47,167 nucleotides of DNA from a virus. Of the stretch, positions 1-47,167 are shown in pieces. Position 1 is the first letter of the stretch; each line of letters begins with the position of its first letter. The stretch is taken from IMG/VR virus record IMGVR_UViG_3300009497_000009, positions 1 through 47,167 of that record, one strand, 5' to 3'. The notes under the pieces were generated by a model. That model worked only from the letters and a program-made list of their open reading frames with translations. It made no database searches and had not been told where the DNA came from. The position numbers and the translations under genes are program-made.

Positions 1-1
1 T

Positions 2-265
2 ACAAGTAATCTTACTATCTCTGCAACTTCTGCAATGAATACAGCTTTAAACTACACCTGGATAGCATATCCAGCAAGTTGGGGCAACTTAACCCAAATA
101 CTATTAGACGGTTCAACTAACGTACTGTCTGATTTTCAATCACCAGTAGATTACAATATTACCAACGACTATGGAATAACAGCATCCTACCGATTCTACA
201 GAAGCACCTACGACCAAGCCTTCTCTCATTCAAATCCTACTCAACTCTTAACTATTGACTTCTAA
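2..265 (+). CDS. Partial tail/virion protein, C-terminal end only
   Basis: The reading frame is open from base 2 to a TAA at 263-265 with no stop upstream, so this is the 3' end of a gene that starts outside the window. The first in-frame ATG is at 35, but nothing marks it as a real start. The visible 87 or so residues are rich in Ser, Thr, Asn and Tyr, with alternating polar and hydrophobic residues typical of beta-structured phage fibre proteins. The stop overlaps the next start (TAATG), so the two genes are probably translationally coupled. Its place at the head of a tail-fibre cluster supports a virion surface role. I do not recognise a family. Confidence 0.6.
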   Translation, partial: TSNLTISATSAMNTALNYTWIAYPASWGNLTQILLDGSTNVLSDFQSPVDYNITNDYGITASYRFYRSTYDQAFSHSNPTQLLTIDF

Positions 266-738
266 TGCCAATTTTTCCAGGACCAGTATCGCACAACAAT
301 GCCAATGCTCCTATTCTAGATGCGACTGGGAATCAAATTAAGGGGTTTGGATTCTTTGATAATACCACAGAAAGAGACGACCTTGACGCAAACTTACAGG
401 TAGATGGCTTTCTTGCTATTGTAGGTACTGCAGCATATGTGTTTCAAGGTGGAACCTGGACAGATGCAAATAACTGGACAGAGGTAGGAAGTGGTAGCGG
501 ATTAGATAACGTAGTCGAAGATCTAACACCTCAACTAGGGGGTGATTTAGATGTTAACGGACAATCAATCGTGTCAGTAAGTAATGGGGATATAGTATTT
601 ACCCCTAATGGTACTGGGCACGTTAATCTTGATGGAGTTGTAGAATTTAAACAATTCCCTGTTGCATCACCTCCCGCAGCCTTTGCTGGGGGTATGTATG
701 CAGATGATAATGATAATTTATTCTTTGGTGTAACCTAA
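265..738 (+). CDS. Putative tail-fibre/virion appendage protein
   Basis: This 157-residue protein starts at an ATG that overlaps the previous stop. It is low in Lys and Arg and rich in Asn, Asp, Gly and Val. Residues 75-99 hold a Gly-Ser linker followed by VVEDLTPQLGGDLDVNG, which reappears in variant form at residues 138-162 of the 348-residue protein at 2393-3439. Short modules of this kind are common in fibre proteins of marine phages and probably form beta-helical or beta-prism shafts. The end (residues 135-157) reads like a small distal beta motif. No catalytic motif or signal peptide is visible. Role as a fibre component is inferred from composition, the shared module and context. Confidence 0.6.
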   Translation: MPIFPGPVSHNNANAPILDATGNQIKGFGFFDNTTERDDLDANLQVDGFLAIVGTAAYVFQGGTWTDANNWTEVGSGSGLDNVVEDLTPQLGGDLDVNGQSIVSVSNGDIVFTPNGTGHVNLDGVVEFKQFPVASPPAAFAGGMYADDNDNLFFGVT

Positions 739-791
739 CAGAATATTTTATATATTTACAACAACTTTTCGAAAAAGTAAAAATTTATAAA

Positions 792-808
792 TTTAAAAAC
801 AAAATATC
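792..808 (+). promoter_or_regulatory. A-rich leader in place of a Shine-Dalgarno site
   Basis: The 17 bases before the ATG at 809 begin with TTTAAAAAC and contain no GGAGG-like site. They match the 17 bases before the ATG at 2178 at 14 of 17 positions with identical spacing. This may be a Bacteroidota-type translation enhancer. The 70-base gap that contains it (739-808) also has a short palindrome, CTTTTCGAAAAAG, of unknown meaning. I see no convincing promoter there. Confidence 0.4.
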
Positions 809-1981
809 ATGGCAACATGGAAAAAAGTCCTGCTTGAAGGAACATCAAGCGTTGGAGATTTATCAGACGTTACGATAACTAACGCGTCTGACGCACAAAT
901 TTTAGTTCACGACGGAACAGACTTCGACAACGTAGATGTCAGTGGTGACGTAACGATCACAAACGGTGGTGCGGTCACCATCGCGAATGACGCTGTAACC
1001 ACACTGAAGATCCTCGATGCGAATGTAACATTAGCTAAAATGGCTGATAACTCAGTAGATAGCGATCAGTATGTAGATGGCTCTATCGATACAATCCACA
1101 TCGGAGACAGCCAAGTAACTTTCGCTAAGCTCGCTAATCTCTCGGCACTCAGTGTTATGGGTAACAGCTCAGGAATCGCAGCTACCCCAACTAACATCGC
1201 AATCGATACAGACCTATCCTCTGTTTCCGCTAGTAACGATACAGTTGCTTCTGCTCTTGCTATTAAAAGCTATGTCGATACGCAGGTTGCTTCTGGTTAC
1301 GATCTCAATATTTCTGCTGATACGGGCACTGCCCAGGTAATCACCAACGGTGAGACGCTTGATTTAGCGGGAACGTCCAATCAGATTACTACGACCACAG
1401 GCAGCAATTCCGTTACGTTTAGTATTCCGACCGCCTTCACCGCTCCAGGAAGTATCGCTTCAACAACTACAATCACTGCGGCTACTGGCTTGACGGTTAC
1501 CACTGGCGGTGCCACGGTTACCGCTGGCGGATTGACAGTATCAGCGGGTGGAGCAGACATCACAGGAACGCTTGATGTAACTGGAGTTGCTACGTTTGAT
1601 ACAAACGTTACTATTGCTGGTAACCTGAGCGTTACAGGTGAAGTCACCTCTACGTCAACTACTGAGCTCCTTGTTGAAGACAAGACCATTTTGGTTGCGA
1701 GTGGAGCTTCAGCGGCAGGCTCTGCAAACAATGCAGGTTTTGTGGTTGACACTTCTGCTTTGACCACACACACTGGAGATGCCAAGCTGAACTACCTTGA
1801 GTCAGGTGCCACGTTCTCTGAGTGGCAGATGATTAAGGCTGAAGGCGGAACCCCTAAAGACTCTGCTTATCTTGCAGGTATGGCTGTTGGAACCTCTCAG
1901 TCAGACCTCAATACCAACTATGACTGTGGCCTTGGTTCACTTGGTTGGGACGGAACTAATCTGTACATCCAAACTGCATAA
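809..1981 (+). CDS. Repetitive tail-fibre protein
   Basis: This 390-residue protein opens with MATWKKVLLEG, almost the same N-terminus as the protein at 2393-3439, suggesting a shared attachment segment. The body is built of short Thr/Val/Gly/Ala-rich repeats. Residues 35-115 have a DVTITNGG/VTIAND pattern, and residues 215-270 carry tandem TVTTGGATVTAGGL-like units that probably form a beta-helix. The style resembles fibres of marine phages. By eye the gene is richer in G+C than its neighbours and uses more GGC, GCG and ACC codons, consistent with import of the fibre as a module. The ATG is chosen because the conserved N-terminus begins there, after an A-rich leader. Its stop overlaps the next start. 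Confidence 0.7.
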   Translation: MATWKKVLLEGTSSVGDLSDVTITNASDAQILVHDGTDFDNVDVSGDVTITNGGAVTIANDAVTTLKILDANVTLAKMADNSVDSDQYVDGSIDTIHIGDSQVTFAKLANLSALSVMGNSSGIAATPTNIAIDTDLSSVSASNDTVASALAIKSYVDTQVASGYDLNISADTGTAQVITNGETLDLAGTSNQITTTTGSNSVTFSIPTAFTAPGSIASTTTITAATGLTVTTGGATVTAGGLTVSAGGADITGTLDVTGVATFDTNVTIAGNLSVTGEVTSTSTTELLVEDKTILVASGASAAGSANNAGFVVDTSALTTHTGDAKLNYLESGATFSEWQMIKAEGGTPKDSAYLAGMAVGTSQSDLNTNYDCGLGSLGWDGTNLYIQTA

Positions 1982-2154
1982 TGGGTCTTCTTGGTAAGGG
2001 CAGGGATGTTGGTGGAATTGCCACTGACACCCTGACCCAACAAGAGTTAACGTTCATCTTAAAAACTTTGCACGAAACAAAGTTTGACGGGAAGGACGTA
2101 CTTTTGTTGGCCGACGTAGTAAACAAACTTCAGAATCAACTGAAGGCAAAATAG
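1981..2154 (+). CDS. Small protein of the tail-fibre cluster (57 aa)
   Basis: ATG at 1981 overlaps the TAA of the preceding fibre gene by one base, and the frame runs to TAG at 2152-2154. The 57-residue product starts MGLLGKGRDVGG and continues with a predicted helical part (about residues 18-57) ending in VVNKLQNQLKAK. Small proteins of this shape, with a Gly/Lys-rich start and a helix-forming LTEKEL/KLQ-like tail, are common beside fibre genes in marine phages; their job is unknown. The coupled start, full fit between neighbours and sensible composition support a real gene. An assembly or chaperone role is only a guess. Confidence 0.65.
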   Translation: MGLLGKGRDVGGIATDTLTQQELTFILKTLHETKFDGKDVLLLADVVNKLQNQLKAK

Positions 2155-2160
2155 AAACAT

Positions 2161-2177
2161 TTTAAAAACCAAATACA
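2161..2177 (+). promoter_or_regulatory. A-rich leader, second copy
   Basis: This 17-base stretch begins with TTTAAAAAC and directly precedes the ATG at 2178. It matches the leader at 792-808 at 14 of 17 positions. There is no Shine-Dalgarno sequence. Together the two suggest a duplicated expression cassette within the fibre cluster, or a shared translation-enhancer sequence. Confidence 0.4.
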
Positions 2178-2381
2178 ATGTTAAATTTAGACATAACCGA
2201 AGTGTACTTCTTATCAGAAGCTGTAAAGGCAGTAAGCGTTAAGGCATCAGACGCCCGTACAGTGGTAGCTCTTTTGGATAAACTTGAAAACGAGTTTTCT
2301 AAACTCCAAGCAAAACAAGAAGAGCCACAAGCAGCCGAACCTAAAATCTCGGAAAAGGGAAAAAAACTCAAAAAAGCATAA
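2178..2381 (+). CDS. Small coiled-coil-like protein of the tail-fibre cluster (67 aa)
   Basis: This 67-residue protein is probably helical through residues 5-46, where heptad-like Leu/Val spacing (VVALLDKLENEFSKLQAK) suggests a short coiled coil. A charged Pro/Glu/Lys tail (residues 47-67) ends in GKKLKKA. Like the 57-residue neighbour upstream, it lies between two fibre genes, and the two have loosely similar C-terminal helices. The start follows the A-rich leader and is the only good ATG. Helical small proteins between fibre genes often serve as fibre chaperones or connectors, but that is inference. No named family is recognised. Confidence 0.6.
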   Translation: MLNLDITEVYFLSEAVKAVSVKASDARTVVALLDKLENEFSKLQAKQEEPQAAEPKISEKGKKLKKA

Positions 2382-2392
2382 GGCTTTTGTAA

Positions 2393-3439
2393 ATGGCAAC
2401 TTGGAAGAAAATATTAGTAGAAGGTGATGCGGTAGTCGATAACTTGGCTACCGCTGACCTTACTATAGCCGATGCCACAAGAGACGTTACTCTTGCCACG
2501 AACGGTATTCTTAATTACAAGGGTAGCGGCGGGAACATAGTACAACAGTTTGTTGATCTTGGCGGAACAAGCGCCACGGCAAACTTTGGCTGCTTAAGGA
2601 TATATGAAGACAGCAACGCCGCGCAGGGGTGCGTCGAGCTTTATGAAGCTGGGGCGGGAACCAATCGTATTACGCTTTTAGCTCCGTCAAGCTTCACTCA
2701 AAACCAAAAGATAGTCTTTCCTTCTTCGTTGCCTACTGCTGGGCAGGTGCTTGAGGCCACCAGCATAAATAGCACTACGGTAACAACTAGTTGGGCAGAC
2801 GCTGGAAGCGGGTCAGGCATATCAAACGTTGTTGAAGACGAATCTCCTCAACTTGGCAGTCATTTAGACACCAACGGATACCGAGTACAGCTAGATAATA
2901 ATATCCCAATCACGGGAGACAACACCAGCGCAACAAGGTTAAACATTGCTAAGGTTAATACGAGCAATCACATTGAGTTCGGACAGGCCAGTGTAGATGC
3001 ATTCCATCTTGGCGACACATACCTGGACAGATATGTGTTTGACGACGACGGAATTACATCTGACGGAAATGTAGGCAATGGAGGTCAAGTAACGCTTCTC
3101 GGTAGTAATACATCTACAACAGCAGGTAGGGCTTACTACTACAATGGCTCTGGAGGTTGGTCTTTTGCTGCTGTTTCTTCGGCTGCCGCAAATGCCTCTT
3201 TGCTTGCTGTACCTACTGGTAACACCAGTAACAGAGGCATGCTGCTGAGAGGTGTTGTCCAGGTTTCTAATGGGGGTACGAGCTTGTCTACTGGCAAGGC
3301 GGTTTACCTTACCACAAACGGTAGCTTCACCACTACTGTTCCTACCACTTCTGGTCACTATGCCCGCATCGTGGGTTACGCCCTCGACGCAAACACGATC
3401 TTCTTTACTCCGTCTAACGATTACATTGAGATTGCGTAA
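2393..3439 (+). CDS. Tail-fibre protein, paralogue of the 809-1981 N-terminus
   Basis: This 348-residue protein begins MATWKKILVEGDAVV, closely matching the start of the 390-residue fibre and suggesting both dock on the same virion site. Residues 138-162 carry the GSGSG/VVED/PQLG module also found in the protein at 265-738. The C-terminal half (about 225-348) is Gly/Ser/Thr-rich, with a part of the form VQVSNGG followed by AVYLTTNG at about 285-305 that resembles small beta domains of fibre tips. No enzyme motif is seen. Its stop overlaps the next ATG (TAATG). The mix of shared ends and unique middles indicates modular exchange. Confidence 0.7.
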   Translation: MATWKKILVEGDAVVDNLATADLTIADATRDVTLATNGILNYKGSGGNIVQQFVDLGGTSATANFGCLRIYEDSNAAQGCVELYEAGAGTNRITLLAPSSFTQNQKIVFPSSLPTAGQVLEATSINSTTVTTSWADAGSGSGISNVVEDESPQLGSHLDTNGYRVQLDNNIPITGDNTSATRLNIAKVNTSNHIEFGQASVDAFHLGDTYLDRYVFDDDGITSDGNVGNGGQVTLLGSNTSTTAGRAYYYNGSGGWSFAAVSSAAANASLLAVPTGNTSNRGMLLRGVVQVSNGGTSLSTGKAVYLTTNGSFTTTVPTTSGHYARIVGYALDANTIFFTPSNDYIEIA

Positions 3440-4251
3440 TGCCTATTGCTTCAGTCTCTGGAATTCTGTTCTCTAATATTGCTAGTTATGCTGGCAATGC
3501 AATAGCTAATATCGCTAGGTTTCAGGGAAGGGCAACTTCTTTGTATAGTCAGGAGTGGGAGTTTGACAACCAAGTAGTAGTTCTTACTAGCAGCGGTAAC
3601 GGATGGTCTCCCAACGGGACGCATGCAAACTGGGCTAGCGGAACAGATGCTTGTTCGGATTTGAATAACAGGTGGTTTTCCACTTCTACAAGAACGGCTA
3701 CTGGTTTTCGTGTAGACTCGAACGCTACTGGGTCTAGTCAGACTGGCCCCGCAGGAGCTCATAACGGTAGTGGGGGCCATGACACTAGTTCTAACACTAG
3801 GTATCTTTTTGCCGAGACGTCTGGAACCTTAGATACCAATAATGTTTTCATCGCTAGGATGCCTGGGTTCGACCCAGGCGCGTCAATCACAGATCAGACA
3901 AACAACTTAGACCTTAAGTTTTACATGCATGGATATGGAAGGGACTGTGGTTCTCTTTATGTGTATGTAAGCACCGAGTTAAGTACAACTGACGGTTCGT
4001 CCAACACCACGCTTCTTTGCCGATACGACAGTAGTCAGCAAAACAATACTGCTTGGACTAGAAGTAGCGGAACCAGCACCCCAAGCTCTGTGAGTTTTAA
4101 TGGTAACTCCTCGAATTGGCAACAGATCACCGTCAGCTTAAACAGCATAAGAACGGATACGGGTAATAGATACATATATTTCGTATATGTCGGAACAGAC
4201 AGCTTCAGGGGTGACTTATCTTTAGATACAATAACCATAGAGGAATCATAA
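3439..4251 (+). CDS. MAM-like (jelly-roll) domain tail protein
   Basis: In this 270-residue protein residues 38-268 follow the layout of a MAM domain, a jelly-roll adhesion and sugar-binding fold. There is an N-terminal WEFDN segment, a TGPAGAH...RYLFAETSG segment (102-129), a core FYMHGYGRDCGSLYVYV (161-177) and a terminal YFVYVG..FRGDLSLDTITI (248-267), matching the family pattern ending in GDIALDDI. MAM domains occur in secreted proteins of marine Bacteroidota and in animal receptors. Residues 1-37 are probably a short connector. The start and stop both overlap neighbouring genes. I infer a receptor-binding tip or adhesin. Few cysteines are present, so the usual MAM disulfides are mostly absent. 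Confidence 0.65.
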   Translation: MPIASVSGILFSNIASYAGNAIANIARFQGRATSLYSQEWEFDNQVVVLTSSGNGWSPNGTHANWASGTDACSDLNNRWFSTSTRTATGFRVDSNATGSSQTGPAGAHNGSGGHDTSSNTRYLFAETSGTLDTNNVFIARMPGFDPGASITDQTNNLDLKFYMHGYGRDCGSLYVYVSTELSTTDGSSNTTLLCRYDSSQQNNTAWTRSSGTSTPSSVSFNGNSSNWQQITVSLNSIRTDTGNRYIYFVYVGTDSFRGDLSLDTITIEES

Positions 4252-4451
4252 TGCCACAACAATCAGCATGGTACTGTTGCGTCTCTGGGGCGTATAAAAT
4301 CTTTGACGAGACCAAGGAAAACGTTTTGGCCGTATACAAGGAGCATTCAATTCATGGAAATGATCACGAAGTAGGTCAACACTACGAAGGGACTTGGGAT
4401 TCTGACATTCAAAGGTTTACTTTCCCTAACGGGGATTACCATCAATTATAG
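4251..4451 (+). CDS. Small hypothetical protein (66 aa)
   Basis: The ATG overlaps the stop of the MAM-like gene and the frame ends in TAG at 4449-4451. The 66-residue product is Tyr/His/Trp-rich with a beta-like pattern (WYCCVSGAYKIFDETKENVL) and a terminal FTFPNGDYHQL. It lacks a signal peptide or membrane segment. Position at the end of the fibre cluster suggests an accessory virion or assembly protein. I do not recognise a family. The overlap with the gene before it and the 21-base gap to the next support a true gene. Confidence 0.6.
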   Translation: MPQQSAWYCCVSGAYKIFDETKENVLAVYKEHSIHGNDHEVGQHYEGTWDSDIQRFTFPNGDYHQL

Positions 4452-4472
4452 GCCACTTTAAATATATTAGTA

Positions 4473-7400
4473 ATGAAGAAGTTTATTGCAGGAATGACAA
4501 AAGATCCAGAGAGAGTGGATCAACCGGATGGCACCTACAGAGATGCTCTTAATGCTAATTTATACTATCAAAAAGGTGCTGTTGTAAATGAACAAGGAAC
4601 AACTGCTTTTACGAATGTAGGAGGATTTTCCATAACTAATATTATCGGGCAGTGTGCGCTTAAAGATGGGAGGATAGTATTGTTCTTTAACTACGAACTA
4701 AATGGAGCGATTACAAGCGCTATTTCTATTGTAGATCCTGCAGATAAAACTAACGATATAATCTACAGAAATGCTGCACTTAATTTTAAGCCTTCTAACA
4801 CAATAGAGGCTACATCTAAGACTGATGTGAACGGGGAAACTCTTGTATACTTTACAGATAATTATATGCAAAAAACTGTAGAGGCTAATACAGGTATTGA
4901 ATACATATCTGATTACAATCCCCCAAGAGTACTTAATATTACTCGTCAACAAAAGAGCAGCAACTTTACCAGATTGTATAGCAACCCAGACTATACAGTA
5001 GAAAAGCTAGATCTATTCTTAAACGCAGGATTCGTACCAGAGTTTAGAGACATTAAAATAGAAGAGGGTGGGGGTGTTGTTAGTGGGACATATCATTTAG
5101 CACTAGCTTATGTAGACGAAGATCTCAACAGGACCAATTACTTGGTTACATCTAACCCTGTACACGTAGTTACTGAGCATGAAGATGCTATCCCAACAGA
5201 AACAATTACAGGTGATCCACAGGGTTCACAATCAAACAAGTCCATCAGTTGGATAGTAGATATCCCTATCCCATCCAATTACACGCACGTACGGCCCGTA
5301 ATTATTCAACGATTTGGAGGAGGAATCAATCAAGAGTCTAGTGAGTTTGCGTACGAACTAGATATTGTACAAATACCAGAAGGCACAAACAGTGAACAGT
5401 TTGTAAATCTAGAAATTACCTATACCGGACTCGAACAAGCATCAGCAGCATCTATCTCTGAAGTAGTAATTGACTCTGTTAGATACGAAACTGCTAAATC
5501 ATTTGTACAATTAGATAACAGACTGTACATCTCTAACCTAAGGGCACGAGGAGATATTGGATATCAGCGCTTTGCAAACAACATTAAAGTAATTCCTACT
5601 AACACCCAGGTACGAAAATTTGATCCAAAAAGATTTAAGGCAAGCGTGTTAAATTCTGGTTATACGAATGCGTTTGACACATATAAGCAGCTGCAGAAAG
5701 ATGACCTAAATGATTCATTCTTTGCATCAAATGTAAGAAAGGGATACAAAGATGTTAGAATGTCACACAAGTACAGAGGATATCGGCGCTCTGAGGTATA
5801 CGCATTCTACATCTCTTTTGTGCTTAAGGACGGATCAGAAACTTATGCGTATCATATACCAGGAAGAGAGGAACAGCTTATAGACAGAATTAATAAATAT
5901 GAAACTGCATCAATCTCAGATGCAGGTAATGCGCTTCAAGACCTAGGGCTAGATGTCTCAGAATTTCAAGACCTCTACCCAGATTCAAAGATCTATCAAA
6001 TTACAGACTCTCAATATTTACTAGACGAGGGTAGCACAGACATGAGCTACTGGGAAAATGAGGATGAGTTATACCCCGACACTGAGGACTTCTCTGTCTG
6101 GAGTGTTAATAGTGCTGGAGACCCTGTAGATCTTGGACTTCATCTTGGGAATACAAATATCAGGCATCACAAAATGCCCCCAAACAAGAACGACAATTTT
6201 ACTTTTATTGGGCTGGAAGGAGCAGGAAACTCTACCCAGGTAAGTCCCAGCCTTTTTAATGAAAGCTCTGAGACTACTACTGGCTTCGAACTTAAAGAGT
6301 CAATAAATATACTGGGTGTTACGTTTACAGATATTGCAATTCCAACATTTATTGAAAGTCAGGTCCAGGGATTTAAAATATACTACGCAAAAAGAAGTCA
6401 GCAAGAAAAAACTATAATAGGGCAGAGTGTAGTTGTCCCAAGTTGGTACGAGGATGAAATAGCTCTAGGAAATAGAATGAGTAATGCAGCCCATGGACCA
6501 TACCTAGACGCATGGTTTTTGAGAGGGCTACTGCCTACATACTTTAGCAGATACCACCAAATCCCAGGCGATCAGATACCGAACTATAATTCATCATCTG
6601 GTAATAAGCGAGTTATAGGTGCATTTACATTCCACGATTTTAATATGCTTAAAAATAAGCATACATTAAGTGGGGCCAGCCACATAGATGTACAGAAAGT
6701 ACTTAATATGCGGATGTGGGCTGGGGGTCCCAAAAAAAAGGCAGGGAATAATGCTCCCTATATGCTAGATGGAGACTGGATAAACTCTACAATAGGAAAT
6801 ACACAATGGTATGAATGGACTGACGAAGGGGAACAATCAGTGCACGGCGATCCCGATGACACGACCGCAAATCCAGCAGGTGTAGCTAATTATTGGACAT
6901 CAATATGGATAGCACAAAGGTATTACAACCCGAACTACGTAAATACCTCTAGCACACAGTGGAGTACAGATCAAATCGAATCTGCGCCCTACTTTCTAAA
7001 CAACTACCAAACAATATTTACGTTAGCTCTTAATAGTAAAACATATATTACAGGAAGCACACTGCTTAACAATACGGACAGTAGCGCATTTAAAGACGTC
7101 GACTATTTAATGCACTTTGCTGGAGAGTCTTGTATGGCATTTGGGCTAAGCTCTGGACTTCCGGTGCTAATAGAGGAAAGAAGTTTTACTTCGACTAATG
7201 GCTATGTTGAATGGTGGCAGGACGCAAAATGGAAAACGGCTACCGGCTCAGTAAATTCTACTACCGTCGGCCTTGATTTAGAAGAAGTAAATGTAACAAA
7301 CTCCAGCGGAAGTAAGATATATGGGGGATGGCCCACTATGTTCCTAGTAAATCTTTGTAGTTACAAAACAAATGTTTACAAACCATTTGACCAACAAAAA

Positions 7401-9377
7401 CTTGTTTGGACAGGGTACTACCAAGCTGTTGACTCTACAGATAGACCAGTCTCATCAGCGACAAGAGCAAAAGGACCTCAAGAGCCTACTTACAAAACAG
7501 AGACCGTATTTGGGGGAGACACTTACGTAGGGAGATACTCTTTCCGTACTACATCTCAAGATTGGGGAGCAGTTTTTTTTAAAGGAGGATCTGAAATAGA
7601 CAATTCAAGTAATTGGGCGACATCCTCATGGCAAGCTGTTACTGGGGCTGGCGTTCAGTCTGTTCCTCCTTTCTATAGAGCAGTAGATCCTTGGGCTACT
7701 GTATACAATTTCTTTTGTGAATCAGATGATTTATTAGGCTTTAGACATCAAGGAGATAATACTGAAGGGGTTTCGGTAGGAGAAAGCATGTTCTTTGATG
7801 GATCTATTGGGGCAGACGTATTATTTAATGGCCCAAACAACGATAATACTAAGTCGGAGAATCTGTTGTATATGAACAACTATTCTGCGGTGCAGGATGT
7901 AAAAGTTACAGCCCCACTCCCAAAGAAACTATTTAATCCAACATTCTACCCAACTAGAACTATTCGTTCTACTGTGGATGATGGAAGCATACAAGACAAG
8001 TATAGATTCTTCTTGGCCCTTGATTACAAAGATATTCCTAGAAACCGAGGAGCAATAACTAAAGCATTTACTTTAGGTTCTATCCTTTATCTGCATACTG
8101 AGCGCTCATTGTTTGTTACTAGAGGTAGGCAACAACTGGGATTGAGTGATAATACTCAAGCATTTGTTGGGAGCGGGGACATATTTGAGCAGAATCCTGA
8201 TGAGCTAATCCCAACAACAGAGGGGTATGGGGGTAGTGATTGTCAGTTTGCATCTCTTACTACGCGCTTTGGACAGTTCTTTGTCAATCGCAGAGACCGC
8301 AAAGTATACATGATGTCTGAGAACATAGAAGAGCTAAGTTCAGTTGGTATGGAGAAGTGGTTTTTAGACAACATTCCGTATCAGTTAGAATCATACATAG
8401 ACTTGGGGGACGACATAAACTTTGACTCCCCTACAGGGAACTTCGGGTTCAACGCAACGTACGATCCAAAGTATAAAAGAATCATTCTATCCAAAAGAGA
8501 GCTAATCCCTATAGGGACATTTCTAGTTACACTTACAGGGGGATATACAATTAACGTGGATAGCGTTACAAATGATGCAATTACTATCTCCGGTAACTTC
8601 CCAGCATTAGGAGGAAAAGCTACATTCTCATTCTCCGATACAAATAACTTCCGAGCAAGTGGATGGACAATATCCTATTACCCAGAAATAAAAGTATGGG
8701 GCAGCAGACATAGTTACTTGCCTAACCTCTTTGCAAACAACCAAAGAGAGTATTACGGATTAACTAACACAGGTCCTACTAATGTTTGGGAGCACTCTAA
8801 CTTTGCATCCCCAGGCAATTTTTACAATACTCAGTACAATTTTGAGTTTGAGTTCATAGATAATACCGAGGTAGCAAGCCCTAAAATTTTCACAGCGCTC
8901 CGGTATTGGCTAGAGGTTGTAGAGCCCACAGGAGTAGGACAATCTTCAGTATTGTATAAACATACATCCCCCGGATTCGATGCATTCTATGTTTACAACA
9001 GCACCCAAATCTCTGGAGATGGAACAGACCCTATAAACTACCTGTCAAATGCAAGGCTTGTAAATAACTTTTGGTATATTAACCAATTTAGAGATAAAAG
9101 CACATATGAACTTAACACCTCAACTGTACTGGCTAATGGCGAGCTCAACGTCCAGGATGACTTTAATCAAGGGTCAACAACTACGCTGTTTAATACCTCC
9201 ATGTTTACGGAAGAAGGCATCGTAAATGGGGACTATATAAATGCTAATAAATCTTGGTACAACCAAAAAAGATTTGTTGATCATTACCTAGGAATACGTT
9301 TGATTAATAACAACTTAGATGGTAATTTAATATATTTGTATTCCGCAGGAACTAAGTTCCGACAATCCTTTAGATAA
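4473..9377 (+). CDS. Large tail nozzle/muzzle-like protein (P22-type stabilisation protein family)
   Basis: This 1,634-residue protein starts MKKFIAGMTKDPERVDQPDGTYRDALNAN (shown here as MKKFIAGMTKDPERVDQ then the DALNAN box). That opening is characteristic of the large beta-rich proteins forming the distal tail tube of podovirus-like crAss phages, often annotated as stabilisation, nozzle or muzzle proteins. The next 150 residues show propeller-like repeats (GRIVLFFNYE, LVYFTDNYM). The whole chain is beta-rich with many Tyr, Asn and Ser and almost no Cys, and residues 1180-1300 (IPRNRGAITKAFTLGSILYLHTERS region) look like another propeller part. It sits between fibre genes and the giant virion proteins, which fits a tail-tip hub. 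The ATG lies 21 bases after the previous stop. The tail role is well supported; exact equivalence to a named structure is inference. Confidence 0.75.
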   Translation: MKKFIAGMTKDPERVDQPDGTYRDALNANLYYQKGAVVNEQGTTAFTNVGGFSITNIIGQCALKDGRIVLFFNYELNGAITSAISIVDPADKTNDIIYRNAALNFKPSNTIEATSKTDVNGETLVYFTDNYMQKTVEANTGIEYISDYNPPRVLNITRQQKSSNFTRLYSNPDYTVEKLDLFLNAGFVPEFRDIKIEEGGGVVSGTYHLALAYVDEDLNRTNYLVTSNPVHVVTEHEDAIPTETITGDPQGSQSNKSISWIVDIPIPSNYTHVRPVIIQRFGGGINQESSEFAYELDIVQIPEGTNSEQFVNLEITYTGLEQASAASISEVVIDSVRYETAKSFVQLDNRLYISNLRARGDIGYQRFANNIKVIPTNTQVRKFDPKRFKASVLNSGYTNAFDTYKQLQKDDLNDSFFASNVRKGYKDVRMSHKYRGYRRSEVYAFYISFVLKDGSETYAYHIPGREEQLIDRINKYETASISDAGNALQDLGLDVSEFQDLYPDSKIYQITDSQYLLDEGSTDMSYWENEDELYPDTEDFSVWSVNSAGDPVDLGLHLGNTNIRHHKMPPNKNDNFTFIGLEGAGNSTQVSPSLFNESSETTTGFELKESINILGVTFTDIAIPTFIESQVQGFKIYYAKRSQQEKTIIGQSVVVPSWYEDEIALGNRMSNAAHGPYLDAWFLRGLLPTYFSRYHQIPGDQIPNYNSSSGNKRVIGAFTFHDFNMLKNKHTLSGASHIDVQKVLNMRMWAGGPKKKAGNNAPYMLDGDWINSTIGNTQWYEWTDEGEQSVHGDPDDTTANPAGVANYWTSIWIAQRYYNPNYVNTSSTQWSTDQIESAPYFLNNYQTIFTLALNSKTYITGSTLLNNTDSSAFKDVDYLMHFAGESCMAFGLSSGLPVLIEERSFTSTNGYVEWWQDAKWKTATGSVNSTTVGLDLEEVNVTNSSGSKIYGGWPTMFLVNLCSYKTNVYKPFDQQKLVWTGYYQAVDSTDRPVSSATRAKGPQEPTYKTETVFGGDTYVGRYSFRTTSQDWGAVFFKGGSEIDNSSNWATSSWQAVTGAGVQSVPPFYRAVDPWATVYNFFCESDDLLGFRHQGDNTEGVSVGESMFFDGSIGADVLFNGPNNDNTKSENLLYMNNYSAVQDVKVTAPLPKKLFNPTFYPTRTIRSTVDDGSIQDKYRFFLALDYKDIPRNRGAITKAFTLGSILYLHTERSLFVTRGRQQLGLSDNTQAFVGSGDIFEQNPDELIPTTEGYGGSDCQFASLTTRFGQFFVNRRDRKVYMMSENIEELSSVGMEKWFLDNIPYQLESYIDLGDDINFDSPTGNFGFNATYDPKYKRIILSKRELIPIGTFLVTLTGGYTINVDSVTNDAITISGNFPALGGKATFSFSDTNNFRASGWTISYYPEIKVWGSRHSYLPNLFANNQREYYGLTNTGPTNVWEHSNFASPGNFYNTQYNFEFEFIDNTEVASPKIFTALRYWLEVVEPTGVGQSSVLYKHTSPGFDAFYVYNSTQISGDGTDPINYLSNARLVNNFWYINQFRDKSTYELNTSTVLANGELNVQDDFNQGSTTTLFNTSMFTEEGIVNGDYINANKSWYNQKRFVDHYLGIRLINNNLDGNLIYLYSAGTKFRQSFR

Positions 9378-9379
9378 TC

Positions 9380-12300
9380 ATGGCTAAAAAGAAAACAACT
9401 AACAATAAAAAGAAGCGCGTAAATAGGTATCAAGGAGCGGGACCGTTTAAAGATGACGCTGCTAATAAAGCTCTACGTAATGCAGGTATTGGCTTCGCTG
9501 GTAGTACGCTTGCACGAGGTGTAGTATCCCCACTTATACAAAATAGACGAGCAGATAAAGCCGCATTTAACCAGTACACAGATATGATGGACAGAGCGTA
9601 TCAAAACTCTGGATATGACAGCTATGCTGATTACTGTCTAACAGGTGACTGTCCTCAAAATCCATTTCAAGGAGATCCCCCAAATTTTAGAGACTGGAGA
9701 AACCATGATTACTTTGGGGCAGGAGAAACTAATGCACGTCCTACATATAGGTTTCTAAATGACGTTAAAGAAAACCCACTACAAGGAACTATGGGCCCTG
9801 CGATCAAAGCAGGTGCAAGAGATGCTGCAATCAGTGGAGCACTTACTTATGGTGCAAACAAACTGCTTGACAATACCAAATTTGGGAGAAAGCTTAAGCG
9901 TAACTTTAATGTCAATCTAGGATTTAAGCGAGCATACCAAACTGGTGGGCCGCAGGGCAATCCATACGCTATGCCTACTTCTGCGTCTACATCAGGGTAT
10001 ACAAGTACTATGTCTGGAATGGCAGGAGCACACCAATCTCAAATGCAATTAGCACAACTTCAACAAGAAGTTATGGCTGAGCAGGCTAGAAGAAAAGAAG
10101 AGAATGACGCAAGAAATGCAGCAGAGGATGCACAATTTAAACAACAAGTTGCTGGTTTAGGTAGTGAGGAATTTTTAAGTCAAGCCAATACCGCCGTAAA
10201 AGACATTACGGGTAAGAGGGCTGCAGCACAAGATCTTAGAATGAAACAGGCGGCGGCAGACTATGGAGCAAGTCTTACCGGGCACACAGCTAACGCAACT
10301 AACGTAAAAGACATAGTACAAGGAGGAAAAACGGCAGCAGAAGCTCTTAGTCCAACAGTTAATGTGGTCACGAACCCCATGTATACTACGGGATCAAAAC
10401 AAGTTATAACTTCTGCTGTACCTGATATGGGTAAGGAAGTTGTGCTGCAGGGTACTCAGCAGGTAGGACAAGAAGCAGGTAAACAGGTTGCGGCAGAAAC
10501 AGGCAAGAATTTTGGTCTAGCTGCATCTGCAGCAAACCCAAGCTGGGCTAATCCTGCTGCCGCAATAGCAGCGGTCGGGGGCAAAGCAATTGAACATGTT
10601 GCAGACGATGACGACGATACTAAGATAAGCGCTGGGGAAGGAATAGGACGAGGGTTATCTGGTGCCGGACAGGGTGCATCAATTGGGTTGATGTTTGGTC
10701 CAGTAGGAGGACTTATTGGAGCAGGTGTAGGAGCACTAGCTTCACTCACCACACAACAAATACAAAAAAGAAAAGCGCGAAAAGAAGCAGAAAAACAAAG
10801 GCGTCAAGACGCAGTGAGAGCTAGTCAAGAAGGTACTCTATTTAAAAATGCAATGGTAACCCAAGGTCAAGACCTGGGCTACAATATTGGTAACTCTCAA
10901 ACTAACGCATATCTTCCTGGGTATCAAATGAAAGGAGGAGGTCTTTGGGCAAACATTCATGCCAAACGTAAACGTATAGCAGCAGGCTCGGGAGAGCGTA
11001 TGCGTAATCCTGGAGACCCAGGAGCCCCTACAGAAGAAAATTTAAAGAACAGCAAGGAAGCTGGAGGCAGCTTTGTAAGATCTCTTCCCGGCGGGGCAGT
11101 AGAATTTGTAGGCCCTAAACATGCACAGGGGGGCATTATGATTGATCCGCAAACTGAAGTAGAGGGAGGTGAAACTATGGATAAAGTAGGCATGTCTACA
11201 GGAGGAGCTAAAGACTACATCTTCTCTGATTTCTTAAAGGTAGGCAAAAAGAGCTTCGCACAGCGACATAAAGAAATGCTCGATAGAGGAGCATCTCAAG
11301 CAGAAATACAACAACTTGCTAAGTTGCAAGAAGAAGTAGCACAGCGAAAGGGTAGAGATGAGAACGGTCCTAGAGACCCTAATATGATTATGAGGAAAGG
11401 TGGTATGTATCAAGCTGGGAGTGCAGTTGAGAATACATATCTACCGCAAGATGAAACCCTTGATCCAGATGATCCTAGATTTACTGACCAAGGTGTTGGA
11501 TTTGACTGGTTCTATGATATAGAAGATGAGAACAATCCTGCAATTGATATGGCAGGACGTGTTGGACGAGAGGGAGACACCGAACAAATCCTTGCATCAA
11601 ACTGGGCAAAACGTCAAGGCCTGCCAGAAGACATGACAACTGAAGAGCTTGAAAGCTATTATAACGATATATATCTCCCGCAGATACAGGAATACTTCAC
11701 TGCTAACAAAGAGCAAGTGGTTGCCAATGCAAAAAGAATGGCTATGCTTGATGACAAAAACCAATCTAACTTTACAAAGAGGATTGGTAAGGCAGAAGAC
11801 GGCACGTTTGAAATGAGTGACGATGAGATATTTGAACAGGCACTTAAACTAACCACAGATGGGAATGTAGGTTCTTGGCACTCATTGCTTCCAAAAACAG
11901 GAACTCCGGAAGATGGGGGTGACGAAGGTGGGGGTGAGGAGTTTAATATAGAACAAGATATAGAGACTCAAGAAACAGAAATATCACAAAAGGGGTGTCC
12001 TTGTGAAGATGGGTCTCTTTCCCCATCCTGCTGCGATATTCCAGAAAAGCGAGATATACTGCTTCCGTACCAATTGATTGGGCCAATGGCAGAATTGACT
12101 AGCAAATACCCACAGCCTAATGCAATAGCTGCACAACCTACTGGTAGAATTAAACTCCCAAGAGTAAACTACAATGCAGAAAGAGCGTCCCTAGGAAACT
12201 CAACTACTGCAGCAAATAGGTTTATCCAAAACAACGCTGCTGGTCCTGCTGCAATTTCAGCTATGATGGCTACAAATGAAAAGCAGAGATCTGGTAACTT

Positions 12301-12940
12301 GGATATTGCCAACGCAGAAGCAAGAAGCAATAAAGAGCTTGCGGCACAAGAGAAGCTTGCTAACTTGCAAGCATCTCAATTTGACTCTACTCAAGGAATG
12401 CGGGCTTCTATGTTTAATGCACAAGCACAAAACCAGCGAGACCAGAATGAGTATGAGAAGCGTATGCTTGGATTTAATCAGTTGGGAACTAACCTTGCGC
12501 AGTACGCAAATGATCGTCGTGCATACGCAGGAGAAGAAAGAGCAGCAGAAGCATATCAAATAGATAATGAATACTCTAGACAAAAAGCTTATGAGGCTGC
12601 TATGTCTAAGCGTGGGAATAAGAAATCCCCATACTATGGTAAAAACCCTATGGAAATTAAAGAGATGATTGCACAGTCATTTCAGTATGGGGCTCCAACA
12701 TGGAATGCACAAAACACTCAAAGGCGTGACGCTGTTATTCAAAATATGAATCCAACAGCAGCGGGACCAACAACAACAATACAGGGCCCAACTACTGTAA
12801 CAACTCAAACTAACGCTACAACTCCACAAGAGTTATTGCTCGCGCTCGAAAATGCATCAGGTACTGGTGCAACAGAACAAATGCTGACCGGTGGATACCT
12901 TCGTAAGTTTGGAAAAATAAAGAGAAAAAGAAAAAAGTAA
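9380..12940 (+). CDS. Large virion cargo/ejection-type protein
   Basis: This 1,186-residue protein has a Lys-rich start (MAKKKTTNNKKKR) and end (KFGKIKRKRKK). Residues 420-460 form a glycine-zipper hydrophobic stretch (GLMFGPVGGLIGAGVGALAS) followed by a basic helix, a pattern seen in membrane-active ejection proteins. Residues 562-634 contain a GGAVEFVGPKHAQGGIMID / EVEGGETMD / YIFSD sequence that I associate with large crAss-like virion proteins. A Cys cluster (CPCEDG...SCC) lies near residues 872-887. Residues 960-1110 are Gln/Ala/Glu-rich and helical. It is directly followed by the next giant gene (TAATG overlap). Packaging into the capsid or tail is inferred from this order and from crAss-like phages. 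Confidence 0.6.
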   Translation: MAKKKTTNNKKKRVNRYQGAGPFKDDAANKALRNAGIGFAGSTLARGVVSPLIQNRRADKAAFNQYTDMMDRAYQNSGYDSYADYCLTGDCPQNPFQGDPPNFRDWRNHDYFGAGETNARPTYRFLNDVKENPLQGTMGPAIKAGARDAAISGALTYGANKLLDNTKFGRKLKRNFNVNLGFKRAYQTGGPQGNPYAMPTSASTSGYTSTMSGMAGAHQSQMQLAQLQQEVMAEQARRKEENDARNAAEDAQFKQQVAGLGSEEFLSQANTAVKDITGKRAAAQDLRMKQAAADYGASLTGHTANATNVKDIVQGGKTAAEALSPTVNVVTNPMYTTGSKQVITSAVPDMGKEVVLQGTQQVGQEAGKQVAAETGKNFGLAASAANPSWANPAAAIAAVGGKAIEHVADDDDDTKISAGEGIGRGLSGAGQGASIGLMFGPVGGLIGAGVGALASLTTQQIQKRKARKEAEKQRRQDAVRASQEGTLFKNAMVTQGQDLGYNIGNSQTNAYLPGYQMKGGGLWANIHAKRKRIAAGSGERMRNPGDPGAPTEENLKNSKEAGGSFVRSLPGGAVEFVGPKHAQGGIMIDPQTEVEGGETMDKVGMSTGGAKDYIFSDFLKVGKKSFAQRHKEMLDRGASQAEIQQLAKLQEEVAQRKGRDENGPRDPNMIMRKGGMYQAGSAVENTYLPQDETLDPDDPRFTDQGVGFDWFYDIEDENNPAIDMAGRVGREGDTEQILASNWAKRQGLPEDMTTEELESYYNDIYLPQIQEYFTANKEQVVANAKRMAMLDDKNQSNFTKRIGKAEDGTFEMSDDEIFEQALKLTTDGNVGSWHSLLPKTGTPEDGGDEGGGEEFNIEQDIETQETEISQKGCPCEDGSLSPSCCDIPEKRDILLPYQLIGPMAELTSKYPQPNAIAAQPTGRIKLPRVNYNAERASLGNSTTAANRFIQNNAAGPAAISAMMATNEKQRSGNLDIANAEARSNKELAAQEKLANLQASQFDSTQGMRASMFNAQAQNQRDQNEYEKRMLGFNQLGTNLAQYANDRRAYAGEERAAEAYQIDNEYSRQKAYEAAMSKRGNKKSPYYGKNPMEIKEMIAQSFQYGAPTWNAQNTQRRDAVIQNMNPTAAGPTTTIQGPTTVTTQTNATTPQELLLALENASGTGATEQMLTGGYLRKFGKIKRKRKK

Positions 12941-15732
12941 TGGCATATCGTAATCTGTATACACCCTTATCTCAATTTGTAGATCCACAATCTACAGAAA
13001 TAGCACAAGAGCTAAGAGCTAAATATCTTACATCTTTTCAAGCTCAGGATCAGGTAGCTCAAGCATTATCACAGCTGCCTGTTGCCTCATTTGAGAATGA
13101 TCAAAAGATTTACAATGACTTGTACAATAGTACTCGTGCTGAGATAGATGGGCTTGCATCTAGAGGGGACTACGAAAATATGTTTGTACCTGTCTCTCGT
13201 CTGGCAAGAACATACAAGAATACGGCAACGCCTCTTGAAACTAACTACAATAGATATCAAGCTGATGTAGAAACAAAAAAAGAGATGCTTGACAAGGGTG
13301 AGATTACAATGTCAGACTATGAAGGCTGGCTTAAAAAAAGCAGGCTAAAACAAGGTACTGATGATTACACCCCGTACCTCGGTATTGAACTAGACGGTAA
13401 TGGGAGAGCTGTCCAATCAAGCTATTATGGAGGCACCCCAATTGCACAATACGTAGACATACAGAAGGAGATACTTACGCAGCTTAATCAAATCCCGGAA
13501 GTAAAAAGAGGAGGATATAAGGTAAAAGAAATACAAGCACCAGATGCTGACGGTCTAGTATTTGCAATTACACACAAAGATCAGATAGTAGAATACGTCC
13601 CACAAGAAGCGGTAGATGCAGTGACTGCCAACATTGTGCAACGCCCAGATGTACAAGCCTACATGACGCAGTCTGCAGACTTCAACACTCTAGACCTTGA
13701 TGAAAATGAGCTAGATACTATTCTTAGAACTGCAGCACAATCATATATGTCTTCAGAAGACAAAGACGAGCAAAGATATGGTGACCAGCTTGCACACATA
13801 ATCTCTACACAAACTGTTGGGGGTAAAAGACGTGCTGTAAAAGCTATGCTGTACAACGAGGATATCAACCGCTATATGACTACAGCTAGATTGACTAGAC
13901 AGCCTAGTGCATACGGAGGAAGCTATTCTGTATCCTACGAGTCAGCTCTCACAAACAAACTTAACGAAACCAGAGGTGGTGGAGCCGGTGCTTATACTCC
14001 AGTACTCCCAGGCGATAATGTAGTAACTACTAATAGTCACTTAATTGGAGAAGGGCAAACTGCCCCAACAATAGCCGGGGTTGAAGGGCACATCGGAAAC
14101 ATAGGCAACAACAAGGAGGCAGTAGAGTCAGCTTTGATGGAACTCCACCCAGAACTTGCAGACATATACGGCATACCTACTGGGCCTATGTCTGCTACAG
14201 GTGGGGAAGGAATTGGAGCTGCGGTAGGCTCTCTTCCTGGTGCTAACTCTTTTGAATCTATACAAGACGATCTCTACAAAGAGAACGGAGTAGAAATTAT
14301 AACTACTAAACTGCTATATGCAAACCCAGAACTGGCTGAAAATAAAGCACAGATTGAAAACCATCTAAGACAGGCTAGAGCAGATTTGTTTAACTATGAT
14401 GCTCAAAGAGATGCGGCAGAGAAGATAATTAAAAACGCATACGCTGAATTTAAAGACACCTTCGTCAATGAGGTTATTGCAGATATTAGCAATGACATAG
14501 AAATGCCTGCTCAGCAGCTCCCTACATTTTACAACAATCCAGGATTGGGACAAATAGGAGCTACTTATAACCCAGAAACTAATGAGGTAGAGTTTAAACA
14601 GTCAGGTACATTTGACCCTGATGCATATAAGCTTGGGGTTGCAGCAAACATTATGACTGAACTTGAATACGTAGAGAAGTTCGATAAGACTCTGTCTCGA
14701 TCTGGGTTAGGGGGAAGTCTTGATGTTGGGGCTGCCTTGTTTAGTCAAATGTTTGGGTTGGATGCTGAAGAAGCTATGGCGCTTGCACAGACTGCTTCAA
14801 CTGTTACAGTAACAGGAACAGAACGTATAGAAAATCTGTCGCAAGGGTCGCTGCTTGATGGGGTAGGATACAGAGGAACAGCTGGACCTGTTAGATCTAT
14901 GACTGCAGGAGAAGACCGACTCACTGGAATGACAGCAGTTGGCTCTATGGGTAAGATTAACATACGTGAGAAGCTTGACAAAGCAACTGAACAAGCTGAG
15001 GAAAGAATAGGTAAGCTTGGGCGGGTTACATATACTACAAGCCAGTCTGAGGCAGCACTTGGAGACTCAAGCGGTAAACTGTCTAAAGAGATTAATGATA
15101 CGGTTAAGGGTAGATTCTTGAGCACCCTTGCAAATGTTCCTGTAATTCTTACAGAGTCAACACAAACTAGACTAAACGAAAACAATCCAGAGATAGCTAA
15201 TCAAGCAAGGGCTGGAGTTCCTGGATCAATTGTAACAATAGCAGATTTGTATAAAGAAGGAGACGAAGATTATGCTAAGGCAAAAATAGCAAGAGCAGAC
15301 TTTACCTCGTATCTTGACCCAGTAACAGGAAGCATGAAGGCCGGAATGTCTATAGAGACAAGTACCGGTGATCAAATTCTTGTTCCATACGACGAATTAA
15401 TTATGGGTTACGATCCAACAATGCCTAGCAAAATTACAAATACGTACAACAGTCCGGGCGGAATGATAGCTAGTAAAGCAATTGCAACAATGCTCCAATA
15501 CCCAACAGCATTTGGTGAAGAAAATGGGTATGTGCACAGAGATGTGATTGGGGGAAGAAGCGTAGAAATTGAATTCCTTGCACCACAAATGCCATTAGAA
15601 GAAGATGGCCTTGCTGTTACAGCAGGACCAAATAGAGTTATTGTTAGAGCCAGTGGTGGAGCAGGAGAAGATGTGGAACAAGAACTAGCTATCGACGACT
15701 TCATAATATTCTATAACGCAGCAATACAATGA
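12940..15732 (+). CDS. Large virion cargo protein, function unknown
   Basis: This 930-residue protein begins MAYRNLYTPLSQFVDPQSTE and is largely helical and acidic in its first third (residues 15-270). It then has a Gly-rich middle (about 345-440, with GGGAGAYTPVLPGDN) and a mixed helical/beta C-terminal half. No catalytic motif, signal peptide or clear membrane segment is seen. It starts in the stop of the preceding gene and its own TGA overlaps the ATG of the 3,970-residue gene (ATGA), so the three are translated as a coupled set. In crAss-like phages a gene of this size just upstream of the polymerase gene encodes a virion protein. That is the main basis for the call. Confidence 0.55.
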   Translation: MAYRNLYTPLSQFVDPQSTEIAQELRAKYLTSFQAQDQVAQALSQLPVASFENDQKIYNDLYNSTRAEIDGLASRGDYENMFVPVSRLARTYKNTATPLETNYNRYQADVETKKEMLDKGEITMSDYEGWLKKSRLKQGTDDYTPYLGIELDGNGRAVQSSYYGGTPIAQYVDIQKEILTQLNQIPEVKRGGYKVKEIQAPDADGLVFAITHKDQIVEYVPQEAVDAVTANIVQRPDVQAYMTQSADFNTLDLDENELDTILRTAAQSYMSSEDKDEQRYGDQLAHIISTQTVGGKRRAVKAMLYNEDINRYMTTARLTRQPSAYGGSYSVSYESALTNKLNETRGGGAGAYTPVLPGDNVVTTNSHLIGEGQTAPTIAGVEGHIGNIGNNKEAVESALMELHPELADIYGIPTGPMSATGGEGIGAAVGSLPGANSFESIQDDLYKENGVEIITTKLLYANPELAENKAQIENHLRQARADLFNYDAQRDAAEKIIKNAYAEFKDTFVNEVIADISNDIEMPAQQLPTFYNNPGLGQIGATYNPETNEVEFKQSGTFDPDAYKLGVAANIMTELEYVEKFDKTLSRSGLGGSLDVGAALFSQMFGLDAEEAMALAQTASTVTVTGTERIENLSQGSLLDGVGYRGTAGPVRSMTAGEDRLTGMTAVGSMGKINIREKLDKATEQAEERIGKLGRVTYTTSQSEAALGDSSGKLSKEINDTVKGRFLSTLANVPVILTESTQTRLNENNPEIANQARAGVPGSIVTIADLYKEGDEDYAKAKIARADFTSYLDPVTGSMKAGMSIETSTGDQILVPYDELIMGYDPTMPSKITNTYNSPGGMIASKAIATMLQYPTAFGEENGYVHRDVIGGRSVEIEFLAPQMPLEEDGLAVTAGPNRVIVRASGGAGEDVEQELAIDDFIIFYNAAIQ

Positions 15733-18700
15733 GTAATAAGGGTACTATAAATCCCATTACAGGTCTTCCGCAACAAAACACTTTAAACCCTATTACAGGG
15801 CTCCCGTTTACTACTGCAGAAGAGCTGGGTGCATTTCAAGCAAAAGTTAACCGCCAACGACCTCAAGTATCAGTAGCTCCTGGATTTGCTGCAACAACTG
15901 GGGACTTCTCTTCATATGCAGACAGAGGAGTAACACTTTCTGGGGGACCTAGCTACAAGGATTACTCTACTATAAGAGCCCTCAATCAAAGCGCAGGAGA
16001 AAAATTGTTAATCGGGGCCAAAAAAGGAACCGTTACTGGAGCTAGCGCTTTTGTAAACGGATTGCTTGGTATGGCGGGCGCTCTTGACTTTGCCGCTGGA
16101 AGTAATTTGAATCCTAAAAGCAGAGGATCTCTAGTTGGGACAGCTCAGGATTGGACAAATCTTGTTAATACTGAGGAGTGGCGGGAGAACTCTCGTAAAA
16201 ACAATCCACACTATTACACAAAGACAGAGCTGGATAACATAGGAAACTTTAACCCATTCTCTGAAAACAACTCATTTACATGGAACTTCCTTACTGACAA
16301 GATATTTGATGGTATAGGATTCTTAGTTGGGACAGCTGCATCAATATATGTTACAGCGGGTACAGGAGTTATTGGACGTGTTGGTCAGCTTGGGAATATA
16401 AGCAAGGGACTTGCAACGTGGAGAACTGCTAAAACTATAAAGAGTGGGCAGTCTTTGTCTAAGGCTCTTGGTACATACAGAACTACTAAAAACGTAGCAA
16501 GTAAGATATACAACGGTGCTGCTAAGACCGAAGCAGCTTTCTTATCTGCAGTAGGGGAAGCATCTATTGAAGGAAAGGAAACAGGTAAACAAGTGTATGA
16601 AAAGCTATATGCAGAAGCTCTGAGAAAGAAGACTGCAATGGGTTTACCTGCACAGCTTTCTGCACAAGAAGTGCAACAGCTTAAGTTACAAGCATTAGAA
16701 GCAGAGGGTGCTGCTTTTTATTCAAACGTGGGAGTACTGAGCTTGAGTAACTCTATAATGTTTAGGGGTCTGTTCAAACAGTTTGGAAAAGCAGCAGGAA
16801 CATCTAGATGGCTAAGAGCTGCAACAGCAGCAGAGAGAGCTGCAAAACCATCACTGCGTGTTGTAGACAAACTCAGTGGACTTCCAGGTTATGGTATTCG
16901 ACAAACTGCACAAGCAGCAAGATTTTCAGCCCCCTTCTTAAAAACAATGGCGGCTGAAGGATCAGAAGAAGCTGCACAGTATGCAATTACTGAGGGGATG
17001 ATTGAGTACGAGATGGCAAAGATGCATGACTCCGGATTGGGGGATATAGTAGAAAGTCTTATTGACACAAATAAGCTCCGAATTGCAGCAGAGTCATCTC
17101 CTGAGGTTGCAAGTAAAATGCTTGAGACATTTAGTAACCCAGAAGCGCGAGAACAATTTGTCATTGGATCTATTGTTGGTATTCTGGGTGGGGGAATACA
17201 AGGCTACAAGGAATCAAAGGCAAGCAGAAAACAAAGAGATGAGCAGGCAACTTTGCTTAACAACGAAGGTATGTTCCGAGCAGCAAGAGGAGCAGAGTCT
17301 GTAAACAAGCAGTCCTTTTTCTTGCAGAGAATGAATGAAGCAGAGCAAGCAGGAGACAGGGAGCAATTTGAATACTATCAAAGAAGACTGCAGGCAGAAC
17401 AAATACTGCAGCATTATAATAAAGGAAGCTTAGACTTGTTCAGAGAGATGCTGGAAGACTCAAAAAGTCTCCCGGAGAATGAGTTCAAAGAGCTTTATGG
17501 AATCAGCCCAGAGACAGTTATAGACCAGAATAAACTGGTAGATGATATTGTATCTAGATCCAAAGAGATAGAGAAGTCTGCAGAAATGATAGACGAACTC
17601 TACACAAGCTCCCCAACTGTTGGAGCAGGTAAGCTGTTCATGTCAAAAGAAGAGAAGGAGCTAGAGAAAAATAATCTTCAAGATGAAGCTATTTATAAAA
17701 ACTATTTAAAGCTAGAGCTAGGGTCGCTAAAGTTTATTGATGGGGCAATCTCAGAGAAAGTAGATAAAATTGAGGAGATGTTCCCAGGCCTCTTGACAGA
17801 TGTGCTTGTTACACAGACATACAAGAAAGGAAAAGAGGCAGACTATGAAGAGGGTACACGTACTAAGTCTGTTAATATGCGTGATCGTATACGCAACTAT
17901 GTAAGAAACAGATTTGGGGAGGTGGCTCTAGAAGAAGGCAAATTCAGTTTAGATGTACAGCAAAATCTAGAAAAGAATCTAAACACCATTCTAGCGAATA
18001 ATCAAGAACACACAGAGTTCGAGACTGTCAGAAAAGAATTGGTAGAGCTTAGGGAGCTTATTAGTCAAAGGGGTAATGCAGTCACTGCATACAATAACCT
18101 CAACAGAAGCCCGGAGCTGCGAGACCTTGCAATATCTGGAACAAAGATTGCATTGGAGCGGGAAGCACAAACAAAGAGAGATGCACTTGTTGATCAAATT
18201 ATTGCAGATACTGTAACACCTGAACAACTAAAAGCAAAAGCGGATAGAATTCTGCAACAAGGGAGCATCTCAGAAGAAGCTAGAAAAAGAGCCAACGACG
18301 AAATAGCTGCAAGAACAAAAACCAGATCAGATGCTCAACAGAAATGGGACACTATGTCCAGACCCGCAGTTGAAAATCTTGAAGGACTAAGCCCACTGCT
18401 AGACTCGTACAGAGAACAATATCTTAAGGACAGATCTCAAGAGGCCCCAATAAGAGATACTACTGTTGAGCAGAAGAGAAAAGCTGATGAGGCAGCAGAA
18501 ATAATAAAGAGACGAAAACAAGAGGGAGCACGACTTGCGGCTGAAAACCGCAAAACAGGAGAGCAATCTGCACCTGGACAACAGCCGACGGAGAAGGAAC
18601 AAAAAGGATTGCAAAGGAGGATTGACAGGAGTAAAAAGGATTTTGCTGCCGCTACAAGTCTTGAAGAAAAAGCTAAAGCCCTTCTTAGGTACCTTAATAG

Positions 18701-21700
18701 CGTCTCTAACTCCAAGGGTATTGCAAGTGAAGAGGATGCGGCTTGGTACGAAGCGAGTAAAGCTGAGCTAGAAGCTGAGGGATTTGTATTTGATGATATA
18801 GGTGATGAACTAAATAGCGATGAGCGAGATGAGCGAATTGGAGCGCCTTTTGACATCCGCACCGAAGAAACTAGCGATGCTGTTCCTAAAGGGAAAATAA
18901 TTATAAAGGCTGTAGTCAAACCAAGGCGGGTGGTAGACGGGAAGACAGTCAGCCGACCTACCTACGACGTAATTAGAGGAACAGGAACAACGGCTGCAAG
19001 GGATGCCTTAGTTGCTGAAGTATATGCTTTGGAGGATGAAATAACTACAGATAATTTTAATGAAATATCTCCTAAGCTAAAAGCCGCAAGAAAGGCTTTG
19101 AAGGATTACGATGATGCTAATTTCCCTTCATCTAAATCTGTTGCCGCCCCTAAGAAAGCAGCCCCTGAGAAAGTCGCAGATCAGGGCACCGCATCAACAA
19201 AGAAAGATGCATTGTTTACAACACACAGTGAAAGCCTGAACAATGAGGTAGTTAAAGATGCACAAGGAAGAGTAGTTGTTTCTTCTGACGGAGTACCCAT
19301 GGATAGTGGACTGGACTCAGAAAGAACAGTAAATGGGGAGCCTATTATTACTGATCGTAGCTTGCTTGATAGTGATAAAGTAGTAGCAGGAACGACGCTT
19401 GTACTGGAGGTTATAGAGGATGATTGGTGGCTTGGTAACAAAGGTAAGACTCAATATAGAAATGCCGCTGCACATATACCTATATATGTAAAGCTCCCAT
19501 CCGGAGAAGTACTCGGTGTGCTTACTGCTAATGACAGTGCTATGCGTCGTGCTGCCTACCAAGAATATCTGAAGGGCGCACAGGGACAACAAGTTACTGT
19601 AGCAGTTGCTAAGAAGTATCTTAATAACAGAAACAATGCTGTTGTAGAACTGCAAGACGGTACTACAGGCACGTTCCTATCCAGAGTAGATGAGGTGTTT
19701 GGGAACACTCCTCTTGGTGTTGTTACCTACGCAAAGAACCTGAGCAAAAAAGGTTTGACCGTAGCTAATACACAAGGTCTCACGCAAGAAGACCTTGATG
19801 CTATTGCAGAGCTGTCTAACGAGGTGACTAGTGATAAAGTAAGATACGGTCAGGTAGTTGCACTGCACAAAGACTCAAACGGAAAGTGGAAGTATAGCTT
19901 ACTACAGACGGCAAGACTTACTGAAGCAGAGCAAGAAGAAGCATTTAATCTGTTACTTGACTCTTCTCCGGAATCGTACCAGAAACTGGTCGATGAGGTT
20001 GGTTTGAATACACTAAGCCCAGCAGAAGTTGGGGAAGTATCTGTTACATATCTGCAAGTAGAAAAAGACTACATGCGGAATGCGGACAAGAGAGTGATAA
20101 GATTCGCAGTTCCTACACGCTCAGTAAAATCTGAGATGGCAAGAGCTGACTTAGAGAATGGGATGTTTGTAGTTGCATTAGACAACCGAACACTTACAAA
20201 TCTTGCAGACCCAAGTACAGCAGAAGCTACGGCTAAAGCAATACTCAACGGTAAGAAAGGAACAACAGAAGCTGGAATACTTGGTAACCTTATACAGAAA
20301 CTTGTTGAGAATGAGGATGGCTTTATAAATACAAAAGGAGCAGGTTTCCAGATTATAAAAGAGGACATGAGCAAAGAAGAAGCTCTTGCTTTTATAATGT
20401 CGTTGCCCGATGCTGTAAAAAGAACCTTAAAGAATAAGAGAAAGCAGGTAGATATTAACAGACTTAATGCTGACCCATCATACTATAATACTCTTGTAGA
20501 AGAGACAAGAGAAGACCCGCTCCCACTACAAACGGTCTTTGGGCACCGTGGTGTTATTATGACTGACGTTGTTCTGCATAATGGCTCTATGTACAATGGT
20601 ATTGGTCTTGAGTTTGACTTGTCCCAGCTTAAGATTGGGAACAAAAAACCAAAGGCAAACAACATAAAAGTATCTCGTCCTATATCAACAGCAGAAACTA
20701 ATGATGCACAAGCATTGTTTGATGAAGCAGCAAAAGCTCGAGAACAAGAAGTAGGAGAACAAGAATACGATCCCACTCAAGTTACTGATGATGATATAGC
20801 AGAAGCAGAAAAAGCAACCCGGAAGAGGCTTCTCGCTATACTTGCTGAAAGACGCAAGAAAAAAGGCCAACAGGAAACGGGAACAGGAACGGAGACAGAA
20901 ACGAAAACGGATCCAGAGGAAGAGAAGCTGAAGGGCATGGACTTAGAGGATGACGCATTTAGACTGTCTGCTAATAAGGGTAAGCGCTTGAATAAAGCTC
21001 AAGCTATTGCTTGGTTGAAGCAGCGAAACATCCCAGTAGAGTTTTATGAGATTGCAAAGCAGGTAGGTAGTAAAGTTGCACACGGCTATATGAAGAATGC
21101 TGCTGTGTATCTGTGGAACAACGCAGAAGTTGGGACTGAATACCACGAAGCATTCCACTATGTATTCCGCACATCTCTAAGCGAGAAGCAAAGAGAGGGA
21201 TTGTACAAAGAAGCTAGAAAGCGGTTTAATCTCCCCAATGCTACAGAGCTTGAGCTTGAAGAGGCAATGGCAGAGGAGTTCCGTAATTACGTATTTACTG
21301 CACAAGAGACCGGGAAGACTCTTCCTGGGAAGATCCGCAAGTTCTTCAACGATTTGTGGAACTTCATTAAGGCCCTGTTTGTAAATCCTGTAGGCGTAGA
21401 GCAGTTCTATTCTTTGATCGAATCAAACAAGGTTCCAAATAAATATGAAAGAAGCGCTGAGAAGTTTGCAACCAAGGGCGAGGTATACAGATTGGTGAGT
21501 GACTTGGGGAATGACTATGAGATGCAACAACAAGTCCTTGACGTTATCTCTATGCAGTTCGTTGATACATATAACGAAAGCAATCAGATGTTGCAGGGAA
21601 TGTCTCAACTAGAGGGCACAGGAAAAAACAACAAGGTTCTTGCAACTGCACTCCTTGGAACAACAGAACAAGACAAGGGAATTATTGCAGATTGGTTCTT

Positions 21701-24700
21701 GCAGCACTCTTTCTCAACAGAAACTGATGGGTACATGAGTGATGAGGCAATGGAGGCAATTAAAAATGCAAAGAGCTCAGAAGAAATAAAGAACGCTGTA
21801 AAGAAATACAAGCTTCAACGAAAACCCCCTCTGCAGGCATTTATAGAAGGTGAACTTCCTACTACTGTATTTAATAAAGAGGAGAAGACCCAGCGAAACA
21901 CAGCGATTATTTTCTACAATGTATGGAAAAACTGGTTTGACGTTACAGATGAGCTAGGTAACATTGAACAATACGGGTGGAGAGATGCAGCAGCTGCAGA
22001 TCTTCTTAAGTATGGGTTCACTATTCAGACTAGAGTTGCTACACGTACTGCACTGGAGCAAGAGGAAGAAGGGTCTCCTGAACAGGAGGAGGTGAACTTC
22101 GACAAGATCTATGACATTTCTCACTTTGAACAAGACCCACTCAAAGTGGCATCTAAAGAAGTGAGAAACCTGCTGTCTAGAATCGTGGACACAACGCCTA
22201 ACGTATTCGGGATACCTACTTATATAGACGTTGAGGCTACCCTTAGAAAAACAATTGCAGTTACTGCGGGCGCTAAAGGGTATTCAGAGATACTGGGTAG
22301 AATACAAGAGGCTGCTCGTATAGAAGAGATAGAAGCACAAAAGACAGATAGAAAAAGTCTGATACTTGGCCCACTTAAGGACTATCTTAATGGGACTCCT
22401 ACAGCACAAGAGGTTGCGGCACTTACCCGCTTCTTAACTAAGACATACTCAGAGCTTAGAATTGTACAAGAAAATCAGATCGAGACTACTGACGGTGGAG
22501 TAGAGATGTCTGTACAGACTATCAACTCTGACAGAAAGAGTGCAGTTATTAACTGGCAAGACACTTGGAAGAACGACGGACTTCAAACGCTTTCAGTCCC
22601 AAGACCCGGAGCAGTATTTACAGAGACTGAAGATGGGGGTATTGCCTTTAACAACAACATAACTGAGGGTCAAAATAGAATAGACCTGCTTAAAGAGGCA
22701 TTCCTCAACTACGATAGAGAGAACACAGTTGAAGGTAAGGCTACACAGCTAGGTAAAATAATGTGGAACCTTTCTTTGGGTATGGGCAGTACTGAGCAAG
22801 AGGCTACAGATCGCCTCATGTCTTACGTGCTAAAGAATACTACTCTAGACAACAATGAAATATCCAAGATATTTAAGAAGGTAATTTACTTGGCCAACCA
22901 AGCAGTAGACTTTAAGGTAGAGGGCGGAAGAGTAAAAGACGTGATGCTTAAGAAGGGCAAGGTTAGAAACTTCTTTGTATCAGAGGGATCTACAGTAAAG
23001 GAGCTTGCTAATATTGCTGCAGAATACAGTGTCCCAGTTGCAATAGCATATGTAAACGGGAAGGGAAAGACTATCTATCCATACAACCTCCCCACACCAT
23101 TCACTGATTTGATAGAAGATCTCAAACAAAATGCAGCTTCAAATAAGTATGCATTCTTGCAAGGAGATGAGTCTTTCACAGCAATGAACACTGAGCACAA
23201 AGCAATGCTCATGACCTTGATTGCAAATCCAGAATTTGAAATATCCAGCTGGGCACTTGATACTATCAACAATGAGGCATCAGATGACGCTAACATAGAG
23301 TACAAGAAAATGTCCGAACGAGACTCTCTGATACTCAAACTCAATATGTTTGTAAACCAAGGGTCAGCTATAAAGTATGGATGGATACCTGTTTCAACTC
23401 AGGAGACTAGAGGCAGATTGGACTTTGTTAAGTTCCCTAAGATAGAAGAGAAGAACTTCGCAGCTGTAGAAGCAGCAGGCTTGCAACGAGAAAGCTTTAG
23501 TGGAAGACTCAAGAGTGTTGTCATACGTGACTTGGTTCGACTTAGCAATAACCCACGTGTAGCTGAAAACTACAACAACGGCTTTCACTTAACGGGCATA
23601 GTCAATACTAAACTAGGTAGTGGCCTTTTGATGTCTGAAACTGTAAAGGACTATCTACAAAACCCAAAGGGTAAAGAATATCAGGACTTCAATAAGGAGC
23701 TTGACAGACAGGTAAAAGAATACGTAAACACTGTATTCAAACGAAATAGAGAGAACCTCCGCAACGAGCTCTTGCGATACAACATCATACGATTGGTTGA
23801 AGGCAAGCCAGAGTTCTTGGAGAAGTCCAAGCTTGACTCGTCAGTTCAGAAATACGGGGGAGTAAATAGATTCCTCAATAACTATATGATGACAGACATG
23901 CTAGCTCGCATTGAGATGGCAGAGATGTTACGTGGTGGTGTTGTACAATTTGAGAACTTAACCAAGTTCTACAAAAGAATGGGTCTTATACAAACTCCCG
24001 GAGATAAGCTTATGCAGAAGGGAGAGTTTGAAGCTGATCCAGATTACGGAATGGCCCCAACAATTGTGGAGGCCTCTATAGGGAAAATGCAAAACCAAGA
24101 GCCCTTTCATAACGAGGCAGCCGACAATCTTCGAGACCTTTCACTAGCTCCTTTCTATGAAAAGACTATGAAGATGTCTAAAGAGGAGGCACTTAAAAAA
24201 GCAGAAAGCATAGCAAAACAGTACAGAAACGATTTTGGTGACCATACAGATGCCCAAGCATTTGCTTCAGATCTCTTCTACAAAATGTATAAGCAGGGTA
24301 AAGGACAGTGGACATCAGAAGATGACGTGTGGTTTGATGAATATCTGAACAAAAAAGGAGAATGGAAAGGGGATAAATACATAGAGCCTATAAAGCCATT
24401 TGTAAACAATCAGGTTATGGAGAATGGGGCGTCTATATCTGATATGCAGAAGAACTCACTCTTGGTTGTTACGCGACCACTAGCAGAAATGAACACAGTT
24501 CTGGCGGCTATGTATCTTAGAATGAACAAAGCGGGGGACAACATACACATAATAAATACGGAGTCTGCAAAGAAGGGTGCGAAGGGTCAGGAGTTTGCTG
24601 TAAATCAAGAACTTGGAGCGACCATGTTTGAAGGACTTGAAGGAACAGAGATGAGCACAGATGGGTTGTACATACCACAAACTATAAGTGACAAAAGAGC

Positions 24701-27641
24701 TGAGACAGCTAAGATGAATCGTCAGATTCGTAAGGTGCTCCCAACTATGGTTAAGGCAGATGGAGAGTATGATGTAAAAGGAGCAAAGTCCCCAATGTCA
24801 GGAAAAGAGGTTAGTGATAGATATCAAACCTTGCATGAAGAAATCCTTGACGCGCAAGCAAAAAAGCTTTTCAAAGAGCTTGGGTGGGACGAGTTGAAAA
24901 AGAATCCAGGTAACAAAGAAGCACGACTTAAATTCCTGCAGAGAGTGAAAAGCGTTATTATGGATAACGCAATGAAGAATAACAAGCTTGACTCTAACTT
25001 AGATAAACAACTTAGGATCGTAGAGGACATGGTAAATAACACCGTGGACTTTAATGTCCCAACATATATGCCTGTTTATCAGCGGCAGTTACAGAACCAA
25101 ATCTTCTCTCTGTTTAGATCCAATGTGTACCAGGTTAAGCTACCAGGACGTGACCTTGTACAAGCAAACTCTGGAGGTAAGTGGAAGATTGGGGATGAGA
25201 TAAGAGAGCTTAGACATATACATATAGATGAAAAAGGGAATACAGTGGCGGCAGAGATAATGATATCTGAAGACCTGGCAGAAATGCATGGTATAGAGGT
25301 TGGGGATCGCATTATAATGTACCGTATCCCAAACCAGGACTACTCTTCAGCAGTCCCATCTCAAGTTGCTGGTATCCTTCCTCGAGGATACTCAAAGACA
25401 GTTATGGTGGCAGGTGGTATTACAATTCAAACAGGATCTGACTTCGATATTGATAAACTATTTAACCTGTTTGAGAACAAGGATCCCAAGAATAGACTGG
25501 ATAGGTTAAAGAATGAGCTGTTTAATATCTCCTATTCTATATTAATGAATAAGGAAACAGCACCCTACCTGTTTGCCCCACTTAATCAGGATACACTAAA
25601 CGATCTAGCCGACAATCCTGAAATTGCAAAAGAAGAAGTCAGAGATTTTGATGACCCACTTGTAGAAATCAAGATGGAGTCTAACTATAAAAGTGCTGCA
25701 ACACTTGTGGGTGGGTATGCTAATGCTATTGCAGGTATGAGCATTGCTAATGTTGCATCTCAGTTCGAGAATGAAGAATACGTACAGAACGGTATAGCAG
25801 TAAATGCATCTAAGAAATTCATACTAAATGACACAGCACTTGGTCTGATATCTACTAGGTCAGAGATGACAAACGAAAGAAATATTGCTGGAATCGTAGA
25901 GAGACTTTCTGCAGCGCTAGATGCTGGTAGTAAATTAATCCACAGTACGCTTAACGATAATGATATTACTCTCAACGCTACAGTGTATCTTAAGAGTATA
26001 GGATTTGGGGACCGAGATGTAGTGGCATTAATGACGACCCCCCTTGTTAGGGAGTTTGTTGAAAGTAAAAGAGACAACAGAAACAAGAGTAACCAGAGAG
26101 TATTCCAAGATTTAGGAATTAATAGAAAGACCTACAGCAAAATTGCAAGCTTTGATAGCAGCATACTGCCCCCAGCTTTAAATACTGAGGAACTTGAAAG
26201 AGTTTCTAAAGAGGGGAATAGAAAAGATCCGGTTGCAAAAGAAGCATTGTACGCATTTGCGCATGCACTTGTAGCAGGTAACAGCTTGTCAGACTTCTAC
26301 AGAGTCATTGCTGCAGATAACCTGGATGGGATGGGGGACCTTGCTGAGATTGAGGCATACCTGGATGTGCTAGATAACTACAAGAGAAGCGGTAACAGAA
26401 ACATCGTTGGTTACTCAGAGGTGGAGAAGATACTTAAGGGGGATGCATATAGAATTAGTAGAGCCTTCTTCAACATCATAGATGAGTCGATGCAGATATC
26501 ATCGGAGCTGTTTATGAGCGGGACGAAGGGGGTTAGAGAGTTTAAACAGTTGCTGAAGGATGTTGCTGGAAAGCAAACTATGACTGCTGCAGAGCACAGA
26601 TTTGTAGACAGAGCATTGTTCTACCACATCTTTACTAAGGAGGGTTCTCCGATAGGATCATTGATGCAGAAGTCTGTAGTAAAGTCGATGCTTCTTGATC
26701 CTAAAAACAACTTGTACAAACAAGTGAAAGACCTGATCGAGGAGATTCCAGCATTGAGAAGTAACTCTATGATTGCGTCTATTAAAGAGGGACCTAAATA
26801 CAATGATCCTACTACAAGAGTGTTTGGAATAAGCATAGAGAACACGGAGAAAATGTCACTCAGAGCAAGAGAAACCCAACGTCAGTCGTTTGGAGATCTA
26901 TTGTACAGACCGGAGAAATACACTAGTGACCCACAAGAACAGAAGAAGATCCAGAATATGGGTAAGAGACTGGTACTCAACTCAATCGTAACAACCGGAC
27001 TTGCACCTTCTTATGGTACATACTACGACGCCATCCCAATAGACTTCTTTATGGAGATAGCTGACGAGAGTGGGAAGACCTTGATGCAGTACTTGCGAGA
27101 AGAATTCCAGAATGTCAAGAATGACGAGAGATACTTTGACGATTTCATGTTCAGCTTTATGCAGAACTACGGTGCCGCTACTGTAGCATCTGCACCACTT
27201 GTTGGACGAATGCCACGTTCGTATGTGCAACGCGGTGAAGGACTGTACGGATTGCCTGCATCAGTAGAACTAGATGGTCGTCCGGCGCGATATGTAACAA
27301 GAGCTAATTACAGTAAGGGTGTAGATAAGATGTCAGTGTATGAGTATAACAACACAGATGAGATGTATCACCTAATACAGAGCACGAGTATAACTAATAA
27401 GATTATCGAGCTCAACCTCAGAGACAGAAATGGGGATATTGTAACTAGCAGTTTCTTTGCTGAAAGCCAAGGAGAAAGAAAAGTAAGGATGGCAGGTAAA
27501 GGTAAAGGAAAAGATAAAGTTGTAGATTTACATTCTAGAGCTGGAATTACAAAGACTATGTCTGATCCTATGACTATGAACGAGGAGACAAGAAGAATCA
27601 GAACTACAGACAGCTCTTCAGATATATCACATGTTTGCTAA
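15729..27641 (+). CDS. Giant virion RNA polymerase with zincin metallopeptidase motif (3,970 aa)
   Basis: This frame is open for 3,970 codons. The N-terminus has two NPITGLP repeats (about residues 7-25) and hydrophobic stretches near 194-218 and 475-493, then a long Lys/Glu-rich helical part to about 1,000. HEAFH at 1806-1810 fits the zincin HExxH zinc site. The polymerase part lies further on. YRIPNQ (3198-3203) is followed by SDFDID, with Asp at 3238, 3240 and 3242. This matches the RxPTLHR...NADFDGD layout of bacterial beta prime, where R425 precedes D460 by 35 residues (39 here). QKNS (K2908) and SAKKG (K2948/K2949) are candidate beta-type barrel lysines. The product should be packaged, enter the cell with the DNA and transcribe early genes. 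The protease could cleave the chain or other giants. The family reading is strong; cleavage is conjecture. Confidence 0.85.
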   Translation: MSNKGTINPITGLPQQNTLNPITGLPFTTAEELGAFQAKVNRQRPQVSVAPGFAATTGDFSSYADRGVTLSGGPSYKDYSTIRALNQSAGEKLLIGAKKGTVTGASAFVNGLLGMAGALDFAAGSNLNPKSRGSLVGTAQDWTNLVNTEEWRENSRKNNPHYYTKTELDNIGNFNPFSENNSFTWNFLTDKIFDGIGFLVGTAASIYVTAGTGVIGRVGQLGNISKGLATWRTAKTIKSGQSLSKALGTYRTTKNVASKIYNGAAKTEAAFLSAVGEASIEGKETGKQVYEKLYAEALRKKTAMGLPAQLSAQEVQQLKLQALEAEGAAFYSNVGVLSLSNSIMFRGLFKQFGKAAGTSRWLRAATAAERAAKPSLRVVDKLSGLPGYGIRQTAQAARFSAPFLKTMAAEGSEEAAQYAITEGMIEYEMAKMHDSGLGDIVESLIDTNKLRIAAESSPEVASKMLETFSNPEAREQFVIGSIVGILGGGIQGYKESKASRKQRDEQATLLNNEGMFRAARGAESVNKQSFFLQRMNEAEQAGDREQFEYYQRRLQAEQILQHYNKGSLDLFREMLEDSKSLPENEFKELYGISPETVIDQNKLVDDIVSRSKEIEKSAEMIDELYTSSPTVGAGKLFMSKEEKELEKNNLQDEAIYKNYLKLELGSLKFIDGAISEKVDKIEEMFPGLLTDVLVTQTYKKGKEADYEEGTRTKSVNMRDRIRNYVRNRFGEVALEEGKFSLDVQQNLEKNLNTILANNQEHTEFETVRKELVELRELISQRGNAVTAYNNLNRSPELRDLAISGTKIALEREAQTKRDALVDQIIADTVTPEQLKAKADRILQQGSISEEARKRANDEIAARTKTRSDAQQKWDTMSRPAVENLEGLSPLLDSYREQYLKDRSQEAPIRDTTVEQKRKADEAAEIIKRRKQEGARLAAENRKTGEQSAPGQQPTEKEQKGLQRRIDRSKKDFAAATSLEEKAKALLRYLNSVSNSKGIASEEDAAWYEASKAELEAEGFVFDDIGDELNSDERDERIGAPFDIRTEETSDAVPKGKIIIKAVVKPRRVVDGKTVSRPTYDVIRGTGTTAARDALVAEVYALEDEITTDNFNEISPKLKAARKALKDYDDANFPSSKSVAAPKKAAPEKVADQGTASTKKDALFTTHSESLNNEVVKDAQGRVVVSSDGVPMDSGLDSERTVNGEPIITDRSLLDSDKVVAGTTLVLEVIEDDWWLGNKGKTQYRNAAAHIPIYVKLPSGEVLGVLTANDSAMRRAAYQEYLKGAQGQQVTVAVAKKYLNNRNNAVVELQDGTTGTFLSRVDEVFGNTPLGVVTYAKNLSKKGLTVANTQGLTQEDLDAIAELSNEVTSDKVRYGQVVALHKDSNGKWKYSLLQTARLTEAEQEEAFNLLLDSSPESYQKLVDEVGLNTLSPAEVGEVSVTYLQVEKDYMRNADKRVIRFAVPTRSVKSEMARADLENGMFVVALDNRTLTNLADPSTAEATAKAILNGKKGTTEAGILGNLIQKLVENEDGFINTKGAGFQIIKEDMSKEEALAFIMSLPDAVKRTLKNKRKQVDINRLNADPSYYNTLVEETREDPLPLQTVFGHRGVIMTDVVLHNGSMYNGIGLEFDLSQLKIGNKKPKANNIKVSRPISTAETNDAQALFDEAAKAREQEVGEQEYDPTQVTDDDIAEAEKATRKRLLAILAERRKKKGQQETGTGTETETKTDPEEEKLKGMDLEDDAFRLSANKGKRLNKAQAIAWLKQRNIPVEFYEIAKQVGSKVAHGYMKNAAVYLWNNAEVGTEYHEAFHYVFRTSLSEKQREGLYKEARKRFNLPNATELELEEAMAEEFRNYVFTAQETGKTLPGKIRKFFNDLWNFIKALFVNPVGVEQFYSLIESNKVPNKYERSAEKFATKGEVYRLVSDLGNDYEMQQQVLDVISMQFVDTYNESNQMLQGMSQLEGTGKNNKVLATALLGTTEQDKGIIADWFLQHSFSTETDGYMSDEAMEAIKNAKSSEEIKNAVKKYKLQRKPPLQAFIEGELPTTVFNKEEKTQRNTAIIFYNVWKNWFDVTDELGNIEQYGWRDAAAADLLKYGFTIQTRVATRTALEQEEEGSPEQEEVNFDKIYDISHFEQDPLKVASKEVRNLLSRIVDTTPNVFGIPTYIDVEATLRKTIAVTAGAKGYSEILGRIQEAARIEEIEAQKTDRKSLILGPLKDYLNGTPTAQEVAALTRFLTKTYSELRIVQENQIETTDGGVEMSVQTINSDRKSAVINWQDTWKNDGLQTLSVPRPGAVFTETEDGGIAFNNNITEGQNRIDLLKEAFLNYDRENTVEGKATQLGKIMWNLSLGMGSTEQEATDRLMSYVLKNTTLDNNEISKIFKKVIYLANQAVDFKVEGGRVKDVMLKKGKVRNFFVSEGSTVKELANIAAEYSVPVAIAYVNGKGKTIYPYNLPTPFTDLIEDLKQNAASNKYAFLQGDESFTAMNTEHKAMLMTLIANPEFEISSWALDTINNEASDDANIEYKKMSERDSLILKLNMFVNQGSAIKYGWIPVSTQETRGRLDFVKFPKIEEKNFAAVEAAGLQRESFSGRLKSVVIRDLVRLSNNPRVAENYNNGFHLTGIVNTKLGSGLLMSETVKDYLQNPKGKEYQDFNKELDRQVKEYVNTVFKRNRENLRNELLRYNIIRLVEGKPEFLEKSKLDSSVQKYGGVNRFLNNYMMTDMLARIEMAEMLRGGVVQFENLTKFYKRMGLIQTPGDKLMQKGEFEADPDYGMAPTIVEASIGKMQNQEPFHNEAADNLRDLSLAPFYEKTMKMSKEEALKKAESIAKQYRNDFGDHTDAQAFASDLFYKMYKQGKGQWTSEDDVWFDEYLNKKGEWKGDKYIEPIKPFVNNQVMENGASISDMQKNSLLVVTRPLAEMNTVLAAMYLRMNKAGDNIHIINTESAKKGAKGQEFAVNQELGATMFEGLEGTEMSTDGLYIPQTISDKRAETAKMNRQIRKVLPTMVKADGEYDVKGAKSPMSGKEVSDRYQTLHEEILDAQAKKLFKELGWDELKKNPGNKEARLKFLQRVKSVIMDNAMKNNKLDSNLDKQLRIVEDMVNNTVDFNVPTYMPVYQRQLQNQIFSLFRSNVYQVKLPGRDLVQANSGGKWKIGDEIRELRHIHIDEKGNTVAAEIMISEDLAEMHGIEVGDRIIMYRIPNQDYSSAVPSQVAGILPRGYSKTVMVAGGITIQTGSDFDIDKLFNLFENKDPKNRLDRLKNELFNISYSILMNKETAPYLFAPLNQDTLNDLADNPEIAKEEVRDFDDPLVEIKMESNYKSAATLVGGYANAIAGMSIANVASQFENEEYVQNGIAVNASKKFILNDTALGLISTRSEMTNERNIAGIVERLSAALDAGSKLIHSTLNDNDITLNATVYLKSIGFGDRDVVALMTTPLVREFVESKRDNRNKSNQRVFQDLGINRKTYSKIASFDSSILPPALNTEELERVSKEGNRKDPVAKEALYAFAHALVAGNSLSDFYRVIAADNLDGMGDLAEIEAYLDVLDNYKRSGNRNIVGYSEVEKILKGDAYRISRAFFNIIDESMQISSELFMSGTKGVREFKQLLKDVAGKQTMTAAEHRFVDRALFYHIFTKEGSPIGSLMQKSVVKSMLLDPKNNLYKQVKDLIEEIPALRSNSMIASIKEGPKYNDPTTRVFGISIENTEKMSLRARETQRQSFGDLLYRPEKYTSDPQEQKKIQNMGKRLVLNSIVTTGLAPSYGTYYDAIPIDFFMEIADESGKTLMQYLREEFQNVKNDERYFDDFMFSFMQNYGAATVASAPLVGRMPRSYVQRGEGLYGLPASVELDGRPARYVTRANYSKGVDKMSVYEYNNTDEMYHLIQSTSITNKIIELNLRDRNGDIVTSSFFAESQGERKVRMAGKGKGKDKVVDLHSRAGITKTMSDPMTMNEETRRIRTTDSSSDISHVC

Positions 27642-27652
27642 ATAAAGAATAA

Positions 27653-30600
27653 ATGAGTTGCAGATTTAAAGTCGGAGGTATAGATAACCCATTGCTTTCA
27701 GACGTTATGTTCTACGTAGAGGATACTGCTGCAGAAGCAAGAGATCCATACAAAATAAAGCAGATGCTGGACGGCAAGATAGCCGTCTTAGATGGGGATA
27801 CTCTTTACTTGCGAGATGATGTAATGGATGCAAGAAAAGAAATAGGTTACATCAACGCAGCAGCCCAAGACTTTTTTGGGGCATACACAAATCTGATTAC
27901 TGAGACTCGAGAAGGGAAGAACGTAAGGCTGGATATAGACCCTGAAGTATTGGAGGTTATGTTTAGAAATACTTCAGTGCAGTTTACTATGTCTGAAGAC
28001 ACAGACATTGAGGCTGAAGGTGAAGATCTGACGCAAGACCCACTAGTAGACGAGGTATTTAATGTACAAGAAAGGGTAGATAATACAACAGAAAAGCTCT
28101 TAACAAATGTGGAGCTTCAGATAGGGAGACTCGAGCGCTTAGAGCAGAAGGAGAAGACTAAGCAGAAGCTACGAGAGCTGGAGCTGTTAAAAGCAAACCT
28201 AAAGAAAATAAAGCAGGGACAGGAGAAGATATCTGACTATGCTGAATACATAGACTATGTCTTCGCACTAGCACAGAGAGCTGAGAAGTTGTACGATAGA
28301 ATACAACAAGAGTATGCAGTTAGCTATAAAACAATGCCCAATGAGGATAAAGCTAACATACTTAAAAACATCTCAGACCTGCAGCAGACTATACAAGCAT
28401 TCTACAATAAGGACAAAAAGAAGTCCGCTCTTACTATTCTCAAAAACAAACTAGATACTCTAGCGGATACTGAAGGTTTAAAAGATGACCTACTGCAAGA
28501 CGTACGAGATACTATAAAAAGAATGGATGCTCTAGATGATAGGTACTTAGCTGTAGCTATCCCAATACAAGCAAGATTGCTTCTGTCATTTGCTCCTATA
28601 GGTGTTAATCAAAAAATAGATGCAGACATAGAGTTTCTAGAAAAGGCGTTGGAGGAAAATAATCTTAACATCCCATTCCGAGGACTAGAGAGAAACAATA
28701 AACAATACGAAGCAATAGCTATGGAACGTAACCTTCGATCTGGTTACGGGTTACTTGACAGCAGACAAGCAAAGCAAAATAGACAACGACGTCTGATAGA
28801 GCTAAATATCAAGCAGCTTAAAGAAAAACGTATTGGGCCAGCTCGTATCATAAAAGAGTTGAGAGAAACACACCAGGATGCATCCGGGTTCTCACTTTAC
28901 ACAGATCCTTTGGTTTACAGCTCGGATATTACACTCAGTTTGTTTTCAAGTGCAATCAAAACAGGCCTACTTGAAGGCCACAGAAGCACCATAGATACTA
29001 AGTTTAAACTGCGTGATGCTTTCTACAAGTTTAGAGATGCAAGTACTGCGTCAGAAAGAAACCCGGCAGAAATGTTTAAGGATATGCTAGAGGTAGTTTC
29101 TGTGTATCGTAAAAACAAGAAAACACAGAAGGTAGAGAAGACTAATATCTTGAGTATTGTACAGCCTTTTGATATAGCTAGCTACAACGAGAAGCAGAAT
29201 ACAATGTTTGAGCTTGCAAAAGAAGAATACGGCTACCCAGAGGATGTCTCAGAACTTGATGACTTCTTTAGAAGTAAAGAGGGAAGACTATACAACCAAA
29301 CAGTTGCGGAGTGGTATTCAAAAAATGGAAGACCGATAGACGGAGCTCAGGACATAATTGATGACATGCTTAATAAGCGGGATAAGATACTACTCGCACG
29401 AAATAAAGCGTACAAAGAGGGTAGGGACTTTGAAGCAAGGGAGCTGTCTTATCAGTACAATGCGCTGGACCTTGAGATAAAGAAAGTATACCGACGAGGA
29501 AAAGGGGGATGGGTAATTACAGGTAGCCTAACACAACCTAATGATAGCTACATTAACCCTAAGTTTACGAACATGCCCGCAGCAACAAGAGAGTTCTACG
29601 ACGTGTTTATGGAGGTGTATAAAGAGCACCAAGCTAAACTTGGGAGACGCCCAATGGTTCAGAACTCCTGGGACAATTTTTCTTACATGGCTCCTGCTAT
29701 ACTAAAGGATGCCATAGACTCTTTCAAAGAAAAGAAGTTTAAGGAGGGTGCCCAAAACGCAATTGGGGATGTGTTTACACAGAATGAAACCGATACAGAG
29801 TTTGGGGAACTCATCGATGCAAATGGGGAGAAGTTAAGAGTAATCCCCAAATACTTTACGAATACAGTAGAGGAGTCTAAGATCTCCAGAGACATAGTAA
29901 ACAGTCTAGTCAAATTTGTTGACATGGCTAACCGCTATGAAGCCACAGCTAAAATGGCTGGAGTAGTTAATGTGATGCATGACTCTATTAGAGATCGTAC
30001 TGTTAAAGAACTGTCTGCTACAGGTATCCCAATAGTAGATAAGACTGCACAGCGACTAGGATTTGGAATAGAAAAAGAGGGACTTGGAAAAGATAGTCGA
30101 GACTTTGAGCATCTTAAAAACTTCATAGATAATGTAATCTATGGAGAGAGCATGAGAAAGCAGGAAACTGATAAAATCTTAGGATTCTCAAAGACAAAGC
30201 TTTACGGTAAAGCCGCGTCACTTACTGCACTATCAAGACTTGGATTTAACGGGCTGCAAGCTACTAACCAGTTGATAATAGACTCTATATCAAATGGATC
30301 TGAAGGCTGGGCAAGACAGTTCTACAGCAAGGGAAGTCACTTCAAGGCACAGACAATAGTTAACCTCGCTCTGTCTGATCTTGGGACAAGTGTAAGCGAG
30401 GCAATCTCACCTAAGTTTGTTAAACAAAGTAAGCTAAATCAAATGGCTGAAATGTTTGATGTCTTCCAGGAAATGGGTAGAACAGAGGATGTTACTGGGA
30501 GTGCTGTAAGAAAAGCCACTAACCTAAACTCCGTGTTTATTTTGCAAAGAATCCCGGAATGGCAAACAACTATGACGAAGATGGTGGCCCTTGCTCTAGA

Positions 30601-31525
30601 ACAAAAAGGGTTCAAAGATAAGAATGGGAACATCATCAAAAATAAAGAGGGGGAAGAGGCAAATCTTTGGGATATATTAGAAAAGGATTCAAAAGGTCAG
30701 TTAAAAGTTAGATCTGATGTTGCAAACTTTGGGAACAAAGAGATGGGTATGTTTGCCGCCAAAGTATCCGGGATGGTAAAGAGAACCAACCAGTTGAAGG
30801 GGAGCTTTGATAAGACTCTTATAGAGAGACAGGGGGCTTTGTCATTAGTAGCTCTGTTCCGCAAGTTCTTGAATCCTGCATACAGAAAAAGAATGGGTCA
30901 CAGAAGTGGGGGATACCACATCGACGTAGAGCTAGGAGATATAACAGAAGGGTACTACACTACATATTATAATGCTATCACAGCAGCGGTACGTGGATTT
31001 AAAAATGACCCAATAGACTCTCTAAAACTCCTGGTTGGGAAAAGCAAGAATCAAAATGAATTGCAGAGACAAAACATTCGCAGAATTTTGCATGAGCAAT
31101 TCTACATTACAATGACCGGAATGATAACACTGATTCTAAATGGTATGATGGACGATGATGATGAGTATGATAACTGGTACACACACATGGCAATCTACCA
31201 GATGAATAGACTTGAAACAGAACTCAAAGCATTTAGAAGCGTAAATGAATTTGGGAGAATAATAGAGTCCCCCACTGCAGCTGCTAACCTAGTTAAGGAT
31301 GCATCCCAGCTTATTACAGCTACAAACAACTTAGCCGGATACTATATGGGTTGGCCAACAATAGAAGAAAAGGATGTCTTCTATCAACGACGGTCTGGTA
31401 AATACGAGAGGGGAGATCTTAAGTGGGTTAAGGAACTAGAAGATATACTCCCAGTAATAAGCGGTATTGTAAAGACCGGGGACCCAGAAGAAGCTAACAA
31501 ATATTTCATCCTTAGTAATAAATAA
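27653..31525 (+). CDS. Large virion protein downstream of the RNA polymerase (1,290 aa)
   Basis: The 1,290-residue protein starts 11 bases after the polymerase gene with no Shine-Dalgarno site. Residues 1-120 contain small beta segments. Residues 130-300 are strongly helical with repeated Glu/Lys/Leu heptads (LQIGRLERLEQKEKTKQKL), a probable coiled coil. A later segment (about 1068-1110) has FRKFLNPAYRKRMGHRSGG and GYYTTYYNA, an Arg/Tyr-rich conserved-looking stretch. Residues 1150-1170 form a short hydrophobic helix (YITMTGMITLILNGMM) followed by an acidic DDDDEYD run. I do not recognise an enzyme motif. Large proteins in this position are virion components in crAss-like phages, perhaps polymerase partners. 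It is the last plus-strand gene and ends just before the shared terminator. Confidence 0.55.
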   Translation: MSCRFKVGGIDNPLLSDVMFYVEDTAAEARDPYKIKQMLDGKIAVLDGDTLYLRDDVMDARKEIGYINAAAQDFFGAYTNLITETREGKNVRLDIDPEVLEVMFRNTSVQFTMSEDTDIEAEGEDLTQDPLVDEVFNVQERVDNTTEKLLTNVELQIGRLERLEQKEKTKQKLRELELLKANLKKIKQGQEKISDYAEYIDYVFALAQRAEKLYDRIQQEYAVSYKTMPNEDKANILKNISDLQQTIQAFYNKDKKKSALTILKNKLDTLADTEGLKDDLLQDVRDTIKRMDALDDRYLAVAIPIQARLLLSFAPIGVNQKIDADIEFLEKALEENNLNIPFRGLERNNKQYEAIAMERNLRSGYGLLDSRQAKQNRQRRLIELNIKQLKEKRIGPARIIKELRETHQDASGFSLYTDPLVYSSDITLSLFSSAIKTGLLEGHRSTIDTKFKLRDAFYKFRDASTASERNPAEMFKDMLEVVSVYRKNKKTQKVEKTNILSIVQPFDIASYNEKQNTMFELAKEEYGYPEDVSELDDFFRSKEGRLYNQTVAEWYSKNGRPIDGAQDIIDDMLNKRDKILLARNKAYKEGRDFEARELSYQYNALDLEIKKVYRRGKGGWVITGSLTQPNDSYINPKFTNMPAATREFYDVFMEVYKEHQAKLGRRPMVQNSWDNFSYMAPAILKDAIDSFKEKKFKEGAQNAIGDVFTQNETDTEFGELIDANGEKLRVIPKYFTNTVEESKISRDIVNSLVKFVDMANRYEATAKMAGVVNVMHDSIRDRTVKELSATGIPIVDKTAQRLGFGIEKEGLGKDSRDFEHLKNFIDNVIYGESMRKQETDKILGFSKTKLYGKAASLTALSRLGFNGLQATNQLIIDSISNGSEGWARQFYSKGSHFKAQTIVNLALSDLGTSVSEAISPKFVKQSKLNQMAEMFDVFQEMGRTEDVTGSAVRKATNLNSVFILQRIPEWQTTMTKMVALALEQKGFKDKNGNIIKNKEGEEANLWDILEKDSKGQLKVRSDVANFGNKEMGMFAAKVSGMVKRTNQLKGSFDKTLIERQGALSLVALFRKFLNPAYRKRMGHRSGGYHIDVELGDITEGYYTTYYNAITAAVRGFKNDPIDSLKLLVGKSKNQNELQRQNIRRILHEQFYITMTGMITLILNGMMDDDDEYDNWYTHMAIYQMNRLETELKAFRSVNEFGRIIESPTAAANLVKDASQLITATNNLAGYYMGWPTIEEKDVFYQRRSGKYERGDLKWVKELEDILPVISGIVKTGDPEEANKYFILSNK

Positions 31526-31531
31526 GGCCAG

Positions 31532-31567
31532 AAAAAGGGGGTGGCGAAAGCCGGCCCCCAATTTTCC
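31532..31567. terminator. Bidirectional intrinsic terminator between convergent blocks
   Basis: A G/C-rich hairpin, GGGGGTGGC-GAAA-GCCGGCCCCC (one bulge or mismatch), is followed by AATTTT on the plus strand. Read on the minus strand, the same hairpin is followed by CTTTTT. It has a stable GAAA tetraloop and occupies the 41-base gap between the convergent gene ends at 31,525 and 31,567. It should end transcription from both sides. Confidence 0.8.
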
Positions 31568-31905
31568 TATTGTTTCTCTCTGTTGACAGCAACCATAAAC
31601 AGTGTAAGATATCCCATGAGATCCATGAGGGTATCTTCACTATCACCATCAACACCTAAAGTTTTGAAGCGACGAAGTTTGTGCTCTATCTGCCCCTCCA
31701 ATAACTGGAGAGATGATAGATTACAAAACAAGTTCACATCAGAGAGTGCACTGTTTCCGTAAGATCTGTTCTTCTCTGCAAGCAGGGACTTTAACTTATC
31801 TAATACAGCGTGTGCCTCTTTAATTGTAGGATGTACAGGCTCTATGTCATCAGTACTAGTAGCCACGTAATCATGTTCCCAAAACTTTTGGTTATTCATT
31901 GTCAT
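31567..31905 (-). CDS. DUF1599-like (nucleotide modification associated) protein
   Basis: This 112-residue protein is helical and has KNRSYGNSALSDVN (45-58), LEGQIEHKLRRF (69-80) and DTLMDLMGYLTLF (91-103). These match the order of motifs in DUF1599/Nmad1-type proteins, a MazG-like all-alpha family that phages carry beside nucleotide metabolism or base-modification genes. The acidic residues at 70, 74, 91 and 95 are plausible metal ligands for nucleotide hydrolysis. It is the last gene of the minus-strand block and its start overlaps the end of the UNG gene by 14 bases, so the two are probably co-translated. The family assignment is from memory of the motifs and should be taken as moderate. 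Confidence 0.55.
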   Translation of the reverse strand: MTMNNQKFWEHDYVATSTDDIEPVHPTIKEAHAVLDKLKSLLAEKNRSYGNSALSDVNLFCNLSSLQLLEGQIEHKLRRFKTLGVDGDSEDTLMDLMGYLTLFMVAVNREKQ

Positions 31906-32611
31906 ACATTTTTATTTGTTCTTCTTCAGCAACAGCTGTAGGAAGTTGAAACCAATCTATTTTAGGTAGGTTTCTGGTTTGAAGTCTTTCATTAATATTA
32001 AGAAAGTGCCCACTCCCATAAAACCCTGCCTTATTACCACTGTATACTTCTGCAGCTGGGTGTGCAGATGTTAGTACAGCAATATGGATGTGTTCTTTAA
32101 ACTTCTGAGCATGTTTACCCCAGAGAACAAATATAGTGTGACGTCTACGTTCTTGAATAAGTTTTATCACTTGAACTGTAAACCAATCCCACAACCCAGC
32201 ATGGGCGCCGGCACTCTTCTCTTCTACAGTCAGTGCTGTATTTAAAAGAAGAACACCCTGCTTAGCCCAATGCTCGAGCGTGTGGTCGAACTCATCAATA
32301 GGTTGATGATGATCAAATTGATTACACAATTCTTTATGAATTATCCGTAACGATGGAGGAATAGGTTTATGAGCTACTCCAAAAGCTAACCCAGTAGCTT
32401 GTCCATTATGATACGGATCCTGTCCAAGAATAACGACTTCAACTTTATCGAGGGGACAAAGAGTAAAGGCTTTAAATGTATCCTGACGTTTAGGATAAAT
32501 CTTAGCGCCTCTAGATCTTATAGTCTCCACTGTAAAATCAAATTGAGAACTATCGATGAGAGGACGTAACTCCTCCCATCCATAGTCCACGTCTTTAAAT
32601 AATAAGTGCAT
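31892..32611 (-). CDS. ung: Uracil-DNA glycosylase, family 1
   Basis: This 239-residue protein hydrolyses the bond between uracil and deoxyribose in DNA, giving an abasic site for repair. The family 1 signature GQDPYH lies at 63-68 with the catalytic Asp at 65, followed by GQATGLAFGV. LLLNTALTVE (121-130) is the uracil-recognition strand with Asn 124. The His-containing minor-groove loop is HPAAEVYSGN (184-193) instead of the common HPSPLSA, with GFYGSGHF after it. Length is close to the usual 220-230. UNG is common in crAss-like phages. It overlaps both neighbours at its ends (start next to the stop of the 247-residue gene, stop inside the DUF1599-like gene), which indicates an operon. Confidence 0.95.
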   Translation of the reverse strand: MHLLFKDVDYGWEELRPLIDSSQFDFTVETIRSRGAKIYPKRQDTFKAFTLCPLDKVEVVILGQDPYHNGQATGLAFGVAHKPIPPSLRIIHKELCNQFDHHQPIDEFDHTLEHWAKQGVLLLNTALTVEEKSAGAHAGLWDWFTVQVIKLIQERRRHTIFVLWGKHAQKFKEHIHIAVLTSAHPAAEVYSGNKAGFYGSGHFLNINERLQTRNLPKIDWFQLPTAVAEEEQIKMYDNE

Positions 32612-33354
32612 TATACTTTGTAGTATTCTTTGTCAAATCGTTCATAACGCATGTCAGGTATACTGTGTAACTCAGAGTCCCCCAGTTTTATGTCTAGCTT
32701 AACTTCTAGACTCTTTCGGAGTTCGGGGTCTTTGTATAGTATCTGACCTGTTTTACCATCAGCTTTGTAATCATGATAGTCTAGGATCATCAGCTTCCAG
32801 ATATCATCTATCTTAGAATACTGACCCTCCCTAAACCGTTTGTATGAATTCCTAGCCGAATCAGGAATATCAAAGACAAACAAAACGTGGTACGTATCCA
32901 CATCTTCGAATTTGATAAAAGTTGGCATAGCACACATTGCTTCTTCAAACTTTGTAAACATCCTATCTCCAGAGAACCGATACAAGAGAGCAATACACTC
33001 ATCGTATTCCGGTGTGGAAATAAAAGCATTTACAAAAAGAGAATCCCACAACATGTACTTCTTGTTGCCTCCAAGAAAAGGAAGAGCAAAAGTGCTAGAG
33101 CTAGTCAGCTTAGCACACTTGAGGTCATAGCAAATAAGCTTGCCCTCATGTATACCGCGCGTAATAACATTAACCTTGTGCTTTGTCTTCCTATAGGTTA
33201 CCGAGCTTCCAATTTTAATTTCTATTGTCTCTTCTTCATTGTGCAATCTAACTATATCCGTTCCATTTACTTCTTCTCGATAGCTTAGAGGTACATGCAA
33301 TCTAACAGTTCGCCCATCGACGGGCTGTAAATTGAGACCTTTGACATCATGCAT
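32611..33354 (-). CDS. Hypothetical phage protein between 5' exonuclease and UNG
   Basis: The 247-residue protein has a beta-rich first half (RTVRLHVPLSYREE, IEIKIGSSVTYRKTKHKV) and a more helical second half with charged segments (residues 155-247). No catalytic motif, zinc cluster, membrane segment or signal peptide is visible. The start ATG overlaps the stop of the exonuclease gene by 8 bases, and its stop abuts the UNG start, so it is part of the repair/replication operon. A conserved role in DNA metabolism is likely from its place, but I do not recognise it. Confidence 0.6.
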   Translation of the reverse strand: MHDVKGLNLQPVDGRTVRLHVPLSYREEVNGTDIVRLHNEEETIEIKIGSSVTYRKTKHKVNVITRGIHEGKLICYDLKCAKLTSSSTFALPFLGGNKKYMLWDSLFVNAFISTPEYDECIALLYRFSGDRMFTKFEEAMCAMPTFIKFEDVDTYHVLFVFDIPDSARNSYKRFREGQYSKIDDIWKLMILDYHDYKADGKTGQILYKDPELRKSLEVKLDIKLGDSELHSIPDMRYERFDKEYYKV

Positions 33355-34111
33355 CGTCCCATAGATCGTTTGAGATGTCAGTGCACAACAAGGGAGGAAG
33401 CCTCAAACCATAACGGTCTAAGTCTTCATCCGTTTTAAGCAGATACACTAGATTAAAGTTTTTGAAGAACTCCATGATACCATTTACCATACCGAACTTC
33501 TCTACGTACTTGCGTAATGCAAACGCTTCGAAGTCTTTTGTTCTATCCTTTAACCAATTCTCTGCAGTCTTTACACCTACACCAGGGATACCCACAATAT
33601 TATCTGTGCTGTCACCCATAAGCGTCTGTATCCAGAGAAACTTGAGAGCTTCCTCTGGGGACGTATGAGTAAACTCTGCTTTCCCATAATTGTAATGCAT
33701 CCCAACACATTGTTTGAGTACATCTTTATCGGGGGAACAAATAATCATAGTCTCCTCGTGATTGTAAGAATAGTAACTGACAAGATCATCTGCTTCAAGT
33801 TCTGTCACGTAAGAGAATCCCCACTTCTGCATTGCATACTCCTTGAGTGAAGGAAACAACACAGAGCGATTAGATTTCTTCCGCTTACCCTTGTAGTCAG
33901 TATCAATCTCGTACCTAAAACACTTGCCATGAGTTAGAAAACCCGCATACTTTGTAGTATTACATTGATGTAGTATATCATGGATGCGTTGGTCGAGGCC
34001 AGTCATAGCCTCCTCCAACGTTTCCTTACCCATCTCGTAATACAATAATGAATCTGCGTCAATCAAACAAACGGCCTTACCTTTGGGCAGTCGTTCAATT
34101 TGTTGACTCAT
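33347..34111 (-). CDS. 5'-3' exonuclease / flap endonuclease
   Basis: This 254-residue protein belongs to the FEN/PIN-like family of 5' nucleases that remove RNA primers and flaps and degrade DNA from 5' ends. Metal-binding acids are present in order: CLIDADS (D18, D20), ELEADD (E106, D108, D109), CSPDKD (D128, D130) and MGDSTDNI (D167, D170). The helix-hairpin-helix IPGVGVKTAENWL follows at 175-187 and holds DNA. Length is close to phage T5 and T4 RNase H. It lies between rIIB and the hypothetical gene in the minus-strand operon. Likely use: lagging-strand maturation or host DNA breakdown for nucleotides. Confidence 0.93.
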   Translation of the reverse strand: MSQQIERLPKGKAVCLIDADSLLYYEMGKETLEEAMTGLDQRIHDILHQCNTTKYAGFLTHGKCFRYEIDTDYKGKRKKSNRSVLFPSLKEYAMQKWGFSYVTELEADDLVSYYSYNHEETMIICSPDKDVLKQCVGMHYNYGKAEFTHTSPEEALKFLWIQTLMGDSTDNIVGIPGVGVKTAENWLKDRTKDFEAFALRKYVEKFGMVNGIMEFFKNFNLVYLLKTDEDLDRYGLRLPPLLCTDISNDLWDDA

Positions 34112-34112
34112 A

Positions 34113-35222
34113 TCACACAGTTGTAGTATTAGATTCTAAAATCTCTTTGCGCATCTCTTCCCATTCCTGGTCAGTGAGTGCTGCATACTTAGATGAATGA
34201 TACATACTACCATTCACACCAGCCAAGCTAGAGTGTACAAAGTACTGAAGGCAACGGATAGCACCATCAGTAGAGTTAGGGATTGCACCAATATGCATAG
34301 GGTCTACAAAGACATTGTGAATCTCTCCCCCATAACCATTGATGTAATACAAACCACCGATATGCAGACCACGAACACAAACAGCATTATCATCAGTGTT
34401 TACCTGATCCCATGATTCCAACTTGTGAATGCGTCCGACACGAATGAAGTGTCCAAGAGCGTCCCCACAAAAGAATGCATCACCGCTACTTCCCATAACA
34501 GCTGGCTCAAAGAGTCTGTTCTCCACAAATTCTGGGAGTCCTTCTGAGTCAATTTCACCAGTATCTACGTTAAAGGTGCGCTTGTAACGAGGCATGCGAT
34601 CCCCAGTCTCAGCATCAAACTTATGCATGACTTCTCGAGACACTTTGTAACCATTGAGGAGACCCTCGTTAGTTATCTTGATTTGATAAACAGTAGCAAG
34701 ATCCGTAGCTACATTTTCGGCAAGACCTTTATCCATAAAGATTTTCTTGTTCTCCGGATGCACGTACTTCATGTTTACAAAATCAGCAAAGCGCTCAGCA
34801 AAATCTGCACCTTTCTTTCTGAGCAACGGATTGCGCAAGAACCTAGTCCACAACTTTACTACAGGGAGAAAGTCAATATCCTTGTCAACAGAATCCATAA
34901 TTCTCTCTACAAGAGACTGCGGCATAGGGATGTCAGATATCTCCTCATCATCGTGGGTCAAGAAATACTGCTTAGTCAGCTCATTGTATTTCAAGTAACT
35001 ACATTTTGACTCAATAAGCTGCTGTGCATCTATTCCATTGTCCTCAACAATTTGTACAATTCCATGAGTGTACATTTCATACTCTTCAAAAGACTCTGCA
35101 GCATTAGCCTGCACAGACAAATCAAAGAGTCGCTTGTACGTCACTTTGTTGTAGGGAACAACGCTGAAGTCTTCACCTATAGAAACAGATATGCTGTCTT
35201 CTACGACATTTAAATTTACCAT
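34113..35222 (-). CDS. rIIB: rIIB-like protein
   Basis: This 369-residue protein follows rIIA directly and its C-terminal half carries an rIIB-type pattern: GYKVSREVMHKFD (residues 198-210), a GDRMPRYKRTF segment and GLHIGGLYYINGYGGEIHNVFVDP near 285-308. In T4, rIIA and rIIB act together at the membrane in exclusion and lysis timing, though their biochemistry is poorly defined. Residues 1-120 are acidic and helical. The start sits after an A-rich leader (TTAACAAAAATAAT) and no Shine-Dalgarno site is seen. The pairing with rIIA is the strongest support; the functional analogy with T4 is inference. Confidence 0.8.
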   Translation of the reverse strand: MVNLNVVEDSISVSIGEDFSVVPYNKVTYKRLFDLSVQANAAESFEEYEMYTHGIVQIVEDNGIDAQQLIESKCSYLKYNELTKQYFLTHDDEEISDIPMPQSLVERIMDSVDKDIDFLPVVKLWTRFLRNPLLRKKGADFAERFADFVNMKYVHPENKKIFMDKGLAENVATDLATVYQIKITNEGLLNGYKVSREVMHKFDAETGDRMPRYKRTFNVDTGEIDSEGLPEFVENRLFEPAVMGSSGDAFFCGDALGHFIRVGRIHKLESWDQVNTDDNAVCVRGLHIGGLYYINGYGGEIHNVFVDPMHIGAIPNSTDGAIRCLQYFVHSSLAGVNGSMYHSSKYAALTDQEWEEMRKEILESNTTTV

Positions 35223-35232
35223 ATTATTTTTG

Positions 35233-37998
35233 TTAATTGGTTTGAGGTGGGGTTAAACTAAACCAAAGTCTCGGAACCTCAACGTCCGGGACTTCGATAT
35301 CAAATTTGTTGTAAGCAGAAAATAGAGTAGTAAGTGGGTCCATAATCTCAGTAAGCTTACCGCTGTGACTACAGGCAGTTAGGCCTTCGTGTATAGCCTT
35401 CATAAACTCCCCGATATCAGCATATGCTTCCTTTAATACTGTAATCAAACCCGCTAAGTCTTCGTCGTATGCATCGATGGTGGGAACATCTACAACAAAG
35501 AGCTCTCTGGATTTCTGCTTACGTAAAGATACATCTCCGCTATTGCAAACCCTTTGATACTCTATAAAGTTTTCTAGGTACTGCCTGAACTCTATTGCTT
35601 CCTTTGAAGAATCATTGTCAGTCAGTGCACTGGTATGAATACAGTGCTGACTGTGTCTGTATATTCTTTTGTAGGCTCTCGAAAGATCCGGCAATAGAGT
35701 TTCACACGCACGAGCACCCATCCAACTAAACTTATGCATCCATGCTGTTTCTGTAATAACGTTATGTGTCAATACTCTACGTAAATACTCACTAACTACA
35801 AGACCCCCATCTTCTGTAGAGGTAAAGAAGAACTCATCAATGTGTTTCCAATGTGGGTTCTTCTCTGCATACTTGAGGTTAGTCTCTGAGAGTCTAAACA
35901 ACTGCGGAGCTTTTAGGTCCTTAGTTTTGTCCAGCTCAAAGTAATCTTTCCTCCAAGCATTGCTAGGAACTACCTCTCTAAACAGGATAGGGCTAGTAGA
36001 CCATGGCTCTTGAATCCTGCAACCGACCTTATCCCATTTAGGGATACGCTTATACAATATCTTAGCTGCCATTAGCATCTTGTAATCATCTGCCTTAGAA
36101 CAATAATAGGTCTCGTTCTCAGATTCTAGAATAGTCTGAATCTTAGGTTCGAACTTGTCCCATGTCCACTTTTGATTACTAAATCGTAGGGAGAAGCCTA
36201 CGATACGTTTCTCAAGTACACGTTGTTCTGCGGGAGTGAGGTGGTGTCCTGCTGTTTCTTCTTCTTTAAACTTAATTCCTGTTGCGAATGCCTCTGGGAC
36301 GTCTATATCAGAGTAACTATGCAGCAGAGAAGTGTGATTACTAAGGCAGTTATTTATCTTACTTCTTTGCAATTCATAAGCTGCCTCCTCCTTCAGTATT
36401 CTTGCTTTGTGATCATCGTCAAAGGCTTCTGAGAGCTCTTTAACAAACTTGTCACTGCTAACTGCTGAGATCAAGACAAACTTATCAACGCCTTGAGACG
36501 TAAGATAAAGGTCCTTTACCTTAGATACACTACCTTCTTCTGCTACATAGACTCTGGATAAATCAATCCCGGTCCAATCAGTTACATCTGTACGAGCAAT
36601 CCCGTCCCTATATCCGGTTGCATGAACTACTCTAACCCGATAGCCCTTGAACATAGATTTAGGATTTGAGAACTTAATACCTGTGTTCTCAAACTTAGGT
36701 CTAATGCTAGAAACATCCACCATACGAGCAACATGCTTAATGGCGCTAAGCTCATCAGTGCTACTCACACTATCGGTGTTTCCCTTGTACAGTATGTTTG
36801 AACAGAGTTGTATCCACTTTATAAAATCATCTTCTTTTAGTGCTTCTTCTACTATTTTTGTTGCGTCTTCTGCTGCCTTCTCCAGCATCCCTTGTACATA
36901 CTTCTTTGTATTATCATTCCATATAACTTTCTCACGTGACGGAGTCACATCTACACCGTCTTGAATTACAATCTCTTCCCCGGCATCGTTGATGTATGAC
37001 TGCCGCATAGGACACTTAATGCCTATGTTGCCCCACAACTCCTCCATTTCGAGTTCACGAAAGTCAATGCGTCCGTAGTTGATACCCGTAGTATCCCCAG
37101 GATTCTTGACAATCACGATGTGTGGTCGTGCATACCAACCAGAGTCTGTCACAATAAGATTGTCTGTGTTCAGGAGGATATCTCTACTAATTGTAGGAGA
37201 GTATGACCTCCCTTGAGAATCTACTATGTCAAACCTGACTGATGGTATATAGCAAAGCTGCTCTTCTACTGCATTACTAAATGCTCTGCGAGTGTGCTTC
37301 TTTGCCCCAAGGGAAATTTTAGTGTAATTCTTTCCGCTGTAGTTTTTGTAATACGCTGGTTCTCCATTGCTAAGAGTTATTTGTCCATCGGAATCCCACT
37401 TCCCTATGACAAAGTCCGTCTTGTACGGGTAGCAGTTCATCTTGAACAGCTTACCGTTGTATGCACTTTCAATGCTGTAGTAAGGAACACCAGTAGACAA
37501 CGCTACTTTAGAACCTAAACCGAATGCACCGAAGTTCTCAGCAGTATTACGCTTTGTAGAATATCCAAGTTCAAGCATACCCTCAAGACGACGTCCCCCG
37601 ATGCCAACACCGAAGTCCATAATCTCTACAGTATCACAGTATCCTGAACCTGAATCGTCCTCAATGTATCTGACCTTGACATGGTTGTTCTCCATATCCA
37701 GATAGTTGAGGTCGTAGTACTCACGATTGAAGTTAGATGCTTCATACTCTTCTCCTGAACGAGTAATGAAGTAGTCTTCAACCTGAGCTTTACCTGCAAG
37801 TATCTCTACTGCAATTTCCTTCTCCCGTTGTGAATCGCAGGCGTTAGTCACCAGCTCACGTATGGTCGAAGGTATTGGAGTAGAATATTGCGTAGCTTGT
37901 AGTACATCAAAGATTAGATGCTCTGCACCTTTGCTAATCTTTTTCTCTAGCCCACGCGTGTTTGATTGGGTTGTTTGCCCAACTGTTTTTATGCTCAT
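35233..37998 (-). CDS. rIIA: rIIA-like protein with GHKL ATPase fold
   Basis: This 921-residue protein starts with an N-terminal GHKL (Hsp90/MutL/histidine-kinase type) ATP-binding domain. The N box is RELVTNACDSQ (E48, N52, D55), the G1 box is DFGVGI (128-133) and the lid/G2 box is FGAFGLGSK (156-164). The remainder is long and mixed alpha/beta without other motifs I recognise. The rIIA-rIIB pair is shared by T4 and crAss-like phages and in T4 protects against prophage exclusion. The ATG at 37,998 lies inside the end of the previous 130-residue gene, giving a 65-base overlap, which suggests coupled expression. ATP binding is well supported; the downstream function is not known. Confidence 0.88.
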   Translation of the reverse strand: MSIKTVGQTTQSNTRGLEKKISKGAEHLIFDVLQATQYSTPIPSTIRELVTNACDSQREKEIAVEILAGKAQVEDYFITRSGEEYEASNFNREYYDLNYLDMENNHVKVRYIEDDSGSGYCDTVEIMDFGVGIGGRRLEGMLELGYSTKRNTAENFGAFGLGSKVALSTGVPYYSIESAYNGKLFKMNCYPYKTDFVIGKWDSDGQITLSNGEPAYYKNYSGKNYTKISLGAKKHTRRAFSNAVEEQLCYIPSVRFDIVDSQGRSYSPTISRDILLNTDNLIVTDSGWYARPHIVIVKNPGDTTGINYGRIDFRELEMEELWGNIGIKCPMRQSYINDAGEEIVIQDGVDVTPSREKVIWNDNTKKYVQGMLEKAAEDATKIVEEALKEDDFIKWIQLCSNILYKGNTDSVSSTDELSAIKHVARMVDVSSIRPKFENTGIKFSNPKSMFKGYRVRVVHATGYRDGIARTDVTDWTGIDLSRVYVAEEGSVSKVKDLYLTSQGVDKFVLISAVSSDKFVKELSEAFDDDHKARILKEEAAYELQRSKINNCLSNHTSLLHSYSDIDVPEAFATGIKFKEEETAGHHLTPAEQRVLEKRIVGFSLRFSNQKWTWDKFEPKIQTILESENETYYCSKADDYKMLMAAKILYKRIPKWDKVGCRIQEPWSTSPILFREVVPSNAWRKDYFELDKTKDLKAPQLFRLSETNLKYAEKNPHWKHIDEFFFTSTEDGGLVVSEYLRRVLTHNVITETAWMHKFSWMGARACETLLPDLSRAYKRIYRHSQHCIHTSALTDNDSSKEAIEFRQYLENFIEYQRVCNSGDVSLRKQKSRELFVVDVPTIDAYDEDLAGLITVLKEAYADIGEFMKAIHEGLTACSHSGKLTEIMDPLTTLFSAYNKFDIEVPDVEVPRLWFSLTPPQTN

Positions 37999-38326
37999 TT
38001 TTTACAAGTGATTTAATTACATGATACTCTTCTTTCTGTTCTTTAGACAAACACCTAGGGTCTGCATAAATAATCCTATCTGATATACAACTTCCGTAGA
38101 TATAGTCACAGTTTTTGTGTACCCACTCCAGTGTAGGAGAAGGCGGTAACTTTCTGCGAGACCAATAACCCCCCAGTATAAAATGGTTAACAATATAATG
38201 GCCATTGCCTTGTTTAACCCTTATAAATACAGAGGGACTGATCATCCCAGCTCCACCATAAGCTACACCAATTAAGTCTCCAGGATCGGGGGGTTCTACC
38301 CCTGACCTTAATTTAAATTTTTCCAT
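37934..38326 (-). CDS. Hypothetical phage protein upstream of rIIA
   Basis: This 130-residue protein is beta-rich at the start (GDLIGVAYGGAGMISPSVFIRVKQGNG, split here as GDLIGVAYGG and SVFIRVKQGNG) and contains several Trp and Cys residues, then a charged helix (residues 92-130). No motif I recognise. Its 3' end overlaps rIIA by 65 bases, which is long but typical of coupled phage genes. The terminator at 38,339-38,366 lies just upstream, so it probably opens a new transcript with rIIA and rIIB. Start chosen as the first ATG after an A/T-rich leader. Confidence 0.55.
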   Translation of the reverse strand: MEKFKLRSGVEPPDPGDLIGVAYGGAGMISPSVFIRVKQGNGHYIVNHFILGGYWSRRKLPPSPTLEWVHKNCDYIYGSCISDRIIYADPRCLSKEQKEEYHVIKSLVKNEHKNSWANNPIKHAWAREKD

Positions 38327-38338
38327 ATTATTGTAAAT

Positions 38339-38366
38339 AAAAACGACCCCTATTTAGTAGGGGCCG
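38339..38366 (-). terminator. Intrinsic terminator after the endonuclease gene
   Basis: On the minus strand a hairpin CGGCCCCTA-CTAAA-TAGGGGTCG is followed directly by TTTTT. The stop codon TAG of the endonuclease gene lies in the hairpin. It separates the replication genes from the rII/exonuclease/UNG group, where partial read-through would allow stepwise expression. Confidence 0.8.
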
Positions 38367-38841
38367 TCAGTTCTAAGATCATTTCTATCGTCTGCAATAC
38401 TTGCTTCTGATTTCTGGGTACAAATAATACAGGTGGATCATCTTGCTCCATGAGGAGCTTTAAAAACATCTTCCATTTCAAGGGAAACCTTTCGTTAGCA
38501 TATCCTTTGCACTCTATAATCCATTTCCCCTTTGGGTCAAGGAAGTCAGGAGTGTAAGTGATGTCTCTAACCTTATGAGATTTCTTATCCTTGTATCCAG
38601 TTTTGCCGTTGTCTTCATATCTACTATTCCCGTAATGCATTCCCTCAAACAAGACAAACTTCTTAGTTTCGTACTCTGAACTGATACCACTCTCTTTGAG
38701 TTTTTGGTAGCAGAATACTTCGAGCATACTCCTAAAGTTTATTCCGTCGACTTGTTTTCGTTTTGCGTTTCGAACTCTTGTAGATCGGGTACCAACATTT
38801 TGTACTGTTCTGGATCGATGGTTTTTATTTCTTGAAGCCAC
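38350..38841 (-). CDS. T7 endonuclease I-like nuclease / Holliday junction resolvase
   Basis: This 163-residue protein has the PD-(D/E)xK catalytic layout of the T7 endonuclease I family: FRSMLE with E41, TPDF with D99 and WIIECKG with E110 and K112. Such enzymes cut branched DNA and help resolve replication and recombination intermediates before packaging. The N-terminal 30 residues are basic (RNKNHRSR...RNAKRKQ), suitable for DNA binding and seen in related phage proteins, which is why the upstream ATG at 38,841 is preferred even though it overlaps the 76-residue gene by 103 bases. A later ATG would leave E41 at the very start. The gene ends within a terminator hairpin. Confidence 0.82.
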   Translation of the reverse strand: MASRNKNHRSRTVQNVGTRSTRVRNAKRKQVDGINFRSMLEVFCYQKLKESGISSEYETKKFVLFEGMHYGNSRYEDNGKTGYKDKKSHKVRDITYTPDFLDPKGKWIIECKGYANERFPLKWKMFLKLLMEQDDPPVLFVPRNQKQVLQTIEMILELTAPTK

Positions 38842-38969
38842 TTTTGTTCTATTTGTTTTGCTTTCTCTCTCGTTGTTACATCATGCTTCGTCTTAGTCCC
38901 CAGATTAGCCATTAGAATGGCACATCTATGTAGGATCTCGTCGATTTGTTTTTGTTTGTCAGTTGCCAT
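38739..38969 (-). CDS. Small hypothetical protein overlapping primase and endonuclease genes
   Basis: This 76-residue protein is Lys/Glu/Gln-rich and predicted helical (residues 3-50), with the end TQNENKSTE. It overlaps the primase end by 58 bases and the endonuclease start by 103 bases in a different frame. Its codon-sensible composition and placement in a continuous operon suggest it is real. The helical, charged character would fit a small protein-binding partner. I do not recognise a family, and a spurious frame remains possible because the overlaps are long. Confidence 0.4.
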   Translation of the reverse strand: MATDKQKQIDEILHRCAILMANLGTKTKHDVTTREKAKQIEQKWLQEIKTIDPEQYKMLVPDLQEFETQNENKSTE

Positions 38970-39940
38970 ATCTCTTCTTTGATTAGTTGTTGTGCTGTAT
39001 TAAGCCCACGATTTTTAATCAGGTCAGAGATATCCTTGCTGCAATATATATCAGGGACATACACATTAGCAAGCTCAAACGCAGAACAAATTTTAGAAGC
39101 TACAGTTTGCCCAGGATTTTGCTCTGACCCAAAGTCGTTATCGTAGAAAACGATTACTTCTTTGAACCTTTCCTTGAGCGTTTTGATGAGCCCTTCATTG
39201 GGCAATTGCATTTCGGACTGTAACGCAACGGCGGAGTAACCAAGCACCTCCAAACACATGACATCCTTGAGCGAGCTTGTGAGAAATACAACTTCACCAT
39301 TTTCAACCAATTGAGAATACCCCTGAATAACGTTTTTACCCACGTTACTATACCATTTATTATCTGTTTCATACGGACTATAAATCTTATAACCGCTGTG
39401 AAAACGGAAAGCGTAACTGATACTATGCGAGTGAAAACGTGTCTCATTAATCCAAAAATATTCTATTGGGTGAACATCAAATTTAACTAATAAACTCTTT
39501 GGAATGCAAAACTTCTTCCAGTAATCTGCATCTAAGCTATTCCAATGTCTAGCTTTTATACGAATTACTGCACGTTTTAAAGGTGTTATGTTGTACTCAT
39601 ATTTTCTAGCTGTGGGAATTACACTACTGCTAGTTAGCCCAAGACCGAAGTCCTGAGAAATAAGCTGAAGCGAACCTACAAACTCTAGATTGTACTTGTG
39701 CATCACATACCCAAAGCAATTGAAGGTATGTTCCTCATTAGCAAAGTCCTTGTATAGTAGGCCACCCTTCCATTCAACAATGCTGACACCTGGTCTTTCG
39801 TCTTCCCGTAGATCGCTGCAAAACTTTACCCCAAGTTTTTTGAAATTAGGGCAATATTGTCTAAAGATATCGTACTCAGTTATCTTAGTAAGTATTACAT
39901 CGCTGTGTAAATGATCATTGCTATTTCTGTATTTAATCAT
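38912..39940 (-). CDS. DnaG-type primase with TOPRIM domain
   Basis: This 342-residue protein makes RNA primers. The N-terminal part (21-100) has a degenerate CHC2-like zinc region (FCSDLREDERPGVSIVEWKG at 40-59 with DFANEEHTFNCFG at 65-77); the usual cysteine set is incomplete. Residues 215-300 form a TOPRIM domain: FLTSSLKDVMCLEVLG (219-234) and VIVFYDNDFGSEQNPGQ (262-278), where D267 and D269 are the DxD. The usual TOPRIM glutamate (ExxxD in the first motif) is replaced by Ser 222. The terminator at 39,947-39,981 lies just upstream. The protein has no helicase domain; DnaB is a separate gene nearby. Primase identity is well supported, catalytic details less so. Confidence 0.85.
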   Translation of the reverse strand: MIKYRNSNDHLHSDVILTKITEYDIFRQYCPNFKKLGVKFCSDLREDERPGVSIVEWKGGLLYKDFANEEHTFNCFGYVMHKYNLEFVGSLQLISQDFGLGLTSSSVIPTARKYEYNITPLKRAVIRIKARHWNSLDADYWKKFCIPKSLLVKFDVHPIEYFWINETRFHSHSISYAFRFHSGYKIYSPYETDNKWYSNVGKNVIQGYSQLVENGEVVFLTSSLKDVMCLEVLGYSAVALQSEMQLPNEGLIKTLKERFKEVIVFYDNDFGSEQNPGQTVASKICSAFELANVYVPDIYCSKDISDLIKNRGLNTAQQLIKEEIWQLTNKNKSTRSYIDVPF

Positions 39941-39946
39941 GGCGTG

Positions 39947-39981
39947 TAAAAATAAGGAAGGGGACCGTAGTCCCCCTCCCT
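39947..39981 (-). terminator. Intrinsic terminator between SSB-like and primase genes
   Basis: A hairpin around GGGGAC-CGTA-GTCCCC with further partly paired flanks lies in the 73-base gap between the SSB-like gene (ends 40,014) and the primase gene (starts 39,940). On the minus strand it is followed by TTATTTTTA, which fits a terminator, probably leaky because primase would otherwise need its own promoter. Confidence 0.7.
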
Positions 39982-40013
39982 ATTCGAAGCAATTAGTAAT
40001 TAACCCGAAAAAC

Positions 40014-40775
40014 TTACCAATCACTTGCTGCCTCAGCTTTAACTGCAGGTTCCGGATCCGGGGTAATCAACCCTGGAACATACTTTTCTAGCTCAAGGCT
40101 AGCATTGTATTCTGCATTAAAGGAACCATAATCGTCATTGAGTTGTTTGATAAACAAATCTTTACGGAATGGCTTGAGACGACCGAAGTGCTTTGTGTAC
40201 ACCTGCTGGTACTTACCATCTTTAACACCGAGTAATACTCGAACTCGGTTATCAGACAGTGCGTTTACAAGCTGACGGATTTCTGTAACATCGCCGCTCA
40301 TAATCTTACTAATACTCTCAAATGCACATTCATCACCGTTAGCCACGTTAGCATAGGCTTTAATAAAGTCCATGAGCATGTCCTCACCTACATATGCTTT
40401 GCGCACACCGTCAGACTTGAACCACTCATACAATTCTGATGGGTCTTGGTCTGCATATACAAACTGACCTACAGAGTTGCACCACAGGTTCTTCCCTGAC
40501 TTAGCAACACGATGCTCAGGCTTGACAAGAATGTCAAAGCGTGTAGTAAATGAAGGCTCTATGCACTTCAACCAGAATGTAATCTTGTTGTAACTGTCAC
40601 CACCGATAGACACATCAGTGTACTGTGGTTCTGCTCGTAAGTTGATTCCTAGGTCACTTAGTTCAGACTGTGAGGGATTCACAGCCATAATTTGCATAGG
40701 TGCGATACCTACATATAGTGGTACTCCACCACCACCTGCTACTTCTTCGTTGGAGTTGTTTGCGTTAATAGCCAT
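40014..40775 (-). CDS. Putative single-stranded DNA-binding protein
   Basis: This 253-residue protein has a beta-rich core (residues 20-110, PLYVGIAPMQIMAVNP... ITFWLKCIEPSFTTRFDILV), Gly-rich N-terminus and a C-terminal tail that is acidic and ends in ASDW. Acidic tails ending in hydrophobic residues are typical of SSBs and bind partner proteins. It is adjacent to the RecA-like ATPase, DnaB helicase and primase. A matching abundant protein in crAss-like phages is annotated as SSB. No direct OB-fold signature can be shown by eye, so this is a context-supported call. Confidence 0.6.
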   Translation of the reverse strand: MAINANNSNEEVAGGGGVPLYVGIAPMQIMAVNPSQSELSDLGINLRAEPQYTDVSIGGDSYNKITFWLKCIEPSFTTRFDILVKPEHRVAKSGKNLWCNSVGQFVYADQDPSELYEWFKSDGVRKAYVGEDMLMDFIKAYANVANGDECAFESISKIMSGDVTEIRQLVNALSDNRVRVLLGVKDGKYQQVYTKHFGRLKPFRKDLFIKQLNDDYGSFNAEYNASLELEKYVPGLITPDPEPAVKAEAASDW

Positions 40776-41146
40776 TAGTCAATAAGTTCAAAGGTGTCAA
40801 ATGAATCGTTTTCTGCAGTGCTGTCTTCCACACGTAGTGCTTCAGTATCAACACGCAATTGTGCTGGGTCCTCCTGAGGAGTCTCTTGTGTAGAGCTTAT
40901 GTCATCTATAAGAGTAAAGCTGATCTTAGTCAGTGCTCTCTTTGGGCGACGGTTCTTGAGCATAGGATGCTGGAACAATTGCTTGATCTCCGCCCCAGTA
41001 AGCTCATACTTCTCCTTGATTTGTGGTCTCCCAAGACCGCCATCAAGATCTGCGATAATACCAGAAAGAGTGATAGTCTTCTGCTCCCCATCAGGAGTGG
41101 TTTGCTTTTCTACGGTAGGCTCCGTTTGTTGATTTGCCTCAATCAT
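40775..41146 (-). CDS. Hypothetical replication-operon protein (123 aa)
   Basis: The 123-residue protein has an N-terminal Gln/Thr/Glu-rich flexible part (1-25), a helical middle with GRPQIKEKYELTGAEIKQLFQHPML (38-63, shown as GRPQIKEKYELTGAEIKQLF) that resembles a helix-turn-helix-type segment, and an acidic tail (90-123). Its stop overlaps the SSB-like start (TAATG). The leader TTTTAAACCCAAACATT precedes its ATG. Association with the SSB-like and RecA-like genes suggests a DNA replication or recombination accessory role, but no family is recognised. Confidence 0.5.
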   Translation of the reverse strand: MIEANQQTEPTVEKQTTPDGEQKTITLSGIIADLDGGLGRPQIKEKYELTGAEIKQLFQHPMLKNRRPKRALTKISFTLIDDISSTQETPQEDPAQLRVDTEALRVEDSTAENDSFDTFELID

Positions 41147-41163
41147 AATGTTTGGGTTTAAAA

Positions 41164-41877
41164 TTAATCGATGAATATTTTATCCCACTCAAGTGGGAAT
41201 GTTTGACCTTTAAGGTGGTCACACCGTGAGCCGGCTTGTATGTCACCAAGAGAATCGAAACTAATCATTGTAGTATCGTTCTCACGGAACACATAACCGA
41301 TCGCATCTGCGTTAGCACATGTGATGTTACGAATTTTGCCTGTTAGGTCAAGGTCTTTGTAAGCTACCTCCTTGCCCTTCTTTTCTATCTTTGCTTCTTT
41401 GAGATGCCCGACAAGAATAACATGGTCAGCTAGTGAATTAAGCCTCTCTAACCATTTTTTAAAAGCAATACGCAAATACATGTAACCACCGCCATTAGGT
41501 AAAGTGAGAACAGAAAGTCCGGTATTCTCTTTATCAAAGTTTTTGCCCATAGGCGTGTTCTGATAGAGCCTCTTCGCTTCCGGCTCGCACCATACTTCGA
41601 GTTGTGTAACTGTGTCAATTGCAATGTATTTATAAGGTTTACCTTGACTGATAATCTCTTTCCCAATCTTAGCCAGTTCCGCTAGGTTCTTAGCCTTGAT
41701 CTTGAGAGCATCAATCATATCAGTTCCGTCCTCCAGGTCAATAATAAGGCAGTTGTCTAGCTGCGCAAGAGCCGATGTCTTGCCTACCTTAGGTTGACCA
41801 TAGAGAACGAAGTTTTTAGGAGACTTCCTGCTGGCTTTAATTTTACCAGTGGGAAGACTAATCTTTACTTCGCTCAT
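41164..41877 (-). CDS. RecA-like / Sak4-type P-loop ATPase
   Basis: This 237-residue protein has a Walker A motif GQPKVGKT (27-34) and a Walker B strand YKYIAIDTVTQL (82-93, D88), and later HVILVGHLKEAK, the pattern of phage Sak4/AAA_24 single-strand annealing or recombinase-type ATPases. Such proteins work with SSB in recombination-dependent repair or replication. Its neighbour is the SSB-like gene. It overlaps the DnaB gene by 20 bases. Length fits the family. Whether it acts as a recombinase or a helicase partner is not settled by sequence alone. Confidence 0.8.
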   Translation of the reverse strand: MSEVKISLPTGKIKASRKSPKNFVLYGQPKVGKTSALAQLDNCLIIDLEDGTDMIDALKIKAKNLAELAKIGKEIISQGKPYKYIAIDTVTQLEVWCEPEAKRLYQNTPMGKNFDKENTGLSVLTLPNGGGYMYLRIAFKKWLERLNSLADHVILVGHLKEAKIEKKGKEVAYKDLDLTGKIRNITCANADAIGYVFRENDTTMISFDSLGDIQAGSRCDHLKGQTFPLEWDKIFID

Positions 41878-42799
41878 TAATTGTGAATGTTGATAAATCT
41901 GTTTGAAATGGGATCATTCCCAGCAATCCGTCACGATTCTTCTCCACGTGACAAGCTAATAACCCAACAGGGTCTTGTCCGCAGTATGAATCAGTAATCC
42001 CATACAAATCGTAGGGACGTTGTAACATCATAACTACATGAGAATCCTGACCAATAGAGTCACCTCCGAAGAGGTCTGTTAGCAATGGTTGGTATTGCTG
42101 TTTGGCTCGGTACTCCTGTTCGATGTTACGATTCAGTTGTGAAAGTAGAATTGTTATGGATTGCATCTTTGCCTGCATCCACATGCAGGACTTAGAAACC
42201 GTGTTTAGTTTCTGTAGTTCGGTATCCTCCTTACCAAGTACTAATCGTGAATGGTCAATTAAATTGATAACAGTCTTTGACGGTTGTCGTAAAAACATCT
42301 CTTCATTAACCTTCTTGATTATGTTCATGTCTTGGGGGATACTACAGAAATACATAGGATAGTCCTTGTACTTCTGTACAGCTTGCTTGTAGTTATTGAA
42401 TGCTTCCTCAGATAGAATATTTTCTACAGAAAGCAGATCAAATGTCTGAAGCTTGGTGTCCTTTGAGCCAGCACGTAGTATTTGCTGCTCACCGGGCATC
42501 TCGAAGCTCCAGTAGATAACGATTAAATCGTCGTTTGTGTCTTTGTTTACATCTAGTATATCAAATATTAATTGGTTTGAAAATGCGGATTTACCTACAC
42601 CTGGACGGCCTGCAATAACATACATCTTGCCTGGCTGTAAGCCACCCATAAGATTTCTGTTAAGTCGGGGCCAAGATGTAGGGTATACACGTCTCTTCCC
42701 CATCATACCATCGCGGACATCTTTAATAGATTTCTCTACTGTCTTTGAAATATGATAAAGTTTTGGGAGACTATAGTTCCCTTGTGATGCGTCGCTCAT
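41858..42799 (-). CDS. dnaB: DnaB-like replicative helicase (RecA-fold domain)
   Basis: This 313-residue protein carries only the C-terminal helicase domain of DnaB; the N-terminal primase-interacting domain is missing. Motifs: TSWPRLNRNLMGGLQPG (41-57), Walker A GRPGVGKS (64-71), IYWSFEMPGEQQIL (95-108), a Walker B-like INLIDHSRLV (178-187) and LLSQLNRNIEQ (218-228), all matching the DnaB family. It unwinds the phage replication fork ahead of primase and polymerase. It overlaps the 182-residue gene upstream by 29 bases. Interaction with the separate primase gene (38,912-39,940) is expected. Confidence 0.9.
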   Translation of the reverse strand: MSDASQGNYSLPKLYHISKTVEKSIKDVRDGMMGKRRVYPTSWPRLNRNLMGGLQPGKMYVIAGRPGVGKSAFSNQLIFDILDVNKDTNDDLIVIYWSFEMPGEQQILRAGSKDTKLQTFDLLSVENILSEEAFNNYKQAVQKYKDYPMYFCSIPQDMNIIKKVNEEMFLRQPSKTVINLIDHSRLVLGKEDTELQKLNTVSKSCMWMQAKMQSITILLSQLNRNIEQEYRAKQQYQPLLTDLFGGDSIGQDSHVVMMLQRPYDLYGITDSYCGQDPVGLLACHVEKNRDGLLGMIPFQTDLSTFTINERSKD

Positions 42800-43319
42800 T
42801 ATCTGAAGTGTCTGTTAGGTCTTGATACTTTTCCCATGTATGCTGATTAATCCATGTAGCAAGCATTTGCATATAACCTAAGTTATTTGCCTTCTTTCTT
42901 TGGTCTAGCTCTACACCCAAACATCTAATAACCTCCTTGTGCTTGGCTACGCTGTTTTTAATGTACTTTTCGTACTGTTTGCGAGCCTTCTTGTTTGTTG
43001 AGGCATTAGGGTCTTTGGCACGTAAAGGGCGAATACCCCCATTAGCATATACCTTAAGAGGAAAGTGGGAGAGAAGCTCTGACCACATCTGATCGAACGG
43101 AGTAGCATTTGGACTGCTAAATTTCGCTCGAACAACATGTGTATCAGTGCTCTCCCCCAGCTTAACCAGGCCTTTGGTTTGCATTACTTCAAGCCTAACA
43201 ACTAACTTTAGATCGTCTATGACATCGTGGGAACCACTTTGTAATAACTGTAAATATACATATTCATCAGCAGTTATCCCAAAATCCTTGAGACTTTTTA
43301 TGTTAATCTCTACGATCAT
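42771..43319 (-). CDS. Hypothetical replication protein (182 aa)
   Basis: The start MIVEINIKSLKDFGITADEYVYLQLL resembles the opening helix of phage wing-helix replication proteins, in which a small N-terminal DNA-binding domain precedes a helical tail. Residues 100-145 are basic (KKARKQYEKYIKNSVAK). It directly precedes DnaB, where helicase loaders often sit. I do not see a P-loop, so it would not be an ATPase-type loader. A helicase loader or accessory replication initiator is a reasonable guess from place and basic character, not a shown family. Confidence 0.5.
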   Translation of the reverse strand: MIVEINIKSLKDFGITADEYVYLQLLQSGSHDVIDDLKLVVRLEVMQTKGLVKLGESTDTHVVRAKFSSPNATPFDQMWSELLSHFPLKVYANGGIRPLRAKDPNASTNKKARKQYEKYIKNSVAKHKEVIRCLGVELDQRKKANNLGYMQMLATWINQHTWEKYQDLTDTSDNERRITREL

Positions 43320-43335
43320 AATAAATAGTTGTATA

Positions 43336-44130
43336 TCAGTAAGAGCTTATAAAGTTCTTCTTTATTTTCTTACCGCGACCTTTCAAGCCCTTATTGTGCA
43401 AGAGTTTAAAGTATCCGCACCAGTTCCCCATTCCAGACTGTACCTGGAATGTGCCCAGATTCTTGTTTATCTGAGAGAACATCCGGTCTACATCAAATGC
43501 AGGGTCAGTGCTCAGCGAGGCAAGAGCTTTAAGAACTGCGCCTTGAGCCCATACTGTCCCATCAATAGGGTAATCCTGATGAATAAACTCTGTCACCTTA
43601 TCTAAGATAATTTGTCTTGTTTCATTCAGCTCATATACATACTTACCGTCCTTGAAAGCCTTTGTGATAGTACCTCCAGTGTCAACATTCACACAAGTAA
43701 GAGTGCGCAAAGCAGACAAATTGGAATCAGGATATTTCTTCCACAAATCATTGAGCTTTTTGTAGTTCTCATTATCAATGTGATGAACTAACCAGTCTTG
43801 AACCTTCCATTTCTCGACTTCGTTGTTTACTTCAGCGAGCATGTCTTTGAAGTAGTCCTCATTGCCTTTGTAGTTTACATCAAACTTAACTACGTACAGA
43901 GAGTTAGATTCCCCATTCTCAATAGTCTTCTCATGGGCTTTTACCCTATTCTGACCATCAAGGATGTAGTTGTCTTTTGTAAGCAATACAGGGCTGACAT
44001 TAAACCCAAACTTAGAGATACTCTTCGCAAGATTATCAATGTGCCTTTGCTCGAGCTTGAAGCGATTGTTGTCAATGTACTTGACATTAGGGAGCTTCGT
44101 AACCTTCTGTAATGTTAGACTGTTAACCAT
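43336..44130 (-). CDS. ParB/Srx-fold domain protein
   Basis: This 264-residue protein contains a ParB N-terminal-like segment. IDNLAKSISKFGFNVSPVLLTKDN (31-54, shown as SISKFGFNVSPVLL) leads to the conserved LDGQNRVKAH box (57-66). This fold occurs in plasmid partition ParB, sulfiredoxin and phage nucleases or CTP-binding proteins. The remainder is helical and has CNNKG-type Cys residues near the end. It sits between the SF2 helicase and the 182-residue gene. The arginine in the box (R62) is the usual nucleotide-contact residue. DNA binding, nuclease or CTPase activity cannot be chosen from sequence. Confidence 0.75.
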   Translation of the reverse strand: MVNSLTLQKVTKLPNVKYIDNNRFKLEQRHIDNLAKSISKFGFNVSPVLLTKDNYILDGQNRVKAHEKTIENGESNSLYVVKFDVNYKGNEDYFKDMLAEVNNEVEKWKVQDWLVHHIDNENYKKLNDLWKKYPDSNLSALRTLTCVNVDTGGTITKAFKDGKYVYELNETRQIILDKVTEFIHQDYPIDGTVWAQGAVLKALASLSTDPAFDVDRMFSQINKNLGTFQVQSGMGNWCGYFKLLHNKGLKGRGKKIKKNFISSY

Positions 44131-45287
44131 TTTACGTTGTTTAAAGATTTAACTGCTTGTTTTATCCACTTCTCTTCTTGAGAATCGTGAACGTAGACTA
44201 TATAGATCTTCCCGATCTTATCTGGGGTACTGAGTCGAAGGAGTCTACCAACCCTCTGAATCATAGGTAAGGACTTACTAACCAAGCCAACAATAATGCC
44301 GACACTAGCGTCAGGCACATCAAAACCTTGGTTAAGTGCTTTTGTACTGCAAAGGATACGATTGGATCCATCTCGAAACGATTCAAGTACCTCCTTTCTT
44401 CCTTTTTTAGTATGCCCCGAATGATACGCAAGTGCTGAAAGAGAATCAGCCATAGCGTCAGTAAACCTATTAGTCCCAGAAAATACAAGAATTTTATCAT
44501 CACTGTGTTGTGCTACGAGTTCCTCAGCCTTGTCAATTTTAGCTGTAGAATGCTGCACCACTTTTGTACGCTCTGATATTGCATTGAAGAACATCTTTGC
44601 GGCACCAGCATCACCAGGAATCTTCTTTGCTAAGATAAGCTTAGCTGCAGTAAATGCATCAAAGTCCCCAATACGATACTTGGCTTGCAAGAATTTGTTC
44701 TGTGCTTTCTTGTATGCTGCTTGGTCCTCGTCGTTGAGCTCAACCGGGATACAAACTATCTCGTATGGGCTCACTAATCCTAGCTCTACACACTCATCTA
44801 AAGAGATGTGAAAACGAATAGGGGCAAGCTTCATAAGATAGTTACGGTATTCATCATCTTCAGGGACCGTAGCTGTCATGCATAATAACCTGTCATACGT
44901 ATTGTTCTCAAAGAACTTACGGTATTTCGGGCTTATGCCTAAGTGTACCTCATCACACACAACAATAGCATAATGCATAGCTTCTAGCTTGTAAGCTGAT
45001 TGATAGCACATGATATCTGTGTGTTCTAGAACATCATCTGCATCCCACTTCTTAAACTCTTCTGCAAATTGATCTTGCAATTGAGTAGTGGGGACAAGAA
45101 CTAAGGCTCTTTCTCCGGGTTGCAATAGCTTCTTAACAGCTAATACCCCACAACGAGACTTACCAAATCCTGTGCCTGCGATGATGCTTCCAATAAAATC
45201 ATCTTTAGCCCATGCATTTAGGGCTTTGCGTTGTTGTTGATTTTTTACTTCATGTATCTGTTTGTTTTTCATTAATTCAATCTTCAT
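44115..45287 (-). CDS. Superfamily 2 DNA/RNA helicase
   Basis: This 390-residue protein has the full SF2 motif set: motif I GTGFGKS (38-44), Ia LVPTTQL (64-70), II DEVH (112-115), III TAT (138-140), IV/V with KILVFSGTNR (265-274) and TKALNQGFDVPD (315-326), and VI QRVGRLLR (344-351). It is close to the phage UvsW/ResIII type, which remodels branched DNA and R-loops and can drive replication mode changes. It overlaps both the ParB-like gene (16 bases) and the DnaA-like gene (11 bases), so it is coupled to both. Confidence 0.92.
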   Translation of the reverse strand: MKIELMKNKQIHEVKNQQQRKALNAWAKDDFIGSIIAGTGFGKSRCGVLAVKKLLQPGERALVLVPTTQLQDQFAEEFKKWDADDVLEHTDIMCYQSAYKLEAMHYAIVVCDEVHLGISPKYRKFFENNTYDRLLCMTATVPEDDEYRNYLMKLAPIRFHISLDECVELGLVSPYEIVCIPVELNDEDQAAYKKAQNKFLQAKYRIGDFDAFTAAKLILAKKIPGDAGAAKMFFNAISERTKVVQHSTAKIDKAEELVAQHSDDKILVFSGTNRFTDAMADSLSALAYHSGHTKKGRKEVLESFRDGSNRILCSTKALNQGFDVPDASVGIIVGLVSKSLPMIQRVGRLLRLSTPDKIGKIYIVYVHDSQEEKWIKQAVKSLNNVKWLTV

Positions 45288-45729
45288 TTTTCTGTTTTAA
45301 TAGTTCAATTCGACTAGCTAGTGCCGATAAATCTCCCGCATCTTTTACTACTTCCATTTTCTTTAAGAGTTTTAAACAGACATCATACCTCTCCTCAAAG
45401 TATGGATATGTCTCTATGTAGTCCTCAGCTGTTCTACAACTGTGACAAATTGTAGCATGATCTCTACCCAAAAACTTTCCTATAGCAGCATAGGTTAGTG
45501 TTGTGCTGTCTTTTACTATCTTTGCAAACGCATGCCGTGCAAGTACACAGTTGTGTATTCTGGTTCTACCCATGACGTCGTCTCTATCGACATTGAAAGC
45601 CAGAACACAGATGTCTATAAACTGACTAAGATCTACAGACAGTGCAGTAAAGGAATTAAGGGCTTTAAGTTTATCTCGGTTTGCAATACCGGGGTAAACC
45701 CAAGGGCTGAGTTTTTCTTTTATCATCAT
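45277..45729 (-). CDS. Stand-alone DnaA domain IV-like initiator protein
   Basis: This 150-residue protein ends with a helix-turn-helix matching DnaA domain IV: RIHNCVLARHAFAKIV (57-72) and AAIGKFLGRDHATICHSCRT (81-100), which corresponds to the GRDHTTVLHA signature that binds DnaA boxes. The AAA+ domain of chromosomal DnaA is absent, so it cannot assemble as DnaA does on its own. It could mark an origin for the helicase, act as a repressor or recruit host DnaA. It is coupled (ATGA) to the small membrane protein upstream and overlaps the SF2 helicase downstream. Confidence 0.88.
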   Translation of the reverse strand: MMIKEKLSPWVYPGIANRDKLKALNSFTALSVDLSQFIDICVLAFNVDRDDVMGRTRIHNCVLARHAFAKIVKDSTTLTYAAIGKFLGRDHATICHSCRTAEDYIETYPYFEERYDVCLKLLKKMEVVKDAGDLSALASRIELLKQKNED

Positions 45730-45872
45730 TTCTCAGAATCTTTAAAGTCCTTCATTCTTTCTTTTATCTCCCCCCACTTCTCTACTAGGATGTCTCCTAG
45801 TATTAGTAGACCAATGCAGGATATTGCAACCATTAATACCCCGCATATAAAATTAAATGCGAATTCCATCAT
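45726..45872 (-). CDS. Small single-pass membrane protein (48 aa)
   Basis: Read on the minus strand, ATG at 45,872 opens a 48-codon frame ending in TGA at 45,728-45,726, overlapping the ATG of the DnaA-like gene (ATGA). The product begins MMEFAFNFICGVLMVAISC and has a hydrophobic stretch over residues 4-28 that fits one membrane helix, followed by a charged Lys/Glu-rich tail (residues 31-48). A second ATG at 45,869 is equally possible. The coupled overlap makes it likely real. Function is unknown: candidates are a holin-like, membrane-anchoring or host-interaction peptide. Confidence 0.6.
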   Translation of the reverse strand: MMEFAFNFICGVLMVAISCIGLLILGDILVEKWGEIKERMKDFKDSEK

Positions 45873-45900
45873 AATTAAAATGTGTTTAGTTTGTGAATCG

Positions 45901-45974
45901 TACTCCCGATAGGAATCGAACCTATGACCTACTGCTTAGAAGGCAGTTGCTCTATCCAGCTGAGCTACGGGAGC
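45901..45974 (-). tRNA. tRNA-Arg (anticodon UCU)
   Basis: The 74-base minus-strand sequence folds as a cloverleaf. The acceptor GCTCCCG pairs with CGGGAGT; the D arm is GCTC...GAGC; the anticodon stem ACTGC/GCAGT has loop CTTCTAA, giving anticodon TCT; and the T arm is ATAGG-TTCGATT-CCTAT. A discriminator A is present and CCA is not encoded. It reads AGA, a codon used often throughout the window. Confidence 0.95.
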
Positions 45975-45985
45975 TTAATACCTCA

Positions 45986-46002
45986 CAGGTGTCGGTGACC
46001 TG
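45986..46002 (-). repeat. Short inverted repeat between GH16 and tRNA-Arg
   Basis: A 5-bp inverted repeat (CAGGT, 7-base loop, ACCTG) occupies most of the 42-base gap between the stop of the glycosidase gene and the tRNA-Arg gene. It lacks a T run, so it is not a typical terminator and could help processing of the tRNA from a shared transcript. Confidence 0.35.
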
Positions 46003-46016
46003 CTGCTATGTAACAG

Positions 46017-46751
46017 TCATAAATGACGAGGTAAGTGCGCTTTATATGGTGTGTACCTGAATTGTTTTATTACAAAATCACTATAAAAGTCTCTATCGCT
46101 ATCTTTTTGAAAGTGATTGTTGATGACAACTCTCATCTTCTGATCATTAAAGTAAGCTAGAGTGTCCTTATCAGTGATCTCTCTAACAAGGTAATCATTG
46201 AATGAAATGCTAATCTTATCAGGTAACCAAAGTAGTGAATACTTAAGAAAGTGTTTAGCTGGATTCTTGAAACCAAAGAAGTGAGTCTTCGCTCTGAGAT
46301 TATAGTTCTTCTCCCCAATGCCATGTGTCCATAGATTAGTTTGAAGATTCCAGAAGCCCAAAGGGTTAAAGCGGTTAAACTTTAAATACCCATTTCGTTT
46401 GTCAGTGTAGCCTTCTAAAATATCAATTTCAGGTGGCCAGGTTTCAGATCCCCACAACCAAAATGCAGGCCATTTATTTCTGCCTCTAGGCATCATAGCT
46501 TCTATCTCAAATCGACCGTAACTAAAATCTTCAACACTACAGATCAAACCAGTACCTAAGTTTGGTTTATATGTTTCACCATTGTAGTGTTGGATCTCAC
46601 TCGGACTTTTATCGGTAGTTAAATGCAGATATCCTTTATTATCTACATTTACGCATTCTGGATCATACCAACAAAATGATTTGTCAGGATGAACTCTTCC
46701 CCATCTTTCTTTCGTTAACCACTCATGACCAGACCATGTAATATTATCCAT
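46017..46751 (-). CDS. Glycoside hydrolase family 16-like endoglycanase
   Basis: This 244-residue protein has the GH16 core. FSYGRFEIEAMMP (76-88) and WPAFWLWG (94-101) lead to the active-site EIDILE (E108 nucleophile, D110, E113 acid/base), the beta-bulge ExDxxE form seen in laminarinases, agarases, porphyranases and carrageenases. Several Trp residues could line the sugar cleft. There is no signal peptide and no carbohydrate-binding or virion-anchoring domain, so it is either released at lysis or incorporated by a partner. It sits between two tRNA genes, which suggests an accessory insertion. Substrate cannot be told from sequence. Start is the first ATG after a 6-bp inverted repeat. Confidence 0.87.
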   Translation of the reverse strand: MDNITWSGHEWLTKERWGRVHPDKSFCWYDPECVNVDNKGYLHLTTDKSPSEIQHYNGETYKPNLGTGLICSVEDFSYGRFEIEAMMPRGRNKWPAFWLWGSETWPPEIDILEGYTDKRNGYLKFNRFNPLGFWNLQTNLWTHGIGEKNYNLRAKTHFFGFKNPAKHFLKYSLLWLPDKISISFNDYLVREITDKDTLAYFNDQKMRVVINNHFQKDSDRDFYSDFVIKQFRYTPYKAHLPRHL

Positions 46752-46769
46752 ATCTTATACATTTAAGAT
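46752..46769 (-). promoter_or_regulatory. Inverted repeat directly before the GH16 start codon
   Basis: In the 19-base gap between tRNA-Met and the glycosidase ATG there is a perfect inverted repeat, ATCTTA-AATGTA-TAAGAT on the minus strand, ending right next to the start codon. It could be an RNA hairpin that controls translation, or an operator. No Shine-Dalgarno site is seen. Confidence 0.4.
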
Positions 46770-46770
46770 G

Positions 46771-46844
46771 TGCGCCTACTAGGACTTGAACCTAGGACCT
46801 GCGGATTATGAGTCCGATGCTCTAACCAACTGAGCTATAGGCGC
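46771..46844 (-). tRNA. tRNA-Met (anticodon CAU)
   Basis: The 74-base minus-strand sequence forms a cloverleaf with acceptor GCGCCTA/TAGGCGC, D arm GCTC...GAGC, anticodon stem TCGGA/TCCGC (one mismatch or wobble at the end) and loop CTCATAA with anticodon CAT, and T arm CTAGG-TTCAAGT-CCTAG. The fully paired first acceptor position argues against initiator tRNA. An isoleucine tRNA with a modified C34 is the main alternative. CCA is not encoded. Confidence 0.92.
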
Positions 46845-46853
46845 TGCTCTTTA

Positions 46854-47162
46854 TTAGGAATCCAGTTTATCTAGAATGTCTTCGTCTATCTTCTGACTAT
46901 TCTCAGATAACCATCTCTCTACGAGCTTTTGGATCTCTTCGGTTTCTTCTACCTCTTTTAGATCTTCATCATAAACAGTAGAGTTTGTAATATGCAACAT
47001 ATCTACCTCAGGTCTCATGTCAGTATGGTAACCTTTTGTTCCCCAAAATTCATACTCCCCGATTCCATGGTCAACAAATACTACTGCTGCTTCTATCTCA
47101 ATGTCCATGCTGTACTCCGTCCCAAGCTCGAGACCTTCGTAGTCTAAATAAACGATTTCCAT
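46854..47162 (-). CDS. Hypothetical acidic protein (102 aa)
   Basis: This 102-residue protein is strongly acidic (many Glu and Asp). It has a beta-rich first half (EIVYLDYEGLELGTEYSMDIEIEAAVVF, shown as EIVYLDYEGLELG and YSMDIEIEAAVVF), a GYHTDM segment near residue 44 and a helical, charged C-terminus (residues 68-102). The ATG is at 47,160-47,162, five bases from the window edge, so an upstream start in the next part of the genome is possible. It lies upstream of tRNA-Met and the GH16 gene. No family is recognised. Confidence 0.6.
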   Translation of the reverse strand: MEIVYLDYEGLELGTEYSMDIEIEAAVVFVDHGIGEYEFWGTKGYHTDMRPEVDMLHITNSTVYDEDLKEVEETEEIQKLVERWLSENSQKIDEDILDKLDS

Positions 47163-47167
47163 TTCTA

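Follow-up and report, generated by a model that had tools for sequence, protein, structure and literature searches.

A gene for an intact GH16 glycoside hydrolase that lacks a secretion signal was identified in a 47,167-base linear virus record, hereafter the window, and comparison with related loci indicates that one crAss-like phage species acquired it as a one-gene insert where its tRNA-Met gene ends (3' side). As judged from sequence, the gene belongs to a large, mostly phage-borne group of signal-less GH16 proteins under purifying selection. Phage GH16 genes have already been reported; to the extent of our searches, what is new is the defined signal-less group, the crAss-like carrier, and the base-exact insertion. 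The enzyme's catalysis, its substrate, when and where it acts, and whether the phage gains from it are inferred.

An intact GH16 enzyme on a laminarinase-type scaffold

The gene lies on the minus strand at 46017..46751 and encodes 244 residues that match the Pfam family Glyco_hydro_16 (PF00722) with E=3.2e-17 and a score of 63 bits (cut-off 22). The earlier note, made from the letters of the window, had described an intact ExDxxE active site, and this is what we find: the catalytic motif EIDILE occupies residues 108-113, and its E, D and E are invariant in 48/48 aligned relatives. Invariant across this 48-row alignment are W94, P95, A96, F97, W98, W105, P106, P107, E108, I109, D110 and E113. 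The gene is not a chance reading frame, because contigs of the same species also encode it, its homologues are under purifying selection, and the active site is invariant in all 48 aligned relatives.

An AlphaFold2 model based on the 48-row alignment (mean pLDDT 92.7, pTM 0.91) predicts a single beta-jelly-roll at residues 3-235, with PDB GH16 matches covering residues 3-240. Neither the model nor these matches revealed a second domain, in agreement with the note's claim that the protein has no virion domain. The PDB structure matches are GH16 enzymes (Z about 20-22), and in a second comparison laminarinases lead, the GH16_3 enzymes ZgLamA (4bow) and the Thermotoga laminarinase (3azy) reaching a Z of about 22 and an rmsd of 2.3-2.4 Å over about 203-206 residues, at only about 18-23% identity. 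These laminarinases share with the window protein the jelly-roll, the ExDxxE motif with its beta-bulge, and a WPA...WPX-type pattern; unlike them, the phage protein lacks both a signal peptide and additional modules, and its loop before ExDxxE (WPPEID) is shorter. Lichenases, carrageenases and mucin O-glycanases trail the laminarinases by about 1-2 Z, so the fold has no power to pick the substrate. The viral structure library BFVD returned distant matches only, with no close relative; even its best hits do not exceed 18% identity.

The WPA...WPX pattern, given for GH16_1, GH16_3 and GH16_9 (PMC6827312), is found at residues 94-96 and 105-107. For GH16_3 the published pattern is WPA...W(M/L)X...WPX, with A, K, R, M or L at the X of the third motif (PMC6827312); the window protein has the WPA and W-L/M motifs, whereas its third motif reads WPP, with P in place of the residues listed. 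GH16_3 enzymes also possess a conserved His on the strand adjoining the catalytic motif (PMC6827312), to which position 141 of our group may correspond. In 43/48 rows this position holds His; the window protein, L042 and L088 have Trp there. Since Trp replaces the conserved His, the window protein and L042 may act on a different substrate or with lowered activity. The window protein is likely an active, retaining endo-beta-glycanase on a laminarinase-type (GH16_3-like) scaffold.

The carrier is treated as a distant crAss-like phage

The top-listed matches of the window's DnaB-like helicase are mostly crAss-like genomes, and the PolA of a contig of the same species (L001) matches crAss001 and cr-series phages at 25-30% identity over most of its length. 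On the basis of these replication proteins, the carrier is treated as a distant member of the Crassvirales. Replication genes occupy the minus strand of the window, and large open reading frames (1634, 1186, 930, 3970 and 1290 aa) the plus strand, one of which matches PHROG 15100, a virion structural protein. The frame of 930 aa (12940-15732) had no match among 50,697 phage records. In the giant frame of 3970 aa (15729-27641), residues 1-657 had no match in the PDB. Two adjoining minus-strand genes, at 34113-35222 and 35233-37998, match the RIIB and RIIA lysis-inhibitor families, respectively, which to our knowledge are unexpected in a crAss-like phage.

A single-gene insertion between two tRNA genes

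ARAGORN detected exactly two tRNAs in the whole window, both on the same minus strand as the GH16 gene and placed around it as the earlier note had stated: tRNA-Met(CAU) upstream (46770..46844) and tRNA-Arg(UCU) downstream (45900..45974). All the surrounding features share this strand, and the GH16 gene sits inside the replication module. Past the tRNA-Arg, the syntenic anchor is a protein with a DnaA C-terminal domain (45277..45729; PF08299, E=5e-13, and synteny), next to a DEAD/ResIII helicase (44115..45287), which served as the anchor for finding relatives. The anchor on the other side (46854..47162) is the C-terminal part of a 146-aa uncharacterised protein that is whole in L001. A scan for promoters and terminators found promoter-like sites no commoner in the window than in shuffled sequences.

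Three IMG/VR contigs (L001, L002 and L003) belong to the window's species, since their DNA is 98-99.9% identical to it; within the part that they cover, their GH16 protein matches at 100% amino-acid identity. Through the neighbouring helicase, 31 related loci were gathered; wherever the contig extends far enough, they keep PolA, the tRNA cluster, the DnaA-C protein and the helicase in this order. Outside the window's species, none of these has the GH16 gene: all 12 related crAss-like loci that show the cluster lack it, and L008 is no exception, even though its helicase is 92% identical to that of the window. The two tRNAs stand 2 bp apart in L011 and L013, enclose a tRNA-Lys in L009 and L012, and enclose a 51-aa open reading frame in L008. 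A search for PF00722 in the records of 15 relatives, many of them fragments, gave no match, and at this locus the gene is carried only by contigs of the window's species. The earlier note had suggested an accessory insertion in a variable site, as opposed to a gene fixed in all relatives; the relatives, which have either nothing or something different inserted between these two tRNAs, bear out this suggestion. The cluster between PolA and the helicase varies among crAss-like relatives in tRNA content, spacers and small open reading frames (L008:827-1309, L009:8607-9037, L011:5380-5618, L020:3725-7534), and its spacers resemble shuffled modules, the 3' spacer of the L009 tRNA-Lys recurring in L008 without the tRNA.

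The junctions could be read to the base. In the empty sites of L010 and L014, the tRNA-Met end GGCGCAC directly joins TTACCTCGTCATTTATGACTG (TTATCTC... in L014), followed by tRNA-Arg. In the window, GGCGCAC is followed by ATCTTAAATGTATAAGAT and then by the GH16 start, and at the 3' end of the gene the sequence ...TATAAA-GCGCACTTACCTCGTCATTTATGA precedes the point where the older spacer resumes. Comparison of these junctions therefore defines an insert of 735 bp at 46035..46769 with a 6-bp terminal repeat; an 18-nt leader precedes codons 1-237 of GH16, and a single GCGCAC makes up the rest. The left copy of the repeat (46770..46775) is the 3' end of tRNA-Met, and the right copy (46035..46040) is read as Ala-His codons near the C-terminus of the enzyme. 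The codons LPRHL and the stop (46017..46034) come from the older spacer between the two tRNAs (TTACCTCGTCATTTATGA), whose 18 bases are identical in the GH16-free spacer of L010 and differ once each in L009, L012 and L014; the rest of this conserved spacer, recognised by comparison with the GH16-free relatives, lies at 45975..46016. The last seven residues, AHLPRHL, and the stop are consequently a captured tRNA tail and spacer and not original GH16 sequence. Given that the closest homologue, L042, ends in ...FKYIPHEVH, the native end of the window protein was swapped just past the domain. No integrase or recombinase is encoded in the insert, where GH16 is the sole open reading frame. The repeat flanking it spans only 6 bp and could be microhomology; possible routes of entry are a duplication at a staggered cut and microhomology recombination.

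Such a locus could hold passive cargo, that is, a gene that a permissive tRNA site picked up not long ago and that brings the phage no benefit. Its restriction to one species, the variability of the site, and the replacement of His141 fit this explanation, to which we nevertheless give little probability: the reading frame and the active site are intact, two contigs of the window's species differ by 6 synonymous and 1 non-synonymous changes (few as these are), and the group as a whole is under purifying selection.

A large, mostly phage-borne GH16 group

The view of the gene as a lone piece of cargo, implicit in the earlier note, proved incomplete. A profile that combined the window protein with two homologues from huge phages retrieved 171 confirmed viral contigs in IMG/VR, and a 48-row profile retrieved 236, some of which may be general GH16. 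Complete members are mostly about 230-250 aa long and typically start with M-(few residues)-I-x-W-S-G-Y-E-W-L-T-Q-E-R-W-G. In a quick tree with SH-aLRT support only, for which a non-exhaustive set of cellular GH16 was picked for its similarity to the query, L042 and the window form a pair (99) within a 51-row set (96) that stands apart from the sampled cellular GH16 and includes the members on bacterial contigs L120, L123, L121 and L122. Among the phage records, only two matches covered more than 80% of the query, both in metagenomic phages of 630-640 kb, and a plasmid search yielded only distant GH16 (26-30% identity among the best matches listed). No full-length model of the group was found in PHROGs, and none above the cut-off in NCBIfam.

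Many of the carriers are T4-like large phages. The T4 capsid protein Gp23 was detected in 18/48 tested records (15/40 and 3/8), many of which are fragments. L203 and L214 make up another group, which has DnaB and Sak4-like genes and in which Gp23 gave no hit. The four members on bacterial contigs fall into two lineages, and none of 394 other Bacteroidota genomes contained a member (E<=1e-25). The idea of an exclusively viral group was dropped on account of these two lineages, whose signal-less genes have bacterial-type neighbours in conserved order: a peroxiredoxin and a tricorn protease in L120 and L123, and a DEAD-box helicase in L121 and L122. A further member, L119, comes from a single-cell genome labelled Prochlorococcus; it is probably phage DNA, because a T4-type capsid gene is found elsewhere in the same assembly, and an infected cell or an attached phage is a possible source.

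The group is, by codon comparison, under strong purifying selection. The informative pairs, rich in changes and without saturation of dS, gave dN/dS values of 0.05-0.20; the pair L046/L047 is uninformative with three changes, the window and L002 gave 0.04 from seven changes, and two pairs had saturated dS.

Absence of a signal sequence and place of action

The window protein has no hydrophobic N-terminus (maximum 12-residue Kyte-Doolittle mean 0.09), just as the note had said of the secretion signal. A hydrophobic N-terminal stretch was found in 0/48 aligned family proteins, some of whose starts had been trimmed to the conserved ATG, versus 35/36 cellular GH16 proteins. When the longest ATG starts were used, two of 86 (L061 and L072, which are neighbours in the tree) showed a signal-like hydrophobic extension; the high score of L057 derives from a stretch without an ATG. 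The two genes (L061:4935-5711 and L072:4905-5696) begin with the extension at an operonic position, 5 bp past the preceding gene or overlapping it, and their products read MISTLLFSLLLISIN... and MGKILLLLLLL.... Most group members thus appear to be made without a signal, while the L061/L072 sub-lineage probably exports its enzyme, which hints at a target beyond the cytoplasm. Because the window gene belongs to a large signal-less phage group, the absence of a signal is a group trait and not an accident of capture.

These observations bear on the possibility that the enzyme is the product of an auxiliary metabolic gene, with which the phage would aid laminarin digestion by the living host and so feed its own production. 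In the parts of two studies available to us, viral GH16 genes from kelp and diatom blooms are read in this way (PMC11126160, PMC11019789), and laminarinases are the best structural matches of the window protein. Missing signals make such feeding hard to accept for the group, since polymeric laminarin outside a living cell is out of reach for an enzyme confined to the cytoplasm, and nearly all the cellular GH16 proteins compared do carry a signal; we regard an auxiliary function as distinctly unlikely. The published laminarinase-like genes are likewise GH16 genes in phages of probable Bacteroidota hosts, and one of the two studies reports an independent viral GH16 cluster. Compared by description, the available parts of both mention neither a missing signal nor an insertion junction, and no crAss-like phage as carrier (PMC11126160, PMC11019789).

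Genomic neighbourhood and the role of the enzyme

The recognisable neighbours of GH16 in other phages encode clamp loader, thymidylate synthase, ribonucleotide reductase, GroEL, helicase loader, and sugar-nucleotide and cofactor functions; none of the 25 most frequent neighbour PHROGs (of 93) is a family of tail, head or lysis proteins. GH16 is co-directional with its upstream neighbour in 43/46 contexts, often with a 4-bp overlap, and therefore usually belongs to replication or metabolic operons. This arrangement suggests that the enzyme is made early or in the middle of infection, and not from a lysis cassette.

The same evidence led us to reject a virion gene as the first choice. A depolymerase packed in, or attached to, particles to open the capsule at entry would have a parallel in Curtobacterium phage minor tail proteins, which share the GH16 motif region; there it is part of a tail protein, and the match covers 22-38% of the query. 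The window protein is a single domain without a virion-anchoring part, the most frequent neighbour families are non-structural, and the capsid gene (gp23) is distant from GH16 in most T4-like contigs, so that a virion role is very unlikely. Two contigs of 250-290 kb (L101 and L102) have a second, weak hit resembling Gp23 at a distance of 1-2 kb from GH16 (G031:180999-181247 and G032:170687-171217).

The reading we favour, with confidence slightly short of even, is that the enzyme meets an extracytoplasmic glycan at lysis; the earlier note had likewise raised a possible attack at lysis, on host capsule or algal polysaccharide. T4 lysozyme is a small, cytoplasmic, signal-less glycanase for which release at lysis is proposed; such endolysins provide a working analogy only, as their fold, family and substrate differ from those of the window GH16, which is not seen next to a holin or lysis gene. 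In a comparable manner, the GH16 enzyme would be made and build up in the cytoplasm, and the breach of the inner membrane at lysis would let it reach a host glycan: a beta-glucan- or beta-galactan-type exopolysaccharide, a capsule, or a periplasmic or matrix glycan. Thinning of this glycan around the burst cell could allow progeny to leave more easily. Release at lysis is weakened in part because the neighbours in other phages are replication and nucleotide genes and not lysis or tail genes.

Alternatively, the enzyme may act in the cytoplasm during infection, cutting nascent capsule or exopolysaccharide assembled at the inner face of the membrane, or storage or imported glucan, with sugar nucleotides freed or the surface stripped against superinfection as the supposed benefit. 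Replication and nucleotide genes adjoin GH16 in unrelated phages and nearly all members lack a signal peptide, both of which agree with action inside the cell. A precedent is the beta-1,3-glucanase of chlorovirus PBCV-1, also a virus-encoded GH16, which is made very early, is gone by 90 min, and has as its proposed role the breakdown of a storage glycan of the host (PMC5408694); this enzyme is closest to GH16_3 but unclassified (PMC6827312), and its virus infects a eukaryotic alga. The apparent signal sequences of L061 and L072 speak against cytoplasmic action. We also know of no cytoplasmic beta-glucan in the likely Bacteroidota hosts, and consider this explanation unlikely.

A broader proposal, possible but doubtful in our assessment, is that a phage-owned, cytoplasm-made GH16 in unrelated large phages serves a dedicated, undescribed step of infection, either the clearing of a host or matrix beta-glycan at lysis or the cutting of nascent surface polysaccharide from the inside. 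Should the group prove to be both signal-less and owned by phages, the laminarin-feeding interpretation would become doubtful for many viral GH16 genes, and a lysis or intracellular role would come to the fore. The base-exact junction, for its part, shows how a single gene of cargo can enter the tRNA cluster of a crAss-like phage.
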